Shown here one piece after another: positions 1 to 64,000 of a stretch of DNA of 64,000 nt. Within the stretch, counting starts at the first letter, position 1. Every line of letters starts with the position of its first letter. The position numbers were made by a program, and so were the translations under genes. The stretch is from Crateriforma spongiae (GTDB lineage: Bacteria > Planctomycetota > Planctomycetia > Pirellulales > Pirellulaceae): NCBI RefSeq assembly GCF_012290005.1, contig NZ_JAAXMS010000003.1, forward strand, positions 434,001 to 498,000, given 5' to 3'. Below the pieces are notes generated by a model. It was not told the origin of the DNA. It saw only the letters and a program-made list of their open reading frames with translations, and made no database searches.

Positions 1-231
1 CGGATGCCCCGTGTCGATCAGCTTTTTGGACACACTGACCGAGTCACCTTGGGCGGCGAAGGTGTCGGCCGCACGCTGGCGGTGGTGCCGGCTGAGGGTC
101 TTGCGGGTTCCCGGCCAGCGGATACGAAGTCGTACCGCGGTGGTCTCCGCCTGCAATCGATCGGCGGGCGTCCGAGTCGATTGCGGGGACTCCGTCGGGG
201 TGACCGGTGTCAAAGTGGTCGTGGTGGTCAT
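1..231 (-). CDS. Unrecognised protein, N-terminal 77 residues, cut by the left window edge
   Basis: The frame opens with an ATG at 231 and stays open to base 1, so the C-terminus is outside the window. The visible part begins with a Thr-rich stretch (MTTTTTLTP), then a basic segment with RIRWPG and KTLSRHH, and ends with VSVSKKLIDTGHP. I cannot assign a family. It is the last visible gene of the minus-strand series that starts with the DUF1257 gene, and a hairpin with a U-rich tail separates it from the lipoprotein gene before it. Codon use and strand fit a real gene; function is unknown. Confidence 0.6.
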   Translation of the reverse strand, partial: MTTTTTLTPVTPTESPQSTRTPADRLQAETTAVRLRIRWPGTRKTLSRHHRQRAADTFAAQGDSVSVSKKLIDTGHP

Positions 232-261
232 GTTTCGATTTCCAGTGGAAGCATCAAGGCA

Positions 262-306
262 ATAAGAAACGCCCGGCTCGCTTTGGAAAACAAGGCAAAC
301 CGGGCG
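262..306 (-). terminator. Hairpin with U-rich tail between lipoprotein gene and the edge gene
   Basis: On the minus strand CGCCCGG (306-300) pairs with CCGGGCG (276-270), and the transcript then reads UUUCUUAUU. The loop is long (23 nt) with some internal pairing. It may be a rho-independent terminator or an attenuator, since another gene of the same strand starts 39 bp further on. Confidence 0.45.
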
Positions 307-347
307 TCGCAACAAGGTGGGAGAAAGAACACTCCGCACACGCGGAG

Positions 348-773
348 TCATTCCAGTCGTCGGGTCCGTTTCGGATCGACCAAGAGTTGGGGCGAATCGT
401 TGGACAGGTCATCAATCAGTGCGTCACAGATCGCACCCTCGGCCGGTTCGCGTGGTTTAGGCCAGAGCAGAACACCGATCAAAATCAGCGGAAGGCAGCA
501 GGCCAACAACGCGACGGATCCGCCGATCGCCTGAGCGATGATCGGATCGCTGCGTTCGCGTTCATCCCATCGCCGCCGGTCGGCCTCCAGTTCGTCACGC
601 CGTGCGTTCAGGTCGTCGGTCTGTCGAAGCAGGGTTTGTCGTTCGTCGACCACGGACGCCTGGACGTCCAACACAGAGTCGACTTGGGACTGGGTCAGCC
701 CAGACGGTTCGTCCAGGCACCCGATTGAACCCATCGCTAACAGACTAAGCGTGAGCAGGATCGTCGCTCGCAT
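348..773 (-). CDS. Predicted lipoprotein with coiled coil and one membrane segment
   Basis: About 141 residues. The N-terminus is a lipoprotein signal, with lipobox LAMGSIGC and the acylated Cys near residue 19. A Gln/Glu/Arg-rich stretch (roughly residues 30-80, with TLLRQTDDLNARRDEL) looks like coiled coil. A hydrophobic segment with ALLACCLPLILIGVLLW follows, then an acidic tail. The first in-frame codon is TTG at 785; I chose the second ATG (773) because GAGG lies 6 nt before it, and ATG 776 is also possible. The start overlaps the end of the upstream small membrane protein by 29 bp, so the two are probably translationally coupled. The layout suggests an envelope-spanning or phage-spanin-like protein, which is only a guess. 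Confidence 0.6.
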   Translation of the reverse strand: MRATILLTLSLLAMGSIGCLDEPSGLTQSQVDSVLDVQASVVDERQTLLRQTDDLNARRDELEADRRRWDERERSDPIIAQAIGGSVALLACCLPLILIGVLLWPKPREPAEGAICDALIDDLSNDSPQLLVDPKRTRRLE

Positions 774-963
774 CATCGTCCTCAACTTGAAAAGGGGGCT
801 GGGAGTCGGTCGAGATCACACGATGAAGTAGATTCATCAACGTCAATCGTCTCCGACGTTCGGTCATCGCGACCCACAGGGCGACTGCTAACGCGAAGGC
901 CAGCAGCAGCACCAGGATCAGGGAAAGTTGCAAGGTTTGGACTCCTTCAAAAGGGCTTATCAT
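745..963 (-). CDS. Small single-pass membrane protein
   Basis: 72 residues: a short N-terminus, one long hydrophobic helix (about residues 12-33, LSLILVLLLAFALAVALWVA), a basic cluster ERRRRL that predicts a cytoplasmic C-terminus, and an acidic tail. It starts 30 bp after the AAA ATPase stop and its end overlaps the lipoprotein gene, so it sits inside the operon. No family recognised. Small size makes the call moderate; position and overlap are the main support. Confidence 0.5.
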   Translation of the reverse strand: MISPFEGVQTLQLSLILVLLLAFALAVALWVAMTERRRRLTLMNLLHRVISTDSQPPFQVEDDDASDDPAHA

Positions 964-993
964 CGAGGTCGAACGGAACCAATCCGCAGACCG

Positions 994-2478
994 TTAATTC
1001 AGCGAAGGCTTGGAAGAAACACCCCGACGGCGTTTCGGCTGGGCCGACGCCGGGTGGCGATAGACGCCACCGACATCGGCGGATAAACAACGTCCGCTGG
1101 CCCATTGACGTAGCGACTCGATCGCTTCGCCTGAGGTGGCGGCAATCGGAACGATGTGCCGGGCGGCTTCGACCAACGTCAGTTGCAACAACGCCGCCAA
1201 GCGACAACAAGCCAAGATCTCCGCACCGGTCCAATCCCGGTCTTCGGGACAGGGCTGTGCGTCGTCGATGGCAAATCGCTGTCGATACAGTGTCCAGATG
1301 GCGTCCTTCTGCTCCCGGCCGGGAAGGTCAAGAAAGAACACGCCGTCGAACCGCTCGGCACGGCTGAATTCCGGCGGCAAGCGGCGAACATCGTTGGCCG
1401 TGCACACGACGAATGCATCGGATGTGTGGTCGTTCAGCCAAGTCAGAAAGGTGCCGAACATCCGTGAAGCCACGCCACCATCGTTGACACCGCCTTGGAT
1501 GCCGGCGAAGGCTTTCTCGACCTCATCGATCATCACCACACAAGGTGCCATCGCGTCGATGGTCGCCAGGGCCTGTCGGGTACGTTCTTCGGATTGTCCG
1601 ACAAGGGACCCCAACAGACTGCCGACGTCCAAGATCAACACGGGGCGACCGGTCTCGGCACCCAGTGTTTTACAAAAAGCGGACTTGCCACATCCCGGTG
1701 GCGAAAGCAGCAAGACGCCCTTGGCCGGCACTTGCCTCGGTCCCCCATTGCCGATCGCTCGACGGGTGAACGACTTCAATGCATCCAGGCCACCGAGTTG
1801 GTCGAAGCGTTCTTGTCCACGGTGCAGCGACAGAAGTCCGCCGTCCCGCAGTGTTTGGGTCTTCAGCTCCCACAACGTATCGGGCTGCAGTCGACCGTGA
1901 CGGACCAGCGAGAGTGCGAACGCGTTCTCCGCTTCCAATCGGGTCAATCCGGCGGCTGCATCGATGACGCGTTGCAAGTCATTGCCAGCGGGCATTTCAC
2001 CCGACTCGGTGGCCGTTCCGGCGGCGATCGCTTGCAACTGTTCCCGATCGGGCAATTCGTGATCGATGACAACGAACAATCGCTGCAGTTCGATCGGCAA
2101 TTGAACCAATGGGGCAAGGATCACCAGGATCGTCCGTCGCGTCCTACCTTCGGCGACCGCGCGGGCGACCGCTTGGATGATCTCGGGCGACTGAAGAAAA
2201 CGATGAAAGTTCTTCAAGATCAGCAGCGAAGCGGAATGCTCATCGGCCAACGCTGAAAGAACGTGGACGGCTGAAAGTGGGTCAGCCGCCTCGGCTTGCA
2301 GCGGTGAGTCCGAAGCCGAGCGTAGGCCTCGGTCGATGTCCCAAATCGCCAACGTCCATTGCTGGTCGCGGCACAGCGTGGACATCTCGGCAATGGCGTC
2401 GTCGTGTTCGTGACTTCGGATCCAGATGCCGGAAAAGCACGCCTGGACCCTTTCACGAACGGGGTCGGTAAGTGTCAT
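994..2478 (-). CDS. AAA ATPase of the Ycf46 type
   Basis: 494 residues. The N-terminal half (1-220) matches the non-catalytic half of Ycf46-like ATPases. The AAA module follows: Walker A PPGCGKS at 260-266, Walker B MIDEV at 316-320, a second-region stretch SRMFGTFLTWL, and RFDGVFFLDLP with the arginine-finger region. These match Ycf46, known from cyanobacteria, plastids and several other bacteria and without a settled function. Start ATG 2478 has AAGGAA 8 nt upstream. DUF2997 and DUF1257 genes lie upstream, which is also a cyanobacterial association (Ycf35 is DUF1257). Role inferred only as an ATP-driven remodeller of a partner protein, perhaps encoded in the same cluster. A hairpin terminator or attenuator sits just before it. 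Confidence 0.85.
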   Translation of the reverse strand: MTLTDPVRERVQACFSGIWIRSHEHDDAIAEMSTLCRDQQWTLAIWDIDRGLRSASDSPLQAEAADPLSAVHVLSALADEHSASLLILKNFHRFLQSPEIIQAVARAVAEGRTRRTILVILAPLVQLPIELQRLFVVIDHELPDREQLQAIAAGTATESGEMPAGNDLQRVIDAAAGLTRLEAENAFALSLVRHGRLQPDTLWELKTQTLRDGGLLSLHRGQERFDQLGGLDALKSFTRRAIGNGGPRQVPAKGVLLLSPPGCGKSAFCKTLGAETGRPVLILDVGSLLGSLVGQSEERTRQALATIDAMAPCVVMIDEVEKAFAGIQGGVNDGGVASRMFGTFLTWLNDHTSDAFVVCTANDVRRLPPEFSRAERFDGVFFLDLPGREQKDAIWTLYRQRFAIDDAQPCPEDRDWTGAEILACCRLAALLQLTLVEAARHIVPIAATSGEAIESLRQWASGRCLSADVGGVYRHPASAQPKRRRGVSSKPSLN

Positions 2479-2507
2479 CTATCGTGATTCCTTTTGTAGC
2501 AAGGTGG

Positions 2508-2555
2508 ATAAATTCAAAAGAAAAGCCCGGCAAGCAAATCAATGTTGCCGGGCTT
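2508..2555 (-). terminator. Strong rho-independent-type hairpin after the DUF2997 gene
   Basis: On the minus strand AAGCCCGGCAA (2555-2545) pairs perfectly with TTGCCGGGCTT (2533-2523) around an 11-nt loop, followed by UUCUUUUGAAUUU. The stem overlaps the last codons of DUF2997. Only about 45 bp remain before the AAA ATPase start, so this may attenuate rather than fully stop transcription, or the ATPase gene may have a promoter inside DUF2997. Confidence 0.7.
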
Positions 2556-2730
2556 GCTGTGACTGGGTCGCGTTCGTTTGGAAAAACTCGGCAGTCTTGG
2601 TTTCGTCGACGGCTTTGCCGAGAGTCTGCCGAAGGAACCGACTCGCTTCTTGGCAATCCCGGCCGACAAAGCCGTGGGCCTGCAGTCGAACCGAACCGTC
2701 CGGCGCGACCGTGATCTCGATCGTCTTCAT
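2539..2730 (-). CDS. DUF2997 family protein
   Basis: 63 residues, the usual size of DUF2997. The N-terminus MKTIEITVAPDGSV is typical: a short beta hairpin, then GFVGRDCQEASRFL with a conserved Cys and a Lys/Thr-rich end. The start codon overlaps the DUF1257 stop (ATGA, 2727-2730), showing translational coupling. DUF2997 is commonly next to DUF1257/Ycf35 genes in cyanobacteria and other bacteria. Function unknown. Confidence 0.8.
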   Translation of the reverse strand: MKTIEITVAPDGSVRLQAHGFVGRDCQEASRFLRQTLGKAVDETKTAEFFQTNATQSQQARQH

Positions 2731-3110
2731 GTGGAACCGCCTTCAGACGCGGTACCGACGCCGATCGTCAGCCGGATGGAACCGTCTGCCAGCGTTTGTT
2801 CCTGCACGGCGTGTCCGCTGCGTCTGGCTTCCAATGTGGCTTTTTCGACGGCATAGGCTTGCAGGAATTCGTCCAACCGCTGAGGCGCCCCCCATTTGCC
2901 GTTGTAGTTGTCGAAGCGGCCTTGGCCGGTCTTCAGGTCGAACACGGCGGGGTACCGCCAGTCTTGCAAACGCACGGCCAGGCCGTGCACTGTTTCGCTA
3001 AACAACTTGACATCACCGACGAACGGCTGTGGTAAACGCAAACGGCGGCAGCCGGCCTTTGCCGCGACGACGTCGCGGACTTGAGTCTCAATTGTCACCA
3101 CGTGTGACAT
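2727..3110 (-). CDS. DUF1257 (Ycf35-like) protein
   Basis: 127 residues from ATG 3110, chosen over the longer frame (to 3161) because MSHVVTIETQVRD is the typical family start and GGGGAG precedes it by about 10 nt. Further family-like parts are the stretch around FDLKTGQGRFDNYNGKWG and the C-terminal half rich in Thr/Arg. DUF1257 includes plastid Ycf35; function unknown. It is the first gene of the visible operon: DUF1257, DUF2997, Ycf46-like ATPase, small membrane protein, lipoprotein, edge gene. The stop overlaps the next start by 4 bp. Confidence 0.8.
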   Translation of the reverse strand: MSHVVTIETQVRDVVAAKAGCRRLRLPQPFVGDVKLFSETVHGLAVRLQDWRYPAVFDLKTGQGRFDNYNGKWGAPQRLDEFLQAYAVEKATLEARRSGHAVQEQTLADGSIRLTIGVGTASEGGST

Positions 3111-3400
3111 GCGTGAGTCTCCCCAATTAATAAAAGAAAGTGTGGCAAGATGAGCCACCACGCAGGAGCTACATCGCTCCCGTCTCCTCTATGTAGCGCT
3201 TTTGGGGCGAAAATTAAGGCTTGTCGTCACAGAGCTTCGGACACCTTGCAGATCATTCAAGGTGGGGAAATGAAAAGGCAGCGCTGCACGAATATCCGAC
3301 ACGTGTTTCGTTCCAATTGGGGAACGAGACAAAAGCTCGTCAAGAGCCGTGTGTTGTCCTAGGCAAACAAATCCATTGGCCCTAGGGCACGTTTCCAATC
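3111..3400. other. Intergenic region upstream of the DUF1257 operon
   Basis: 290 bp without a convincing gene. It must hold the operon promoter. A 7-bp inverted repeat, TCGTTCC (3308-3314) and GGAACGA (3321-3327) around a 6-nt spacer, could be an operator. CCTAGG occurs near 3358 and 3381. No clear -35/-10 pair could be picked out by eye. Confidence 0.4.
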
Positions 3401-4144
3401 TTAGGATGGGCGTTCGCCAGACACGATGCGTTGCATCTTCTTAATTCGGTCGTAAGCGTCGTCGATCAGCGGGCGCAGTACCCGTAAGTCGTTCTCAACG
3501 GATTCCAAAGAGGCAGCGAATTCGTCCATATTGACGACATGTTGAAGTCGCTCCATAAACTTTGGATCGGCAATGATTTCAAGCTGCTCTTTGCTTTCCG
3601 CCAAAGCACGATGAGCGACTTTAATTACGTTCCCTGGGATCGGTGGCCGCTTCAATTTCGGTTTGCGGGATTTAACCAGGTCCAGCAACTTGGCGTGCGA
3701 TAGTTTTCCAGCGACGATTCGACGTAACAGTTCCAGCCGCTCCTTTCGTGCGGAAATCTTGGCGAGTGTCGCCATAATCTGCCAGCCGATCGAGCGTTTG
3801 CTGTCACACGCCATGTCTATTTCAAACTGATCAAAGACGGCAAGTCGACGTATTCCCGCGTTGTATGCCCGAAACAGGTCGCCCGAATCAGACGGGATTT
3901 CCCACGATCGCTTCTTCGTCACGGCCATTGCAATTGTATTGTTAACCGCCAAGCGGACCGCTGGATCATGGCCAGTTGCCGCCAGTAGCGCAGCTGCTTC
4001 GCAAGCGATCTGGTAAACATCGGCAAGCGTGCCTGCCTCGTAAAGCCGTATCCACTTGGAAAGATGTTGGGTTGCGTGGACGTACTTGTACTCTCGCGAC
4101 TTGCCGATAAGTTCGCCGAGGTACAGATCATCATTCAGGGCCAT
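3401..4144 (-). CDS. Unrecognised 247-aa helical protein
   Basis: Starts MALNDDLYLG and ends VSGERPS. The sequence is rich in alternating hydrophobic and charged residues and reads as all-helical, with a basic middle part (KLLDLVKSRKPKLKRPP) and a C-terminal amphipathic helix. No signal peptide or membrane segment. The start has no good Shine-Dalgarno. It lies 370 bp left of the attachment repeat, between the repeat and the DUF1257 operon, and points the same way. I see no recombinase motifs in it, which matters because the left neighbour of the repeat could have been an integrase. Function unknown. Confidence 0.6.
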   Translation of the reverse strand: MALNDDLYLGELIGKSREYKYVHATQHLSKWIRLYEAGTLADVYQIACEAAALLAATGHDPAVRLAVNNTIAMAVTKKRSWEIPSDSGDLFRAYNAGIRRLAVFDQFEIDMACDSKRSIGWQIMATLAKISARKERLELLRRIVAGKLSHAKLLDLVKSRKPKLKRPPIPGNVIKVAHRALAESKEQLEIIADPKFMERLQHVVNMDEFAASLESVENDLRVLRPLIDDAYDRIKKMQRIVSGERPS

Positions 4145-4511
4145 GGAGATTAGCCGTTTGGCAAGAATGTCGGCAATGAAAGTAAGTTCGTACTAAGTGC
4201 CTCCGTATCTTAGCGTCCGCAGACGCCTCGGGGCACCCGGAGAGGCAATGGCCAAGAAGGAGTCGGCAGAGAGGCCGGGATTGATGTCGAACTTCAGGCC
4301 GACTTGCTGGCATTTGCGCTAGCGAGTCGCAGTCGTTGCGTTGTGTACGTGCGAGATCTCGGTGTGTCGAAAACTGGCAAAATTGGGGTGGCGAAAGATC
4401 AAAAAAACGACATTAGGTGCAGCAGATGCCAAGCGAATTTGGTAGGTTCGGCTGCGTGAACAGCGGGTTTTCAGCAGAAAAACCGGGGTTTGCTAAGGGA
4501 AAAGATGGTCC
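4145..4511. other. Intergenic stretch left of the attachment repeat
   Basis: 367 bp with no supported gene. I searched it for the missing 5' half of tRNA-Pro (acceptor CGGGGCG plus a D-arm) and found none. AT content seems raised around 4360-4420. Confidence 0.5.
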
Positions 4512-4557
4512 GTTCGGGACGTAGAGGTCGCTAGTTCGAATCTAGTCGCCCCGACTT
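4512..4557 (+). repeat. Left attachment repeat: 3' part of tRNA-Pro(CGG)
   Basis: 46 bp identical to 14697-14742. It reads as anticodon loop TTCGGGA (anticodon CGG, G37), anticodon stem 3' strand CGTAG, variable loop, a T-arm with 5-bp stem around TTCGAAT, and acceptor strand CGCCCCG plus A. The 5' half of the tRNA is not in front of it, and anticodon-stem pairing breaks after two base pairs, so this is not a functional tRNA. It marks the left end of the element. Confidence 0.85.
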
Positions 4558-4585
4558 TCTAAGTCGTTTAGCTTCAACGACTTAC

Positions 4586-4670
4586 GGGCCTTCCGAGACA
4601 GGCCCGAATTGGCCGGTTTGGTCCAGGCCTTTCTCTAGGCCCTCGCGGGCCTTCGGTACGGCGGGCCTAA
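4586..4670. repeat. Cluster of GGGCCT/AGGCCC motifs at the left element end
   Basis: At least five copies of GGGCCT(T/A) or its complement lie at about 4586, 4600, 4636, 4647 and 4664, the last one GGGCCTAA. The same motif clusters just inside the right end (14567-14655). Tyrosine integrases often bind short arm-type repeats inside both element ends, so these are candidate arm sites. Confidence 0.45.
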
Positions 4671-4954
4671 ATTTGTTTAGGGCTGGGCACCTCCGGCACG
4701 TGCCACTCCTCGGTATCCAAGCCGAATCGTCGTGCCGCTTCCGTCTCCTCCGACCAACCGGCCCGGATCTCCGCCGCCGCCCTCGCAATCTCCTCGGGGG
4801 GCGGGCAATAGGTCACCGAGTCAATTTCGGCTTGCGTAGGCCCCCCAGCAGCGTGCCTCGCATCGTTTCGGGGTGGACACAACGGCGGAGCCATGGGCCG
4901 TGCCGAGCGACGGGGAAACCGCCGCCCAGAGGTGACGGGTTTCGCCCGGATCAT
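4667..4954 (-). CDS. Small hypothetical protein at the left element end
   Basis: 95 residues from ATG 4954, whose A-T-G shares a base with the TGA of the upstream gene (TGATG-type coupling). The N-terminal 35 residues are Arg/Pro-rich. The C-terminal part is more typical of a folded small protein: PPPEEIARAAAEIRAGWS followed by ETEAARRFGLDTEEW, a helix with a conserved-looking W-S pair. Similar short 'EIARAAAEIRAGW' proteins occur in planctomycetes, as far as I recall. The start could instead be the internal ATG at 4894. Function unknown. Confidence 0.5.
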   Translation of the reverse strand: MIRAKPVTSGRRFPRRSARPMAPPLCPPRNDARHAAGGPTQAEIDSVTYCPPPEEIARAAAEIRAGWSEETEAARRFGLDTEEWHVPEVPSPKQI

Positions 4955-5439
4955 CACTTCCACTCCGGGATCTCGGGCAACCGGCGGTTGATCTCAACCC
5001 GTTCTTCGGCGGCACGTTGTTGGGCTTCAAGTTGAAGGCGCTCCCGGTGGCGGGCTTGTTGCCACTCGGGCAATCGCTCCTGCTTGATTATGATCATCCG
5101 GTCCAGTCGTTCAATATTCTTGGACCAAGCCTTGAGCTTCTCATAAGCCTCGTCAGGCGTCCGGTAGTACGCAGGCGAATCCGCATAGATAGCCTCAAGA
5201 CCTTGCAGCCCCCGCCGGACCTTGCGCGAATACAGCTTGTACTCTTCGATCTTACGCAAAGCGTACTCAATGAATGCCCGACTTCGCTCGTGGGGATCAT
5301 TCGGGGCCTCTTGCATTAGGCCATGTTCATGGTGGAAGACAGCCCCGTTGGCGAACAGCGTTCGGGAGGTGGTGTCGTCGTACAGTCTCGCGCCGTTGCG
5401 GGCAAAGAACTCTTCTTGTGTTTCGACTACTCGTGGCAT
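4954..5439 (-). CDS. Hypothetical protein downstream of the large terminase gene
   Basis: 161 residues, start ATG 5439 with AGGAG 9 nt upstream. The C-terminal half (about 75-160) is strongly helical and charged, with KLKAWSKNIERLDRM and long Glu/Arg/Gln runs typical of coiled coil. The N-terminus includes FFARNGARLYDDTTSRTLFANGAV. It begins 12 bp after the terminase stop in the same direction, so it is co-transcribed with the packaging genes. No capsid, portal or head-completion family is recognisable. Confidence 0.6.
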   Translation of the reverse strand: MPRVVETQEEFFARNGARLYDDTTSRTLFANGAVFHHEHGLMQEAPNDPHERSRAFIEYALRKIEEYKLYSRKVRRGLQGLEAIYADSPAYYRTPDEAYEKLKAWSKNIERLDRMIIIKQERLPEWQQARHRERLQLEAQQRAAEERVEINRRLPEIPEWK

Positions 5440-5451
5440 AACAGCATTCTC

Positions 5452-6876
5452 CTAAAACATAGAAACAGTGGGGCGAGCCTTTCGACCCGCGATATCAAAT
5501 CCGACGTACAGCGCATTAACGAACGCAGACGCCAAGTCACCGTGCCCCGTTTCGTCGCGGGGACTCACGAGGCGAAATCCAAACGAACGTTCCTCGATTC
5601 GAAGATGAACCAGCTCATGCCTTAGCACCCGGTCTTCGTAGAGCGTCACGCGACGATCGGTAAAGGCTTCGATTAACCGCGAAGCCATGTCACGGAGATT
5701 CGCACCGCTGGGCACGACTGGTAACAAGTCAACTCGCCGGAGATCGTAGGAAAGACGCTGGGCGAGTAGTTCGGCCTGCCAAGGATCGTAGGCGATGGTG
5801 TCGAGACCATAGACTTGGCAACACCGCCTTAACTCTTGCTCTACGTCCATCAGATCGACGGTCTTTCCCGGTCGCGGTTTCCATCGCTTGGTGTGAAGCA
5901 ACCGGAACCGTTTCGCATTCGGCGTATCGTTTTCACCGATGCCCAGCACAGCGACAGCACTCGCGTCACGCTTCACCCCAAGGTCAACACCGGCAACGCA
6001 CGTATAGCCCCTCAGCCGATTCCCGATCGGGAAGGCTGCGCCGTCAAACGCGGCCTCGATATCCTCGCTCGTCAGGGCATCGCCGCCGCCGGTCGACCAT
6101 TCGTTCAACCACAGCCGAGCGAAAGACACACCCGGCAACAGTCGTCGCTGTTCGTCAAGTCGATCCTCCGTCATCCAAGAGGCTTCCGGGCCGTTAAGAC
6201 GGCGGAAGATCCAAGAAGAATCGGAGCGAATTGATTCCCTCAACTTCCATTGCCACGTTTCTTGCCACCCGGCATTTGCGATCCCGAACATCAGGCAATT
6301 CCGACGCTTCGCAGCCGAGGAAATGAGCGACGCCCACAACGCTTCGGATGAATCTCCCCAGTGCGTTATCTCGTCGAACACGATCGCATCGGGCAGAATC
6401 CCGTAAGAAGACCCAACGTCCGAAGTCTCAATGGCCAGGTAAGAATCGTAGCCAGGCGAATCCGAAACGTTCGTTACTCGGGCGCGATCAACTTGCAACC
6501 ACGCTCCCAACCAAGGATTCAACCGGGTCAACGTCAGTATCGCATCCCGGAGCAACATCGCTTGATCTTTGTCGGCGGCATAGGCATAAAGCCTCAATGG
6601 CCGAGTCGCGAACGCCAGCATGTACGTCACCACTACGGCGATGTCGGTTGTTTTGCTGTGGCCGCGGGGTCTTTCGAAGAACGCCCGCATTGTTTCAGGA
6701 CGCTTGCCGCGACCTAGGCACGCCATCACGAGAGGATCAAGCAACTTGTAGTCGTCACGCTGCCACGGGTCGGCGACATCTCCGAGGCGTCGAGGCGTAC
6801 CGTCAACGTCAACAACAAGTTCATCACGAAACGCAGCGGGATTCGAGGCATATAGCCTCAGCTTGTCAACGTTCAT
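5452..6876 (-). CDS. Phage terminase large subunit
   Basis: 474 residues from ATG 6876, chosen because GGAGGA lies 8 nt upstream; the frame is open further to 6966. A Walker A-like loop RPRGHSKTT is at 69-77 and Walker B AIVFDEI at 165-171, followed by THW as in terminase ATPases. The RNase H-like nuclease half starts near VAGVDLGVKRDAS (Asp about 298), continues with IAYDPWQ and ends with DETGHGDLASAF. These order as ATP motor then headful/cos nuclease, the enzyme that pumps DNA into a procapsid. The start overlaps the small-subunit stop by 11 bp. Notably no portal or capsid gene follows. Confidence 0.85.
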   Translation of the reverse strand: MNVDKLRLYASNPAAFRDELVVDVDGTPRRLGDVADPWQRDDYKLLDPLVMACLGRGKRPETMRAFFERPRGHSKTTDIAVVVTYMLAFATRPLRLYAYAADKDQAMLLRDAILTLTRLNPWLGAWLQVDRARVTNVSDSPGYDSYLAIETSDVGSSYGILPDAIVFDEITHWGDSSEALWASLISSAAKRRNCLMFGIANAGWQETWQWKLRESIRSDSSWIFRRLNGPEASWMTEDRLDEQRRLLPGVSFARLWLNEWSTGGGDALTSEDIEAAFDGAAFPIGNRLRGYTCVAGVDLGVKRDASAVAVLGIGENDTPNAKRFRLLHTKRWKPRPGKTVDLMDVEQELRRCCQVYGLDTIAYDPWQAELLAQRLSYDLRRVDLLPVVPSGANLRDMASRLIEAFTDRRVTLYEDRVLRHELVHLRIEERSFGFRLVSPRDETGHGDLASAFVNALYVGFDIAGRKARPTVSMF

Positions 6877-7303
6877 CGCTTCGGTCCTCCGGCGTATCAG
6901 CGGGTTCATACTCGACGTCAGCGGGAAGCTTCGCATACCAATTGAGGTCTGCGGGGGCACGGTCAAGACCGATGGTCTTGGCTAGTCCTGAGAGGGAATT
7001 CATAGCCTGGACCCAACGGCCAATCACTTCATCTGTTTCAAGTTCGCCGGAGATGACCTTTTGTTCTAGGTCTTGCAGAAGGGCCTCAAGAAAAACAAAT
7101 CGCTCGATGACTGCGTTGCGAACATGGGAAATCGCTCCCTCGCCCCCCAGGTCTCGAACAATCGACTCATAGTTAGATCGCAACTGTTTGGCGACGGCGT
7201 AACGAGCGTCAAGAGTCTCAAGAAAGCCGGTTGTGAATTTAGCTGGTAGCTTGTTTGGCTTATGGCTCTTGTTCTTTCGCGTGCCTTTAGATACTCGGGG
7301 CAT
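6866..7303 (-). CDS. Phage terminase small subunit-like protein
   Basis: 145 residues: a basic N-terminus (KGTRKNKSHKPNK), a central helical region with FVFLEALLQDLEQKV, then WVQAMNSLSGLAKTIGL, which is typical of P27/terminase small-subunit-like proteins, and an acidic tail. It directly precedes and overlaps the large terminase gene. The assignment rests on position plus this general pattern. Small subunits recognise the packaging site on DNA, so this gene may decide which DNA is packaged. Confidence 0.7.
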   Translation of the reverse strand: MPRVSKGTRKNKSHKPNKLPAKFTTGFLETLDARYAVAKQLRSNYESIVRDLGGEGAISHVRNAVIERFVFLEALLQDLEQKVISGELETDEVIGRWVQAMNSLSGLAKTIGLDRAPADLNWYAKLPADVEYEPADTPEDRSDER

Positions 7304-7522
7304 CGTCGGTCGGGCCTCCTCGATAGGCGTTGGGAATACACCTAGGGAATCTAAGACCGATCGGCCTCATGCGCTACTCGCATTTACTGGCTATCTTATG
7401 GGTATTTCGGGGGTACTTTGCTAGAGGCCCTAGGCCGTGCGGTAAGGCTTTCGGGCGATCCCCCAACGCCTCGTGCTTTACGCCCGGAAAGTCGTGCGAG
7501 ACGGTGCGATAGGTGCCTTATC
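7304..7522. other. Non-coding gap between terminase and recombinase genes
   Basis: 219 bp with no supported gene. It should contain the promoter for the small terminase gene. CCTAGG is present near 7430. No clear hairpin terminator for the serine recombinase was found. Confidence 0.35.
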
Positions 7523-8155
7523 TCATGGATTCCCGGCGGGTTCAAGAATCCCGGCCTCCCGGAGCACCGAATACACGGTCGGGCGACTCACCCGGACGGC
7601 CCGAGCGACGGCGGTTATGGTTTGGCCCGATTTGTAAAACTCAACAATGGCCTTGTGTGTGTCGGCGTTGACTGTGCGGCGGACGCCCTTTTTGGAGCCG
7701 CCCCACCGCTTACCATTTGCCCTAGCTACTGCCTGCCCAGCTTTGACACGCTCGCCCCTAACTTCGGTCTCGTACTGGGCGACGGATGCTAACACGTTCG
7801 CCATGAGCCGACCTGCTGGTGTTGATAGGTCAAGGCCGTCCCTTACCGAGACAAGATTGATCTTTCTGGCATTCAAATCTTCAAAAAGTGCCGTTAATCC
7901 CGAGGCCGTTCGCCCTAGTCGATCTAATCGCCATACGACAATCCGTGAGACTTTCCCTGCCCTGGCATCACGTTCTAAACGTTCCCATTCCGGTCGGCTC
8001 ATTGACTTCCCAGACGCCTTATCCTCAAACCATTTCACATCACCATCCAGGCTCTTGATATAGGACTCTAGGTCCGGCTTTTGGGAAGCAGTGTCCTGGT
8101 TATTAGAAGAAACACGACAGTAGACCGCAGTAAACTTGCTCATCTCAGTTATCAT
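7523..8155 (-). CDS. Serine recombinase (resolvase/invertase family)
   Basis: 210 residues, the normal length of small serine recombinases. The catalytic region has YCRVSS with Ser16 as probable nucleophile, the arginine motif VVWRLDRLGRTASGL, and the typical LSTPAGRLMANVLASVAQYE before the long E helix. The C-terminus is a helix-turn-helix, with ITAVARAVRVSRPTVYSVLRE. It may resolve multimers, invert DNA or act as a second recombination system beside the tyrosine integrase. ATG 8155 is used; ATG 8143 (MSKFTAVY) is an equal alternative. It is divergent from the protease-like gene across a 353-bp intergenic region. Confidence 0.9.
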   Translation of the reverse strand: MITEMSKFTAVYCRVSSNNQDTASQKPDLESYIKSLDGDVKWFEDKASGKSMSRPEWERLERDARAGKVSRIVVWRLDRLGRTASGLTALFEDLNARKINLVSVRDGLDLSTPAGRLMANVLASVAQYETEVRGERVKAGQAVARANGKRWGGSKKGVRRTVNADTHKAIVEFYKSGQTITAVARAVRVSRPTVYSVLREAGILEPAGNP

Positions 8156-8508
8156 AGTAAGAGTCGAAACCTCATAACACGAACCGTTTCCTTATAGCGT
8201 AAAACCTATGCGCCGTAAACTACGGTTTATAGGTCGGGCTTTACGGATCAAGGCCGTCTCGGAATCTCTCTACGGCGCACTCTCCGCCTGAGGCAATGCC
8301 GTATAGCGTATATCGCACCCTTATGGGTTCGGCTCGAATCGAGGGTTGATAACTACGGCCTAGGAAGCCCGGTCTCAGTCTTATAGCCCTCAGTTTATTT
8401 ACTGGCCGAAAGAGTAGCGCAGGTATGGGGCTTGCAGTTATAAGGAAAATGTAGGGTCCCGCTTACCCTCTTTGAGTGCGTTCCACCTCTTCGTCGCGAG
8501 AGACAGAC
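8156..8508. promoter_or_regulatory. Divergent intergenic region with repeated TATAG-type motifs
   Basis: 353 bp between divergent genes. TATAGCGTA occurs twice (near 8193 and 8302), and related TTATAG/TATAAG motifs lie near 8228, 8382 and 8440. CCGTAAA (near 8212) is mirrored by TTTACGG (near 8240). This could be a control region with operators and/or a resolvase site for the neighbouring serine recombinase. Confidence 0.4.
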
Positions 8509-9342
8509 ATGTTCCCGTTTCAATCATCCTTCGACCACCAATTCGACCGATTCACCGACGCTGCCGAAAGCCTAGTCGCGAACTCCCGACCCACGCAAAT
8601 CGCCGCCAATCTTGCCGCCTCCGTCACGTTGGCAGACCTAGATGGCCGCGAGTACCTAGTTGCGCCTGTCACGATGGTCCGCGAACAAGTCCTTCATGGC
8701 TCGACTGGCCCCATGTTTTATCCCTCGTCAGTGCTTCAGAGCCGAGTTGAACGTTGGAATGGCGTGCCCCTCGTACTCAACCACCCCAAAGCCAGTCACG
8801 GCTACGTCTCCGCCCGCTCTCCCGACGTTCTCGAAGAACACAGCCTAGGGCACGTCTTCAATGCCCGTTTCGTTGGCAATGCGATCAAGGCCGAGGCGTG
8901 GTTTGATGTTCGTCGCACCCAGCGTCTAGCCCCCGATGTCTACCAGCGAGTCGCCTCCGGCCAGCCCGTCGAATTATCTACCGGCCTATTCACAAGGGCC
9001 GTTAACCGTCCTGGCAAGTTCAAAGGCCGTCCGTTTTCCCACCGACTTGTCGACTACGACGCAGACCACTTTGCAATTCTCCCCCAAGCCAAAGGAGCTT
9101 GTTCCGTGAAAGATGGATGTGGTGTTTCCGTGAATTCGTTCGTCCCCAGCGAACAACCGCTAGTCGCCCCGACGTTGAATTTCAGCGCATCGGACCGCGA
9201 CCCCCAGTTGACCAGCAACGACTCATCGGGGCCGCTCGTAGCACCCGTGTTGGACTTTTCCGACTGTCGTGTCGAGGGTCGTCCCACGATCAACCACCGA
9301 GCCGTTGAGGCGCCCTTGGTCGCACCCAAGTTGGATTTTTAG
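8509..9342 (+). CDS. DUF2213-type prohead protease-like protein with C-terminal PLVAPxLDF repeats
   Basis: 277 residues from ATG 8509; the longer frame begins with a GTG at 8476. The first 200 residues match phage DUF2213 proteins: VPLVLNHPK (His about 92), a GQPVELSTGL stretch (Ser about 157) and DYDADHFAILPQAKGAC, which supply the expected His and Ser positions. This family is found in head operons, where members process scaffold or capsid. The last 60 residues carry PLVAPTLNF, PLVAPVLDF and PLVAPKLDF at 217-225, 242-250 and 269-277, the last ending the protein. No capsid or scaffold gene is next to it, so its substrate may come from another phage. Confidence 0.65.
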   Translation: MFPFQSSFDHQFDRFTDAAESLVANSRPTQIAANLAASVTLADLDGREYLVAPVTMVREQVLHGSTGPMFYPSSVLQSRVERWNGVPLVLNHPKASHGYVSARSPDVLEEHSLGHVFNARFVGNAIKAEAWFDVRRTQRLAPDVYQRVASGQPVELSTGLFTRAVNRPGKFKGRPFSHRLVDYDADHFAILPQAKGACSVKDGCGVSVNSFVPSEQPLVAPTLNFSASDRDPQLTSNDSSGPLVAPVLDFSDCRVEGRPTINHRAVEAPLVAPKLDF

Positions 9343-9591
9343 ACGCTTTAGCGTGGAGGCTTAACCAAGTGTCCCGTAGGCGGATGCGATCCCCACCTGT
9401 AGTCAGTTTTTTAGCGGCGGTCATAGTAACCGTAAAAGCGGTTAATGGCTGCGTGGAGTCCAGAGTGTCGTTAGGGGGTGTTGAGTGCGCCGTTTCGTTG
9501 ACATGAAAGCATTTTTCCGTACAGTTATTGCATGTCGCCTGCCAGGACGTTAGGCGGGCTCGTTTAAGAAGTGCCTGTAAAGGAATTTTTC
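9343..9591. other. Short intergenic region
   Basis: 249 bp between two plus-strand genes. TTGACATGAAAGCATTT near 9498 followed by a TATTGC stretch near 9525 could be a sigma70-type promoter for the small gene at 9592. Low certainty. Confidence 0.3.
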
Positions 9592-9786
9592 ATGGCATCC
9601 CCAATTCAGGTCACACTAGTGACCGCCCTCGAAGACCTCGGATTTCAGCGTAAAGAACCTGACGCTGGTGCGCCGCTTGGTGGCCCAGCCGAGGTAGAGG
9701 TCACGGAAAAGACGCTTGAGGGCCTGAAGGGCCTGATTGGCAAGACGGTCGAAGTGGATTCCGGCGGCAAGGTATCCGTCGTCTAG
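9592..9786 (+). CDS. Small acidic hypothetical protein
   Basis: 64 residues from ATG 9592, with TAAAGGAA ending about 7 nt upstream; the frame is open to GTG 9571. The N-terminus SPIQVTLVTALEDLGF is followed by a Gly/Pro-rich linker and EKTLEGLKGLIGKTVEVDSGGKV. A strong terminator follows 30 bp after the stop. No family recognised. The good ribosome binding site and own terminator make it a real gene, perhaps a small regulator. Confidence 0.6.
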   Translation: MASPIQVTLVTALEDLGFQRKEPDAGAPLGGPAEVEVTEKTLEGLKGLIGKTVEVDSGGKVSVV

Positions 9787-9815
9787 CTGGTATCTTCTGG
9801 TATCGACCTGCGTTG

Positions 9816-9845
9816 CCGACCGCTTTCGAGCGGTCGGTTTTTCTT
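9816..9845 (+). terminator. Rho-independent terminator
   Basis: CCGACCGCT pairs with AGCGGTCGG around a TTCG tetraloop, followed directly by TTTTTCTTT. Ends transcription of the small gene at 9592-9786. Confidence 0.9.
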
Positions 9846-9984
9846 TGGGCTACATTTCACTCGATCTTAGGTGGTTGCTAGCCTCGTTCGACGCTTAGTG
9901 GGATCGACAGGCCTTTGTGCCCAATCCAAAACGGAAGGGCACCGGGGATCTTTACTATTGCCCGGTTTCTTCCCGCTTCGCCGG

Positions 9985-10203
9985 TCAGTCGTTCAATTCC
10001 GCGAGTCGTTCAAGGATCGCCCCCTCAACCTCCCGCAGTTTGAACAGATACACTCGGACTTCCTCGATGTCCTTCAATGGCCCCCCCGCGTCCATACGGT
10101 CCATCTCGTCCGTCACGTAGATTTGGCACTTGCCGATGGCGTCACGAGTGAAGTCAAGCCACATCTGCAACCAGGCCCGGCGAATACTATTCTCCGGTGT
10201 CAT
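9985..10203 (-). CDS. Small hypothetical protein coupled to the zinc-ribbon gene
   Basis: 72 residues from ATG 10203, with GGAG about 10 nt upstream; the frame begins with a TTG at 10218. It reads as mostly helical: RRAWLQMWLDFTRDAIGK, then IEEVRVYLFKLREVEGAIL. The start lies inside the last codons of the upstream zinc-ribbon gene, so both are translated from one mRNA. It may be a replication accessory protein, but only context suggests this. Confidence 0.5.
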   Translation of the reverse strand: MTPENSIRRAWLQMWLDFTRDAIGKCQIYVTDEMDRMDAGGPLKDIEEVRVYLFKLREVEGAILERLAELND

Positions 10204-10747
10204 GATCCGTCTCCACAAACGTGTCAGCGATACCTAGTTCTTCGAGCAGCCCCATTTTGAAGGCGGCTTCGCGTTGACACTGGCGGCGGAAGTGGGCACC
10301 GATTTCCGGCGGCACTAGACCGACCACTGCAAGGTTTTCGAAAAGCTCCATTGCATCCGTAACTTTCCGAACTTGGGCATCCGTTGATGCGTGGTCGCCC
10401 ACGTCCCGCCACCATCGCTTCCAGACCTCGTTCGGTGAGAGGTCCGGGTATGACCCCGCCCCGCTTTGTCCTGAAGGAAGAGATCCAGAGGTGGTTGCGT
10501 CAAAGTCCTTGCGAAATTCGGCGATCAACTGCTTTCGTTCGTCCGGGTTCAAGTCCGGTCGGAGTTTCGTAGCGAGATCCATCGCGTCACCCCACTTGTC
10601 GCAGTTCCAGCACTTAAACTTGATTGCGTAATCGCGTTTTGGTGGACGCACTTTGAGTTGCGCCTCGTTGCACCAGGGACAAACCCATTGTTTTCGGGCT
10701 GTCGGTCTTCCTATCAGCTTGGTTGCTACGTATTCGAGAAATATCAT
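10187..10747 (-). CDS. Zinc-ribbon, primase-like replication protein
   Basis: 186 residues. Near the N-terminus WVCPWCN and FKCWNCDKWGDAMDLATKL form a four-Cys zinc ribbon of the CHC2/primase type. The rest is helical and acidic with no visible TOPRIM or other catalytic domain, and is too short for a full primase. It follows the DUF3631 helicase gene on the same strand, so the pair probably starts replication of the element. An alternative is a zinc-ribbon regulatory protein. The 68-bp gap to the helicase gene contains a perfect 22-bp GC palindrome. Confidence 0.55.
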   Translation of the reverse strand: MIFLEYVATKLIGRPTARKQWVCPWCNEAQLKVRPPKRDYAIKFKCWNCDKWGDAMDLATKLRPDLNPDERKQLIAEFRKDFDATTSGSLPSGQSGAGSYPDLSPNEVWKRWWRDVGDHASTDAQVRKVTDAMELFENLAVVGLVPPEIGAHFRRQCQREAAFKMGLLEELGIADTFVETDHDTGE

Positions 10748-10792
10748 TTAATTGATCCATATAGGATGTGTTATCTAAAGAGGTCGGCTAGG

Positions 10793-10814
10793 CCGGCCGG
10801 GCCGGCCCGGCCGG
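10793..10814. repeat. Perfect 22-bp all-GC palindrome
   Basis: CCGGCCGGGCC followed by its exact reverse complement, sitting 1 bp after the helicase stop codon. No T-run follows on either strand, so it is not a standard terminator. It could be a protein-binding site, a cruciform-forming element or part of a replication origin. Confidence 0.75.
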
Positions 10815-10815
10815 G

Positions 10816-12036
10816 TTACGGAGAAGGGGTACGGGGGGCGTACCGTTCCCATGTCGAATCAAAATCGTGAGCCCAGTAGCCCCGTTTTCTGCGAGTCCGA
10901 TCCCGGCTGGATCGAATTCCGTAGGGTCGGAGCAATCGTGCGATCGCGTCTGCCGAAATTGGCCGTCCGCTTGAAAAACGCTGCCACTCTTCTTCTTCCC
11001 GAGCGACGAGTTTTCGAATTAGGTTTTTGGTAAGCAAAAACTTCCCGCCGTTCTCATCAGGCTTGACGCGGTCGAAGATTTCGCGTGCCGCAATCAGCAA
11101 CTTGACGCCCGGTGTAGAGAGTTCGGCTTGCCGGTCCTGCTCTTCCAACTCGAACACAAATCGCCGAAGTGCTGGCAACGATTCTTCGTCGTCGACCATC
11201 ACCACGGATTGGAGTGGCAACATCAACTCGGCCATTCGGTCGTTCGCGATATCGAACTCATCGGTGGTGTCATAGGCTTCCGCGACCCGCCCGGCGTGAT
11301 CCGTACACCACGCTACGATGCTCTCTCGCACCTTTTCCGCGTCCGGTTCGACCACTCGTGACCGAAACCTCGTGACCGAATCGTCGGCCGTCTTACGGGC
11401 CAAGCGAACCTCCACGCATCGGTCGGCAAGAACGCCGTCCAAGTTGCCGATGAGGGCGACGACTTTGGGCGAGTACACGCGGAACTGGACGATCTCATCA
11501 TTCCGGTCGCCACCGACCCGATGGACGGCAGCGTTCCGGTCGATCGCGGCGCAAAAGATCTCTTGAATCGCGATAGAGTTTTCGGAACCCTGACGACTTA
11601 ACGATTGCGCTTCGTCCATGATCAGTGTCGGCTTTTTCTCTTCGATCAGCCGATAGACTACGGCGGGCGACATGTTCGATGTCATCACCGCTTCCCGACT
11701 CAGCAACTCGATGAGTTGCAAGCACCGAGTCTTTCCGCATCGCTTTTCCGGACTCGTGATCGCCAGATGGGGAAAACGATCAAACGAATCAATGATGTGC
11801 GAAGCTAGTATCCAGCTCGCCATCACGATCCGAGCGTCATCCGGCATGACGATATAGGTGCCGATGAAATCAGCCACCGTCCGGACAATCGAGGCCGTCC
11901 CCCCTCGGGCAACCCGGCCGACCCGGCCTACCCGGCCTTTGGCGGTTCGCTTGGGCTTTCGTTTCCGAGTTTTCCTTTCAGGACCAGGCGGGGCGGGGTT
12001 TACCTCCGGCTGCTTCTTGGTTTTCCGTTTAACCAT
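10816..12036 (-). CDS. DUF3631-type helicase/ATPase
   Basis: 406 residues from ATG 12036, chosen because GGAGGA precedes it by 9 nt and the stop of the upstream gene overlaps here. The N-terminal 45 residues are very basic, with a GRVGRVGRVARGG repeat. The ATPase follows: Walker A SPEKRCGKTR at about 94-103, Walker B LIMDEAQ at about 138-144, then a sensor region VVALIGNLDGVLADRCVEVRL. The C-terminal part carries the DUF3631 extension with a WHTH-like LLRPYGIRSSRDR. DUF3631 proteins are phage or plasmid replicative helicase-like ATPases. This is the main replication gene of the element. Confidence 0.75.
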   Translation of the reverse strand: MVKRKTKKQPEVNPAPPGPERKTRKRKPKRTAKGRVGRVGRVARGGTASIVRTVADFIGTYIVMPDDARIVMASWILASHIIDSFDRFPHLAITSPEKRCGKTRCLQLIELLSREAVMTSNMSPAVVYRLIEEKKPTLIMDEAQSLSRQGSENSIAIQEIFCAAIDRNAAVHRVGGDRNDEIVQFRVYSPKVVALIGNLDGVLADRCVEVRLARKTADDSVTRFRSRVVEPDAEKVRESIVAWCTDHAGRVAEAYDTTDEFDIANDRMAELMLPLQSVVMVDDEESLPALRRFVFELEEQDRQAELSTPGVKLLIAAREIFDRVKPDENGGKFLLTKNLIRKLVAREEEEWQRFSSGRPISADAIARLLRPYGIRSSRDRTRRKRGYWAHDFDSTWERYAPRTPSP

Positions 12037-12223
12037 CGCGGCGGTCCTCCGTGCGTCGAAGTTCACGTTCGGTCGCATCGCGACAGATAAAGACAATCCG
12101 AATGCCGAACCGCTCGGCTAATCGACGATTGCAGGATCGTTCAAGTTTTTTGTCACCGTTCAAATGGGCGACTCGGGCCAAAGCGACAAGCCTTGACGCA
12201 TCAACGGGTAATTTGGCTTTCAT
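12029..12223 (-). CDS. Small basic protein preceding the helicase gene
   Basis: 64 residues from ATG 12223 with GGAGGTG ideally placed 7 nt upstream. The sequence is basic and helical: ASRLVALARVAHLNGDKKLERSCNRRLAERFGIRIVFI. It overlaps the helicase start by 8 bp. No helix-turn-helix could be confirmed. It may be a small DNA-binding or replication accessory protein. Confidence 0.55.
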   Translation of the reverse strand: MKAKLPVDASRLVALARVAHLNGDKKLERSCNRRLAERFGIRIVFICRDATERELRRTEDRRDG

Positions 12224-12265
12224 GAAATACACCTCCGAATTGGCGAGTACAAAGCCTTCGTAAAT

Positions 12266-12369
12266 CCGGCGGTAAGTAAGCGTCCACGCACGAAAAAAGC
12301 CGCGAAACGGCGTGTCTCGCGGCCTACGGGCGTGTTTCGGCGGTAAGTGGATCGGAACCGGCGGTAAGT
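12266..12369 (+). repeat. Three direct repeats (C)CGGCGGTAAGT
   Basis: CCGGCGGTAAGT at 12266-12277 and 12358-12369, and CGGCGGTAAGT at 12338-12348. The last two start 21 bp apart (copy to copy), about two helical turns. They lie in the gap before the replication genes. Candidate iterons or operators. Confidence 0.55.
12291..12323 (-). terminator. Rho-independent terminator after the 204-aa gene
   Basis: On the minus strand GCCGCGA (12323-12317) pairs with TCGCGGC (12305-12299), then TTTTTTCG follows. It separates the gene at 12369-12983 from the replication genes. Confidence 0.7.
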
Positions 12370-12983
12370 TACCGGCGGTCGGCTTGGTAGAGTTTCCGAG
12401 CGGCCATGATGGTTTCCGTCCAACACGGGGTCTGCTTCACGGCGGCATCCGTTACGCCAAACTTCTCACCCCACATCTTCGCGGTCCAGTGGATCCGATC
12501 GGGATGTTTTTGGATGGCTTCCGCTAGTCGTTGGTTGGTTTTGCCCTTTCCCCGTGTCGACGACTTGCCTTGCCTTCGAGCGACCGTCTCGGCTTTCGAT
12601 TTCGCCAAGGCCCGCAAAACGTCAAGAGCATCGTCGACCGATTCAATCTTGCTGTCGGCACCCTCGGGCATAGTGCTGCGCAAGTCACGGCGGATAGCAC
12701 CAACCATCAGCTCGATTCTCGGCCCGATGGCATCCTTCATGACCTTCCATGGGATACAATCGCTCCAATCGCGGACCCACACGAAGAGAGCTTCAGGCCC
12801 TTCTGGTATGTCGAAGACTTGTACCACGAAGATTTTTCGGAGATAACTCAACGTGTCCTCGTCAACGTGGTAGTACTCGCCAACCCGGTAACCTATACCA
12901 AGGCTTCCGATCCGGACGGTATGGCCATGCTCGTCTACGATCTTTCTTAATTTCCGCTTGCAGACCTTACAAAGGATCAACAT
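12369..12983 (-). CDS. Hypothetical protein with N-terminal Cys pair and C-terminal HTH-like region
   Basis: 204 residues, start ATG 12983 with GGAG 8 nt upstream. The N-terminus LILCKVCKRKLRK could be half of a zinc site. The C-terminal 60 residues follow a basic, Ser/Lys/Gly-rich linker and include RLAEAIQKHPDRIHWTAK followed by KFGVTDAAVKQTPCW, which resembles a winged helix. This would suit a transcriptional or copy-number regulator. It lies between the integrase and the replication genes, with direct repeats right behind its stop that could be its target. Confidence 0.5.
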   Translation of the reverse strand: MLILCKVCKRKLRKIVDEHGHTVRIGSLGIGYRVGEYYHVDEDTLSYLRKIFVVQVFDIPEGPEALFVWVRDWSDCIPWKVMKDAIGPRIELMVGAIRRDLRSTMPEGADSKIESVDDALDVLRALAKSKAETVARRQGKSSTRGKGKTNQRLAEAIQKHPDRIHWTAKMWGEKFGVTDAAVKQTPCWTETIMAARKLYQADRR

Positions 12984-13153
12984 CCTTCGTTCTCCAGTAA
13001 ACGTTCCAGGGTAAAAGCGGCGGAGGGCAACCGGCCTGGATATCCGGCGTTTGGGAGCGACCCTAGCCCTCGCCGTAGCTATCCCAATTTTACCCGAAGG
13101 GTGCGTGGACTACCGATCTCCGCCCAGTAAATAGCGTTTAGAGAGTCTATAGA

Positions 13154-14554
13154 CTATCCGTCGATCGCCGCCGCCAACTCAAGACCCAACCACTCAACGG
13201 CGGCATCGAATTGGTCTTGAGGATAGTTGGCGTAGTGCTTCGACTTCATCGAGGCAGCGGCGTGTCCCAGGAAGAGATCACCGAATTGCGGATACTTCGT
13301 TTCCAGCCGAGTTGAAGACGTTTTACGCAACAACTTCATCGGTTTGTCAATCGGCGTTCCGTCTTCGGCCAACTTAGTCCGAAGGCGTTTCCATACCGAG
13401 TCAATGCTGTTTACGTCGGATCGATCGTCCCACAAGGGGTTGCCATTCTCATTCGTCAAGGCCAGCGAATCGTGGCCTGAGCGAAACTTCTTCAAAAGCC
13501 GAAACGTTTCTTTCCACAGCGGGTAGTTCACGGTCGGTATAGCATCGCCGTGCTTTGCCGTTTTAGATCGTTTGCGAGCGATGCGTCCCTTTTTCCAGTC
13601 CACCTCATCGTGGCGAAGCTTGCCGATATCAACTTGCGTCATACCGCAATTCAAACAGAGCAACATAAACAACCTGGTCCGATCGTTTGCTCCTTTGTAC
13701 AGCGTCTGTAGTTCGAGTTCGTCGAATACTTGGATCCTTCCGGCTGATGCCGTAATCGACAGCCTATTGGGGGAATCAAGGATGGCAGGCCGTTCTATCA
13801 AGCTTTCCGAAACGGCCCATCGGACGAATTGAACCGCAACGGCCAACTTGTCCTTTGCCGTCTTGGCACTCAACGTGTCGCTGGCAACTTGGTCAAGCAG
13901 TTCGATGCGATAGTTGGTCAATGCTCCATTCGTCAACTCGGACGGCTTCTTGTTGGCACCGACGAACGAGACGAACTGATCAACCTTGATCTTTAGTTGC
14001 TTGTAGCGGCCGAATGACAACTGGCCCGCATCTGCCTCGGCTTTCTTCTCTTTCAAAAACGTCCGGGCAATCGCCCCGAGCGTACCAGAGGCCGTAGGTT
14101 GGGGCTTGGTGGCCCATGGCGGGTCGCTTCGATCGAGGACCGCTTTTTCTGGAAAGTAGCACTCTAGCAAACCACGCGGATCAGCTTCGATTTCCTGAAG
14201 GCTCAACGGGCACTTAACGCCACGGTCGCGGAGAAGTTTTGCGGCGATCTGGTTGGCCCGGACGTACTTCCAATCACGCCGGTTATCGAAGGAGTCCTGC
14301 TTTTCGAGGTCAGCCAAGATTCGGTCGGCGTTCTCGATCAAGAGGTTCCACGCCCTTTGGCTGGGGTCGTTAGCGGCCTCCGCTTCATCGACCTTTGCTT
14401 TCCATTCTTCAAACTCGGCCAGCACCCGCTGGTAGCTTTCCTCTCTAGACTCGTCCGGTCGCTTGTTGCGCTGGAAATACTTGCCTTTGTAGAGCTTTCG
14501 CCATCGTCCGCCTTGGTCGTGCGGACGCCAGTTCAATATCCGTTTCGTCGCCAT
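13154..14554 (-). CDS. int: Tyrosine recombinase (site-specific integrase) with unusual catalytic residues
   Basis: 466 residues, start ATG 14554 with GAGG 7 nt upstream. The N-terminal 150 residues are helical and charged, then a core-binding (SAM-like) domain at about 155-255 and the catalytic domain at 275-455. Visible catalytic residues are Arg410 (LLRKTSST), His431 (LGH) and Tyr441 (KHYANY). The first arginine is replaced: LNCGMTQVDIGKL has Thr306 where most members have Arg, and the His of HxxR is Lys407. The gene is 142 bp from the right attachment repeat, the usual place for the integrase of a tRNA-inserting element. Planctomycete integrases may share these substitutions, so it is not necessarily inactive. 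Confidence 0.85.
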   Translation of the reverse strand: MATKRILNWRPHDQGGRWRKLYKGKYFQRNKRPDESREESYQRVLAEFEEWKAKVDEAEAANDPSQRAWNLLIENADRILADLEKQDSFDNRRDWKYVRANQIAAKLLRDRGVKCPLSLQEIEADPRGLLECYFPEKAVLDRSDPPWATKPQPTASGTLGAIARTFLKEKKAEADAGQLSFGRYKQLKIKVDQFVSFVGANKKPSELTNGALTNYRIELLDQVASDTLSAKTAKDKLAVAVQFVRWAVSESLIERPAILDSPNRLSITASAGRIQVFDELELQTLYKGANDRTRLFMLLCLNCGMTQVDIGKLRHDEVDWKKGRIARKRSKTAKHGDAIPTVNYPLWKETFRLLKKFRSGHDSLALTNENGNPLWDDRSDVNSIDSVWKRLRTKLAEDGTPIDKPMKLLRKTSSTRLETKYPQFGDLFLGHAAASMKSKHYANYPQDQFDAAVEWLGLELAAAIDG

Positions 14555-14566
14555 CGTCTTACCTCA

Positions 14567-14655
14567 GGGCCTAAAGGTGCGTCCCCTAAGGATATCCGGC
14601 CTAGGCCCGCGCAGGTAGGCCCGATTCGGGCCTTAAATCGGAGAAACGGGCCTAG
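14567..14655. repeat. Cluster of GGGCCTA-type motifs at the right element end
   Basis: GGGCCTAA at 14567-14574, GGCCTAGGCCC at 14598-14608 (itself palindromic), TAGGCCCG at 14616-14623, GGGCCTTAA at 14628-14636 and GGGCCTAG at 14648-14655. The same motif clusters inside the left end, so these are likely integrase arm sites or an operator for the int promoter, which must be here. Confidence 0.5.
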
Positions 14656-14696
14656 AGAATTGCGTTTCCTTTATAAAGAAAAGTGCCAAACGTGTA

Positions 14697-14742
14697 CGTT
14701 CGGGACGTAGAGGTCGCTAGTTCGAATCTAGTCGCCCCGACT
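14697..14742 (+). repeat. Right attachment repeat: 3' part of tRNA-Pro(CGG)
   Basis: Exact copy of 4512-4557. The anticodon stem can form four of five pairs here, but no D-arm or acceptor 5' strand precedes it, so it is not an intact tRNA. It is followed after 7 bp by a strong terminator, as expected of the original tRNA 3' flank. Confidence 0.85.
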
Positions 14743-14748
14743 CATTCA

Positions 14749-14787
14749 AAACCCTCTGAAGCCAAGTGTTTCAGAGGGTTTTTTTGT
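14749..14787 (+). terminator. Terminator behind the tRNA-Pro fragment
   Basis: AACCCTCTGAA (14750-14760) pairs with TTCAGAGGGTT (14770-14780), followed by TTTTTT. Probably the original terminator of the tRNA-Pro gene, which places the undisturbed chromosome to the right. Confidence 0.85.
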
Positions 14788-15112
14788 CTGTATTGGTCGG
14801 GACACTGGGGGCCGAATGGGCGATCAATTCGAACCGGCTGTCGCCGCTCGCCCGCCTATGATGAAGCGTCACCCACGTGATGACGGCCGATCAAAAATCA
14901 AACGATTTCGCCGTGAACGAACTTCGGTCGATTGGGAATGGTTCCCTGTGACTAAAATCAATCTCGGGATCGGGATGCCTGCGCTTCACGAGAAAACATT
15001 CGCCTCCGTTAGATAGTCTGCCGGTCCAACGGCGTCTGATGATGGCGTCACCGCAATCATCAAGTCTTCTCTGGTCTGTTCATCGAATCCGTTTGCAACC
15101 CACACGGGACCG
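14788..15112. other. Intergenic region right of the element
   Basis: About 325 bp without a supported gene, between the tRNA-type terminator and the end of the large minus-strand gene. Nothing else recognised. Confidence 0.5.
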
Positions 15113-18100
15113 CTAAACGAGAGTCACCCGCCATAGGTCATCGGGATCTAGCGAACCGGGATCCCAAGCCACGTCGGATCGCACACCATTCGCATCGACA
15201 TAGGTGTCATACGTCGGGTTGAACAGATAGTACAGTCCGTCGACGTCTTCGATGAACTGCCAGGTCGTCCCACGCGCTGATGGATTTGAATTGGTGTCAA
15301 TTCCGAACAGATCACCATCCAAATATCGACCGGTGGACGCGTTTCGCAACAAGTAGCTGCCGTTGGCCGAAGCGATCAATTCCCACCGGCTGGCTGCATC
15401 GCTTTCGGGCGCGGTTTCAGCATCACGACCGATCGAAACCAAATACGATCCGTAGTAGTTGTTCAGCAACTGAATCTGGTTGCCATCGGCAAACAGGACT
15501 GGAGCATCGACTTGGATGCTGACCGTTCCGATCGCCGAACCACCATTTGCATCGGAGACGGTGTAGGTGAACGAATCGTCGCCAATGAATCCGGCGGCCG
15601 GCGTGTAGACGAAGTCACCATCGGGTTGAATCGTCACCGAACCGAATTGCGCATCGGTGTACTCGGCCACCGATAGCGGGTCCAGTTCCGGATCGGAATC
15701 GTTGGCCAAGACATTGTCGGTGACCGGTTGATCCGATGTGGTGACAAAGCTGTCGTCCACGGCAACCGGTGATTCATTGGAAGATTCACTGGCATATTGG
15801 AAATAGCCGTTGGTATGCAGGACTTCGCTTTCACGGTACCCGGGAACGATTCCATCGACGGACAGATAGGTGCCCGTGGAGAACACGTTACTGGCCTCCG
15901 TTTCATAGACCACGCCGTCGATTTCGATACGGTCAATGGCCACGTTGGAATCGATTCCGGCTTCCGGGTCATAGAAATCGTTGATGAAGTTGATTCGCAC
16001 GTCGTCGGCGGTGAACGGCGTGTTAGATCCCCAAGTCATTTCCACAAAATTACGATTGGCCAAATCGTCGGCCTGACCGCCGTAGGATGCCAAATTGAAA
16101 ATGGCAACCTGTTCGCCGGCAACGTCCAGCGTGATGATTTCATCGCCGGTCGATCCGGCCGCGTAGACCTTCAGGGTCGAACCTGTCACCACCGCATCGT
16201 TCGGCAATCCCGGCGTTCCGTTGATTTGATCGCTGGCGACCCAACTGGACGCCAAGCTGTTATCCAAACTGGGATCGATCAATGCCAGCGTGTACCCATC
16301 ACCGTCGGGTTCACTGGGCCATGGATCGTCGTCCAAATAATCGACTTGGTCGATCACGTTGCCCTCGGCATCGGCCAGTGTGATCAGTTCACCACTGCCT
16401 TTCAGACCGCCGGAATACTGACCGCCGATGAAGATGTCGCCGGGTGCCTGGACGCGAAAACGTGTCAAGTCATCGGTGAACACGATGCTTTGCCCCGGAA
16501 GAATGACGGTGCCATAGCCAATCGTCAAATCGATGCCGTCCACGGTCCAGCCGGACAAATCAATTGATTCCGTTTCCGATCGGTTGAACAGTTCAATAAA
16601 TTCCGCGTCACCGTCCAGCGGGTTGTAGTGCAATTCGTTGATCACGATATCGGCGACGCCGCTGAAGCTTCCCGGCATGCGAGTTTCCGATTCAAACGCC
16701 GCGGCACGCTGATCCAATCCAGCGGCCAACTCGTTCCGCCAATAAGGGTTGGCATAAATGTCGTTTCGCTGCCACTTTTCGAATTCCAGTGTCGAATTCG
16801 TTTCACCGATCTGTTCGATCAGTTCGTCATACCGGGCCATGAATTGGGTGCGAGCATCATCGGTCAGGTAGGTATCCACCAACGTTTGAATCCGCCGCCA
16901 ATACATCTCTTGGAACTCCGGGACCTCCCAAACGGAGTTCAGCAATTCTTGATCAATCGGCTCCGGAGTCGTGAATGGGCCCTCGGTTTCATCGCCCGAT
17001 TCAATCCACAAACGGTCCAAGTCCCATTCGACGATCGACCAACGTTCGGTGTCAGCGTCCAGGAACATATAGAAGTTTTGCACCTCTTGGTCGTCGTGAC
17101 GCGTCAGGGTACTGAGTGCCATATGGTTGACCACATTTGCGACGTCCACATGGTCATACAGATATGATGTCTTGGCGTCCGATGGTGGTGCCGTCAAGAC
17201 ATCGTTCAATTGATCGATTTCGGTGTAGTCACCGTCGTCGGGGGACTTTTTGTCGAACTTAGCAGTCGTGCCGAATCCACCTTCACCGGCCTTATAGAAT
17301 TCATCGTCGTCGCTGATGTCATTGGCGTCACGCCACGCACCGTCGTACAGTTCTTGGAATCGGAAAACGCCATGGAAGTCGCCGTTGATCTCCGCTCGGA
17401 CAAAGAAGGAACTGACAAACGATTCCGTTTCGGCGTTGAAAACGTCCCACGTAATGTCGGGGGTCGCGACTGACCAATCCCCAAAGTCCGCATTGATGCC
17501 AAATTCATCGATCGGATACGAACCTTCGGCGCCCACATCGATGGTCTGGCCATCGGGTAACTCAAACTTCAGGCTTTTCTTGTCAAAGAAGGTCCGAGAA
17601 TAATCACCACCGCGGACTCGAACGGTCGCGTTGTCGATCACCTGGCCATCGAAGTAGACGACCGCTTCGATTTTGTCATTGGTCAACGCCAACTCGGTCG
17701 TCGTCAGTTCGGTGAACTCGGCTTCGTCGACAAAGAACTGAAACAGCGGCAATTCGTTGCCTTCGATGTCGGTCGGCGACACGACCAGACCGAAGTAATT
17801 GATCGTGTCATTGAACGGCGCCACCGCAACATCCGATTCGATGCGATAGCGGATCAGCGTTCCCGCATCAGCCCCGGGAAGCGTCGCCTGCCATGTATTG
17901 CCTTCGACATTGGTCATGGCGACGGTTTGTTCTTCGCCAAACATTACCTTGTAGACCAGATTCGCACTGGTCGCGCCTTCGATATTCCCGCTGATCGTAA
18001 ACGCTTCGTTGGGCAGAACTTCGCCCGGCGCGACCACAATGTCGGTGATCGGCGCGGGGGCATCGGTGCCGAAGATCGAGTTTTCAGCCGCTGGGGTCGG

Positions 18101-19666
18101 ATCGCCTTCGGATGCCCCCCAGTTTTGCGCAACGGAGTTGTCCAGTGCCCAGTCACGGAGTTCCAGTGACGGTCCGTTACCATCGGGCAACGGTGTCCAA
18201 GGCGATTCGTCCAGGTATTCGACTTCATCAATGACTGTCACACCATCGGCCGCGATCAACTGGATCAATTCGCCGCCACCGGAGATGCCACCCGACGCGA
18301 ATTCGGCGATGGGAGTGACGCCCCAAGTCGATTCAGCCAATTCGATCGATGGCGACACGATCGCGTATTGCCCTGCACCGATGATCGTGCCGTTGGTGAA
18401 CGTCAAATCGAATCCGGTAAACGACAAACCACCCAAGTCGACCGCTTCGTCGCCGGAGTTGTACAGTTCAATGAACTCGGCATCGCCGTCGACCACGGCG
18501 TCCGGGCCCGGGTTGTAATGGATTTCGTTAATCACCAATCCGCTGGGATCACCCGTCGGGACTGGTGGCGTCGTCCCGGCGTATTGGAAATAACCATCGG
18601 AATGCAGCGTTTCGGATTGTCGATACCCGGGAACGATTCCGTCGGCCGGCAACCAAGTGCCGGTCGAAAAGACCTCCGGCGACTCGGTTTCGTAAACCGT
18701 CGAATCGATCGTGATTCGATCGACGATCAGGTTGCGGTCGATACCGTTTTCAGGCTCGTAAAGGTCATTGGTAAAGACCACGCGAACTTGATCGGCGTCG
18801 ATTCCGGTGGCATCAAACGTGTAGTCTTGAAACTCCGTCGAAACGGAGTCGAACGTCGCAACGGTCGTCTCGTCGATCTGCAACAGCATTTGTTCTTCAC
18901 CCGTGCTGCCCGCCGCACGAATGGTGATCGGCAACTGTGCTTGATAAACCTTTCGGGTCGATTCGTTGAAGGCCAAACCGGCTTCGATCACACCCACATG
19001 ACGTTCCAGGTCCCAGTCGGAATCTTGTGATTCGGCCCCCGTTTTGTCGATCGATGCGGCAACGTCCGCCCCAGTCAATTCGGCCAAACGCTGAATCAGT
19101 TGCAAACCGGCCTGTCCCGCCCCCGTTTCGCAGCCGTAGATCAGAAGATCCGCATCGCTGGTCAACGAATTCGACCAAGAACAAACCTGATTCTGAACAC
19201 GTTCGACTGTTTCGAAGTCCAACATCTGATTGCCAAGCTGCAATCGTCCCGCCTGGCCATGAGCGACAATGTGCACGCTGGTGATGCCCTTACGCGTGGA
19301 CAAAATCTGGCTGATTTGATCGACGCCCGACTGATCAGGCTGCAGCAAGACGACTTCGTGCCCCGATTCGATCCCGTCGGTCAACATCTCCAAGTCGGTG
19401 ACAGCGGCGTCGATGAAAACGATGCCGTTGGAAACTCGGTCGGACGCAACACGTGCATCGTCCGGGTCGCCTGCCGGTGAAACGTCCGTGGTGACTGCTT
19501 TGGCGGAGAGGCCGGCGACCGCGGCGCCGCAATCCGCCGCTAGCATGACTCGTTCCTCCAGGCAGTGGACCTTCCATGGTTCCGGACGACGACTGGACTT
19601 TGAAACGCGGCCACTGGTTTTGATTCGACGGCTCAGTCGCGACAGGAATACACCAGGAATCTTCAT
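15113..19666 (-). CDS. Large secreted modular protein: DUF4347, lamin-tail domains, CotH kinase-like domain
   Basis: 1517 residues from ATG 19666. The N-terminus is basic and contains CLEERVMLAAD, a planctomycetal export/anchor motif. Modules in order, roughly: DUF4347 at 75-230 (VHIVAHGQAGRL, LLIYGCETGAG); a beta module at 245-365 beginning ITIRAAGSTGEE and ending GYFQY; lamin-tail domain 1 at 378-535 (LVINEIHYNPG, EFIELYN); a CotH spore-coat-kinase-like domain at about 650-960 (RVRGGDYSR, WDLDRLW); lamin-tail domain 2 at 1003-1165; a second copy of the AGSTG...GYFQY module at 1170-1295; a cadherin-like repeat (VAVDDSF, DSFTYTVSD); and a C-terminal ricin-like/beta-trefoil region. It is probably a surface adhesin or carbohydrate-binding kinase-like protein. 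It has no operon partner. Confidence 0.85.
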   Translation of the reverse strand: MKIPGVFLSRLSRRIKTSGRVSKSSRRPEPWKVHCLEERVMLAADCGAAVAGLSAKAVTTDVSPAGDPDDARVASDRVSNGIVFIDAAVTDLEMLTDGIESGHEVVLLQPDQSGVDQISQILSTRKGITSVHIVAHGQAGRLQLGNQMLDFETVERVQNQVCSWSNSLTSDADLLIYGCETGAGQAGLQLIQRLAELTGADVAASIDKTGAESQDSDWDLERHVGVIEAGLAFNESTRKVYQAQLPITIRAAGSTGEEQMLLQIDETTVATFDSVSTEFQDYTFDATGIDADQVRVVFTNDLYEPENGIDRNLIVDRITIDSTVYETESPEVFSTGTWLPADGIVPGYRQSETLHSDGYFQYAGTTPPVPTGDPSGLVINEIHYNPGPDAVVDGDAEFIELYNSGDEAVDLGGLSFTGFDLTFTNGTIIGAGQYAIVSPSIELAESTWGVTPIAEFASGGISGGGELIQLIAADGVTVIDEVEYLDESPWTPLPDGNGPSLELRDWALDNSVAQNWGASEGDPTPAAENSIFGTDAPAPITDIVVAPGEVLPNEAFTISGNIEGATSANLVYKVMFGEEQTVAMTNVEGNTWQATLPGADAGTLIRYRIESDVAVAPFNDTINYFGLVVSPTDIEGNELPLFQFFVDEAEFTELTTTELALTNDKIEAVVYFDGQVIDNATVRVRGGDYSRTFFDKKSLKFELPDGQTIDVGAEGSYPIDEFGINADFGDWSVATPDITWDVFNAETESFVSSFFVRAEINGDFHGVFRFQELYDGAWRDANDISDDDEFYKAGEGGFGTTAKFDKKSPDDGDYTEIDQLNDVLTAPPSDAKTSYLYDHVDVANVVNHMALSTLTRHDDQEVQNFYMFLDADTERWSIVEWDLDRLWIESGDETEGPFTTPEPIDQELLNSVWEVPEFQEMYWRRIQTLVDTYLTDDARTQFMARYDELIEQIGETNSTLEFEKWQRNDIYANPYWRNELAAGLDQRAAAFESETRMPGSFSGVADIVINELHYNPLDGDAEFIELFNRSETESIDLSGWTVDGIDLTIGYGTVILPGQSIVFTDDLTRFRVQAPGDIFIGGQYSGGLKGSGELITLADAEGNVIDQVDYLDDDPWPSEPDGDGYTLALIDPSLDNSLASSWVASDQINGTPGLPNDAVVTGSTLKVYAAGSTGDEIITLDVAGEQVAIFNLASYGGQADDLANRNFVEMTWGSNTPFTADDVRINFINDFYDPEAGIDSNVAIDRIEIDGVVYETEASNVFSTGTYLSVDGIVPGYRESEVLHTNGYFQYASESSNESPVAVDDSFVTTSDQPVTDNVLANDSDPELDPLSVAEYTDAQFGSVTIQPDGDFVYTPAAGFIGDDSFTYTVSDANGGSAIGTVSIQVDAPVLFADGNQIQLLNNYYGSYLVSIGRDAETAPESDAASRWELIASANGSYLLRNASTGRYLDGDLFGIDTNSNPSARGTTWQFIEDVDGLYYLFNPTYDTYVDANGVRSDVAWDPGSLDPDDLWRVTLV

Positions 19667-20164
19667 CAAACGCTCGTTTCGAATCTGCGGATTGAATCGC
19701 TAGGGCGGGATAGTCCGTTAGGGTGGGTGGTTCAGGATAAATAGAAAGTTCTTGTTGCGAAAGGATGAAGTGATGAAGTAGGAGGCTTTGCCAACGAGTC
19801 AGCCAGACAACTTCATCGCGAGTGTCCGCTCTCTCTGGGGCGGAACGGATTCATCTGACGCCGGCCCCGTCCAGGCGTAACTCAGTCCCCCAGGTCGATA
19901 CGAACCCAGTTGGGGCAAAGCGGTCTGCTCAGCCAATCACGCTTCGCCCATGCCATGCGCGGCCTGCATCGTGGCGTTCCTGCTGTCGACCTTGGACGCG
20001 TTAGGGGGCAGCCGTCTTTTTCGGCTCGCGGGAGCGTTGAGCGGGCGGGAAGCGTCAGGGGAGGCCAAGGTGACGCGCGCGGCGACACTACCGGTCATCG
20101 CCCGCGAATCAAGTCACCAATGCCACGATGGGTCCCCCAAGCGTTCGCCCTTTGTTTTGACCGC
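19667..20164. other. Intergenic region, 498 bp
   Basis: No convincing gene. Around 20025-20080 the sequence reads GCTCGCGGGAGCGTTGAGCG and similar GC-rich short motifs, which may be a dispersed planctomycete repeat; this is from memory and unverified. The left part should hold the promoter of the large surface protein. Confidence 0.35.
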
Positions 20165-21568
20165 TTAGGCGTCGTCGGTCAGGTTTTGCCAGGGGCCGGT
20201 GATCGCAAGGGTGATGCCGGGCGTTTGGATGTTGGCGAACAGCCATTGCCCGTCGGGGCTGAAGGTGGCGCCGGCCCATTCCCGCCCTCGAAAGTCGCCA
20301 TGAAAACCTTTTTGCCCGTTCAGCTGAACGTCGTTGACTGCCAACGGGATCAGATGTCCGTCTTGCGAAAGCAAATGGATTCGTTGCGGGTATTCATCGT
20401 CCCCATAGTCGCCGTCTTCACACAAAGCCAAGCCGCCATGCGGATTGACACAAAGGTTGTCGGGCATGTTCAAAATCTGTTTGCCGGGACTTTCGAAAAG
20501 CATCGTCAACTTTTCCGCTTCCGGATCGTATTGCCAAATCTGACCTGCTTTGGCGGCGCCGCCACTGGTGGCGTCGAAGTAAATCATTCCATTTCCGCTC
20601 CAACAGCCTTCCAATCGTGCGAACGTGGTGCACCCGAGTCGCTTGCCTTGTTTAAACACGCCCAGTTCATCGGGTTGATCCAGCCCGGGCGTGTTGGCCA
20701 GCGTCGGTTCAGGAATCGTATGCCAGCGGACATCGAACTGACGGCCCTGTTCGACGTGGCCGCGTAAGTCATCGTGACCGACCACTTGTGCGATTTGCAG
20801 CTTGCCACCGTCAGCCAGTTTTCGGTTCTGGTTGGGAATGAATCGATAGAATCCTGCGGTGCCACGGTCTTCGGTTTCGTAAACGATGCCGGTTTCGCGA
20901 TCGATCGCCACAGCTTCATGGACGAATCGCCCCATCGCTTTGATGGGTACGGGATGACGCACGCCGGTGGGATCGACTTCAAAGACCCAGCCGTGATCGC
21001 GTTTGAAAGAACGTGCGGCATCGTTTTGATAGGGATCCACCGAATCGATACCCAGGACAGTTTCTTCCGCGGTCAGCCAGGTGCCCCACGGGGTGACGCC
21101 GCCGGCACAGTTGCGGCTGGTCCCGGCGATCGCCACGCGACTGTCCAGCCAGCGACCGTGACGTGTATCAAACGTCAGTGTGGTGCAGCCGCCCCCGGCG
21201 CGGCGGTCGAACGGAGTCCCGTTGGTGATGGGTAAAGCGTCAGTGTCGTCGCTGATTTCATGATTCCGGACCAGCGTGACGACGCCATTGTTTTCGGCGA
21301 CAACCCCCATCCCGTCGTGGGCTGCCGGTGTCGGGGTTCCGTCGGACATCGGATCGTTGGTCCAGCCGTGGCTGACGTACCGGAATCCCTCGGGTAATCG
21401 AATCAGTTCCAAGCCGGTGGTTTCATCTTTGGTCGGCAGCAATGCGTGTCCGGCCCGGGCGTGATCGCCCAGTGCGATGCGCCCGCCCAATGCGGCCAGA
21501 GCCGAAGCCACCCCGAATCCGGTCACGGATGAAAACGATTCACTGAGAAATTCGCGACGAGATTTCAC
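20165..21568 (-). CDS. Tat-exported PhoX-like protein (DUF839)
   Basis: 467 residues from GTG 21568, preferred to the longer frame (GTG 21613) because AAGGAA lies 6 nt upstream and the protein then begins with a Tat signal, KSRREFLSES plus a hydrophobic SVTGFGVASALAALGG. The mature part is a DUF839/PhoX-type beta propeller, with LVRNHEISDD, GGGCTTLTFD, NCAGGVTPWGTWLTAEE, FVHEAVAIDRETGIVYETEDRG near the middle and GGLALCEDGDY near the end. PhoX proteins are periplasmic calcium/iron phosphatases. Those residues fit, but some DUF839 members lack phosphatase activity. It stands alone, convergent with nothing close and divergent from the peptidase gene. Confidence 0.8.
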   Translation of the reverse strand: MKSRREFLSESFSSVTGFGVASALAALGGRIALGDHARAGHALLPTKDETTGLELIRLPEGFRYVSHGWTNDPMSDGTPTPAAHDGMGVVAENNGVVTLVRNHEISDDTDALPITNGTPFDRRAGGGCTTLTFDTRHGRWLDSRVAIAGTSRNCAGGVTPWGTWLTAEETVLGIDSVDPYQNDAARSFKRDHGWVFEVDPTGVRHPVPIKAMGRFVHEAVAIDRETGIVYETEDRGTAGFYRFIPNQNRKLADGGKLQIAQVVGHDDLRGHVEQGRQFDVRWHTIPEPTLANTPGLDQPDELGVFKQGKRLGCTTFARLEGCWSGNGMIYFDATSGGAAKAGQIWQYDPEAEKLTMLFESPGKQILNMPDNLCVNPHGGLALCEDGDYGDDEYPQRIHLLSQDGHLIPLAVNDVQLNGQKGFHGDFRGREWAGATFSPDGQWLFANIQTPGITLAITGPWQNLTDDA

Positions 21569-21949
21569 GACGGTTCCTTGGATTAGCGGCGAAGACTTCA
21601 AGTGATCGACCACCTGGCGTCCACGCTTGGTTTTTCGGGGCGGATACGGGGCAACTAGTCAGCGTTTGCAAACCAGCCACATGGATGGTCACATGCGATC
21701 GTTCGGCGGTGACACGATGCCATGATGCCGAATCAATGACATCGGGTCGGCGCGGCGGTGGTCACCCGTAGCGTACGAGCCGATGGTCGATCTAAAATCT
21801 AGATGCAAAAAGGTTGCGTGTGAACTCCAGCGTCCGGCATTTGTTGTGTCCGAGTCGCCTGGGATTTGCGATGGTGCCACAATGGTTTGTCGATTTCGAC
21901 TGCCATTGGAACTTTAACCTTGACCCCGTGAATCCATCGAGACTGTCTG
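21569..21949. other. Divergent intergenic region
   Basis: 381 bp between the PhoX-like gene and the peptidase gene; must contain both promoters. No clear operator or RNA element seen. Confidence 0.4.
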
Positions 21950-24016
21950 ATGAAAAACGTGTTAATCGCTTTTGCGGCGATGGTTCTGTTGTCCGTTGGC
22001 CTCAATCCGAACGGGGCATTTTCACAAGTCAATGAATTGGAAACCAAGAAGGTGACGCCGTTGTTGGATCGCGAGCTGTTTTTTGGCAATCCGCAGATCG
22101 CCGGCGGGAAACTGAGTCCGGACGGAAAGTTCATTTCGTTCATGAAGCCCTATCAAGGCATCATGAATGTTTGGGTCAAGCCGTTTGCCGAACCTTTTGA
22201 CAAGGCTCGGCCGCTGACCGATAGCAAACGACCGCTGTACGGTTACACGTGGACCGAGGATGGGAAGTACATCCTGTTTGTGAAAGATTCCGGCGGCGAC
22301 GAAAACATGAATCTTTTTGCCGTGGACCCGAATGCCGAGCCAGAAAGCGGGAAAGAAACCCCGGCGGCGCGCAATCTGACTCCGATGGAAGAGGTCACGG
22401 CGCGGATCGTGCATGCCAGCCAGAACAACCCGGATCTTTTGTGGGTGGGGTTGAACGACCGTGACAAGGCGTGGCACGACCTTTATCGGTTGGAGATTTC
22501 CAGCGGAAACCTAACGCCGGTCTATCAGAATACCGACCGTATCACGGGTTATGAGTTCGATTGGGATGACAACCTTCGTTTGCTCAGCCGGACCGATCCG
22601 GCGGGCAACACCACGTTGTTACGAAAAGACGGCGAAGACCTGGTGCCGATCTATGAAACCACCGTTACCGAAAACGCGGGAGTGACCGGATGGGATGCGA
22701 AGAACGAAAACTTTTATCTGGTCACCAACAAAGGTGAATTGGATTTAATGACATTGTTTCGGATGAATCCCGAAACGCAAGAATTGGAGTTGTTGGAAAG
22801 TGATCCCCAGAATCGAGTCGATTTCGGTGGTTTGCAAATGGACCGCAACACTCGCGAAATCATCTCGACGTCCTACACCGAGGACAAGACGCGGTACTAC
22901 TGGCGTGATAAGACTTGGGAAGCCAATTATCAGTTTTTGCAGCAGCGGTTTCCCGGACGCGAGATCGCATTCCAAAGTTCAACCAATGACTATCGCAAGT
23001 TTCTGATCGCCGTTCATGGTGACCGTTATGCGGCAGAAGCATGGTATTTCGATGCTGAAAGTCGTGAATTGATTCATCAATACACGCCTCGTCCCGAGTT
23101 GAAGGAGGTCGAGGAGTTTCTGGCACCCATGACGTCGATTCGCTACCCAAGCAGCGATGGATTGGAGATTCCTGGCTATCTGACCGTGCCCGTGGGGGCG
23201 GAGCCAAAAAACTTGCCGGTCGTTGTTCTGGTCCATGGTGGACCGAAGGGGCCACGTGACCGTTGGGGATACAACGCGCAAGTTCAGTTTCTGGCCAACC
23301 GAGGCTATGCGGTCTTGCAGCCGAACTTTCGCGCCAGCGGCGGCTATGGCAAGAAGTTTTTGAATGCGGGCGATTTACAGTGGGGCAAACTGATGCAGGA
23401 CGACATCACGTGGGGCGTGAAGTATTTGATCGAACAAGGGATTGCCGATAAAAGCCGCGTTGCCATCATGGGCGGCAGTTACGGCGGATACGCGACGCTG
23501 GCCGGCCTGGCCTTTACGCCCGATCTGTATGCGTGTGGTGTCGATATCGTCGGCCCCAGCAACATCTTCACGCTGTTGGATTCGATCCCGCCGTACTGGG
23601 AAGCTGGGCGAGCCTTTTTGTATGGCATGGTCGGGGATCCGGCCACCGAAGAAGGCAAGGAGCGAATCCGCGAAGCAAGCCCGCTGTTTAGTGCCGACAA
23701 GATCTCACGACCTTTGTTGATCGTTCAAGGTGCCAATGACCCGCGAGTCAAACAGGCCGAAGCGGATCAAATCGTGATCGCCTTGCGGGACCATGGTCAC
23801 GCGGTCAGCTATCTGTTGGCCGATGATGAGGGACACGGTTTTGCCAAGCCCGTCAACCGGATGGCCATGTATGCCGAGGTTGAAGCCTTTTTGGCCGACC
23901 AGATCGGCGGTCGCTATCAAGAAACGATGCCGGAAGATGTGGCCAGCCGCTTGGAAGAATTGCGGGTTGATGTGAGCGAGGTTACTTATCAACCGGACGA
24001 AGAATCGGACCAGTGA
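21950..24016 (+). CDS. Secreted S9 family prolyl oligopeptidase-type peptidase
   Basis: 688 residues. The signal peptide is [18 protein letters not shown]... with cleavage near the FSQ at residue 25. The N-terminal part is a beta propeller ([20 protein letters not shown]). The C-terminal alpha/beta hydrolase domain starts near [17 protein letters not shown]. The catalytic triad reads Ser510 (GGSYGGYA), Asp597 (GANDPRV) and His629 (DEGHGF). Such enzymes cleave oligopeptides, often after Pro or Ala, here probably outside the cytoplasm. It is a single gene, convergent with the COG0523 gene to its right. Confidence 0.9.
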
Positions 24017-24070
24017 TGTTTCGGTCGGTGCATCCAGCCCACCGGAAGGTTTGCGGTACAACGGTCGGCG

Positions 24071-25150
24071 TCAGTCGCCGGCCGGACGCAGGCAACCCAA
24101 AAGCTTGGCTTCGAAGTCATCCCAGCCGGGAGTCTTTCGATCCAGGATGATTTCCAGCCGACTGTCACGGCGATAGGCCGACGTCGCATAACTGGTGCCG
24201 TCTTTTGCACGGTTGATGGTCCACCAGTCGTCGTCACACCGGAAGACGCCTTTCAGTCGCACGATGGGATGAACGTATCCGAGCAAGTCCAGCAGCTCGT
24301 CACGATCGAAGATGTCATCGACGTGAAAGATCCATCCGCACGCGTCGTAGTCGGCATCACTATTTTGAAACCGGACGGGGCGTCCCGGTGCCGGTTGGGG
24401 TGGGGCTGCTTCCTTGTCGGTGTGGTCGTGGTTGTGATGATGGGGATCGGAAACCGGATGAAGCTCGGTGGCCGACGTGCTGTCATCCTCGGGTGACCGA
24501 TGGGCGTCGGCAAACATCGGGAAATACAGGGTGTCGAATTGTCGGTCCAGCAGTTCTGAATCGATTTCGCCGAAACTGGTTTCCAAGATCAACTGCTTTG
24601 GCGGACGAAAGCTTTCGATCCACGTGCGACAGCGATCGATCAATTCGCGGTCTCGGCTGTCGGTCCAGTTCAAGATGACAATGTCCGCCAGTTGCACTTG
24701 ATCCTGAAAAACTGCGGTTTCCCGCCATCGAACATCATCGAAGTCTTTGGGATCGATCAAACAGATGATGTTTCGAAGATCGATCGCGGTGGCGAAGTTG
24801 GGGCTGCGTAAGATGTCGATCACATTGGCCGGATGGCTGACGCCGGATGGTTCCAAGATCAAACGATCGGGCTTGGTCCGGCGGATGAATTGTGCAAGCA
24901 ATGGCTTGAAGACCAACGCCAGGGTGCAACAGGCACAACCGCCGCCCAATTCTTCCACTGCGACGCCGTCCAGGCTGGAATTGACCAGCGCGTGATCGAT
25001 CGAAACCTTTCCAAATTCGTTGATCAGGATCGACCAGCGCTGGCCCGCCGGCCGCTTGTCGACCAGCTTCGCAATGGCCGTTGTTTTCCCGGAACCAAGA
25101 AACCCGATGATCACATTGGTGGGGATTCGGTTGAATTGTTTTGCCGGCAC
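24071..25150 (-). CDS. COG0523 (CobW-like) GTPase, probable zinc metallochaperone
   Basis: 359 residues from GTG 25150; the longer frame to 25297 runs through the preceding lipoprotein gene and was not used. Walker A is FLGSGKTT, the metal motif GGGCACC (CxCC), the ESTG-like motif LEPSGVSHP, and a NWTD motif in place of NKxD for guanine. A His-rich loop DPHHHNHDH lies near residue 250, and the CobW C-terminal domain follows (WIFHVDD, RLKGVF). COG0523 GTPases deliver Zn or other metals to client enzymes. It is the last gene of the zinc operon and lies 18 bp after the thioredoxin-like lipoprotein gene. Confidence 0.85.
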   Translation of the reverse strand: MPAKQFNRIPTNVIIGFLGSGKTTAIAKLVDKRPAGQRWSILINEFGKVSIDHALVNSSLDGVAVEELGGGCACCTLALVFKPLLAQFIRRTKPDRLILEPSGVSHPANVIDILRSPNFATAIDLRNIICLIDPKDFDDVRWRETAVFQDQVQLADIVILNWTDSRDRELIDRCRTWIESFRPPKQLILETSFGEIDSELLDRQFDTLYFPMFADAHRSPEDDSTSATELHPVSDPHHHNHDHTDKEAAPPQPAPGRPVRFQNSDADYDACGWIFHVDDIFDRDELLDLLGYVHPIVRLKGVFRCDDDWWTINRAKDGTSYATSAYRRDSRLEIILDRKTPGWDDFEAKLLGCLRPAGD

Positions 25151-25167
25151 GGCAGACCGTCTCTCGA

Positions 25168-25635
25168 TCAATTGTCTGGCGAATGGGTGGGGCCATCGGT
25201 TTGCCGCAGGATCTGTCCCTCCAACAGGTCGATTGCCACCGGAAAGCTTTCTGTAAGCACGGGTTCGCCGCGATCGAACAGCACATAAGTTGGGCAAATC
25301 GTTCCGCCCAGCGCTGCCACGGTTTGAACGTTGGCATTGAAATCAACGCGGACCACATCGACGCGTCCTTCCAACGATTCTCGCAGACGCACCACATCAC
25401 CTTTGGTTTGTGCACACCGTGGGCAATTGTAATCGACACCGAATTCAACCAGAACGGGTTGCATGCTGTCACGCACGTATTGTTCCAAGCGACTTCCACT
25501 GACGACCGGCAGGTCAAGATCGCCGGAGTTTTCTGTTGCCGCCGTTGGGTGCGGGCGATTGCATCCGGCCATCAGCAGGCAACCGCATGCAATCAGCAAG
25601 ACAAGTTTCTTTGATACAAATCTTGTGTGAACCAT
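25168..25635 (-). CDS. Thioredoxin-like lipoprotein
   Basis: 155 residues from ATG 25635. The signal ends in lipobox LLMAGC, so the mature protein is lipid-anchored. The fold reads as thioredoxin: VLVEFGVDYNCPRCAQTKG with a CPRC active-site pair, then VDVVRVDFNAN and GGTICPTYVLFDRGE, where the cis-Pro position is in CPT. The frame continues upstream to 25803, but that part is a broken COG0523 gene and I do not include it. In the zinc operon it may reduce cysteine metal sites of exported zinc proteins (inference). Confidence 0.8.
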   Translation of the reverse strand: MVHTRFVSKKLVLLIACGCLLMAGCNRPHPTAATENSGDLDLPVVSGSRLEQYVRDSMQPVLVEFGVDYNCPRCAQTKGDVVRLRESLEGRVDVVRVDFNANVQTVAALGGTICPTYVLFDRGEPVLTESFPVAIDLLEGQILRQTDGPTHSPDN

Positions 25636-25803
25636 TGATTGATTCAAGAGAGCTTGGTGGACTAGGTCATTGGCCCCGTTGTTTCGATCAACACAACGAG
25701 AACCAGAAGCACTTCTGTTCGGCATGTGGTTCAAGCAAGTTGTCTTTCCGGCGCCCAGAAAACCGGACAGCACGGTGACGGGCAATTTACGCGTATGGCT
25801 CAT
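25636..25803 (-). pseudogene. Remnant of a COG0523 GTPase gene
   Basis: The first 27 codons match the start of the complete COG0523 gene in this operon: [16 protein letters not shown] then CLNH. The homology then breaks. Shortly after, in the +1-shifted frame, VLIETTGP appears, which matches the conserved ESTG/ETTG-x-P motif that normally lies about 80 residues later, and a TAG follows. So an internal deletion plus frameshift has destroyed the gene. It now forms an in-frame 5' extension of the thioredoxin-like lipoprotein frame. Confidence 0.75.
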
Positions 25804-25848
25804 GCGTTCTCTGATGGTTGCGGGGGCAATATTTCGGGGCGATCTACC

Positions 25849-26535
25849 CTAGGCCGCAAAGGCGTCGAAGTTTCCGGCGACTTGGATGGAAAGCGCACGC
25901 CATGCCGAAGCCATGGTTTCGGCGGCAATGACGCGTCGTTTGCCGTTGTCCCATGCCGCAAGCGTCCGCCGCCGGTATTCGATTCCTAAGCGATCCGCGA
26001 TGTCCACTTCATAGCCGCGAATCCAATCGATCAGCTGCAAGGTCAGCATGACGCAACTGTGGCGTTGAGATGCGTTTGGGCGGCGCAGTGTCGGTAAATC
26101 ATCATCTGACCAAGGCGGGCAGCGGAGCGTCGCCTGATCTGTGTACTTGGGCCGAAACTCGTAGCGCGGCAAGAACACGCCGCCCCATCGATCGTCACCG
26201 AAAAACACGCCGAAGCCGCGCAGCACGACACGGCGATGGTTTGGCAGTTCCAGCGTGTAGACGCTCGAGCAGTCTTTGCGGCTGGCGGGCGGCTTGGCTC
26301 GGTTGAAACCCAGCTCCAACAACCAATTGCCTTCACGACGCAAGACGTCCTGTCCCCAGCACCAAATCTGTTGGCTCAGCAAGTCCACCGCCCGTTCCAG
26401 CGGTTGCGACCTCTGATGCCTGCGATCGGACGTTTTTTGACGACCAATCTTGATCCTGCGGATCAGCCTGTGGGCGTTCTTCGGGCCAACATGGCTCCAT
26501 GAAAACAGCGTCCGATTCTGATGGTGGAAGATCAC
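25849..26535 (-). CDS. Unknown protein coupled to the FeoB-like gene
   Basis: 228 residues from GTG 26535, whose bases overlap the FeoB-like stop (GTGA). The N-terminal 50 residues are basic; the rest includes LLSQQIWCWGQDVLRREGNWLLELGF, a Trp/Arg-rich core (GFGVFFGDDRWGGVFLPRYEF) and a C-terminal helical region with WIRGYEVDIADRLGIEYR. No signal or membrane segment. No family recognised; the gene order makes a zinc-related role likely. Confidence 0.65.
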   Translation of the reverse strand: MIFHHQNRTLFSWSHVGPKNAHRLIRRIKIGRQKTSDRRHQRSQPLERAVDLLSQQIWCWGQDVLRREGNWLLELGFNRAKPPASRKDCSSVYTLELPNHRRVVLRGFGVFFGDDRWGGVFLPRYEFRPKYTDQATLRCPPWSDDDLPTLRRPNASQRHSCVMLTLQLIDWIRGYEVDIADRLGIEYRRRTLAAWDNGKRRVIAAETMASAWRALSIQVAGNFDAFAA

Positions 26536-28241
26536 AGCAGCAACCGTCCGCCCCAAGCCAAAATGAGTGCAAACAGGGTTGCAAAGGCGGCCTGACGAGC
26601 GAGCAATTTGACCGTGGGCTTCCAACCGGTTTCACGTCCGATCGTCATAGCAGTGACCAAGCAGGGCAGCAAAACGCCGGCCAGGTATACCGCGGTCAAT
26701 GCTTGAGCAGCCGTCATCGGGAACGACAATCCGTCATCCGCGGCTAGCAAGAAAATGCCGTCTTTGCGAACCGACGCCAAAACCACGGGCAATGCCGCCT
26801 GGGATGGAAGGTCAAACAATCTCATTACCGGGCTCAGGATCCGAGACGCCAAATCCAATGCACCGACATGAGCCAGCAGCGATGCGATGATGCAAATCAC
26901 AGCGAAGACCGGCATCGCTTGATACAAAAACTGTCGAACCGTTCCGGATGCTTCACGCCACAACGCGGGTAGCGTCGGCCATTGCATGAACGGTCGGCTA
27001 GGCGTCATCAAAACATTCAAAGAATTTCGTGATTGTGGGCTCGATGTCAGACGCAGATAAACAAGCGTTGTCAGCAAAAGGTAGGTCAGAAGCACACCAG
27101 TCAGCAGCGTGGCTGAGGTCCCCGTCGCGACCGCAGCACCCGACAAAACGGCCAAGGTTGCCGGCAATTGGTAACTGCACGCCGATCCGAATGCGATCGC
27201 CGAAACCGCGGAGCCACGCGAACAACTGGAGCACGAACGGGTGCTGATTACCGCCGGCACGTTGCAACCCAGACCCATCATGACCCGGACGACGTCTCGG
27301 CCGCTTAAGCCGAATGGTCGCATCAGCGGATGAATCGCGACATTGATGCGTTCGATTAAGCCGCTCGCTTTATAGGCACCCAAGATCAATGCGAACATCA
27401 AGACCGTCGGGAAAGCCCAAACCAAAAGAAAGGGGCCCATGTTCAACAGGCCATAGCCGAATTCACCTTGTTGTGCCGTCAGCACGACCCGAGCCCAGTT
27501 GGGCCAAGTTGTATTGACCGCGGCGATGACGGGTTCGAACCAGCTTGCGATGATCGGGTGCAGTAAATCAGCAGCCGCATTGGCGATGTAGATCGTCGCC
27601 AGTGCCGGCAGAAACAAGAACAGCAGGGCGATCAGTGGACCAGCAATCCGGTGCTCCATCCATCCGGGCTTGGGCTCGATTCGCCATCCCGCACGCGCGG
27701 TGAGTGATGCCTTTTCCAGCCTGGGTGGATCACGCAACGCTTCGATGATTCGTTGCCGGTCGCGGTCCGTTAGCTCTCGTGCATCGACGGGCACGAAACC
27801 AAGGCCGGCGTCGGCCGACAGTCGTTCGATCGCTTCCAGAGCTGCTTCGCCGGGCTGAACCTTGTCCCAATAGGTCACAACGATGGCAAGACGTTTCCCA
27901 ACCAACAGGGGCAACAGATCGCTCAAGTCTTGGTCTAGACAGGTTGCCTGGGCCACCAACAGCACCACTTCCTGTTGGTCGAGTGCGTCCAGCGCCAGTC
28001 GTGTCGTCTGGGTGTCGGAGTTCCGCAGGATCCCCGGCGTGTCAATGAATTCGGTGTTCCCCGAACGATAGCGATCCGCCCTGACGGTCGATCCGCGAAA
28101 GTTCGTTTCGCCGGCCGAGCGTCCGGTCAGCGAGGAAATCAGTTGTGACTTTCCAACGCTCTCTTTACCGACAACCAGGATGGTGTGCGTGTCGCGTTCG
28201 TCATCGGTCTGCTTTGGAGTGCGAACCGCTTCGCCTAACAT
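26532..28241 (-). CDS. FeoB-like GTPase-coupled membrane transporter, candidate zinc importer
   Basis: 569 residues from ATG 28241 (GAGGA 9 nt upstream). The G domain is N-terminal: G1 GKESVGKSQ, G3 FIDTPG, and YWDK where FeoB has NKxD. About eight membrane segments follow, with the FeoB gate motif GLGCNVPAVISTRSCSSC and a second gate region ending VLASVRKDGIFLL. FeoB proteins import Fe2+ and are normally about 700-770 residues with FeoA nearby. Here FeoA is absent and all neighbours are zinc-type proteins downstream of a Zur-like box, so zinc is the more likely substrate. It overlaps the upstream oxidoreductase gene by 7 bp. Confidence 0.75.
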   Translation of the reverse strand: MLGEAVRTPKQTDDERDTHTILVVGKESVGKSQLISSLTGRSAGETNFRGSTVRADRYRSGNTEFIDTPGILRNSDTQTTRLALDALDQQEVVLLVAQATCLDQDLSDLLPLLVGKRLAIVVTYWDKVQPGEAALEAIERLSADAGLGFVPVDARELTDRDRQRIIEALRDPPRLEKASLTARAGWRIEPKPGWMEHRIAGPLIALLFLFLPALATIYIANAAADLLHPIIASWFEPVIAAVNTTWPNWARVVLTAQQGEFGYGLLNMGPFLLVWAFPTVLMFALILGAYKASGLIERINVAIHPLMRPFGLSGRDVVRVMMGLGCNVPAVISTRSCSSCSRGSAVSAIAFGSACSYQLPATLAVLSGAAVATGTSATLLTGVLLTYLLLTTLVYLRLTSSPQSRNSLNVLMTPSRPFMQWPTLPALWREASGTVRQFLYQAMPVFAVICIIASLLAHVGALDLASRILSPVMRLFDLPSQAALPVVLASVRKDGIFLLAADDGLSFPMTAAQALTAVYLAGVLLPCLVTAMTIGRETGWKPTVKLLARQAAFATLFALILAWGGRLLL

Positions 28242-29383
28242 GAAACGCATTCCTCGCCACAGCACGACAGGTCATCCAGGTACATGCCCCACTTGCGATA
28301 GGATTCCAGTTCCTCCGCGGGCAAGCCCAGGGAAGTCGCAATGGCCTTGGCAACGACCGCGAAGCGCTGACGGTATTTGTAAATGAAACAGAAAACGTGG
28401 TTGTCGTGACGGACCGCGGGACCACACAGGAACAACCCCGGGGTCAGCGTCGATTCGTCGTTCTCGTTCAGCTCGGGAAAGCCGTCATCGCGTTGCTTGA
28501 AAAGGTCAGCGACCAATTGGTGACTGCCTTCGAACCCGCCGGCAAGCAACGGCGGTGTGGACGTCGGAAACCAGCGGCCGTCCAGTGCTTTGACTTCAAA
28601 GCCGTCGTCGTATTTCTTGACCGAGGCGATGGGCGTGTGCGGAAAGAGTTCGACGAATTGTTCGAACCAATCTTCACGCATCCGTTCCAGCGAATACGTC
28701 GACAGCGCGATGCTGGGGTCGGAGCTCTCGTCTTTCCACGGACACGCTTTGTCGAACAGCCGAACACGTTTGTCACAGCAAGCGAGGTGATAGGCCGCGT
28801 CGACACCACTTTCGTAGCCACCGATGACGATGAAGTCGTCGCCGTCCAATTCCTCATAACTGGGGATGGTTGCCGTGTGTCGACAGAATTCGCTGCCCGG
28901 GAAACCGTTCAGCCGAGGGTATTGAAATTCACCCGCGGCCCAAATGACGTGCTTCGCGCGAAGCGTTTCGGTGGGCGTGTCCACGCGAAAGTCTTCGCCG
29001 ACTTTGGTGACTCGCAAGACATCAGTTTGCTCGCGAACGGGAAGCTCGAAAAACTGTGCGACACCACGCAGGTGTGACGCGTACTCTTCGCCGGTCGGGT
29101 GTTCCACTTCCAAACTGAAAGCGGGCGAAACGCCGACCGCGATCGAATTCAGGTCCAGCATACCGATCGAATTGGTCGGAAACGACGGCGTGATGAATCG
29201 AGTCTCCGCCGGCCAAGCGGCAAACGAGGCACCGACTGTACCGCGTTCAAGCACGGCAAAGTTTTTCACCCCGGCGTGCATCAGTGCGACAGCGACGCCG
29301 ATACCGGCCGCCCCGCCACCGACGACCACCACATCCAATGTGTGTTGCCCGGCATCGTGTGTTTGAGCGACGGCTTTGATCAT
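28235..29383 (-). CDS. FAD-dependent NAD(P)-binding oxidoreductase
   Basis: 382 residues from ATG 29383, whose start overlaps the MerC-like gene stop (ATGA). FAD site VVVGGGAAGIGVAVAL near the N-terminus, a second dinucleotide site FIVIGGYESGVDAAYHL near residue 185, and FLCGPAVRHDNHVFCFIYKYRQRF near the end. The overall pattern is like flavoprotein monooxygenase/thioredoxin-reductase-related proteins. The C-terminus is Cys-rich (DLSCCGEECVSC), unusual for the family and perhaps metal binding. In this operon it may protect or load zinc thiolates, which is inference. Confidence 0.8.
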   Translation of the reverse strand: MIKAVAQTHDAGQHTLDVVVVGGGAAGIGVAVALMHAGVKNFAVLERGTVGASFAAWPAETRFITPSFPTNSIGMLDLNSIAVGVSPAFSLEVEHPTGEEYASHLRGVAQFFELPVREQTDVLRVTKVGEDFRVDTPTETLRAKHVIWAAGEFQYPRLNGFPGSEFCRHTATIPSYEELDGDDFIVIGGYESGVDAAYHLACCDKRVRLFDKACPWKDESSDPSIALSTYSLERMREDWFEQFVELFPHTPIASVKKYDDGFEVKALDGRWFPTSTPPLLAGGFEGSHQLVADLFKQRDDGFPELNENDESTLTPGLFLCGPAVRHDNHVFCFIYKYRQRFAVVAKAIATSLGLPAEELESYRKWGMYLDDLSCCGEECVSC

Positions 29384-30045
29384 GCGGTCACCGCTGCGGT
29401 TTCGTCTTCGCAGCAACCGCACGAGCAGCCGAATCGTCGATTCAACAAATGCGCCGAGACCAAGACGATACCGCCCAGCGGCGTCATCCAGGGAACCAAC
29501 GTGGCAACCAGTTGGCTTGACGATGATGGAGGCGTTTGTTCGGCGGTGTCGCTTTCAGCTGTGGAGCTTTCGTCCGCAGCGCAGTGTGGACAGCAAGCTT
29601 CAGTGCAATCGTCTGACGAAACGACGGCGTTGACCCCGGACGCCGGATCCGTCGGGGCCACCGTCGATGCGGTTGTCGCTCCTTCGCACGCCGCACAGCA
29701 ATCGCCGGCGAATCCGAATGCGGCGACCGAAATCATCACCAAGCCGACGCTGCCGATCACCACCGGCGTCAAGCGGCCGTGTTTCCGCAAGCCCGGAACG
29801 AACGCGGTCAATGCAATCGCGAAACAACCGACGGCCATCCATTGGTGGAACGCTTCATCGGCCAGGAAGCTAAGTCCTAGTGCGGGCAGGTAGGCGATCA
29901 CAAACGGCATCGCGGCACAGTGAATCGCGCACCCCACCGACGCAACCATTCCGGCCCAGTCGCTCCAACCGGACCACCCGGATTTCGCAACCGGTTCGGC
30001 CCCACCGGCGGGCGCCGGATCAATCACAAACAACTCACTGCTCAC
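29380..30045 (-). CDS. MerC-domain membrane protein
   Basis: 221 residues from GTG 30045; its GTG overlaps the TGA of the COG0523 gene. The MerC family core is visible: [18 protein letters not shown], a second helix near [25 protein letters not shown] and a third [20 protein letters not shown], followed by a Cys-rich loop ([16 protein letters not shown]) and a last helix plus CSCGCCEDE. MerC proteins are small metal uptake proteins, first known for Hg. The Cys/His-rich loop and the operon context point to zinc handling. The open frame reaches 30294 but that extension lies inside the neighbour gene. Confidence 0.75.
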
Positions 30046-31298
30046 CGCCACGTCTCCAAGGATTCTTCTTCGTCGGTCTGTAACTCGATCTGCGGAAACG
30101 GGTCGTCGTACTCGGCCCAGGCTTCGGGGCCCTGGGCGAACTCGTCGTCGCCAAGCAGGCATTCGTCCAGGGCCTCGATGATGCGATTCTTGTCCATCGC
30201 ATGGCCGATAAAGACCAGTTCTTGATGGCGGTCCCCGTAGGTGCCGACGATCTTCGACTTGATTTCCGCAATGATTTCTTCTTCTTCCGGCCACTCATCG
30301 GCTGGTGCCGCGGCCCACCAATACCCGGCGGGATCCATGCGGATCGAACAGCCGGCATGAGACCAGTCGTACGCCCAGTCGTTTCGGGACGCGATCCACA
30401 TCAAGCCTTTGCTTCGCAGGACGCCGTCCAGCGGTTGACCCGATCCGAATCCTTCGTTCATCGCTGTGGACAGACGCTGGGGATGGAATGGTCGGTCGCG
30501 TCGATAGACGAAATGGCTGATGCCGTATTCTTCGGTTTCGGTCTGTTCTTGTCCTCGAGGAACTTCCAGCCAGCCGGGCGAAGATTCCGCTTCGCTAAGT
30601 TCAAAGCGCCCCGTCCCCATCACTTCTTCCAGCGGGACACGACTCTCGCGGGAACGCAGGATTTTCGCGTTCGGGTTCAATCGGCGAATGACTTGTTCCA
30701 ATTGTTCGACGTCATAGGCCGACAGCAGATCGATCTTGTTGATGATGATGACGTTGGCAAACTCGATCTGGTCGACCAACAAGTCGACAATGTTTCGCTG
30801 GTCGTCTTCGCTGACCCCGAGACGCCGGTCGGACAGGTCATCCCAAGATCCAAAGTCTTTGAAGAAGTTGCCGGCATCGACCACGGTCACCATCGTGTCC
30901 AATTCTGCAACGCTGGACAGGCTGTTGCCGTCTTCGTCTTCAAAGGTGAAGGTCTCGGCCACGGGCATGGGTTCACTGATGCCGGTCGATTCGATCAACA
31001 AGTAATCGAACCGGCCTTCCCGAGCCAACCGAGACACCTCGATCAACAAGTCCTCTCGCAGCGTGCAGCAAATGCAGCCGTTGCTCATTTCCACCAACTG
31101 CTCGTCGGTTCGCGACAAGTCGGCCCCGCCATCGCGAACGAGCGCCGCGTCGATGTTGACTTCGCTCATGTCATTGACAATCACGGCCACTCGCATCCCC
31201 TTGCGGTTGGCCAATACATGATTCAACAGCGTCGTCTTTCCGGCACCCAAGAATCCCGACAAGACGGTCACGGGTAAACGTTTCGACGCATCGCTCAT
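30042..31298 (-). CDS. COG0523 GTPase, zinc metallochaperone type
   Basis: 418 residues. Walker [13 protein letters not shown], the metal motif NGCICC (CxCC), [11 protein letters not shown], and guanine motif INKID. The C-terminal half includes the CobW C-domain: [26 protein letters not shown] and an acidic tail. Length and motifs fit the subgroup (YciC/ZigA-like) that is typically induced by zinc starvation through Zur. The ATG overlaps the stop of the upstream small secreted protein (ATGA), and the 3' end overlaps the MerC-like gene. Confidence 0.9.
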
Positions 31299-31771
31299 CG
31301 GCTTTCCTCGCTGGACATCGGAAGGGTGTTTAAACTTGCCCGCAGTACGACGCTTGCCTGCGAAGACGTTGCGTGGTCGACCAAGCGGATGGCCGGTTGC
31401 CGCAGGCCATCGAGCGCCACCGGGACACCCAGGTCTTTCAAGTCGACCAACCGAACGCCCTGGACCTGCAGGCGTTCGCAGTACATCCGAGCGGTCGGGT
31501 TAAGCCGGCGACTGTGGTACACCAGAAAGCTGGCGTCGCGCATCGACCAGGCCCGCTTGGCGATCGTCCGGCAGGACTCTTCCGTTTCACCGAATAGTGT
31601 CGGGATCGGTGCGCCCGCCCAGTGGTGCGCCAGCGCCTCGGCCACAAACGTGTCGACCGCAACGACCTGCGGCGCCGGACGTTGCGGCGGAACGCTTTGG
31701 CCCCGAGCGACGGCGCCCCAATGAAACATGGTCACCAAGGCGACCGTACAAACCATCGCACTGAACCACAT
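31295..31771 (-). CDS. Small secreted protein, first gene of the zinc operon
   Basis: 158 residues, start ATG 31771 with GGGAG about 9 nt upstream. It has a Sec signal ([18 protein letters not shown]) followed by [18 protein letters not shown], and a Cys at [11 protein letters not shown]. It is co-transcribed first behind the Zur-like box, so it is probably involved in zinc capture in the periplasm. No family recognised; it is too short for a ZnuA-type binding protein. Confidence 0.65.
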
Positions 31772-31822
31772 GAATGAAGCTCCCTGGAGTCGATTGAATC
31801 AGACTGGCAAAAGCGTAGCAAA

Positions 31823-31837
31823 TGCAACTCAGTTGCA
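31823..31837. promoter_or_regulatory. Zur/Fur-type operator, perfect 7-1-7 palindrome
   Basis: TGCAACTCAGTTGCA, a perfect 15-bp inverted repeat with 7-1-7 spacing, centred about 60 bp before the operon's first start codon. A Fur-family regulator gene lies 1.1 kb away. The flanking GTTGCAAAAG is shared with the second box at 32648. Confidence 0.75.
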
Positions 31838-31959
31838 AAAGAGGCTTTTGGAAGATTTCTCACGCGGTGGTTCACCGCCCCGGGCTGGCGGCGACCCGGT
31901 GGAACTGGGGTGAGTGCTGGTTTTCGTGTGAAGCCAAGCGTTCCGACGTCCCGTGTGGT

Positions 31960-32490
31960 CTACGATGCCGGCATCGATTTCAGTTTTTCGATTTGGTCGG
32001 AAATCTGTTTGGAGATGTCGTCGATTTCGACGTCGTCGCCGCCGTGCAGGGTCCCGTCGAGCTCCCCGAAGGCGTCCATTAGGGCTTCGGTGGCGTTATT
32101 GATCGCGTCTTTTTGCTCGCTTGTTAGGTCCGCCTTCTGGGCGAGTCCCGGCAGGCATTCGATCGCGTGTCCGATTTCGTGCAGCTCGTGGTGGGCGTCT
32201 TCCGCGTCGCCACTTTCGAACGCGGTGATGATCGTTTCGCCCATCTCTTGGATGTGTTCGACCGCTTCGCCGAGCGATTCCGGCTGATCGTGACCATCGT
32301 GATCGTGACCATCGTGATCGTGACCATCGTGATCGTGACCATCGTGATCGTGACCATCGTGATCGTGGCCATCGTGATCGTCGTGCCCCGAACTGTGCGT
32401 GGCTGCATCTCCGCTGGAGGTGTCGGTTGGCCCGCAGCCCGCAAACGCAACGACGATCAGCAGGGTCAGCAGCGAACAGGCAATCTTCAT
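31960..32490 (-). CDS. His-rich zinc-binding lipoprotein
   Basis: 176 residues. The signal MKIACSLLTLLIVVAFAGCGP has lipobox FAGC. Then come a His/Asp repeat of unit HDHDG and a helical C-terminal domain with EAVEHIQEMGETIITAFESG and HHELHEIGHAIE, which adds further His and Glu ligands. It probably buffers or captures zinc in the periplasm. GGAG lies 6 nt before the start. The gene is separate from the main zinc operon and has its own related operator upstream. Confidence 0.8.
   Translation of the reverse strand: MKIACSLLTLLIVVAFAGCGPTDTSSGDAATHSSGHDDHDGHDHDGHDHDGHDHDGHDHDGHDHDGHDQPESLGEAVEHIQEMGETIITAFESGDAEDAHHELHEIGHAIECLPGLAQKADLTSEQKDAINNATEALMDAFGELDGTLHGGDDVEIDDISKQISDQIEKLKSMPAS
32286..32375 (-). 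repeat. Six tandem 15-bp units encoding the HDHDG repeat
   Basis: Unit GATCGTGACCATCGT repeated six times with one base change (GGCC) in the last. The period is a codon multiple, so repeat number can change without frameshift. Explained as coding repeat, not CRISPR. Confidence 0.85.
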
Positions 32491-32982
32491 GGTCGTCTCC
32501 AGAATCAGTTTGTTTGGTGGAAATGCACCGTGGAGTCAGGGCCAGTGGTCTGCGATGCCGAAAGCCGTCGCGACAACTGCTGCCCGGGCCTCGAAGTTCT
32601 CTCGCAGGATTTTGTACCGGCGGACTGTTTTGCGACAAGATATCACGTGCAAAGAGGTTGCAAAAGCATCTGGTTGGCGATAACCTGGGGTTTCGTTTTG
32701 CATGGGATCCATGCCTTGGGTGGGCGACCGTTGATGGACTTTCAAGTGCACCGTGGGTTTCCCCGCCACCGTTGCAATCGTTGATCGACGTCGGGGGGCA
32801 GGGCGCCAGATCGGAATACGTGAAAACACAGGCACGCTGTGGCGATCGCAGGCCCCTGCTGTTTCTGTAGGCACCTGGCTGTTTCCACCATGTTGCCCGC
32901 CGGACGTTTCTTCGGTGCATTCGGCGTGCTGCGTGTGCGGTGACGCCCGACACGCGATGTGTCTTCGTGATGGTGAAGCGAT
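32491..32982. promoter_or_regulatory. Divergent regulatory region between the His-rich lipoprotein and the Fur-family gene
   Basis: 492 bp without a supported gene. It holds the second Zur-like box at 32648-32662, and must carry both promoters. Confidence 0.5.
32648..32662. promoter_or_regulatory. Second, imperfect Zur-like box
   Basis: TGCAAAGAGGTTGCA, 5-5-5 with ends identical to the perfect box at 31823, followed by AAAG as there. It is 158 bp before the His-rich lipoprotein start and 320 bp before the regulator gene. Confidence 0.55.
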
Positions 32983-33414
32983 ATGGGTACTTCTTCTGCA
33001 AAGGCCAAGTCGATTCAGGACGACATTCGCGCAGCGGGCTTGCGTGCGACGCCGTCCAGGGTGGCGACGCTTCGAATGTTGCGTCAGGCGATCTTTCCGA
33101 TGACGCACGCCGATGTTGCGGATGAGTTGGACGAGGCCGGCTTCGACAGGGCGACGATCTTTCGAAACCTAATCGACCTAACCGACGTCGGTCTGCTGCG
33201 CCGTACAGAATTGGGGGATCACGTCTATCGATTCGAAAGAGTGCGTCCCGGAGAAACGGCAACGGATTCGCATCCCCATTTCCTGTGCACCGCTTGCGGA
33301 ACCGTTTCCTGTTTGGCGAACTTGCAATTGACCACAAGCAGTCTGCGTGAAAGTGACAAGGTGGGCGAGGTTGCCGAGATCCTGCTGCGTGGAATTTGCA
33401 ACGATTGCAAGTGA
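32983..33414 (+). CDS. zur: Fur-family transcriptional regulator, probable Zur
   Basis: 143 residues. Winged helix DNA-binding region at about 12-80 (TPSRVATLRMLRQ, FDRATIFRNLIDLTDVGLL). The C-terminal part has the structural zinc Cys pairs CTACG and CNDC, and regulatory-site residues such as HPHFLC. The wide set of zinc genes controlled by 7-1-7 boxes next door makes Zur more likely than Fur or PerR; direct ligands cannot be told from sequence alone. It is transcribed away from the His-rich lipoprotein. Confidence 0.8.
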   Translation: MGTSSAKAKSIQDDIRAAGLRATPSRVATLRMLRQAIFPMTHADVADELDEAGFDRATIFRNLIDLTDVGLLRRTELGDHVYRFERVRPGETATDSHPHFLCTACGTVSCLANLQLTTSSLRESDKVGEVAEILLRGICNDCK

Positions 33415-33474
33415 TGCATTCGGCGCAGTTACAGTGTTCACGCCGTTGTTGCGTTCACCCAAAAGGATGATTTG

Positions 33475-33681
33475 ATGCCGATTTATGTCTATGAGACCCT
33501 TGCCGCAAGCGAGCAGGAAAAGCCGTTGCGTTTCGAAATCATGCAGTCGATGGCTGATGAACCGTTGACCCGGCATCCTGAAACGGGCCAACCCGTTCGC
33601 CGCGTCATTTCGGGCGGGTACTCTTTGCCGGTTTCATCCAAGAAAGGCGGTTGCTGTTCATCCGGTTGCTCGTGCGGCTGA
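33475..33681 (+). CDS. Small FmdB-like putative zinc-ribbon protein
   Basis: 68 residues from ATG 33475, with AAGGA about 8 nt upstream. It starts MPIYVYET as FmdB-type regulatory zinc-ribbon proteins do and ends in GGCCSSGCSCG; but the N-terminal CxxC of FmdB is replaced, so the metal site may lie in the C-terminal Cys cluster. It follows the regulator gene by 60 bp and may share its transcript. Function unknown. Confidence 0.65.
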   Translation: MPIYVYETLAASEQEKPLRFEIMQSMADEPLTRHPETGQPVRRVISGGYSLPVSSKKGGCCSSGCSCG

Positions 33682-33684
33682 ACT

Positions 33685-34929
33685 CTATCGGGATTCAACC
33701 GCGTCGTCAGATTCGTCGGGTGGGGGAACCGGCAGCGTTGCCAGTCCGGAATAGAACATCATTGATTCTTCCGCGGCACGCACGGCATCAGGATCGAGTC
33801 GTCGAAGTCGATCCAACTTGGTCGCCGCAGCGGGCAAGGGACACGCTTTTAAGTATTGAACCACCTTGGGTTTGATAAAGCTGGATTCATCCGTCGTGGA
33901 TTCGAACAATTCGGCGACGCGATCGATCGCCGACCAGTCTTCCCATCGGGCCAGATCGGGAATCACAAGATCGGATAAATCCGGCTGTTGCAGCACGATT
34001 CGCAGTGACTGCGCCAGCCGATCACGCCGCAGGACCGACAGGTCGGTGCCGTGAACACGTATCGCGCTGATGGCGGCAAAGGCTTCGGAGTAATCGACGT
34101 CTGGGTTCGCCAAGTAGTCTTTTTCGATTTCAACCAAAGCGGATTCGCCGCCAAGTGTGATCAGGCAGGCGATGGCCGCATCCATGCCCGGGTCAAACGT
34201 CGGATCGCTGGCACGGACGCGAAGTAGTTCGTCAAACAGGCGAGCGTCGTCCGCTGTTCCGCAGTGTCCGAGCAGTGTCCAAAACAAACGGCGACGATGC
34301 CGCGAAATGGAAGTGTCGCGAAGCTGTTGCAGGACCCAGGTGCGATCAAGCTTTGCCTTCAATGACGCGATGTCCTTCATCGAAGCTTCGGCGAATTCGT
34401 TATAGGCGTCGTCGGAAACGAGTTCGTTGTCGTGACGCAGGTAACGTAGGAAGTGCTCCAAACGCTGGGGCCCTTCATCCGCCAGACTCTCTAGCTCGCG
34501 AAGGTAGGGCACTGCGCTGGTCGAGATCGCCGTCGGGGCAACCCAGTCGATCGAATCTTGGCCGTAACCCAACAGCCAGAACGTTCCTTTGGCCGAGATC
34601 TTCTCGATGGTGTCGACTTCGACCGATTTGTCTTTCAGGCTCGGTTCGCCCTTGATGACCTCGTCGATATGCAGACGGCACACATAGAATCCATCGGGCT
34701 GTTCGGTCACCGATTCGCAACGGGCGATCACCGCAGCGGAAGCTCCTTTCAGGTCATCGCTGATCGTTGGTGCGAGCGCGGAGCAAAACGGACAGGCCTG
34801 AACCGATGCGACTGGGCAGGTACAGATGATCGCCAGTAGCAGAATGAGCGCGAATTCACACCATCGTCTGCTTCTGCGGATATACCGGCTGATCGAGGAT
34901 CGCGTTGTCGCCGTAAATGGGATGGTCAT
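33685..34929 (-). CDS. Secreted repeat-rich protein of unknown function
   Basis: 414 residues from ATG 34929 (frame open to TTG 34944). It has a signal anchor FALILLLAIICTCPVASV followed by ACPFCSALAPTISDDL, with a CxxC pair right after the cleavage site. A beta-type N-terminal region then gives way to helical HEAT-like repeats (around LLGHCGTADDARLFDELL and ITLGGESALVEIEKDYL). It ends convergently, 3 bp from the FmdB-like gene. No catalytic motif is visible. Planctomycetes have many such CPFC-starting exported proteins, from memory. Confidence 0.7.
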   Translation of the reverse strand: MTIPFTATTRSSISRYIRRSRRWCEFALILLLAIICTCPVASVQACPFCSALAPTISDDLKGASAAVIARCESVTEQPDGFYVCRLHIDEVIKGEPSLKDKSVEVDTIEKISAKGTFWLLGYGQDSIDWVAPTAISTSAVPYLRELESLADEGPQRLEHFLRYLRHDNELVSDDAYNEFAEASMKDIASLKAKLDRTWVLQQLRDTSISRHRRRLFWTLLGHCGTADDARLFDELLRVRASDPTFDPGMDAAIACLITLGGESALVEIEKDYLANPDVDYSEAFAAISAIRVHGTDLSVLRRDRLAQSLRIVLQQPDLSDLVIPDLARWEDWSAIDRVAELFESTTDESSFIKPKVVQYLKACPLPAAATKLDRLRRLDPDAVRAAEESMMFYSGLATLPVPPPDESDDAVESR

Positions 34930-35215
34930 TCTTAGGGAAAACAATGTTCAGCCCGGCATCGTCATGAAGGTGTGGTTGTCCACACGCAAGCTAGCGAATC
35001 TGGGCCATCGCGGGCAATGTGAATGCGACGCCTGGGTTTCGGCGCGTTCGCCCAACAACAGGTGGTTTGATGGTGTCTGATCGTGTCGGGTATGGGACGT
35101 CCAGCTTGGTTAGACTGTTTCGCATCATTCTTGCCGAGGTGCTTTGCAATCCGTGAACCATGGATTCGATCGACTCGGATCTTTTTCGATTCCCTTTCGC
35201 CACTGGAGCGGAAAC

Positions 35216-36283
35216 GTGTCATTGCGACAATCGATCGGTTTCGCCGGATTCCAAGGTGATTCGTGGTCTGTGCCGATCGGTCGATCATCGCGGAACGGCT
35301 CGATCGGTATCGCGGTCGTCATGCTGGTCTTTCTCTTTGCCGGTCCGAACCTTCGTGCGGACGATCTCTTGGACCGAGCACAGTCGCACTTCGGCATCGT
35401 GCCGGCGCCGGATGCGACGTTGGTTTCGTCCGCAAAAGTCGAACTTGGCCGCGCGTTGTTTTGGGACACGCAAATTTCGATGGGCGGACAAGTCTCCTGT
35501 GGCAGTTGTCACTTGCCCGAAAGCGGCGGTGCCGATCCGCGACGTTTTTCGAAGCGAGCCAAGGGGGACCTGACCAAGCGGAACTCGCAGACGGTGTTCA
35601 ACGCGGCGTATCAAGATGAACTTCGCTGGCTTGCCGATCGGCCGTCGCTGCAGGTCCAAGCCAGCGGGTCGTTGACCGGATCACTGGGGCATGACGACGA
35701 AGAATCAGCCGAAGCACGATTGGTCGAACTTGGATATGCGACGCAGCTGAAGAACGTGTTTGGCGATGGCGACGATGCTTCGCTGACCGATCAGTTCGGA
35801 CGAGCCGTTGCGGCGTATGAAAAAACACTGACCACCCCGGCAGATTTTGATCGCTATCTATCGGGTGATGAAAACGCGTTGAAGACGACACCACGCAAAG
35901 GTTTGACGCTGTTCATGGATATCGGATGTGTGGATTGTCATTCCGGGCTTCTGTTGGGAGGTCGACAGATGGCGGTGTTTGGTGTGTTCGGCGACTACTG
36001 GACGGCAACCGGATCAACGAAAGTCGACGAAGGCCTGTATGCGAAAACCAAACAGCCAGAAGACCGGTATCGTTTTCGTGTTCCGATGTTGCGGAACATC
36101 ACGGCCACTGCGCCGTACTTTCATGACGGATCGGTCGACGACCTGTCGCAAGCGGTTCGGGTGATGGCCAAAGTCCAGTTGGACCGAACATTGACGAATT
36201 CGGAATGCGATGCGATCGTCCAGTTTCTGAATTCTTTGACGGGGGAGGTTCCCCGGAACTTTTCACCACCGGGTGGTGAATGA
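35216..36283 (+). CDS. Di-heme cytochrome c peroxidase/MauG-family protein
   Basis: 355 residues from GTG 35216 (GGAG 7 nt upstream); the open frame extends to TTG 35144. It has a signal anchor (GIAVVMLVFLFAG) and two c-type heme motifs, CGSCH with Cys95 and CVDCH with Cys238. The family pattern KVELGRALFWDTQIS precedes heme 1; RVPMLRNITATAPYFHDGS near the C-terminus matches the methionine/histidine axial ligand region. It is periplasmic and reduces H2O2 or oxidises a partner. The stop overlaps the next gene's start (ATGA). Confidence 0.9.
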   Translation: MSLRQSIGFAGFQGDSWSVPIGRSSRNGSIGIAVVMLVFLFAGPNLRADDLLDRAQSHFGIVPAPDATLVSSAKVELGRALFWDTQISMGGQVSCGSCHLPESGGADPRRFSKRAKGDLTKRNSQTVFNAAYQDELRWLADRPSLQVQASGSLTGSLGHDDEESAEARLVELGYATQLKNVFGDGDDASLTDQFGRAVAAYEKTLTTPADFDRYLSGDENALKTTPRKGLTLFMDIGCVDCHSGLLLGGRQMAVFGVFGDYWTATGSTKVDEGLYAKTKQPEDRYRFRVPMLRNITATAPYFHDGSVDDLSQAVRVMAKVQLDRTLTNSECDAIVQFLNSLTGEVPRNFSPPGGE

Positions 36284-37191
36284 TTGGGAAGCGTAAGGTG
36301 CGGTCGGCGATGTCGGATGATCGAAAAGGCTCGGATGCCGTGCTGTTGTGGATTCTGCGTGCGTCGGCGTTTTTATGTCTGGCCGGCTGGACATGGGTGC
36401 ATCTGTATTGGGAAGGACCCTATGGCGTCTTGTTGTGGCAGGACGCCACCTATGACCTGGCCAGTCGATTTGGGATCGACTGGGATCAGTTTGTCGGAAG
36501 CGGTGCGGATGATGGTTGGGTTCAACGTTGGCTGGGACGAATCGGCTGGATCTATCTTGCGGTAACGCCGCTCACTCTGACCGCCGGGCGACGGTCTTAC
36601 GTTCAGTGGGGGGGACTGGCTGTCGCTAGTGTGATGCTGCTGATCTTGAGTTATGCCAAGTATGTCGCATCGCAGTACCAGCTGCCCATGTTGGTCGAAC
36701 ACGGTGGCCAAATTCTTTCGCCGGTTTTATTGGCAACGGCGCTTGCGTTGGGAGTGCGACACCGGGTGACGGTGGCCATGGCGATGCTTGCTGTGGTGAC
36801 GACCTTTGCCGGCCACGGGAGCTATGCCGTCGGATGGTGGCCGACCCCCGGAAACTTCTATGCTATGATCACGCTGGTTTTTGGCGTGGAATACGAATCG
36901 GCGACGGCACTACTGCATCTAGCCGGGGTGCTTGATTTTGTCGTCTGTTTTGCCGTGTTTGTTCCACCTGTACGCCGGCTTGCGGTCGGCTACGCTGTCC
37001 TATGGGGATTCCTAACCTCACTGGCACGCCCCGTTGCCGGGATGTCGTGGGATCTGAACTACTGGGGCGCCGACCAGTATGTTCACGATGCCGTTTTGCG
37101 GGCACCGCACTTTTTGATACCGCTGTATCTGTTCGTACTTTGGAAACGGCGCGATTCCGTGGACGAACGTGACGTCGAGGAAAATGTATGA
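36280..37191 (+). CDS. Multi-pass membrane protein of unknown function
   Basis: 303 residues from ATG 36280 (overlaps upstream TGA; ATG 36310 is an alternative). About eight hydrophobic helices with loops rich in Trp and Gly (WVHLYWEGPYGVLLW, YAVGWWPTPGNFY). The gene is coupled on both sides: ATGA with the peroxidase gene and ATGA at its end with the phosphatase gene. It may serve as a membrane partner, such as an electron donor or anchor for the two exported enzymes. No family assigned. Confidence 0.7.
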   Translation: MIGKRKVRSAMSDDRKGSDAVLLWILRASAFLCLAGWTWVHLYWEGPYGVLLWQDATYDLASRFGIDWDQFVGSGADDGWVQRWLGRIGWIYLAVTPLTLTAGRRSYVQWGGLAVASVMLLILSYAKYVASQYQLPMLVEHGGQILSPVLLATALALGVRHRVTVAMAMLAVVTTFAGHGSYAVGWWPTPGNFYAMITLVFGVEYESATALLHLAGVLDFVVCFAVFVPPVRRLAVGYAVLWGFLTSLARPVAGMSWDLNYWGADQYVHDAVLRAPHFLIPLYLFVLWKRRDSVDERDVEENV

Positions 37192-39029
37192 AGCCGCTGA
37201 TTCCGTTTTCGTTGCTTGTTCTTATGACGCTTGCCGGGAACACGGTCCAGGCACAGCAGAATTCGAATCGGCGAAATCGCATCGATTTGAGTATCCCCCA
37301 AGTTGCTGAAAAAGATGCGATCTGTTTTGCCTTGTACACCGTCAGCGACCAGACGCTGAAGCTGACCGCCCAGCTTTATCCACTATCGGACGACCAACCC
37401 AAGACCGTTCGTTTGGAGATCCAGAAGGACAATCAATGGGTGGAAGTGGATCGTGCCGATGTGATTCTGCCCGGATGGACCGCCACGATGCGGGTCGACG
37501 ATTGGGACGACACCCAAGATGCAAACTATCGGGTGCTGCACGGAACCAAGGCCAAGTACGAAGGCAAGATTCGAAAGAATCCCGTCGACGAAGATGAGAT
37601 TGTGATCGCGGCTTTTACGGGCAACTCCATTGCACCGGCGCACGGCGGCGACATTTCACGTCAAGATTTGATCGACAACGTCAATCGAATCGACGCGGAT
37701 CTGTTGTTCTTTTCCGGCGACCAAGTCTATGACCACAACCGGCACTTGGCCGCTTGGCTGAAATTCGGACGAGATTTCGGCCAGATCATCAAAGACCGAC
37801 CGACCGTGACGTTGCCCGATGACCATGACGTGGGCCAGCCGAATTTGTGGGGCGAAAGCGGAAAGATCTCCACGCTCAGCGGTGCATCCGATGGCGGCTA
37901 TGCGAAGCCGGCCGTTTACGTCAAGGAAGTCGAACGGGCACAGACCAGCCATCTGCCGGATCCGGTTGATCCGAAACCGATTGGGCAAGGCATCGGCGTC
38001 TATTTCACCAACTTGAACTGGGGCAACGTCGACTTTGCCATCTTGGAAGATCGGAAGTTCAAAACGGGACCCGCCGGACGTGTGCCGAAGCAAGGTCCGC
38101 GCCCCGATCATATTCGAAACCCTGATTACGATCCGGCCAGCGTTGATGTTGACGGTGCGGTCCTGTTGGGCCAGCGACAACTGAACTTTCTTGACCGTTG
38201 GTCGAAAGATTGGCGAAACGCTGACATGAAGGTCGCATTGTCGCAAACCATTTTTTGTGGCGGCGCCCACATTCACGGATCGGCCAGCGGTCGGTTGCAT
38301 GCGGACATGGATTCCAATGGCTGGCCGCAAACGGGACGCAATCGTGCGTTGGACGCCTTGCGCAAAGCGTTTGCGTTTCATCTGGCGGGCGACCAACACT
38401 TGGCGACCATCTTTCACCATGGAATCGACGAACACCGCGACGCGGTTTGGTCGTTCTGTGTCCCGTCGATCGCCAATCTCTATCTTCGCTGGTGGGATCC
38501 GCTGACGCCCGGTGCCAATCGCGAACCCGGAACGCCGGATTACACCGGAGACCAAGAAGACGGCTTTGCCAACAAGGTGACCAACTATGCGGCGGCCAAT
38601 CCGGACAAGAAACCCGCTGGAAACTTGCTAAACACACGTGCGGCAGGGTTCGGCGTGGTGCGGCTGAATACCAAGACGCGAATGATCACCATGGAATGCT
38701 GGCCGCGCAACGTCGACATCACGTCGTCCGACGCCCAGCAGTATCCGGGGTGGCCGCGAACCATTTCCCAGTTCGACAACTACAACCCTCCATCCTGGGA
38801 GCCCCGGCGTACGCTGCTGTTCGATGTTGCCGATCCCATCGTGCAGTTATCCGACGCCGATACCAACGAAGTGCTGTACACCGTCCGTGCCGTCGGCAAA
38901 TCGTTCACGCCGCATGCCCCCAAGGGCAAACGTTTCATCGTGAAGGCGGGCCAGGATGTGCTCGATACGCTGGCGACGCCGAACCTTGAAACCGAAGGCG
39001 ATCCCATTCAGGTTTCCCTGAAGAAGTGA
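37188..39029 (+). CDS. Secreted PhoD-like metallophosphatase
   Basis: 613 residues with a Sec signal ending at VQAQ. Metallophosphatase residues appear in order: AFTGNS (in place of DxH), LLFFSGDQVYDH (GDQ), LPDDHDVGQPN (DDHD), and HLAGDQHLATIFHHG (GDQH). These match PhoD-type alkaline phosphatase/phosphodiesterase cores. The first motif lacks the usual Asp-x-His, so the metal site may differ. It is third in a coupled trio with a di-heme peroxidase and a membrane protein. Likely substrates are phosphate esters in the periplasm or on polymers. Confidence 0.8.
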   Translation: MKPLIPFSLLVLMTLAGNTVQAQQNSNRRNRIDLSIPQVAEKDAICFALYTVSDQTLKLTAQLYPLSDDQPKTVRLEIQKDNQWVEVDRADVILPGWTATMRVDDWDDTQDANYRVLHGTKAKYEGKIRKNPVDEDEIVIAAFTGNSIAPAHGGDISRQDLIDNVNRIDADLLFFSGDQVYDHNRHLAAWLKFGRDFGQIIKDRPTVTLPDDHDVGQPNLWGESGKISTLSGASDGGYAKPAVYVKEVERAQTSHLPDPVDPKPIGQGIGVYFTNLNWGNVDFAILEDRKFKTGPAGRVPKQGPRPDHIRNPDYDPASVDVDGAVLLGQRQLNFLDRWSKDWRNADMKVALSQTIFCGGAHIHGSASGRLHADMDSNGWPQTGRNRALDALRKAFAFHLAGDQHLATIFHHGIDEHRDAVWSFCVPSIANLYLRWWDPLTPGANREPGTPDYTGDQEDGFANKVTNYAAANPDKKPAGNLLNTRAAGFGVVRLNTKTRMITMECWPRNVDITSSDAQQYPGWPRTISQFDNYNPPSWEPRRTLLFDVADPIVQLSDADTNEVLYTVRAVGKSFTPHAPKGKRFIVKAGQDVLDTLATPNLETEGDPIQVSLKK

Positions 39030-39071
39030 TTTCAAAACGCCATCCGAGGATCGAAAGTGCCGCCCGCATTT

Positions 39072-40487
39072 TCATTCGGAGTACAGCGGTGAATCCGAAC
39101 CGGTGCTGCCGGGCAGCGGTTCGGCATTGGTTTTCGGGATCCATCGCGAAAGGTTTTCGACGGCCGCTTGATAAGCCTTGGGGACCTGGCCGTCGGCGAT
39201 CAGGTTTTGCCATTCGTTGGGATCCACGCGGTGATCGTACAACTCGCGGCTGCCGTCGGCGTAAACGGTGTATCGAAGATGTTCGCCGCGAATCGAATGG
39301 TTGTTCGGGCCGAACGTGCAGATGGCAGGTCGATCCCAGGTGGCATCGGGGTTCTGTAGCAACGGCCGCAAACTGATGCCTTCCAAGCCATCGACCATCG
39401 GCAGTCCGCACATTTCCAGCAGCGTTGGGTAGACATCGATCAGTCCAACCGGTCGGCCGCAGCGGCGATCACGGCAGGTGTCTGGTCCGGTGATGATCAG
39501 CGGGACTCGTGTCGTTTCTTCCCACAGACTTCGCTTGGCCCAGCGTAGTTTTTCGCCCAGGTGGAACCCGTGGTCGCTCCAAAGCACCACGATGGTATTG
39601 TCGGCGGCGCCACTGGCGTCAAGGGAATCGACCAGCATGCCCACCAAGGAATCAACGAAACTGTTCGCCGCCAGGTACGACTGGACCGCGATTTTCCACT
39701 GGTCATTTTCGACCATCCAACGATGTCGCGGCGCGGTCGGGTTCAACGTCAACTGCTTTGCAATTTCGGGTAGGTCATCAACGTCGCTGTTCGTTGTTGC
39801 GGGCAATCGGACTTCATCAATCGGGTACAGATCGAACCATTTTTTGGACGCATAAACGGGAACGTGAGGAAGATGGAATCCAACGGCCAGTAAGAACCGT
39901 TGATCGCGATCGGCCAGTTCACCCAATTGCCGGGCGGCCCAAGCCGCGGTCTGGTAATCCCGCTGTTGTTCGTCGGGGACATCGACTTGGCCCCAGTCCC
40001 ACAGCGGATGGGAACCCGGCACGGTGTAGTTCAGCTTCTGGTCGCCACGCCGCCATCCTTTCGTCCGTTCGATGTGGTCGAACGATGCGGGGTCTGCTTT
40101 CCCATGAAAAATCTTGCCCCGCGTGGTGACGTAAAACCCATGCCTTCGAAACGTCTGAAACATGGTTGTTTCGTCTCGTGTCGGTGCCACGGAACGAAAG
40201 TTCGGCCCCAGGAAGTACATCCCGGTGGTCGAAGGCCGCTTTCCCAAAAACATGCTGACGCGGGAAGGATTACAGATCGGTGCTTGGCAATGGGCGTTGG
40301 TAAAGGTGACGCCGCGTGCGGCCAACGCATCGATGTGTGGTGTTTGGGCCTGCGGATGCCCTTCGTAGCAGCCCAGCCAATCGTTCAGATCATCGATCGC
40401 GATGAACAAGATGTTGGGTTTTTCCGAAGCGTCCAGCGTGCCGAAGTTGCATCCGACAAAGGTGACCGCAAACAAAAGCCAGCGCAT
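39072..40487 (-). CDS. Secreted sulfatase, iduronate-2-sulfatase-like
   Basis: 471 residues from ATG 40487 (AGGAATC about 9 nt upstream). Signal peptide MRWLLFAVTFVGCNFG. Metal motif LFIAIDDLNDW, formylglycine motif CNPSR in QAPICNPSRVSMF, and later WSDHGFHLGEK. These match the iduronate-2-sulfatase-like group of family S1. It requires a formylglycine-generating enzyme, not in this window. Its promoter region is shared with the divergent sulfatase gene. Confidence 0.9.
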   Translation of the reverse strand: MRWLLFAVTFVGCNFGTLDASEKPNILFIAIDDLNDWLGCYEGHPQAQTPHIDALAARGVTFTNAHCQAPICNPSRVSMFLGKRPSTTGMYFLGPNFRSVAPTRDETTMFQTFRRHGFYVTTRGKIFHGKADPASFDHIERTKGWRRGDQKLNYTVPGSHPLWDWGQVDVPDEQQRDYQTAAWAARQLGELADRDQRFLLAVGFHLPHVPVYASKKWFDLYPIDEVRLPATTNSDVDDLPEIAKQLTLNPTAPRHRWMVENDQWKIAVQSYLAANSFVDSLVGMLVDSLDASGAADNTIVVLWSDHGFHLGEKLRWAKRSLWEETTRVPLIITGPDTCRDRRCGRPVGLIDVYPTLLEMCGLPMVDGLEGISLRPLLQNPDATWDRPAICTFGPNNHSIRGEHLRYTVYADGSRELYDHRVDPNEWQNLIADGQVPKAYQAAVENLSRWIPKTNAEPLPGSTGSDSPLYSE

Positions 40488-40884
40488 GTTGAAGATTCCT
40501 GGGGGTATTCCGTGTGACGCCGCCACCGCTAGACGGCCGTTCGCCAAGGTGCGTCGATTCGGCGCAGAAACGCATTGTATCCCTTGCGGCGACACCACCT
40601 GAGATTCGCCAACCAGGACCTGCGGGTGGGGCAGCGGTCTGTTGTCGCGTATGGACCTGCGTCAGGGTCAATCCATGGCGATTCTTGTTACGATTGCTTT
40701 CGGTCTTGTTCGTTCGAATTTGCACGAAGAACCGACTGTCGGCGGGTTGCAAAGCGTCGTTCGTCAATCACGACACCACCTCATGGTTTGTTCCCCTGCT
40801 CCTTCAGATGCGACGGCGCGTCAACGATGCCAACATTCAACCCGAAGCACATCCAGAAAATATAGACACCGAAGGTTCATTCGA
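40488..40884. other. Divergent intergenic region between two sulfatase genes
   Basis: 397 bp. The long plus-strand frame runs through it, but the sulfatase signal peptide starts only at 40885, so I treat this as non-coding with two promoters. Confidence 0.5.
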
Positions 40885-42453
40885 ATGAGATCCGCATTGA
40901 TCGTCTTGGCGATCGCAGCAATGTTTCAATCTGCGTCGGCCCAACGTCCGCCGAACATCATCTTCATCATGTCCGATGATCATGCGGCGCATGCGATTGG
41001 TGCGTATGGCGGACGGTTGTCGGAACTGAATCCGACGCCAAATCTGGACCGTTTGGCCGACCGTGGCATCCGGTTTGAAAACGTGTTTTGTAACAACTCG
41101 ATCTGCACGCCCAGTCGCGCGTCGATCATCACCGGTCAATATCCGCAAACCAATGGCGTTTTGGATCTGGATATCCCTCTGGATCCCGAAAAACAGTACT
41201 TGCCGCAAGAGCTACGACGTCTCGGCTACAGCACCGCCGTGATCGGGAAATGGCATTTGCATACCGAACCGGTCGTCTTTGATTACTACAAAGTGCTGCC
41301 CGGACAGGGGAAATATTTCGACCCCGATTTTCATGAAAAGGGCAAAGGCCCTTGGCCCTACAACCGGGTCAGCAGCAATGGCCATTCCACCGATGTGATC
41401 ACCGACGTGGCGATCGAGTACATCGACAGTCTGGATAAGTCCAAGCCATTCTTTCTGATGCATCACTACAAGGCGCCACACGATATGTTCGAATATGCGC
41501 CTCGATACGAAGAATATCTGGCCGCGACGGAGATTCCGGAGCCGTCCAGTTTGTACTATCAACCGAATTGGGGTTCGATCGGAACGCGAGGGAAGGATGA
41601 CGCACTGGAAAGCTACATCGGGACGTCGATTTCCGATCGTCACCAGTACCGCAACTACAACGACATGTTATTGGAATCCAAGTTCGCGGGGCCCGAATCA
41701 GCACACCGTGGCTATCAAAAATACCTGAAAGCGTATCTGCGATGTGTCAAAGGCGTCGACGACAATCTGGGACGACTGTTCGATCACTTGAAATCTGTCG
41801 GTCTATGGGAAAACACCGTCATTATCTACACGGGCGACCAAGGCATGATGCTGGGTGAGCACGATCTGCAAGACAAACGGTGGATGTACGATGAATCGAT
41901 GCGGATGCCTCTGATCATTCACTGCCCTCAGATGATCCGCGGCGGCACCGTGTCGGATCTGTTGATCAACAATACCGATTTTGCACCGACGATGATCGAA
42001 TTAGCGGGCGGTCAATCGCCGGACTACATGCAAGGCCGAAGCTTTGTCAACACGCTGCGGGGCGGTGAAGAGTCGGGATGGCGGACCGGGACCTACTATC
42101 GATATTGGATGCACATTATCCACCACTATGTCCCCGCCCACTTTGGGATCCGTTCCAAAGATCACAAGCTGATCTTCTACTACGGAAAACACTATCTGCC
42201 TGAATCTGATTTCGGAAAGTACTACTGGGCCACTCAGTACCACGGAATCGCGGATGAAACGCCTGCGGCTTGGGAATTTTACGACCTGAAGAACGATCCC
42301 CATGAATTGGACAACCGGTACGATGATCCGGCATACCGAGAGGTCATCCAGGAACTGAAAGATGAATTGAGGAAACAGCGTGCGGAATTGAACGAAACGG
42401 ATTCGGCGTACCCTGGGATTCAAGCGATCGTCGATCGCCACTGGGATGATTGA
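40885..42453 (+). CDS. Secreted sulfatase
   Basis: 522 residues from ATG 40885. Signal MRSALIVLAIAAMFQSASAQ. Metal motif IIFIMSDDHAAHAIG, formylglycine motif CTPSR (NSICTPSRASIITG), Lys in VIGKWHLHTEP and Asp/His pair in YTGDQGMMLGEHD. The C-terminal section KNDPHELDNRYDDP is common in S1 sulfatases. Probably acts in the periplasm on sulfated glycans. The GH26 gene follows 77 bp downstream on the same strand. Confidence 0.92.
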   Translation: MRSALIVLAIAAMFQSASAQRPPNIIFIMSDDHAAHAIGAYGGRLSELNPTPNLDRLADRGIRFENVFCNNSICTPSRASIITGQYPQTNGVLDLDIPLDPEKQYLPQELRRLGYSTAVIGKWHLHTEPVVFDYYKVLPGQGKYFDPDFHEKGKGPWPYNRVSSNGHSTDVITDVAIEYIDSLDKSKPFFLMHHYKAPHDMFEYAPRYEEYLAATEIPEPSSLYYQPNWGSIGTRGKDDALESYIGTSISDRHQYRNYNDMLLESKFAGPESAHRGYQKYLKAYLRCVKGVDDNLGRLFDHLKSVGLWENTVIIYTGDQGMMLGEHDLQDKRWMYDESMRMPLIIHCPQMIRGGTVSDLLINNTDFAPTMIELAGGQSPDYMQGRSFVNTLRGGEESGWRTGTYYRYWMHIIHHYVPAHFGIRSKDHKLIFYYGKHYLPESDFGKYYWATQYHGIADETPAAWEFYDLKNDPHELDNRYDDPAYREVIQELKDELRKQRAELNETDSAYPGIQAIVDRHWDD

Positions 42454-42530
42454 ATCGGGCAAAGTATTTCAAACGGGACACTTAACGAAACAGCGCTATC
42501 TGGGAACATGAGCCACTTAGGATTCGAACG

Positions 42531-43598
42531 ATGATTGGAACTGTTTGTCTGCGTCACCTGTTGCTTCCCGCTTTGCTGGTCATTTGGGTGCAGACCGCTG
42601 CTGCGATCGAACCGGTCAATCCGAACCTGAATGACAAGGCCCGTGCGGTATTGAATTACTTGGAAACGATCTACCGCGATCGTGTCTTGGTCGGGATGAA
42701 CGGCGATCGGGAAACGGAGAAAGCAATCCAGATCAGCGGTAAACGTCCGGCGGTTGTGAACTACGACCTGTGCGGATGGAACAGTCCGACGTGGGGCAAG
42801 AGCTATACCAAGGTTATGGATGCGAAGATCGAACCGATCCTACAGCGAGCCAAACAGGGCACCATCATAACGATGACGTTCCACTGGAAGAATCCAGCGA
42901 AAAAGGATGGCACCGCTTGGGTGAACCCGCCCAAGGGCACTGGGCCTTTCGACATGAAGGCCGGGACGACACCCGGCACACCGGAATACAAGGCTGTCAT
43001 GGAAGATCTGCGGCGTCATGGCGACTATTTGCAGGTCTTCGAAGACGCCGGGGTGCCTATCCTGTTTCGTCCGCTGCACGAAATCGATGGAGGATGGTTC
43101 TGGTGGACCGACGCGGAGACTCCGGAAAACACCGCGGAACTTTATCGGATGATCTTTGACTCCTACGTCAAAGAACGAAAGTTGGACAACCTGATCTGGG
43201 TTTATAACGCGGGCGTCAAATGTGCTGGGGCGGATCCGGCCGATCCCGTCGAAGCGATTGAACATCGAAAGCGATATTACCCTGGCGACCAGTACGTCGA
43301 CATTTCGGGGATCGATATCTATCCCAGCGAACACTACGGATGGAAACTGCCGCAGGAGTCATCCTATGCGAAGGCCTTCGAGATCATGAGCAAGGTGACG
43401 CCCGGCAAAATGCTGGCCTTCAGCGAGGGCGCGGGTATCCCCGATCCAGACGCAATGGCCCAGGCGGGACCGAAGTGGTTGTACTGCCTGCCATGGTGGG
43501 CCGATCATCGATTGAATCCGAAAGACTGGGTCGACAAGACATTCAATCATCCGCTGATGATCACCTTGGACGAATTGCCCGACTGGGACGCGCGGTAA
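42531..43598 (+). CDS. GH26-type glycoside hydrolase (mannanase-like)
   Basis: 355 residues with signal HLLLPALLVIWVQTAAA. The GH26 signature is visible in LFRPLHEIDGGWFWW (acid/base Glu) and AFSEGAGIPD (nucleophile Glu near the C-terminus), with WVYNAGVKC between them. GH26 enzymes hydrolyse beta-1,4-mannan or related glucans/xylans. It is followed on the same strand by the GH10 gene 115 bp on. Confidence 0.85.
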   Translation: MIGTVCLRHLLLPALLVIWVQTAAAIEPVNPNLNDKARAVLNYLETIYRDRVLVGMNGDRETEKAIQISGKRPAVVNYDLCGWNSPTWGKSYTKVMDAKIEPILQRAKQGTIITMTFHWKNPAKKDGTAWVNPPKGTGPFDMKAGTTPGTPEYKAVMEDLRRHGDYLQVFEDAGVPILFRPLHEIDGGWFWWTDAETPENTAELYRMIFDSYVKERKLDNLIWVYNAGVKCAGADPADPVEAIEHRKRYYPGDQYVDISGIDIYPSEHYGWKLPQESSYAKAFEIMSKVTPGKMLAFSEGAGIPDPDAMAQAGPKWLYCLPWWADHRLNPKDWVDKTFNHPLMITLDELPDWDAR

Positions 43599-43713
43599 AA
43601 GTTCATTGACTTGCCATCGGCGTGGAGCTTGAAAACGCGCGGCGGAATGCTGCGAACCAATCGGATTCTGTCGCTGCGCACTTTTTGCTGTATTGAGTTT
43701 CGAAAGGCCTGAC

Positions 43714-45075
43714 GTGAAGATCGTTGTTCACGCAGTCGCAGGTGTCGCGTTCATGGCGATGCTTTGCAACGCAAACGAACCCGCGTGGGATTTGGAGAGG
43801 GCGGAAAAGAGAATTCGGCAACACCGGATGAGCGATGCCGTTGTCGAAATCACCCTGCCCGACGGAATGCAGGCCCCGGCAGGAGTGACGGCGACGATCG
43901 AACAGACGGGGCACGAATTCCATTTTGGCGGGTTTTTGGGGGCAGCCAGGGTCTATCACGATCGGCCTGAATTCGAAACCTATCTGAAGCGGTTTTTCCA
44001 AGTGTTCAACTATGCCACCCTGCCGTTTTACTGGAGTCAACACGAACGACAGCCTGGCACGTGGATGCTGAACGAGCACACCGAGAAAGCGATGCGGTTT
44101 GCTCGGGAACGAGGCATGACGACCAAGGGTCACCCGATGATGTGGCACAACACCTTGCCGGCCTTTGTCGAACAAGAACCCAGTGTGGAGAAGATTGATC
44201 GCTATGTCATGGATCACGTTCGCATGCTGGCGAGCAATTATACGCAGGTCGATCAGTGGGACTTATATAACGAAACCCCTGGGATCCGATTGAAGCCAGC
44301 GGAAAACGGTGCGAGGCGTTGGGTGGAATCATTGGGCGGACCAGGTCCTTGTACGCAGAAGATCGTCAGTGCGGTGCGTCAAGTTCAGCCCAACGGGTAC
44401 TTTCTGTTGAATCACTTTCGCCACGACGATCCACAGTACCACGACCAGATTCGGTATTGCCTAGACCATTGTGTGGACTTCAGTGCGATCGGGATTCAAA
44501 CCCACATGCACAAGAAGCCTGATGTGATCACACCGCAACAATTGTGGAATATGCTGCAGCGATTTGCGCAGTACAAGAAGCCGATCCATTTGACGGAGGT
44601 TTCGATCGTCAGCTGTGAACCGCTCAGCGATTGGCGGCAGGTACAGCAACAGGAGGCTGCTGTCGAAAGAGCTCGACGCAATCGTGAACCCGATCCGGCG
44701 ATTCCCAGTACCGCTGACGGTGAACGACAGCAGGCGGAAAGCCTGCGGGAGTTTTACACGATCGCTTTCAGCCATCCGAAGGTGGAAGCAATCGTTTGGT
44801 GGAGCATCTCGGACGAAAAGGCTTGGCGTGGGATGCCCAGCGGGCTATTGGACGAACAGCTGAATCCCAAACCCGCCTACGAAACCTTGAACCAATTGGT
44901 CAACCACCAGTGGCGGACATCGGAACGTTGTGACGTCGATGAACGGGGCCGCGTCAGCTTCCGAGGCTTTCGCGGTGACTACCGTATCACCCTGGCCAAG
45001 GATGGCGTCAAGCTGAACGGAACCTTCCGATTGACCGCGGAAAGCCCGGGCGTCATTTCCGTGTCATTGCAATGA
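43714..45075 (+). CDS. GH10-type endo-xylanase-like enzyme
   Basis: 453 residues from GTG 43714 (AAAGG upstream; frame open to TTG 43693). Signal VHAVAGVAFMAMLCNA. A beta-rich N-terminal segment precedes the (beta/alpha)8 barrel: HPMMWHNTLP, WDLYNETPG with the acid/base Glu, and HLTEVSIVS with the nucleophile Glu, all GH10 positions. A Glu/Gln-rich insert (VQQQEAAVERARRN) lies before the end. The C-terminal 70 residues form a small beta domain. Likely beta-1,4-xylan or a mixed glycan. Confidence 0.85.
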   Translation: MKIVVHAVAGVAFMAMLCNANEPAWDLERAEKRIRQHRMSDAVVEITLPDGMQAPAGVTATIEQTGHEFHFGGFLGAARVYHDRPEFETYLKRFFQVFNYATLPFYWSQHERQPGTWMLNEHTEKAMRFARERGMTTKGHPMMWHNTLPAFVEQEPSVEKIDRYVMDHVRMLASNYTQVDQWDLYNETPGIRLKPAENGARRWVESLGGPGPCTQKIVSAVRQVQPNGYFLLNHFRHDDPQYHDQIRYCLDHCVDFSAIGIQTHMHKKPDVITPQQLWNMLQRFAQYKKPIHLTEVSIVSCEPLSDWRQVQQQEAAVERARRNREPDPAIPSTADGERQQAESLREFYTIAFSHPKVEAIVWWSISDEKAWRGMPSGLLDEQLNPKPAYETLNQLVNHQWRTSERCDVDERGRVSFRGFRGDYRITLAKDGVKLNGTFRLTAESPGVISVSLQ

Positions 45076-45086
45076 CGACGTGATCA

Positions 45087-46598
45087 TCATCGCTGCGGTT
45101 CACTTTGGTCATGGTTGACCGCAATGATCGGAGTGGCCGGTTCGGTGTCGTCCTTGAAACCATCGATACCTTGTTTGAAGAAATGAATTTTGTCGATGCG
45201 ATAACCGCCCGAACGGCCGCAGATCCAAAAATAGTGGTCACCTTGGTCAAGTTGATAGACGGGGGTCGAAAAGTGACCATCCGACTTGGCAACGGAGCCA
45301 TAGTTGTCATGCGTGGTGTGCCAGGTGAATCCCGTTCCACTGTCGAATGATTCTTGATTGATGGCATGATAAGTCTTGCGGGTGATTCCGTATGGGTGAA
45401 CCGGATTCAACCCCATCAGTGTCCAACAGTCATTCCACTTGTCACGCTCGGGAGCGCCCTTGTGAGACGAACGCAAAGCCATTCGGTATTCGCCGGCATT
45501 GGTGATTCGCAACCGATACATCAGCACGCCTTGGTGCTGGTGGCTGATCTTGTGAATCCATGACGGCATCCAACGAATGTATCCGTCGCCACTGAAGTCG
45601 GATTCGCTGGTCTCCATCACCCAATCGTCGGTCAGCGGTACGCTCTCGGCTTCGATGACCAGCTTTCCGTCCACTTCCTTAAAGATGCTTAGTCCTTGGG
45701 GCGGGACGACATCGGGGGTCACGCCGGCCGGCGCGTCGGCGGGCGTTTGGGGATCGCCGCTGACGGCAATGGAATCTGTGCCGAACCAATCCTTCATTTC
45801 CGCGATGGAGACCACCGTGTCTGTTCCGTTAATCCCGATCAGCCAAGTCAGCATCCCCGCATCGGAAACATCTGGTTTTCCCGCGGCGATTCGATCATAG
45901 ACCCAATTCAGCTTGGAGTCCGTGTGGTCCTTCAGCCACCGGAAATCATCATTGGACGACCCCTTCAGGCCTTGTCCCTTGCTGCCGTTCTGGTCTTTGA
46001 TCCGAAGGTAGCCGATTTCGGGAACCAGTCGCTGAATGTCGTTCCAGTTGCGATGCCACAACCGCGGTTTGAAATATTCGTTGTAGTCGTGATGTGACAC
46101 AATCTTGACGTGCTTTCTGGCCTCCGCGTCGGCGGCCTCCAATGCGCGATAGATCAACTCCATCGGCCCCGCCGCGATTAAATACAGCGGATCATTTGCG
46201 GTTGATTCGTTGATGACACTGGTCAAGTGTTCGATGGCATGATTCGGTTCGATTGCGGCATCGAAGAAGCGATTGCGATCGAATCCAAAGCGTGCCTGTG
46301 CGCCCATCGCACTTTGCCACATGCGATTTTCTTCGGGATCGATTCGCTCGTACTCCAAGAAGTTGTTGAAATCGAAGTGCACCAGATTGTCTTGCAGTCC
46401 CGCTTTGGCCAACACCGCCATGGTCAGCGGTGTGGCGCCCACGTCATCGGCATCCGCATGCGGGTTGCCATCCGCACTGATGGCGATTCGGTTGTCACGT
46501 GTCCAAGGCGAATCTTCGGCGCTGGCCTGGATCGCTTGGATCGCAGCCAAGGCAGCCGCGACGATCCAGAGGGTCGAATGGGGCTTCGTCGCGTTCAT
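45087..46598 (-). CDS. Secreted nucleoside-hydrolase-like protein with C-terminal carbohydrate-binding domain
   Basis: 503 residues. Signal MNATKPHSTLWIVAAALAAIQAIQA. The N-terminal half has SADGNPHADADDVGAT, resembling the calcium-binding DxDxxxDD of nucleoside hydrolases, and WHRNWNDIQRL. From about 320 on, KLVIEAESVPLTDDW starts a CBM6/malectin-like beta sandwich. It converges with the GH10 gene. The fold similarity suggests a hydrolase acting on polysaccharides, but the substrate is unclear. Confidence 0.65.
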   Translation of the reverse strand: MNATKPHSTLWIVAAALAAIQAIQASAEDSPWTRDNRIAISADGNPHADADDVGATPLTMAVLAKAGLQDNLVHFDFNNFLEYERIDPEENRMWQSAMGAQARFGFDRNRFFDAAIEPNHAIEHLTSVINESTANDPLYLIAAGPMELIYRALEAADAEARKHVKIVSHHDYNEYFKPRLWHRNWNDIQRLVPEIGYLRIKDQNGSKGQGLKGSSNDDFRWLKDHTDSKLNWVYDRIAAGKPDVSDAGMLTWLIGINGTDTVVSIAEMKDWFGTDSIAVSGDPQTPADAPAGVTPDVVPPQGLSIFKEVDGKLVIEAESVPLTDDWVMETSESDFSGDGYIRWMPSWIHKISHQHQGVLMYRLRITNAGEYRMALRSSHKGAPERDKWNDCWTLMGLNPVHPYGITRKTYHAINQESFDSGTGFTWHTTHDNYGSVAKSDGHFSTPVYQLDQGDHYFWICGRSGGYRIDKIHFFKQGIDGFKDDTEPATPIIAVNHDQSEPQR

Positions 46599-46942
46599 GG
46601 CTTGGTCCTTATCATTGCTTCAAAAATCTACGTGCGCAGCGTGATAGCCATGAGCTCGATTGCCTTTGCCGGAAATCATCTCACCACGCGGTTTGTCCAA
46701 CTTTGGAACGAAACGTGACGATGAGAATCGGCTATCCGGCGTGGAAACACACAGGTGGCCGATCGCTGTGAACATGGCATGTCTGGGCGAAGTATACGCT
46801 AGTCGCACGCCGTGATTGGGGCCATTTTAAGATTCGAAATCGCCGTTTACTGCAATGTGATGAACCCGTCATTGCCCGGGCCGGATGTCGTCCGATGCTG
46901 CAACGCGACTCGTTTTCCAGGGAATGATTCGACGCAAGTCAA
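46599..46942. other. Intergenic region, 344 bp
   Basis: Lies between the end of the GH16 gene and the start of the CBM protein gene, both minus strand. No gene or clear hairpin seen. Confidence 0.4.
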
Positions 46943-47872
46943 TCAGGGAATTCGTTGCCAAACCCGCACATAGTCGACTTCCATGCTGGTCGGAAAGGCA
47001 TCGGTGGCATCGACATCGGATGGGACGAAACCCTTGGGCGTGTAAATGGAATAGGGTGGCCGCAGCCCCAACGAAATTGCCACGTTCATTTCGCGATGCC
47101 AATAGCGATTGGGTTTTTGGCCGACCTGTTGTCCGTCGACAAACCAAGTGATCGTTTCCGGTGTTACATCACACCCATAGATGTGGAAGTCATCACGAGG
47201 GTCAAATGGCAACTTCCATTCGTTCGCCTGGTCGGCTTTGAATCGGGCATCGTTCGGGCGTTGCCAACTGCGTCCCACGATTCCCTGTTTGCCGTTGGAC
47301 AGAATCGCGTGCAAGTTGAAGTCGGCGACCCTTTCATTGCCTTCCAAGCGGTCGCCACGTTGGGTCAGTTCGACGATATCGATTTCACTGTACCGTGTTT
47401 CTCCTTCGCCCAAGATCGTGTCGTCGATTTTGCTGTACAGCCAGAACGCCGGGCACACACCCGGAAACAACGGGGCACCTTTGATGCGAGCCTCGTAGTA
47501 GCCGTAGGTTCCCTTGACGTGCGACTTCAGCATGCCAGACGTGTACGGCGTCGGCGCCCGTCGTCCGACGGTGACCGGTTCGTCTAGCTTTCGCATCGTC
47601 AGACGCACGGTGCCGTCCGCAACGCTGATCTTGTTGTCGTTGTCCCAGACCCATGCGCCGAAGTTTTCGGGCGACGCATTCCACTTTCGCCAGTCAACGC
47701 TGTCGCCGTTGAAGTCATCGGATCGGTCCCACCGAATTTTCCACTTCTCGGTGGGCTGTGCGGTGAAGGGCAAGTTATTCCTGCTGGTCTGGGCTTGCGA
47801 TTCGTGGCCCTGGTAGGACATGGCTGCCACCAGCCAACCAAGAACGAGCAGTGAACGATGGGGGAACGGCAT
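46943..47872 (-). CDS. GH16 family hydrolase, agarase/carrageenase-like
   Basis: 309 residues from ATG 47872 (frame open to TTG 47887). Signal RSLLVLGWLVAAMSYQG. Catalytic motif SEIDIVE (ExDxxE) and the beta-jelly-roll landmarks WDNDNKISVADGTV, KGTYGYYEARIKG, CPAFWLYSK and VDYVRVWQ at the end are all typical of GH16. Subfamilies of this form degrade agar, porphyran or kappa-carrageenan. With sulfatases nearby, red algal galactans are likely. Confidence 0.9.
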   Translation of the reverse strand: MPFPHRSLLVLGWLVAAMSYQGHESQAQTSRNNLPFTAQPTEKWKIRWDRSDDFNGDSVDWRKWNASPENFGAWVWDNDNKISVADGTVRLTMRKLDEPVTVGRRAPTPYTSGMLKSHVKGTYGYYEARIKGAPLFPGVCPAFWLYSKIDDTILGEGETRYSEIDIVELTQRGDRLEGNERVADFNLHAILSNGKQGIVGRSWQRPNDARFKADQANEWKLPFDPRDDFHIYGCDVTPETITWFVDGQQVGQKPNRYWHREMNVAISLGLRPPYSIYTPKGFVPSDVDATDAFPTSMEVDYVRVWQRIP

Positions 47873-47952
47873 CAATCGGACTTTCAAGAATTCGCTTGTC
47901 AGGGACAGGACAGTTCGTGTGGTGAAGGCTTCAAGACGATGATGAGCCTGAT

Positions 47953-48780
47953 CTACGGGGCAAGCGAGTAAACCTTGACGTCATCAACACGTGCTTCGCG
48001 ACGCGCCGAAAAGCGAATCATGTCTTTGGTTGGATGATCAAAGCCGTCCGACGTAAAGGTGCCGATCATTTTGCCGTCCAACTGAACGGAAAGTGTGTTG
48101 CCGCGAATCGTTATAGCGGCATCATGCCACTGTTCCAAAGTGATGGAATGTTTCCATTTGCGTTCGTACTGTTTGACGGCCGCCTTTTGTTCGGCGGTTG
48201 CCGTACCGGCCTTGGCAGCGTCACGATACGACTTCTTCATTCGCCCGTTTTTGAAGTCCAGAATCTCCACCTCCTGTGGGCGGAAGTTGACTTTGCAGAT
48301 GTGTCCGGCATGCACATCGGGAAACCCCATGTCGGCGATATCGATCCCGAAATCGTCGGCTTTGTTATCCAAGCGGAATCGCAATCGGATCTGACAGTCT
48401 TTGAATTCGGCCGGGTGCGTTACTGACACGCCGTGGTCGGCGGTCTTGTGTCGGAAAATGAACATGGTCCCATCGCCCAGGTCGACCTGTTTGTTTCCGC
48501 CCGCTCGCTTGTCGCTGTTGGTCCCCCAACCGTTGCCCAGTTCGTCGGTTTGTTCCTGCGATTCATTTCGTTCAAAATCGTCTTCGAACAACAGCGTACG
48601 AATGCCGTCGGATTCAGCTGATGCATTCAATTCGTCTGCTGCGGCCAATGGGGTGTCGAAGCAAAAGCCGACGCCGGCCAAAGCCGTCCATCCGCACAGA
48701 AGTGACAACGTCGGAAACGTTACAACGCAGATTTCGAGAAACAAACTCGTGAATCGCTGGGACATTTGGTATCGGGGCAT
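47953..48780 (-). CDS. DUF1080/LamG-like secreted protein
   Basis: 275 residues from ATG 48780 (ATG 48765 is equally possible). The N-terminus is a long hydrophobic segment acting as signal. The rest is a jelly-roll of the 3-keto-disaccharide hydrolase/DUF1080 type: LLFEDDFERNESQE, FKDCQIRLRFRLDNK, GHICKVNFRP and QLDGKMIGTF. It likely binds or cleaves glycans. Located directly downstream of the promoter region of the divergent sulfatase. Confidence 0.7.
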   Translation of the reverse strand: MPRYQMSQRFTSLFLEICVVTFPTLSLLCGWTALAGVGFCFDTPLAAADELNASAESDGIRTLLFEDDFERNESQEQTDELGNGWGTNSDKRAGGNKQVDLGDGTMFIFRHKTADHGVSVTHPAEFKDCQIRLRFRLDNKADDFGIDIADMGFPDVHAGHICKVNFRPQEVEILDFKNGRMKKSYRDAAKAGTATAEQKAAVKQYERKWKHSITLEQWHDAAITIRGNTLSVQLDGKMIGTFTSDGFDHPTKDMIRFSARREARVDDVKVYSLAP

Positions 48781-49263
48781 GTGGGGCCGATCTTGGGCTT
48801 GAGGCGTGGTTTTTGGTGGGAGCAAGACTCTGGAACGGGGCGAAAGCCAGACGTCGTTTCTGTACGCAGGGACGGCGGTTGATTCCCCGTCCGGTTCCTT
48901 TTTAGGTCGCGGTCTGATTTCCGTGACGAACGCTGGCTAGAATAGTTCATTCCGCCTGGCATGTTTCGCCAATAACGCTGATTGGAAGGCTACCCTGACG
49001 AGGCCGCCGTTGTTCAGCCGATTGTTTGCTTGCTGATGAAAGATAGATCTGCCTCATTCGACTGGCAATGACGCGGACCACGCCAGATGCCGAATTCGAT
49101 GGGCGTCATGCCCCGTCAAAATGCCCCGTCAAACCATCGGCGGATGTTCGGTGTTGGCGTCCGGGAGATTGAGTGTCGTGAACTCGACGCCCAGCTCGGT
49201 TTTTGCCACCGATGGACGTCACCCCGCCCCGTCCCTGACCACTGAAGGATATCGTACGGATCC
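48781..49263. other. Divergent intergenic region with a tandem 13-bp repeat
   Basis: 483 bp. ATGCCCCGTCAAA occurs twice in perfect tandem at 49108-49120 and 49121-49133, about 130 bp before the sulfatase start; a possible operator. Otherwise nothing clear. Confidence 0.5.
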
Positions 49264-50814
49264 ATGAAATTTCGATTCGCATTCTTGCTCGGCGTCTTGT
49301 TGTTATCTGTTGCAACGCCGATCGCAAACGCTGCTAACCAATCGCGTCCCAACATTTTGTGGATCACGATCGAAGATTGGAGCCCCGATCTGTCGTGCTA
49401 TGGCACCAAGGGGATTTACACGCCTCACGTCGACCAACTGGCATCGGAGGGGATTCGATACGAGCGAGCGTTCACAACGTCGCCGGTCTGTTCAACGTCG
49501 CGGTCGGCGATGATGACCGGTTTCCACCAAAACTACATCGGCGCGCATCAACACCGCACCGAAGACAAGAAGCCGTTGCCACACGGCATTCGGCCGATCC
49601 CACATTTGTTGGCCGACGCGGGTTACTACACGTGTCTGATGAGCTGGAAGACGGATTGCAATTTTCTGCCGGATCAAAAGTCCGAACTGTTCATGGGCGT
49701 CGACTGGAAGGACCGCGAACCCGATCAGCCCTTTTTCGCTCGGATCACGTTCGGGGGAACCCACCGTGCGTGGAAGCGTGATCCCCAGCGTCCGATCGAT
49801 ATCAAAGATGTCGAACTGCCGCCCTATTATCCCGACACGCCTTTCATACGCCGTGACTGGGCCAATGGCCTGGAGCAGATGCAGTTGGTCGATCGCGAAG
49901 TCGGCGCGTTGCTCAAGCGACTGCAGGACGAAGGATTGGCAGACAACACGATCGTCTTTTTCATCGGCGATCATGGACGTTGTCATATTCGTGGCAAACA
50001 ATTCCTGTACGACGAAGGCACCCGTATCCCGATGATCATGCGTTGGCCAGGCAAAGTAGAACCGGGGCAGGTCAATGACGATTTGGTCATGTCGATTGAT
50101 ATTTGTGCCACGGTCTTGGAAGCCGCCGGGGTCAAATCGCCGGTGCCGCTGCATGGCAAAAGTCTGTTCAGCGATGACGTCAAAAATCGACGCTACACGT
50201 TCGCTGCGCGGGACAAGATGGACGACACCCACGATTCGATGCGGTCGATTCGTTCCAAGGATTTCAAACTGATTTTGAACTTGATGCCCGATCGGGCCTA
50301 TTGCCAATTCAGCTTTTACAAGGAAGGTGCTTATCCGCCGTTGGCCGAAATGAACGTGCTGAGTTTGGAAGGAAAGCTGACGCCAGAACAGGCTGCGTTC
50401 ATGTCGCCCCACAAACCTGCGGTTGAGTTGTTTGATCTTCGCAAGGATCCGCATGAGGTCCACAACGTCGCGGACGATCCTGAATATGCGGATGTGAAAG
50501 CCGAGCTATTGGCGGAACTGACGAATTGGCGAAACGATGTGATCCACGACACCGGCGTCTCCGACGCGTTCCGTGCCAAAGGCGTTTTTCCCGATCAGCG
50601 TCCCACAGCGACCGTTGGGCAGTGGGTCCAGGATCACGCCGACGACTACGATTTCAAAACGTACGGCGTGCCAGGCTGGTACCCCACACGAACGCTGGAA
50701 CAATGGCGAGAGGTTCGTGAGATGTGGGAACCTTGGGTCTTTCGCGAACCCGACAGCACGATGAAGCGGCCCGAGATTCCGTTCACCAAAAAGCCCAAGA
50801 ACCGCAAGAAATAG
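49264..50814 (+). CDS. Secreted sulfatase with CSTSR active-site motif
   Basis: 516 residues, signal MKFRFAFLLGVLLLSVATPIANA. Metal residues in LWITIEDWSPDLSC (Glu-Asp instead of Asp-Asp) and FIGDHGRCHIRGKQFLYDEG. The formylglycine motif reads SPVCSTSRSAMMTG: the usual Pro/Ala at position 3 is Thr. Such CSTSR forms are known in some S1 subfamilies, I believe, so it may still be active. The C-terminus has ELFDLRKDPHEVHN. A long imperfect hairpin follows at 50832-50869. Confidence 0.88.
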   Translation: MKFRFAFLLGVLLLSVATPIANAANQSRPNILWITIEDWSPDLSCYGTKGIYTPHVDQLASEGIRYERAFTTSPVCSTSRSAMMTGFHQNYIGAHQHRTEDKKPLPHGIRPIPHLLADAGYYTCLMSWKTDCNFLPDQKSELFMGVDWKDREPDQPFFARITFGGTHRAWKRDPQRPIDIKDVELPPYYPDTPFIRRDWANGLEQMQLVDREVGALLKRLQDEGLADNTIVFFIGDHGRCHIRGKQFLYDEGTRIPMIMRWPGKVEPGQVNDDLVMSIDICATVLEAAGVKSPVPLHGKSLFSDDVKNRRYTFAARDKMDDTHDSMRSIRSKDFKLILNLMPDRAYCQFSFYKEGAYPPLAEMNVLSLEGKLTPEQAAFMSPHKPAVELFDLRKDPHEVHNVADDPEYADVKAELLAELTNWRNDVIHDTGVSDAFRAKGVFPDQRPTATVGQWVQDHADDYDFKTYGVPGWYPTRTLEQWREVREMWEPWVFREPDSTMKRPEIPFTKKPKNRKK

Positions 50815-50829
50815 CCGTGTCTGGTTTCG

Positions 50830-50870
50830 AACCGACGACAACGGCAGGGCCACCGTTGTCGTGGTCGGTG
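50830..50870 (+). terminator. Long hairpin after the sulfatase gene
   Basis: GACAACGG pairs with CCGTTGTC around an 8-nt loop, extended by ACCGAC/GTCGGT after a 3-nt bulge. No U-tract follows; possible factor-dependent terminator or mRNA stabiliser. Confidence 0.4.
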
Positions 50871-51035
50871 ACGCGGCTTTGAAAAACTTTGGGAATCGGT
50901 GATGGAGACCGAAGGGCTTTGACGCACTGTGTTTGGTGGAGATCCCGGGAGACGGCCCTGAACCGGGGCTTTCCACCCATCTGATCCGTCGCCCTGTGCC
51001 GCACCGCATGAACACCGAAGCATCAACGCTGACGC

Positions 51036-53249
51036 ATGAACACCGAAGAGTCCATTTTCGCACGGGCAATTGAATTGCCGGAGTCCCTGCGTGCGGACTA
51101 TTTGCGCCAGGCTTGCAAGGACGATGCGATGCTGCGGGGGCGTTTGGAGAAATTGCTTGCCGCCCACGACAACGACGACGGATTTTTGGATCTGAATCCC
51201 CGCGAAACCTTAGAACAATCCTCCAGCGTCGACGCGGGCCAAGACATCGGGCCCTATCGCCTGCTGCAAAAGTTGGGCGAAGGCGGTTTTGGCGTGGTGT
51301 TCATGGCCGAACAGCGACAACCGATTCGGCGTCAAGTCGCACTAAAGGTCATCAAGCCGGGGATGGATTCCAAAGCCGTCGTGGCTCGCTTCGAAGCCGA
51401 ACGGCAAGCCCTGGCGATGATGGACCATCCGAACATCGCCAAAGTCTTTGACGGCGGTGCGATCACCGACGGTGATCGTCCCTATTTTGTGATGGAACTG
51501 GTTAAAGGGGTACCGATTACGGAGTTTTGTGACGCCAACGCTCTGTCGACATCCGAGCGTCTGGAGCTATTCGTATCCGTCTGCAACGCGGTTCACCACG
51601 CACACCAAAAAGGTGTCATTCACCGTGACATCAAGCCGTCCAATGTGATGGTCACGTTGCATGATGGTCGGCCTGTCGCAAAGGTGATCGACTTCGGGGT
51701 CGCCAAAGCTTTGCACCAACGCCTGACCGAAAAAACACTGTTCACTCAATACGGAATGATGGTCGGGACGCCTCAATACATGAGTCCCGAGCAGGCGGAA
51801 ATCAGCGGCTTGGATGTCGATACACGCAGTGATGTCTATTCGCTGGCGGTTCTGTTGTACGAACTGATGACCGGTACAACGCCACTGCAAGCGGAATCGC
51901 TTCGCCAGGCGGGGTACCAAGAATTGCAGCGGATGATCCGCGAAGAAGAACCGGTCAAACCGAGCAAACGTCTCAGTTCATCCGGGCAAAAGCTGACCGT
52001 CTTGGCGAAGCATCGCAGCATCAGCCCTGATCGATTGTCACGCGAGATCCAAGGTGATTTGGATTGGATCGTGATGAAGGGCTTGGAAAAGGACCGCCGT
52101 CGCCGCTATGACTCCGCCAGTGACTTGGCAACCGACATTCGGCGTGCGCTAACCAACCAACCGGTGCTGGCGGGACCGCCGTCACTTTCCTATCGCGCAA
52201 AGAAGTTCCTTGTCCGGCATCGACGGCGCGTCACGTCGGCGGCTTTATTGGCGATCACTGTGGCGACCATCGGTTCGGTGGTTTGGCTACAGCAATCCCA
52301 GGCACGAGCTGTACGCGAGCAAGACCAGCATCGTTTGGCCGGTGCGGTTGCGCAAGCCAGCACGGCGCTGACCGCGTTGACGGGAGCATCCCCGGCCGAC
52401 GACCGCTGGACCAGCGCCCAGTATTTGGCGGATCAGGTGCAATTGTTGGCAACCGAATCGAGTGTCGGTGATGAATCGATGCAGAGGGCCGACGCATTTC
52501 TTCGGCACTATCGATCGGTCCAGAAGGACCGCCAGTTTGCTTTGTCCATGGAAAACTTGTTGATCGCTCGCGGCACGCAGCGGGACTTGGCAAGTTGGTT
52601 GACGATGGAAGAAGAATTGCGGCGGATTTTGCGTGATCGTGGATACGATGTCGATCGTGTGCCTGCCGAACAACTGGGACTCCGTATGGCGGAAGACCCG
52701 TCCAGCGTTCAATTGGTTGACGCCTTGGAATTGTGGATCGCCGCCCGACAACGTGCCGCTGATTTGGGAGGCCCCGAATTGACCGAATCGCAGCGTCGGG
52801 ATTGGACAGACGCCATGTCGATTGCCGACCCGGATCCGTTGAGGGTTGCGATTCGAAAGGTCATCTATTCACCGGGGCCGCCCGACGAATCGGCTTTGGA
52901 AGAAGTGGTTCGGCGTAGCAATCTGGCCAAAAAGTGTCCGCGAAAGCTTTCATGGCTTGCGGAATCGTATCGTTCGCTTGGTAACGTGGAACGATCCGAA
53001 GAAATTCAGCGTTACGCGTTGATGCAGCACCCGGCCGATTTGATGCTGAACTTTGAATATGCAACGACGCTGATGAACGAAGGACGCTTTGAACATGCCA
53101 TTCGTTACTACATGCGGTGCACGGCGCTACGTCCAAATGTTGCCGGCATTTGGCGAAGCTTGGCTGATGCGTTCGTCGCCAGCGGTGAATCCGATGCCGC
53201 CAATGATGCGATGAAGATCGCCGTCGGTTTGGAACAGGCGTCGTCTTAG
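51036..53249 (+). CDS. Membrane Ser/Thr protein kinase with TPR-like C-terminus
   Basis: 737 residues. The kinase domain spans about 72-350: glycine loop LGEGGFGVV, catalytic Lys in [37 protein letters not shown] and [17 protein letters not shown] single membrane helix ([18 protein letters not shown]) follows at about 405-425, then an extracytoplasmic helical part with TPR-like repeats near the end ([15 protein letters not shown]). GCATGAACACCGAAG is repeated just before and at the start codon (51006 and 51034). The ECF sigma gene follows 69 bp downstream. Confidence 0.9.
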
Positions 53250-53318
53250 CGGTGTATGATTTTGGGATCATAGCATGGGCGCCTTGTATCGACCGTCTCG
53301 TGGTTTAAGAGCAGTTCC

Positions 53319-53876
53319 TTGAAACAGATCACCGAGATTCTTGATTCGCTGGAATCGGGCGATGCAACGGCGGCGAATGATTTGTTGCCTTTGGTGTATG
53401 ACGAACTGCGAAAGCTTGCCGCGGCCAGGCTGATTCAAGAGCGTCCCGATCATTCATTACAGGCGACCGCGCTTGTCCACGAAGCTTGGATGCGGATCGC
53501 CGGCGATGAAGACGGCGATCAGAAAAAGTGGAACTCGCGCGGGCACTTCTTTGCGGCCGCCGCCGAAGCGATGCGTCGTATCTTGATCGAACACGCGCGG
53601 GCCGCGAATGCGCAGAAACGTGGTGGCGGGCGAGCGAGGATTGAACTGGATACATGGAATCATCCGGCGGCATCGCAACCTGAGAAACTGATCGCGTTGG
53701 ACGAGGCATTGGAAAAGCTGCAGGATCAAGATCCGGTGAAAGCGGAGTTGGTCAAGCTGAAGTTCTTCGCCGGTTTGACGATCAAAGAATCTGCCGCAGC
53801 GTTGGACGTTTCCACGGCGACGGCGGAACGGTACTGGGCCTACGCCCGGGCCTGGTTGCAGGCGGAAATGCAATAG
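53319..53876 (+). CDS. ECF-type RNA polymerase sigma factor
   Basis: 185 residues from TTG 53319. Region 2 covers [18 protein letters not shown] and [10 protein letters not shown], with [19 protein letters not shown], a form typical of planctomycetal ECF factors that pair with Ser/Thr kinases. Region 4 contains [25 protein letters not shown] (helix-turn-helix). In related gene pairs the sigma gene usually comes first; here the kinase does. They likely form a phospho-signalling pair. Confidence 0.88.
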
Positions 53877-54085
53877 CGACCACTCCGTTTGGCGTTTCCG
53901 ACGCGTGAGGGCAACTTCAATCGCGCGGCCATCTACGGTCTCGTTCAATTCCCATGGGCTTTTCGGGCCGCGGGGTCGGCCCAATCTTTCTTCTTGATTT
54001 TTCTGATGGAATTCGGGTCCGGGTTTCGCACTGAACAGTGAATCGGGGCTCGAAACACGAAACCTGTTCCAACGGAGAAATCACG

Positions 54086-54952
54086 ATGAAGTTAACACCT
54101 GGACCACACGTTGCCCGCATTCTGATCGCTGTTGGGATTGCCACCATCGGTGCCGGGAACTCGCCAGCCGACGATTCCGGCCATACAACAGAGGTTGTTT
54201 TGACATCGGACGTTGTCTGGCAGCCTTTGAATCCGGCACGCGGTGACAAAGCCCCTAAGGCGGGAACGCTTTGGGGAGATCAAACAAAAGACGGTGCGTC
54301 TGGATTCTTGGTCAAATTTGTCGACGGGTTTTCTTCCCCGCCGCACATCCACAACATCACTTATCGCGGTGTCGTGATTGCCGGTGCGCTGCACAACGAC
54401 GATCCCGATGCCGCACCGATGTGGATGCCGGCAGGTTCTTATTGGATGCAACCCGCGGGCGAAGTGCATATCACGGCTGCACGGGGTGCCAGCGTTGCGT
54501 TCCTGGAGATCCAGTCGGGACCGTATCTGGTGAAGCCGCCGAAAGAGTCGTTCGACAACGGGCAGCGGCCGCTCAACCTGGACGCCACCAATCGTGTTTG
54601 GCTGGACGCAACCGCCAGCGATTGGATTGATCATTCTGACGAAACCAAAAAGCCCGGCGATGGTCCCGAATTGTCGCTGCTGTGGGGCGATACAACCGAA
54701 GGCAACGTCAACGCGTCGCTGTTGAAACTGCCCGCGGGTTTTCGCGGACGGTTGAGTGACGATTCCACCTTTCGTGCCGTGGTCATCCAAGGTGATTTGA
54801 CGCTTTCGCTTTCTGATCAGCGGGGCGACCAAGCCTTAACACCGGGCAGCTATTTCGGATCACAAGAAAAGGCATCGCACAGGGTCCATACCGACGACGG
54901 TTGTCTGATTTATGTCCGCAACGAAGGCGGTTTTGATGTGTCGTCACGGTGA
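54086..54952 (+). CDS. Secreted DUF4437 cupin protein
   Basis: 288 residues from ATG 54086 (GGAGA 8 nt upstream). Sec signal ending near ADDSGH. Two cupin folds: the first contains [17 protein letters not shown] and [13 protein letters not shown] (His ligands), the second [12 protein letters not shown] and [15 protein letters not shown]4437 proteins form double-barrel cupins; activity unknown. Ends 65 bp before the SDR gene. Confidence 0.8.
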
Positions 54953-55017
54953 TATGCCGGGATAAGAAACGACCGAAGCGATCCGTTCATCCTAATCACC
55001 AAACGATTCGAGATCTG

Positions 55018-55806
55018 ATGCCCGACAACATTCGCAACCAGACCCTGCTGATCACCGGTGCCAACCGTGGCATCGGTAAAGAAATTTTGGACCAGGCGAT
55101 CCGACGAGACGCCAAAAAGATTTACGCCGCCGTGCGTCATCCACAATCCGTCGCACCCCTGACTTCTCAGCACGGCGACCGTGTTATCGCAGTCCGCATG
55201 GACCTGAATGATCCCGACAGCATCGGCGAAGCCGCTGCCATCGCAACGGATGTCGATGTCGTTTTCAATAACGCGGGGATCATGCAGATGAAGTCGGCGT
55301 TGGATAGGGACGCCATCGATGCTTTGCAAGCGGAGATGGAGATCAACGTGTATGGATTGATGCGTGTGGCCCAGGCATTCGCACCCGTTTTGAAACAGAA
55401 CGGCGGCGGAGTCTTTGTCCAACTGAACAGTGTCGCATCGGTCAAAGCGTCAGCAAACTTTGCGACGTACTGCGCGTCGAAAGCGGCCAGTTACTCAATC
55501 ACTCAAGGGTTACGTGACCTGCTGGGACAACAGGGCACGCGGGTGATCAGTGTTCATCCCGGCCCGACACAAACGGACATGGGAGCGTCGGCAGGATTCG
55601 GAGACTTTGCGACCCCCGTAACCCAGGTCGCTGATGCCATTTTGGATGCGCTTGATGGCGAAGCGTTTCATGCATGGGTCGGTCCTTTGGCACAGATGAT
55701 CAGCCGCTCTTATCAATCCTTCGCGGACAACGTGATCGATGGCGATATGCAAGCGATTCGCGCTCAAGCCTTCGGCATCGACGAACCCCAGACCGCTTCC
55801 AACTGA
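55018..55806 (+). CDS. Short-chain dehydrogenase/reductase
   Basis: 262 residues from ATG 55018. Classical SDR motifs: cofactor site [17 protein letters not shown] ([11 protein letters not shown]), catalytic Ser in [10 protein letters not shown], and YCASK with the Tyr-xxx-Lys pair. Substrate cannot be told. It lies 65 bp after the cupin gene and 22 bp before the TauE gene; probably one transcript. Confidence 0.88.
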
Positions 55807-55828
55807 ATCTGACAATCCACTTCTTTGC

Positions 55829-56812
55829 ATGAACACCACGACAAGAATTTTCCGAACACTGTTCGCATTGGCGATGGTGATGATCGTCACTTGCGGCGCT
55901 ACCCCGTTGCAGGCGGACGATCCGACGTCGGCCGAGACATCCATGACGACCCGTCCGGTGTCTGTTGGGAACGGTATCTCTAAACCAATGGACAACCCAA
56001 ACTTGAATGACATCGGCAATGGCTGGGTGATCGTGATCGCGGTTGTGGCGTTGATCGCTTTTGCGGCAGGCTTCGTGCACAGCGGGATCGGATTTGGGTT
56101 CGGCATCGTTGCCATCGGCTTGATGCCGCTGGTCATTGATGCCCGCCAAACGCATTTGTTGGTCAGTTTGTGTGCGGTCCCAGTTCAGATGGGAACCGTT
56201 TGGGCCTATCGAAAAGGCGTCGTCTGGCGTCCGCTCCTATTCGCTTTGGCCGGTGCTTTGATCGGTTTGCCATTGGGACTGTGGCTGTTCCATTCGATCA
56301 ATCTTGATTGGTTGACGCGGGGAACGGGCGTCGCTTTGCTTCTGATGATCGGGTACTCGTTTCACAATCGAAAAGCGTCGCGGAATCGTGCGGATTCGAC
56401 CGCACCACAATCGACCGGCGGTTCATCGAATGTTGCTAATGATCGAAAGGATGCCGGGGGTGCGACCGGCATCGGCGTGGCGTCGGGTTTCCTGATGGGG
56501 GCGGTCACCATGCCCGGACCGCCCGTGGTCGCCTATGCACTGCAAAGAGATTGGGACCAGGAACAGTTCAAGGCATTTGTGAACCAGTTTTTGTTGGCAC
56601 TGTCGGTTTTCAAAATTCTTGGCCTGTTGGTTTCCACCGAGATCAGCCGCCAGTCGACGATCGAAGCGTTGTTGCTGATTCCTGCCGCGTTGCTGGGGAT
56701 CGCGATCGGCAAGCGGTTCAGCACCCGGCTTTCCGCCGGTGGATTTCGAACGATGGTGGCGGTCGGCTTGGCATTCGTGGCGGTGTTATTGATCGCCAAA
56801 GGTGCCGGATGA
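55829..56812 (+). CDS. TauE/SafE-family membrane transporter
   Basis: 327 residues from ATG 55829; the frame opens earlier inside the SDR gene. A signal-like first helix and about seven more hydrophobic segments. The repeat motifs typical of DUF81/TauE are [22 protein letters not shown] and [19 protein letters not shown], plus [13 protein letters not shown]. Transports sulfite, sulfoacetate or related organosulfur anions in known members, which could serve sulfate released by sulfatases (inference). Confidence 0.82.
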
Positions 56813-56894
56813 ACGACCGCAGACTACCAAGTGAGGGGGCCTCACATTGCGATTGAGGGGGCCTTCGGCGACTCAGTGATGGCCGGGGTCTCTC

Positions 56895-58235
56895 ATGCGA
56901 ACAAAAAACAGGGCCATGCAAATGAGCTTCAGCCGTGGACCAGCAGTAGGATATTGCGTATGTCCAATTCTTATATGCTTGTTGTCGCTGTGCCATTCAG
57001 CGGTGGAGGCTGATGAATCGCATGTTTGGCGCGACAGCACTGGAAAGTTTTCGGTGACGGCGACGCTTGTATCAAGCGATGGTGAATCCGTTCAGTTGCG
57101 GACCGAAACGGGCAAGGAAATCCGGGTTCCAATCGAACGGTTGAGTGCCGCCGATCAACGGTACCTAAAAACCATTGCGGGCAAGTCGGCCAATTCCGAA
57201 TCATCGTCCGATGGGTCGGGCAAAACGTCGGCCGATGACCCCGCGGCCATCGAACAGCAAATCCTGAGGACGCTGCATGGAAAGGCGGTTGCCGTTTCAG
57301 CCGATGACACCTTGGCGGATTTCTTTTCACGTCTGCCCTGCCCCGTTTACGTCGATGTGCTTGCTTTGAATCGAAGCGGAGTGACGGAGCGGCAGAAAAT
57401 CGGCACTGTCCCCAAGGGGGCAACCGTCGCGGAACAACTGTATGCGATCCTGAAGCCGCTGGAGATGACGTGGCAGGCGCGCCGAACGATGTTGGTCATC
57501 GGAAGCGGTAAAAGTCGTGACGGCCTGTTGCAAACGGCGGTCTACTTCACCGGATCAAATGATTCCGCCAGTGTTGTCAAACGATTTTCAGATCTGGAAC
57601 CATCATCCTGGGAATCTTTGGGTGGACCGGGAAGCATTTCGATTCTGGGGACTCGCGCCATCGTTCGGCAATCGGGGCATGTGCAACACATGATTCAAAC
57701 ACGGTTACCGGTGCGGCTGATTACCACGCGGTACCTACATCCGTTGGATCAACAAATGATCGACGTGGTGGGGCCAATCGTGTCGCTGACGCAATTCGCC
57801 GACAGTCTGGGCCCGCAAATCGGTCGATCGCCCCGTGTTGACGTCGACGCACTGTCCGCCATTGGGTTGTCGGCGGATGTAAAGATCAGAACCGGTGTCG
57901 ATCGCTGTTCTGCAAAAGATGCATTGGACGTGTTCCTGGCATCGGTTGGGTGCACATGGCTTCAACAAAACGACACGTTGACGATCACTACTCAAGAGGC
58001 CGCCGAGAGATCTAGGCAAGACAGTCAATTCAGCCTGCAAGCTTTCGGAGCGGGCACCAATGTGCGATCGTTGCTGCAAGTCATTCACACAACGGTGGCG
58101 CCGGAGCAGTGGGAAGCACTGGGCGGTAAATGTCAAATTTCGCCCGTTGGTTCACGTGGCCTAAGCGTCTCCGCCAACCAACCGGTCATGCGTGAATTGA
58201 TGCAATTGTCTGCAACACTCAGGGGACCCCAGTGA
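56895..58235 (+). CDS. Secreted SHD1-domain protein
   Basis: 446 residues. Signal CPILICLLSLCHSAVEA. SHD1 module at about 45-95: HVWRDSTGKFSVTATLVS and IERLSAADQRYLKT. The long remainder contains two similar copies of a ~150-residue region (LEPSSWESLGGPGSISILGTRAIVRQS and APEQWEALGGKCQISPVGSRGLSVSAN), resembling secretin-type N-domains. Planctomycetes have many SHD1 proteins. Function unknown; start could be ATG 56916 or 56922. Confidence 0.75.
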   Translation: MRTKNRAMQMSFSRGPAVGYCVCPILICLLSLCHSAVEADESHVWRDSTGKFSVTATLVSSDGESVQLRTETGKEIRVPIERLSAADQRYLKTIAGKSANSESSSDGSGKTSADDPAAIEQQILRTLHGKAVAVSADDTLADFFSRLPCPVYVDVLALNRSGVTERQKIGTVPKGATVAEQLYAILKPLEMTWQARRTMLVIGSGKSRDGLLQTAVYFTGSNDSASVVKRFSDLEPSSWESLGGPGSISILGTRAIVRQSGHVQHMIQTRLPVRLITTRYLHPLDQQMIDVVGPIVSLTQFADSLGPQIGRSPRVDVDALSAIGLSADVKIRTGVDRCSAKDALDVFLASVGCTWLQQNDTLTITTQEAAERSRQDSQFSLQAFGAGTNVRSLLQVIHTTVAPEQWEALGGKCQISPVGSRGLSVSANQPVMRELMQLSATLRGPQ

Positions 58236-58306
58236 GCGTTCTGTGTTTGGTCAGGGGCGACCAAGCGGGAATGATGGTGCGTGGTCAGTGAATCTTGAGA
58301 GGCGAA

Positions 58307-59086
58307 CTAACGCGATGCAATTTCCGTCGCCGGTCGTTCTTGTGGGAAAGCCGCGTCAGGGGGCAACTCGGTGGATGTCGATTCGACGTGATTGATGGAT
58401 TCACGGAGTCGACGCAAATCAGCGATACGATTCTGCAGACGATCTATCTCTTCATCGATCGCTGCCAAATTTCGTGTTTCAACGGGAGTCGTCAGGTCTT
58501 CGGTGGACCGGTCGAGTCTGCTGATACGGTGCAAAATTGGAACGGACAGACTGAACGCACCGATGGCGATTGATATCGCGGCAATCAATCGCCAAACACC
58601 GGGTGAATCGACTTCGGCGATGATCACACCGCACAGCAACAAAGCAAACCCGAACACCACTTGGGTGCCGATGAATCGAATCCAATCGAAACGCCGGGCC
58701 AACTTTGCGATCGATAGCAAGCACACGTGAACGGTGGCGACGCCCAGGATGACGACGCATATCGTTGTCTTCCAAAATTCGGTTGATTCCATTTCGCCCC
58801 AGATTCCCACCAGCAGCAATCCCGCCGCGAGAATCGACAATGTCATGCCGGACCTTGGCAGCACGTTCAAGCCTTTGGGCGTGCGAGACAGATCGCAAGC
58901 CAAGCCACACAAACTGGCAACGGCAACCACGACCGTCGTCAGCATCACTTGGATTTCAAACCAGCCCCACGAGTCGCGCAAGACGAACGCGATCCCCAGC
59001 ACGGCCCCCACGATGATCGATCCGATCAGTCCCCAAAGAAAGACTTTGGCCGACATCGTTTTCTTGTCAAAGATTCGGCTGGGCAT
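58307..59086 (-). CDS. Membrane protein with C-terminal coiled coil
   Basis: 259 residues from ATG 59086 (GAAGG 7 nt before; ATG 59089 also possible). About six membrane helices, e.g. FLWGLIGSIIVGAVLGIAFVL and VVFGFALLLCGVIIAEV, then an Asp/Glu/Arg-rich tail IDEEIDRLQNRIADLRRLRE likely coiled coil, in the cytoplasm. No family recognised. Confidence 0.65.
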   Translation of the reverse strand: MPSRIFDKKTMSAKVFLWGLIGSIIVGAVLGIAFVLRDSWGWFEIQVMLTTVVVAVASLCGLACDLSRTPKGLNVLPRSGMTLSILAAGLLLVGIWGEMESTEFWKTTICVVILGVATVHVCLLSIAKLARRFDWIRFIGTQVVFGFALLLCGVIIAEVDSPGVWRLIAAISIAIGAFSLSVPILHRISRLDRSTEDLTTPVETRNLAAIDEEIDRLQNRIADLRRLRESINHVESTSTELPPDAAFPQERPATEIASR

Positions 59087-59292
59087 CATTCGGCCTTCGG
59101 ATTGAGTTGGCGATGCGATTGGGCGCCCCAGGAATCTAGAGACTCTTCGGATCCAAAGGCAGCGCGAAAAGAACGTAAAAAGACCGACCGCATCGCTGTT
59201 CTGACGTTCTTGCCCAGACTCTCCAATGCTTTGGCGGCCCGATCGATGAGACAGGCGATATGCGGACCCGACAGAAACCAAGTACCGGCCGG

Positions 59293-59490
59293 CTAGGGTT
59301 GCTGCAGGAAACGCTTCATGTCGTACTTTTTGGCAATGGATTCACGCACTTCCGGTGTCCGCGACATCATGTACTTCTTCCATCCCGGACACCAGTTGGC
59401 GTGCCATCGCCATAGGCGTCCGAGCAGCGAAGTCGGGTTGGCATCGTACTTGGCACGCAGTCGGCATTTCTCGCAATTCGGAACGGACAT
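59293..59490 (-). CDS. Small conserved protein with CxxC motif
   Basis: 65 residues: PNCEKCRLRAKYDANPTS, then LLGRLWRWHANWCPGWKKYM. This short family with Cys pair, RAKYD and WHANWCPGWK is found in several bacterial phyla, as I recall, and is of unknown function. A third Cys follows, so metal binding is plausible. It lies between the membrane protein and the GH-like gene. Confidence 0.8.
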   Translation of the reverse strand: MSVPNCEKCRLRAKYDANPTSLLGRLWRWHANWCPGWKKYMMSRTPEVRESIAKKYDMKRFLQQP

Positions 59491-59644
59491 CTTGGCTAAC
59501 CTCTGCGGTAAATTGGGCGTCCAAACATCTAGGTCAGTGACGGTTCATTTTCGACGTTCGCAGGTGAGTCGTCCAGCGATTTTGCGAACGACCAGCTGCG
59601 ACTTGGCTTACCCCCGCCCGGCACCCTCTGTTGAGTTTGGAATC

Positions 59645-62239
59645 ATGCTTTTGCAACGTTTTCGATCGGTGTTGCTAATTGTCCTCATGGGCGTGTCCAT
59701 GGCAGCGTCCATTTGTCGCGGGCAGTCGTTTCAAAGCGATCGATTTCCGTTTGTCATTTCCGGCTTTGATGCGGAAGAATCGGCAACTGATTTTTCGATG
59801 CTTTCACCAACCCCCGCTGGTGATGATGGGTTCGTACGAATCGTCGACGGGCACTTCGCAACCGAATCGGGGCGTCTGAAGATCTGGGGCGTCAATCTGT
59901 GTTTCGGCGCCATCTTTCCAACGCATGAAGATGCCGATCGCGTCGCCGCCCACTTGGCGAAGATCGGTATCAACGGGGTACGCATCCATCACCACGAAAC
60001 ATCAACATCGCCACGAGGCTTGTTCACCAAAGATGGACGCTGGGATCCGCAGCAGGTGGATCGGCTGGACTATTTCTTAGCCAAACTTCATGAACACGGA
60101 ATTTACGCGAATCTGAATTTGCATGTGGGACGCTCGGTCAGCCGTCAGTTGGGGATGGCATCGTTAGGCAGCGAGCACTATTTGATGCACGACAAACACG
60201 CGTTGCACTTTCAGCCTGAGATTCAAAACGCATTTTGGAATTTTTGTCGCGAATACTTGGGGCACGTGAATCCGTATCGCAAACTTCGGCGAGCGGATGA
60301 TCCCGCGATCGCTATGATTGAAATTGCCAATGAAAATAAGTTTTCCTTGGCGGGGCCTGGCGCACTGCTGAATGCACCGGAGCCCTATCGATCCGCACTG
60401 ACGGACCGGTGGAATGGATGGCTGAAACAAAAATATGGACAAACCGGAACGCTTCGGGACGCTTGGGCCAGTGAAGGGTCTACGGCGACACGCGTGCTAG
60501 TGAATTCGCAGGTGTGGGCCGATGGCGACATTTCGCCTTGGAATCTATCGGACAACAACGGGAAATCGCCGATCCGGGCGCTGATCCGGATGGACGGCGA
60601 CGATGCCGTGTTACGTCTGGTGCCTCAAGCGGTCGCGGAACAGGGCTGGCACCAACAACTGACCGGCAAGACGTTCGGTGTGACCAAGGACAGCTTTTAT
60701 CGGCTGACGTTTCAGGCACGGTCCGATCGGCCACGTAGTGTCGGTATGAACGTCGCCAAGACGATCGAGGGTGAGTGGACACCGCTGGGGTTGGTTCAAG
60801 GATTGAACGTTCGCCAGGACTGGGACGACTTTCAGTTTCGCTTCCAGGCTCCGCAGACGGTCGACGAAGGCGTGCGATTGTCGTTCGATTTGGGCGGAGA
60901 CAGGACGGCGATCGAACTGAAGAACGTTCGCCTGGTGCAGGGTAGCGGTTCGGTGTCCGTGCCCCTGGGGCAATCGTTGGAAAACGCGAACGTTGATCTG
61001 CCCAAGTTTGATTGGTCACTTCAGTCGCGTCGTGACTTTCGTCAGTTCATGTTGGATCTGGAAAAATGCTTTTACAGCGAAGCCAAGCAATTGCTTCGCG
61101 AAGAAATTGGCGTCCGAGTTCCAATCACGACCACGCAAGCCAACTATCAACCACCTGAGATTACGGCAACGATTGCCGACTTTGCCGATATGCATGCGTA
61201 TTGGCACCATCCAATTTTCCCCGGCCGACCTTGGGATGGAAGCAACTGGACGGTTCAAAACGAAACAATGGTCGCGTTTCCATTTCACAATCAATGGCCG
61301 CGAAACAACTTGTTGATGCGAACGGCTTGGCGGATGCACGACAAACCGTTCACGTTCAGCGAATGGAATGCTGGCGAACCTGGTTTTTTTGCCGCGGATG
61401 CGATCCCCGCGGCGGCAATGATCGCCAGTCTTCAGGATTGGGACGCGGTGTTCTTCTTCAACTATCACAGCTCCAACGACCGTTGGGATACCGATGCGAT
61501 TCTGGGCTACTTTGATTTGAATGGCCAACCCACCAAGATCGCACTGACTGCGGCGCTTGCGAATCTGTATCGACGCGGGGATCTATCGTCGCTGGGGCAG
61601 CAAGTTGCAGTTTCCCCGGAAGATGCGGATCGCGGAGGCGCGTTGGCGATGCAATATCGCGTCGGCATGACGGTCGATCCGGATGCGCACCCTACGGTCA
61701 CCGTTCCGTCCGTCCAGGATTTGCAACGTCCGGAACGCAAACGCTTGGTGACGCCCGATGGTTCGGTGAGTTGGGATGCACGCAGCGCGTCATCCGCACA
61801 TGTGTTGATCGATACGCCGAAGACACGATGCGCTTGGGGGTTGGTCGGCGGGCAAGCGTTCAAGATCGGGACTTGGGGCCTGCAGTTCGGTGAAACCGAG
61901 CGAGACTACGCCGTCTTGGTGGCAACCAGTCGTGATGACCGGCATCTAGAATCGTCGTCCTCCATTCTGTTGACCGTTGTTTCCAACGGCGAAAATCAGG
62001 ACATGGGATGGAACGACGATCGCACGACGGTGGGCCAGAATTGGGGCCACGGCCCGACGGTCGTCAACGGCGTTCCCGCAATCCTGTCGATTCCCGCTGA
62101 TCAAAAGGCCAGAAGTTTGTACGCCTTGAATGCCAAGGGCCACCGAGTGCGACGGATCTCGGGCAAGGCGTCGGGAACGATGATCCGATTCGAAATCGGA
62201 CCGGAATACAAAACATTGTTTTACGAGCTTGCCGAGTGA
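59645..62239 (+). CDS. Large secreted glycoside-hydrolase-like protein
   Basis: 864 residues from ATG 59645 (frame open upstream through the 65-aa gene). Signal [21 protein letters not shown] (beta/alpha)8 barrel starts after residue 40: [20 protein letters not shown], then [11 protein letters not shown] with likely acid/base Glu. A beta-sandwich insert carries [18 protein letters not shown]. The second Glu is in [13 protein letters not shown], and the C-terminus is a beta domain. Family is GH5/GH42-like; exact family not assigned. Confidence 0.75.
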
Positions 62240-62292
62240 ATTTGTTTTCAATGCATCCGGTTCGACAAAACAACGAGGCTAGGAAACCAATC

Positions 62293-64000
62293 ATGTGCGT
62301 GACATCGAAGCCCGCAAACGCATGCCAACGTATGACGTCGTCGCTTGCCGTCGGTGTCGTTTTGATGGGCAGCTTGTTGGGGCCCCGTGCATGCGCACAG
62401 TCGGTGCTTCGGGTCTCGCCCGACGGGCCACTGCGATCGGTCGCTGACGCCAGGAATGAAATCCGTCGACAACGCAGCCGAATGCCCGATCAAGCATTCC
62501 GAGTTTTGATCGCCGACGGGGTTTATTCGATTGAACAGCCCATCGTGTTTGGTCACGGCGATGGCAACGTCGTCTACGAAGCCGACACCGATGCCAAGCC
62601 GATTGTCTCGGCGGGGCGACGGATCACCAGTCATTGGACCCAAGGAGCCAACGGTGTCTGGTCGACGAAGGTTCCTCGCGACTGGCACTTCGAACAACTT
62701 TGGATCAACGGTCGGCGCGCGGTACGAGCCAGAGAACCGGATCAGTTCTTTCATTACCTTTTGCGAGTCGATCAACAACCGGAGGACCAAAATGGTCGGT
62801 TTCGACAAACGTTACATGTTCGCCCGGGTGAAACGGAGGGGCTGGCCGGCTTGAGCGCCGAAGAGATACGTCGAGTCCAATTCGTAGCGTTTCACAAGTG
62901 GGACACAACGCGACGCTATTTGGATCGTGCTGATCCGCTGGCCGGCCGATTGGTATCCAGCGGACGCGAGATGAAATCTTGGAATCCGCTCACTCACAAC
63001 ACGGGATATCATCTGGAAAACTTTCTCGCCGCGTTGGACGAACCGGGGGAATGGTTTTTGTCGCCGGAGGGTGTGTTGAGCTATCTGCCTCGCGAAGGCG
63101 AATCGATGCAGCACGCAGAGGTGATCGCTCCGGCTTGTGAAAAGATTTTGGTCATCCAGGGTGACCCGGCGAATGCCCGATTCGTCCGCGACTTGGAATT
63201 CCGCGGCATCACGTTTCAAAACAGCGGATGGACGTCGCCGCCAGAGGGTTTCGAACCGTCACAAGCTGCATCGCCGATCGAAGCCGCCGTGCAAATCGAT
63301 GGTGCCCACGGCGTGGTCTTTCGTGATTGTGAAATTGGCCATGTCGGTGGCTACGGCATCTGGTTTCGTCAGGGCTGTCGTGACGGTTTGGTTCAGCGAT
63401 GTTTGATCCACGACTTGGGGGCCGGAGGCATCCGAATTGGTGAAACCGCCATCGCGGCGAATGAATCGGAACGGACGAGCCACATCACCGTCGACAACAA
63501 CATTGTCTATGACGGCGGGCACACCTTTCCTTGTGCGGTCGGGATATGGATCGGACAAAGCGGTGACAACCAGGTCACACACAACGAAATTGCCGATTTT
63601 TATTACACGGGGATCTCCGTCGGATGGCGTTGGGGCTATGCGGAAAGCCTGGCGAAACGCAACCAGATCCGAATGAACCATATCCATCATCTGGGCCAAG
63701 GCTATCTAAGCGACATGGGCGGTATCTATACATTGGGGCCGTCCGAAGGGACCGTGCTTAGCGGTAACGTCATCCATGACATCGAATCATGGGGATACGG
63801 CGGTTGGGGCTTGTACAATGACGAAGGCAGTTCGAATATTTTGTTGGAAAATAACTTGGTCTATCGCACCAAGTCCGGTGGATACCACCAGCACTACGGG
63901 CGCGATAATCGGATCCGCAACAACATCTTTGCGTTTGGCCGGGAGTATCAAGTCCGACGCAGCAAGGTTGAAGATCATCGGTCATTCACCTTCGAGCAAA
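62293..64000 (+). CDS. Secreted right-handed beta-helix enzyme, cut by the right window edge
   Basis: At least 569 residues, C-terminus outside. Signal [21 protein letters not shown]. The N-terminal [19 protein letters not shown] and [18 protein letters not shown] are typical for beta-helix proteins. Later repeats include [34 protein letters not shown] and [26 protein letters not shown]. This pattern occurs in polysaccharide lyases and GH families such as GH120/GH141-like; which one is unclear. It lies 53 bp after the GH-like gene and probably shares its transcript. Confidence 0.8.

Follow-up and report, generated by a model that had tools for sequence, protein, structure and literature searches.

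At the left end of the window (the whole stretch of DNA that was analysed, 64,000 nucleotides of a Crateriforma spongiae contig) lies a copy of a gene module which consists of a five-gene core, an optional membrane protein and lipoprotein and, in other planctomycetes, either of two end sets. We judge it an even call that a mobile AAA+ remodelling module is seen here in its minimal form, of Rhodopirellula type. The module joins five poorly understood families (DUF1257, DUF2997, DUF3150, u99 and a Ycf46-type ATPase) into one testable machine.

The copy is a minus-strand operon in which all open reading frames (ORFs) are open. A DUF1257 (Ycf35-like) gene of 127 aa (2727..3110) and a DUF2997 gene of 63 aa (2539..2730) overlap by 4 nt. 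Following a gap of 60 nt is the gene of a Ycf46-type AAA+ ATPase of 494 aa (994..2478) and, after a further 30 nt, that of a small membrane protein of 72 aa with a single N-terminal hydrophobic stretch (745..963). The latter overlaps by about 41 nt with a lipoprotein gene (348..785), whose product has a coiled stretch, a second hydrophobic stretch and a conserved C-terminal tail. Relatives of both proteins of this pair were aligned; the two are optional parts. A gap of 116 nt separates the lipoprotein gene from the DUF3150-like gene, whose 5' end occupies positions 1..231 and which extends left of the window to C3:433269. This gene spacing is operon-like, and the preliminary description was right to see six genes as one coupled, ATPase-driven series. 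Read from the whole genome, the DUF3150-like gene encodes 320 aa (L001:15269-16231) and is followed by the u99 gene (99 aa; L001:14963-15262) and the u139 gene (139 aa; L001:14554-14973). With these two genes, which the preliminary description had missed, the operon runs 1.4 kb further left than the window; an IS5-type transposase beyond u139 bounds its left side.

No Ubl-conjugation genes (Ubl, E1, E2, JAB) are found between u99 and u139 at this copy, and an E2-RING search of its own genome gave no matches. Next to its motor core the copy carries the membrane pair; it has neither a ubiquitin-like set nor a beta-clamp-like protein, and its operon contains no recognised DNA-linked gene. Terminase, resolvase and integrase genes are present 2-11 kb from the operon; element ends were not found there. 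Membership of the module in this terminase/integrase cluster (window 3401-14554) was rejected, since, apart from a single distant integrase, none of its genes goes with the module in 40 loci of relatives; these loci contain no terminase and one Int match. Searches with the local terminase, resolvase and other proteins against 89 viral records found nothing.

The ATPase contains a classical AAA domain (PF00004, 86.1 bits against a cut-off of 21.2, E 3.7e-24) and is colinear with phrog_8638 over residues 5-480, the N-terminal part included (E 5.7e-85). It is putatively of the type of Synechocystis Ycf46, the name given in the preliminary description. Its nucleotide-binding motifs and arginine region are kept in a motif alignment of 37 orthologs. 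In the 29 of these 37 for which the form was given, the pore-loop position reads SLVG and holds no aromatic residue, which fits remodelling better than threading. The DUF2997 protein reaches 53.8 bits (PF11211, gathering cut-off 24.1). The putative DUF1257 protein falls just under the Pfam gathering cut-off (PF06868, 21.1 bits, E 3.8e-4, against 22.2); a search of its own whole genome for this family gave no matches, and the relative in Rhizobium phage RHph_I4 scores 37.1.

The product of the sixth gene gave no Pfam DUF3150 match at E up to 1. Its ortholog on a plasmid (L073), found by the planctomycete DUF3150-like profile at E 9.3e-57, passes Pfam DUF3150 (35.3 against 24.9 bits). For the structural model (pLDDT 89.6), the best viral fold match is to a DUF3150 protein from a phage (E 1.7e-15, TM 0.73/0.78); a fold search of the PDB yielded nothing at E <= 0.001 and a PDB sequence search was equally fruitless. 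Through its orthologs and predicted fold the protein is assigned as DUF3150-like. The gene that the preliminary description had listed as unknown is this DUF3150-like gene.

Conservation of the module was assessed in 38 loci picked by the ATPase and in 37 picked by DUF3150. Loci L070-L072, with ATPases of 32-34% identity, lie outside the 38, and locus L069 is truncated where its contig stops. DUF1257 and DUF2997 are each present in 38/38 ATPase-chosen loci, a DUF3150-like gene and its 80-residue partner u99 (99 aa in this copy) in 35/38. The order DUF1257-DUF2997-AAA-DUF3150-u99 is the same in all 35 loci having all five genes when scored by stop codon (35/35), and in 31/35 when scored by ORF start. 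This fixed core order is more than chance; the extra genes are indeed linked in other genomes. The membrane protein is encoded in 19 and the lipoprotein in 20 of the 38 loci. The lipoprotein gene lies ahead of DUF1257 in 15 loci and between AAA and DUF3150 in 4, and its cytoplasmic tail is conserved in the alignment. Of 147 related genomes, 39 hold near-complete orthologs, and multiple copies per genome are frequent. The cluster is patchy, not core.

The relatives add exchangeable end sets, which the earlier account did not cover. One is a ubiquitin-like set of Ubl, E2-RING, JAB and E1 genes, present all-or-none, in 14/38 loci, besides one JAB-only locus; the other is a beta-clamp-like end protein with a profile match to DnaN (E 2.9e-6), present in 8/38. 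Both end sets together were seen in 0/38 loci, with about 3 expected (hypergeometric P 0.015), and in one of the 37 DUF3150-chosen loci, of which 15 have the ubiquitin-like set and 13 the clamp (P 0.003); both P values are too small because the loci are related. The E1 of the relatives scores 87.8 bits for ThiF (cut-off 28.1). Their JAB protein scores 28.0 bits for Prok-JAB in L101 and 23.3 in another copy (cut-off 25). The fold of their E2 matches UBE2S (Z 8.5, 120 aligned, rmsd 3.2), with HPHV and Cys invariant. The Ubl ends in KIEGA in 14/14 cases and has a ThiS score of 22.4, just below 22.5; a PDB search with its profile returned nothing relevant. Judged by sequence and models, the end set has the defining parts of prokaryotic Ubl conjugation, a putative E1, a JAB protein, an E2 with its predicted catalytic Cys and a Ubl with a C-terminal Gly.

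The ubiquitin-like set was considered as a core part and rejected, as E2-RING is near only 21/67 ATPase matches. Conversely, for 24/45 E2-RING matches no ATPase of this kind lies less than 8 kb away, some of these contigs being short. Operons with the ubiquitin-like set are found on bacterial contigs, except one IMG/VR contig. Recent loss of the set in this copy was likewise discarded, since five loci of close relatives (L091, L092, L094, L095, L098) end in the same way, DUF3150-u99-u139; this shared short end marks the short-ended form as a subtype. In R. maiorica (L093), u71 and a JAB gene are located between u99 and u139, the rest of the set being missing. A further family, NDIEFL, has a gene in 24 loci. 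A PDB profile search with this family gave 0 matches and a Pfam search likewise led nowhere; a motif suggests that it may be TOPRIM-like and possibly a nuclease. L104 contains a ligase-domain protein.

Mobility of the module, which the preliminary description had suspected, is supported: it is patchy, often multi-copy, carried by plasmids and phages, and has recombinases nearby. The trio of ATPase, DUF1257 and DUF2997 is present in 51/80 related viral contigs and in isolated phages, e.g. Rhizobium phage RHph_I4, which makes Ycf46/Ycf35-type function directly testable outside photosynthesis. Both a plasmid of Ca. Manganitrophus and the Tunturiibacter phage Tunturi_3 carry all five core genes. 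On the Geminocystis plasmid pGM3709_04, DUF1257, DUF2997 and a Ycf46-type ATPase (34% identity at 95% coverage) lie within 3.4 kb. In 8 multi-copy genomes with 24 copies, 8 copies are nearest to a copy of another genome, with up to 90% identity; for the other 16/24 the nearest relative is inside the same genome, and duplication fits as well as transfer. The module was not found in the one same-genus genome compared, where synteny stops at window 20,096. Flanking ORFs of at least 220 aa numbered 144 (140 distinct); 13 others and 4 of the longest were left out and 123 were scanned. Among these 123 proteins were 13 Recombinase, 12 Resolvase and 4 Phage_integrase matches.

In the proposed mechanism, the ATPase would assemble into a ring and, like MoxR, remodel a protein complex. 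DUF1257 and DUF2997 may take the co-chaperone role held by the VWA protein in MoxR-VWA-DUF3150 sets, and the DUF3150-like protein and u99 could provide a platform for both kinds of motor. Where the membrane pair is present, the cytoplasmic tail of the lipoprotein might dock the complex at the membrane. The likely place of action would be the upkeep of mobile DNA elements or conflicts between them, with client complexes at DNA. Clients located at DNA are suggested because phage trios adjoin replication genes and because clamp-like, Cas4-like nuclease and ligase genes are nearby in planctomycetes. In eukaryotes, ubiquitin forms a triangle with a p97-type ATPase and a sliding clamp. We offer, as a speculative and rather improbable extension, that the module is a prokaryotic counterpart of this triangle: a mobile AAA+ machine clearing or rebuilding complexes on DNA, with a swappable arm (an E1/E2-RING/Ubl/JAB cascade or a beta-clamp-like protein), the stripped core using host or phage targets. 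Should its coupling to E2-RING conjugation be borne out, the module would add a bacterial example in which an AAA+ motor works together with ubiquitin-like tagging.

Of the other explanations, a host anti-phage or conflict system is possible but doubtful. Here the ATPase core would sense or activate and exchangeable effectors would act, the present copy being a core with its effectors elsewhere, or a remnant. The all-or-none ubiquitin-like set, the NDIEFL gene and the patchy, multi-copy distribution are consistent with this, as are the planctomycete conflict systems with a Ubl set of Kaur et al. 2020 (PMC7159879) and, among the 123 flanking proteins, 8 Cas4-like proteins and single matches to pAgo, MTase_II, PD-T4-6 and Mads6. 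However, the trio is itself encoded by tailed phages, frequently next to DnaB, no effector is present in this copy, and no PADLOC model fits the operon past the common AAA domain.

The viral neighbourhoods bear on an unlikely second alternative, an accessory of phage or element DNA replication that would load, unload or clear its carrier's complexes for replication or recombination, the planctomycete copies being domesticated or riding. Of 57 viral trio records, 23 have DnaB and 30 a RepO/HTH gene within reach, against 5/32 records without the trio; such neighbours occur in 8/17 lineages at 50% identity. The clamp-like end set and the ligase-domain protein point the same way. On the other hand, about half of the viral lineages are without replication neighbours, neighbourhood alone shows no function, and the operons with the ubiquitin-like set are almost exclusively bacterial. 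Searches with the phage RepO-like and 190-aa neighbour proteins gave 0 matches. None of the 57 trio records combines a detectable DUF3150 with a replication neighbour; this counts against the remodelling module, as each setting may stand for a function of its own.

An envelope-linked stress or secretion system, as proposed in the preliminary description, is very improbable. About half of the loci encode the membrane protein or the lipoprotein with its conserved tail, but the pair is optional, so that the envelope is unsupported as a core theme, and it occurs in 1/89 viral records, a planctomycete-like contig. The proposed relation to secretion found no evidence either: the 25 commonest Pfam families of the 123 flanking proteins include no stress or secretion family. 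Equally improbable is a housekeeping assembly factor, as proposed for Ycf46/Ycf35 in cyanobacterial CO2 use and photosynthesis; the cyanobacterial literature speaks for it, but the module is missing from most relatives, multi-copy and viral.

Among known systems, IetAS/SgiAT (AAA+ plus S8 protease) has a related AAA+ domain (PADLOC IetA 2e-13, AAA part only). Membership was rejected, as the ATPase scores 45.7 bits for the NCBIfam antiphage ATPase IteA against a cut-off of 510 and the operon has no S8 protease gene. The cyanobacterial proteins Ycf46, Ycf35 (DUF1257) and DUF2997 belong to the same three families as the trio. Parts of the cyanobacterial literature tie Ycf46 to CO2 use and place Ycf35/DUF2997 next to a ferredoxin gene; a passage on Synechocystis has DUF2997-ycf35 with fed7 and, within that passage, no mention of DUF3150 or u99 (PMC4284462). 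These CO2-use and ferredoxin links do not suggest mobile DNA and count against the remodelling module. A literature search found no paper on DUF3150, nor one titled on the module for DUF1257/DUF2997.

The end set of the relatives resembles, in Ubl (KIEGA), ThiF E1, JAB and E2, the prokaryotic E1/E2/JAB/Ubl operons, types 6a-6e, of Iyer et al. 2006 (PMC1779556); it differs from them in the fusion of E2 to a RING-like Cys-rich part and in the Ycf46-type motor, and the Crateriforma locus has none of the set. Kaur et al. 2020 describe planctomycete MoxR-vWA-FtsH conflict systems with Ubl, E2, RING, JAB and E1 (PMC7159879). As there, a planctomycete AAA+ motor is coupled to a full Ubl/E2/RING/JAB/E1 set. 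In contrast, the module lacks MoxR, vWA or an FtsH pair, its Ubl is a separate gene, its E2 and the Cys-rich RING-like part make up one fusion protein, and the set is missing in this copy.

Also among the closest known systems are the MoxR-DUF3150-VWA sets of phages and conjugative plasmids. In Synechococcus phage MinM2 and on Cupriavidus and Burkholderia plasmids, DUF3150 has MoxR/ATP-binding genes on one side and VWA genes on the other. What these sets share with the module is that mobile elements encode a DUF3150-family protein next to an AAA+ ATPase. The module has a Ycf46-type AAA+ ATPase, DUF1257 and DUF2997 instead of MoxR and VWA, with u99 in addition, and none of the operon's proteins matches a MoxR-type or VWA family above cut-off. 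Since DUF3150 pairs elsewhere with MoxR and VWA, the module appears to be a remodelling machine of mobile elements that runs parallel to these, with an AAA+ motor of its own. It looks like a variant of the known MoxR-VWA-type AAA+ systems, its mode of working being presumably similar by analogy, with DUF3150 as the part common to two different AAA+ motors.

The window (C3:434001-498000) belongs to a planctomycete genome of Pirellulales type, as judged by its named relatives. At the left edge of the window lies the operon, on the minus strand and read towards the left. It comprises genes for a DUF1257 protein (3110-2727), a DUF2997 protein (2730-2539), a Ycf46-type AAA+ ATPase (494 aa; 2478-994), a membrane protein of 72 aa (963-745) and a lipoprotein (785-348), and a DUF3150-like gene starting at 231, whose full length of 320 aa was read from the whole genome. 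There, u99 (99 aa) begins 6 nt past the DUF3150-like gene, u139 (139 aa) overlaps u99 by 11 nt, and an IS5-type transposase gene follows next. The u-names, like E2-RING, Ubl, clamp-like and NDIEFL below, are working names coined in this analysis.

With the ATPase as query, 147 related genomes yielded 67 matches in 39 genomes, each covering 425 residues or more at an identity of 50% or higher. Of 40 loci fetched, three distant ones were set aside; the remaining 37 and our own locus form a first set of 38. DUF1257 and DUF2997 are present in all 38, the DUF3150-like gene and u99 each in 35, the short, putative HTH gene u71 in 32, the lipoprotein in 20, the membrane protein in 19 and u139 in 14. 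In the 35 loci with all five core genes (DUF1257, DUF2997, ATPase, DUF3150-like, u99) their order is identical. A second set was picked by the DUF3150-like gene from named genomes, including Rhodopirellula baltica BR-MGV, R. europaea 6C, R. maiorica SM1 and Blastopirellula marina DSM 3645, and from four viral contigs. Among its 84 loci, the 37 with long flanks were used for counting and contain u99 in 37 cases, the ATPase in 34 and DUF1257 and DUF2997 in 32 each. The preliminary description had proposed a single coupled gene series, and co-occurrence across these 38 and 37 loci, together with the constant core order, bears this out.

The operons of relatives close in different ways. Fourteen of the 38 loci carry, after u71, a complete set of Ubl, E2-RING, JAB and ThiF-type E1 genes; one further locus has JAB alone. 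Ubl measures about 73 aa and ends in KIEGA in 14/14 proteins aligned from the second set. Alignment of the E2-RING protein reveals an invariant HPHV motif and, after it, a Cys that is likewise invariant. For its structure model (pLDDT 84.9), most Foldseek matches are E2 enzymes, with no match reaching E 0.001, and VIA-align 2 places it on UBE2S (Z 8.5, 120 residues, rmsd 3.2), a Z which unrelated helical rows approach elsewhere on the model. We assign the protein to the E2 enzymes on these grounds taken together; its Cys-rich end shows weak matches to RING proteins (best E 0.0044). In 8/38 loci a clamp-like protein replaces the Ubl set. Its profile matches DnaN (E 2.9e-6), and the 23 chains listed include 21 beta clamps, two in fused form; a Pfam search gave no match. 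Both end sets together occur in 0/38 loci and in 1/37 of the second set. The E2-RING set is also found alone, since 24/45 matches have no Ycf46-type ATPase within 8 kb; our own genome has no E2-RING match. Eight loci with E2-RING/JAB/E1/Ubl sets and no ATPase (L081-L088) were inspected, and in several of them the set is immediately preceded by a large serine recombinase and by a gene of 207-243 aa that recurs.

Further genes join the operon in some relatives. The NDIEFL gene (219 aa, starting VEGxNDIEFLRR; e.g. 2948-3607 in relative locus L148) was found in 24 loci, either within the operon or adjacent to it; in 13 it separates DUF2997 from the ATPase, and one locus has it in two pieces. The family has no match in Pfam or PDB; its motif gives it a putative resemblance to TOPRIM proteins. 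Two loci carry, between the ATPase and the DUF3150-like gene, a gene combining a SWIM-like segment, recognised by eye, with a ligase domain (L104:392-1453, PF14743 E 4.4e-30; L157:528-1598). Radical-SAM-like (4Fe-4S) genes adjoin more distant Ycf46-type ATPases (L071, 7990-8586; L076; L077).

Copies of the module are patchy across genomes, often several per genome. Among 24 copies in multi-copy genomes, the nearest relative lies in another genome for 8 (up to 90% identity) and in the same genome for 16. Flanking proteins (123 of 140 distinct ones scanned) include Pfam matches to Recombinase (13), Resolvase (12), PDDEXK_1 (8) and Phage_integrase (4), and PADLOC matches to Cas4-like proteins (8) and, once each, to pAgo, MTase_II, PD-T4-6 and Mads6. 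Adjoining our operon is a prophage-like remnant (window 3401-14554) with a terminase large subunit (5452-6966), a serine resolvase (7523-8155), a DUF2213 protein (8476-9342, plus strand), a DUF3631 protein (10816-12096) and a tyrosine integrase (13154-14554); no capsid gene was recognised within it. The terminase-resolvase-integrase cluster was rejected as part of the module, as it does not accompany it in 40 relatives. Left of the window is an integron-like cassette array (L001 1-13100 and L002 1505-2845, two further stretches of this genome; C3 about 401,500-431,100), and the operon sits past its end. In the array, repeats of 98-110 nt separate small ORFs, and there is a tyrosine recombinase (L002:1505-2845) that is integron-integrase-like by eye. 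Within the array lies a Mom-type DNA modification gene (L001:6660-7163, minus strand; Pfam Mom, 182.9 bits). The sole same-genus genome compared lacks an ortholog; synteny between it and the window ends at 20,096.

The core is more widespread than the names of its families suggest. A Candidatus Manganitrophus plasmid carries AAA-DUF1257-DUF2997-DUF3150-u99, and Tunturiibacter phage Tunturi_3 has all five core genes. Aeromonas phage HJ05, Rhizobium phage RHph_I4 and Rhodobacter phage RcDurkin encode the ATPase, a 208-230-aa protein, DUF1257 and DUF2997, as well as a relative of u99, which in RcDurkin is matched weakly (E 5e-3). The phage ATPase was used to select 80 IMG/VR contigs; 51 hold the trio of ATPase, DUF1257 and DUF2997, with u99 in 31, and 12 hold DUF3150. 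Altogether 89 viral records were examined, 57 with the trio and 32 without. DnaB is nearby in 23/57 trio records and a RepO/HTH gene in 30/57, as against 5/32 without the trio. DUF3150 occurs in 15/57 trio records, none of which combines it with replication neighbours. The envelope pair, u71, the Ubl set and the NDIEFL gene are confined to one of the 89 records, L169, a planctomycete-like and putatively viral contig.

Searched alone, our DUF3150-like protein has no Pfam match. A profile of its family picks out a plasmid protein (E 9.3e-57), which itself clears the DUF3150 cut-off (35.3 vs 24.9 bits). The R. baltica ortholog was modelled (pLDDT 89.6), and the model has no PDB fold match with E <= 0.001; its closest counterpart among viral proteins is a phage protein annotated as DUF3150 (E 1.7e-15, TM 0.73/0.78). 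In Synechococcus phage MinM2 and in Cupriavidus and Burkholderia plasmids, DUF3150 or a relative has a MoxR or ATP-binding gene on one side and a VWA gene on the other. Standing beside both Ycf46-type ATPases and MoxR/VWA genes, DUF3150 is therefore one family common to two kinds of AAA+ sets.

Ortholog alignment of the ATPase shows a Walker A of SPPGCGKS or GxPGxGKS, a Walker B ending in DE and a retained arginine region; the pore-loop position reads SLVG, lacking an aromatic residue, in the forms listed (29 of 37 orthologs). The PDB chains closest in sequence are p97/Cdc48-type ATPases, a similarity that indicates only a classical-clade AAA domain. The lipoprotein has, by eye, a lipid-anchored N-terminus, a coiled stretch, a second hydrophobic stretch and a conserved tail. 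We propose that the DUF3150-like protein together with u99 would hold a complex for the AAA+ ring to remodel, that DUF1257 and DUF2997 would act as adaptors, and that the lipoprotein may tether the machine in part of the family. To this general model we give an even chance. Phage replication neighbours, the clamp-like end set, Cas4-like nucleases and the ligase-domain protein inside one operon suggest client complexes at DNA. The module may benefit the element, through replication or counter-defence, or else serve the defence of the host.

A literature search for DUF3150 found no paper, and one for DUF1257 or DUF2997 gave three, one of which places DUF2997-ycf35 beside fed7 in Synechocystis (PMC4284462). 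Ycf46 has been linked to CO2 use. Operon types with E1, E2, JAB and Ubl were listed by Iyer et al. 2006 (PMC1779556); the E2/RING-like fusion and the Ycf46-type partner present in the relatives here are absent from that listing in the portion available. According to Kaur et al. 2020 (PMC7159879), planctomycetes possess MoxR-vWA-FtsH systems with Ubl, E2, RING, JAB and E1, and these are the closest published idea.

Follow-up and report, generated by a model that had tools for sequence, protein, structure and literature searches.

An element of about 10 kb in the genome of Crateriforma spongiae represents, with a probability of roughly 0.78, a new family of phage satellites that would depend on a helper for packaging. 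It is located in the 64,000-nucleotide stretch of DNA analysed here (the window), and carries both terminase subunits and a capsid-assembly protease together with an integrase and replication genes. In the best reading of the data the family has its own terminase and protease and would dock on helper capsids by imitating the tail of the phage scaffold, where helper, packaging and docking are all deduced, and the related elements most likely propagate in shells that they seize from other phages. A planctomycete satellite that redirects the packaging of a helper phage had already been proposed from the sequence alone; the satellite part of this proposal is supported by the capsid-free family described below, while the redirected packaging is still something we infer. 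The integrase, the attachment sites, the replication genes and the independent insertion of such elements at several sites constitute a signature of mobility.

The element extends from 4508 to 14742, between two 49-nt direct repeats that are identical in 48 of 49 positions and lie 10,186 bp apart, start to start. The sequence-only reading had tRNA-Pro repeats as the bounds with a left edge at 4512; the repeats are confirmed but the edge is at 4508, and they are fragments, the 3' 46–48 nt of tRNA-Pro(CGG), rather than whole tRNAs. No complete tRNA was found in the 64-kb window. The intact tRNA-Pro(CGG) is found about 47 kb to the left (upstream) of the element (G000:C3:391306-391380), and right after it comes a second tyrosine integrase (391524-392714, phrog_1 with 7.6e-32), so that there are at least two tandem insertions at this tRNA, in the order tRNA, element A (about 47 kb), repeat, 10-kb element, repeat and terminator. 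In genome G011 of the same genus, which is 95% identical to the source genome across the region up to the end of the tRNA, tRNA-Pro(CGG) is directly followed by the terminator of the right flank of the window (90 of 90 bp identical), and this junction is the empty site of the element. A second tRNA fragment of G011 was also considered as the empty site and rejected, as its flanks do not match the window and the tRNA itself is the true site.

Table 1. Features of the element and its attachment site; positions refer to the window.
Feature	Position	Strand	Evidence or remark
Left attachment repeat, 3' half of tRNA-Pro(CGG)	4508..4556	+	49-nt direct repeat, 98%; matches intact tRNA
p161, small conserved protein directly after TerL	4954..5439	-	homologues after TerL in 10/10 elements
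TerL, terminase large subunit, type A	5452..6966	-	phrog_9 1.4e-32
TerS-like protein	6866..7303	-	position and conservation in relatives; no library match
Small serine recombinase, resolvase/invertase type	7523..8155	-	PF00239 1.2e-38, phrog_125
DUF2213, predicted capsid-assembly protease, three C-terminal scaffold-tail motifs	8509..9342	+	phrog_760 3.7e-15; PF09979
Motif copy 1, PLVAPTLNF	9157..9183	+	within DUF2213 protein
Motif copy 2, PLVAPVLDF	9232..9258	+	within DUF2213 protein
Motif copy 3, PLVAPKLDF	9313..9339	+	last residues of DUF2213 protein
71-aa ORF, may not be a gene	9571..9786	+	no family match
77-aa ORF	9985..10218	-	no PHROG/Pfam name
Zinc-ribbon protein, primase (CHC2-like) type	10187..10747	-	relative beside DUF3631 in L073
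DUF3631 helicase-like replication protein	10816..12096	-	PF12307 6.3e-22; 48% in L073
204-aa protein	12369..12983	-	no PHROG/Pfam name
Tyrosine integrase	13154..14554	-	phrog_1 6.2e-19; 35% to L062, 30% to L058 integrases
Right attachment repeat	14694..14742	+	same 49-nt repeat; identical with tRNA 3' end in G011
Displaced host tRNA terminator	14750..14785	+	directly 3' of tRNA in G011 empty site

The integrase, serine recombinase, DUF3631 helicase, zinc-ribbon protein and DUF2213 protein, all named earlier from the sequence, are confirmed by PHROG and Pfam matches or by relatives (Table 1), with a PF09979 score for DUF2213 just below the cut-off of that family. The zinc-ribbon protein is similar, too, to the zinc-finger region of a primase found in L029. 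A first pass with PHROG and Pfam gave no name for TerS, p161, p204, p77 and p71. The terminase had been described as complete, which holds for TerL by its phrog_9 match; the TerS-like product has no library match and is assigned as a putative terminase small subunit by its place before TerL and its conservation in relatives. TerL shows 52% identity to that of L062/L079 and 45% to that of L073, and keeps RGHSKT as a Walker A-like sequence, DE in Walker B and three nuclease Asp, the Walker and nuclease residues being invariant. His92 and Ser157 of DUF2213 are invariant in 53 sequences. On inspection the reading frames of the element are intact, as had been noted, and the catalytic residues of both TerL and the protease are present. 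The AlphaFold model of p161 consists of a small beta domain and long helices, and a fold search in BFVD gave no significant match. The DUF2213 gene and the 71-aa ORF form a plus-strand block flanked by two minus-strand blocks. Inversion of this block by the serine recombinase was considered and rejected, with no notable inverted repeats at its flanks; DUF2213 is on the opposite strand also in L062, so its orientation looks stable.

Scanning of the window with PHROG and Pfam showed no capsid, portal or tail family, in agreement with the sequence-only reading. No head, tail or lysis family was matched by 60 ORFs from eight elements (those of the window included; recombinases, TerL and DUF2213 omitted) in the same libraries, which could miss a strongly diverged structural protein, and in BLAST none of the ten elements was matched by portal, capsid, head-morphogenesis or tape-measure proteins.

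Relatives were gathered by searches with TerL, with DUF2213 and with a DUF2213 alignment. Nine further elements of the same phylum carry a TerS-type gene, TerL, p161 and DUF2213, giving at least ten in total. L058, from the same genus as the source, is inserted at tRNA-Pro GGG, L062 (= L079, in TBK1r) at tRNA-Val, and L073, from a Planctomycetota MAG, at tRNA-Lys with a protein of another type in the TerS position. L059 and L061 (= L078, the latter labelled Rhodopirellula baltica) are located inside comM, each with a large serine integrase. L060 lies beside a tRNA cluster, L069 (= L296) is from Pirellulales, and L295 and L299 are from other families of the order; the ends of these four elements are not defined. 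The four tRNA-bounded elements measure 10,186, 10,430, 10,328 and 10,604 bp from repeat to repeat (mean 10,387, SD 176), and the comM elements about 10.3 and 11.4 kb as measured from the comM fragments. The sequence-only reading had asked for capsid-free copies with the same gene set and attachment site in other planctomycetes. Nine copies free of capsid genes are on record, near-constant in size where the ends are defined, and the set TerS-TerL-p161-DUF2213 recurs in them; the insertion sites (tRNAs, comM) are unrelated and the integrases different or unrelated. L297 and L298 were not retained as members, since they have a capsid gene and hence are phages.

Two types of TerL are found, one in the window element, L062 and L073 and the other in the rest, with 19–21% identity between the types, and p161 and DUF2213 are kept across both. 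A small serine recombinase precedes TerS in eight of the ten (the window element, L058, L059, L060, L061, L069, L295 and L299). In L062 this place is taken by a small tyrosine recombinase, 51% identical to one found upstream of TerL in phage contig L136. Methyltransferase, nuclease, TIR, DUF6082 and excisionase types were matched as cargo in the scan of 60 ORFs, and PADLOC recognized TIR-TM (1e-65), methyltransferases and others. By these PADLOC and PHROG/Pfam matches several members carry defence-like cargo, and judged by the families matched these genes probably defend the host.

The AlphaFold model of the DUF2213 protein has a pLDDT of about 97 over residues 41–205 and disordered tails, with a short strand at the last motif copy. 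T4 gp21 (5jbl) is the best solved match in Foldseek (E 1.9e-3, probability 1.0, target-normalised TM-score 0.55), followed by the herpesvirus assemblins. These proteins have the fold of the protease domain and the conserved His and Ser in common with DUF2213, but the identity in the structural alignment is 12% and the element has lost the scaffold part. Among solved structures a sequence profile of DUF2213 has one significant relative, gp24 of Pseudomonas phage Pa193, with a weak match over 54 residues (E 1.1e-3). This protein is a putative scaffold, of which residues 286–326 are seen bound to the capsid interior (PMC11042391), and the match supports a protease or scaffold role for the DUF2213 family. 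The protein of the element is predicted to be a phage capsid-assembly (prohead) protease; the prohead-protease-like gene of the sequence-only reading is in this way supported by a gp21/assemblin-like fold with His and Ser in place.

DUF2213 relatives are present in 80 IMG/VR contigs, with best segments 33–48% identical to the window protein and up to 52% identical to other satellite copies. Where the contig reaches far enough, the phage gene lies between portal/gpF-like genes and an HK97-type capsid gene, and the products are mostly 300–1,350 aa, the protease being followed by a long C-terminal part. Homologues of p161 were detected by HMM upstream of the portal in 6 of the 80 contigs, and in L104 directly between TerL and portal, where the order is TerS-like, TerL, p161, portal, head morphogenesis (gpF-like), DUF2213, scaffold and capsid (MCP). 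The element has gene order, protease domain, C-terminal motif and p161 in common with these phages (IMG/VR contigs, and Pa193 gp24 for the protein), but they carry portal, gpF-like protein, scaffold body and capsid, all four of which the element is without. The satellite module is a collinear extract of this phage operon, from which the portal, the head-morphogenesis protein, the scaffold body and the capsid are left out.

The C-terminal motif of the phage proteins is exemplified by DDVLPLPTMSY, EEPLVAPTFNF and DDLLIPPTINF. In strict form it occurs within the last 30 residues of 17 of 62 non-redundant phage DUF2213/scaffold tails, most of the 62 being without it, against 0.28 expected from shuffling and none in 520 internal windows. 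In L096, L104, L110 and L119 the protease lacks the motif, which instead closes a separate ORF located between protease and capsid; the phage capsid proteins are without it except for one chance-like match, so the motif belongs to the end of the scaffold. The cultured relative MaInes shows no clear C-terminal motif. The satellites have lost the scaffold body but keep the motif, often in repeats (the window protein has three copies, L059 and L063 have at least two), either fused directly to the protease or on a tiny protein of its own. In L069, L295 and L061 it is borne by a small ORF located between p161 and DUF2213, and the ORFs of L069 and L295 (51 and 68 aa), with a common YV(C/Q)NV start, hold little beyond the motif. 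With a profile trained on phage tails only, 10 of the 11 satellite sequences proved to have the motif (p<0.025 for each, corrected for two candidates; combined 7e-16), where it should be noted that the motif was first spotted by eye in both the phage and satellite sets and that the L069 and L295 mini-ORFs were deliberately sought. It was not found by this profile in L299, and is weak in L058, L062 and L073. A 41-residue match between an HTH protein of L033 and the DUF2213 tail was rejected as due to chance.

In the cycle that we propose, infection by a DUF2213-type phage as helper would lead to excision of the element by its own integrase and to replication by its DUF3631 helicase and primase-like protein. 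The satellite TerS and TerL, with p161, would pack satellite DNA via the helper portal into helper procapsids. The motif-bearing protease would dock where the helper scaffold docks, most likely on the capsid protein, so that the protease enters the shell, the scaffold meets a competitor or the size of the shell is altered. A precedent for such docking on the helper capsid protein is CpmB of SaPI1, which has a C-terminal RIIK motif in common with the helper scaffold and competes for capsid protein (PMC5644958). The small resolvase would probably cut multimers down to a single integrated copy. Heads might be resized to about 10 kb, which is favoured by the constant size of the elements, or multimers might be packaged by the headful and later reduced by the resolvase, which is favoured by the presence of that enzyme. 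In the source genome, whose prophage content was probed by DUF2213 and TerL searches, there is no second DUF2213 gene, and a helper would therefore have to arrive from elsewhere. A more specific proposal, to which we give slightly less than an even chance, is that the family keeps only the transient machinery of head assembly (TerS, TerL, p161, protease and scaffold tail peptide), drops the building blocks of the virion, and captures helper shells with a repeated or stand-alone docking motif, the motif-only mini-proteins included.

A satellite of another kind, overlapping with the main reading and a serious if less probable possibility, would use DUF2213 and the motif to interfere with the helper, by cleaving or blocking scaffold or capsid assembly, and would travel as multimers in full-size heads that the resolvase reduces to monomers. 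The dedicated resolvase before TerS in most members agrees with this, as do the similar recombinase before TerL in the DUF2213 phage contig L136, the missing scaffold body and the packaging of PICMI concatemers in full-size heads (PMC10803314), but the near-constant 10.2–10.6 kb of the elements fits a size limit equally well. It is also possible, though less likely, that the motif is a recognition or self-cleavage site of the protease instead of a docking peptide, which would leave the satellite reading unaffected. It does lie in disordered tails near a protease, with a modelled short strand at the last copy, and the visible capsid contact of Pa193 gp24 is at residues 286–326 and not at the C-terminus, which counts against docking of the motif on the capsid. 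Against cleavage, the motif is absent from the capsid proteins, the usual substrates of such proteases, and its position at the extreme C-terminus leaves little to cut.

A decayed prophage that has lost portal, capsid and tail genes and retains its packaging genes as a leftover is improbable, even though the module derives from a phage head operon and TerL relatives adjoining capsid and portal genes exist. The sequence-only reading had disfavoured it by the intact frames, and would have taken relatives with an adjacent head module as a sign of deletion. Such TerL relatives were found, but in other elements or phages, and they do not imply a one-off deletion because the portal- and capsid-free module turns up with both types of TerL, and its integrases and targets differ from one element to another. 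Broken genes and a unique pattern of loss would mark a prophage remnant; here the frames and catalytic residues are intact, the size is near constant, and decay would not leave the same four genes standing in ten elements or multiply a scaffold motif. Similarly improbable is a defence island that is not transferred and has repurposed terminase and protease, for instance to sabotage phage packaging, since the defence-like cargo of several members and the lack of satellite copies in IMG/VR searched with the TerS profile, and in viral contigs searched with TerL profiles (phages or other contigs only), stand against the mobility signature and against a TerS and a TerL whose intact ATPase and nuclease residues point to DNA packaging.

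Satellite families are known from enterobacteria, staphylococci, vibrios, streptomycetes and marine picoplankton, and in the literature searched none has been described from planctomycetes. The cfPICIs resemble the element in being integrative satellites that bring a TerS, a TerL and a head protease of their own. In addition they encode a capsid, a portal and head-tail connectors (PMC10690885), a feature that helps to define them and that is found in none of the ten elements. With PICIs and SaPIs it has in common an integrase and replication genes and the absence of structural and lysis genes, but it adds TerL and a protease, its TerS is not recognized by the libraries, and its scaffold motif is fused to the protease and often repeated. 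PICIs are about 12–15 kb (PMC6092414), against 10.19–10.60 kb for the tRNA-bounded elements, and no PICI-type master regulator was recognized in the window, excisionase/HTH-type families being matched by single ORFs only. PICMIs are likewise small satellites without capsid-remodelling genes as annotated; PICMI115 is 6.1 kb with no packaging-redirecting gene found, and PICMIs sit at fis (PMC10803314), whereas the elements carry a complete terminase and are located at tRNAs or in comM, and the window element has a tRNA-Pro site and DUF3631 in place of fis, AlpA and a DUF3987/DUF5906 primase. The P4-like Psu, Sid, Delta and alpha replicase had no match among the general PHROG/Pfam models. By its size and by the differences from cfPICIs and PICMIs the group is best called a new satellite family, set apart from these by their published descriptions. 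With both terminase subunits and a capsid protease but no shell gene, it would fill a gap between PICIs, which have at most TerS, and cfPICIs with a full head. If the docking is true, an unrelated protein uses its scaffold-tail motif in the way that CpmB of SaPI1 uses RIIK, which provides a short, directly testable peptide, and the near-constant size of the elements makes capsid resizing and concatemer packaging testable against each other.

The probable satellite element is separated from its tRNA-Pro by another insertion, about 47 kb long, which lies mostly to the left of the window and ends at window position 4507. A tyrosine integrase of its own opens this insertion, and a further integrase-family gene within it is surrounded by many short ORFs with repeated spacers, which look like an integron cassette array. 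In the same-genus genome G011, additional tRNA-Pro 3' fragments are located downstream of the elements, which suggests that each of the two tRNA-Pro genes has a tandem array.

Elements with a large serine integrase are inserted in comM, a magnesium-chelatase-like competence gene, in several planctomycetes (loci L059, L061 and L082), and in L059 there seem to be two insertions in tandem. The cargo slots of the satellite relatives L058 and L062 share a predicted membrane protein, possibly corresponding to the two DUF6082 matches and perhaps an abortive-infection gene.

Relatives of TerL-A, the terminase large subunit type of the window element, are found in compact planctomycete elements or contigs (L033, L031, L029, L245 and L246) together with capsid, portal and head-morphogenesis genes; possibly they are small prophages, or else satellites of the capsid-forming kind. 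The L033 element adjoins tRNA-Met and has a short tape-measure-like gene. The small tyrosine recombinase of the DUF2213 phage contig L136 is 51% identical to its counterpart in satellite L062; the packaging module of DUF2213 phages may thus include a resolvase.

Coordinates of the features (G000:C3, contig of the window)
Feature	Location	Remarks
47-kb insertion	G000:C3:391381-438507
Integrase-family gene	G000:C3:401505-402845	in 47-kb insertion
AAA ATPase	window 994-2478	phrog_8638, 5.7e-85; in 47-kb insertion, just left of satellite element
tRNA-Pro 3' fragments	G011:C1:2755898-2760441 and 1473629-1473672
comM element	L059 5273-16796
comM element	L061 6726-19813
Membrane protein	L058 15743-16594
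Membrane protein	L062 11177-12130
TerL-A-relative element	L033 5139-17498
Small tyrosine recombinase	L136 1826-2428	upstream of TerL
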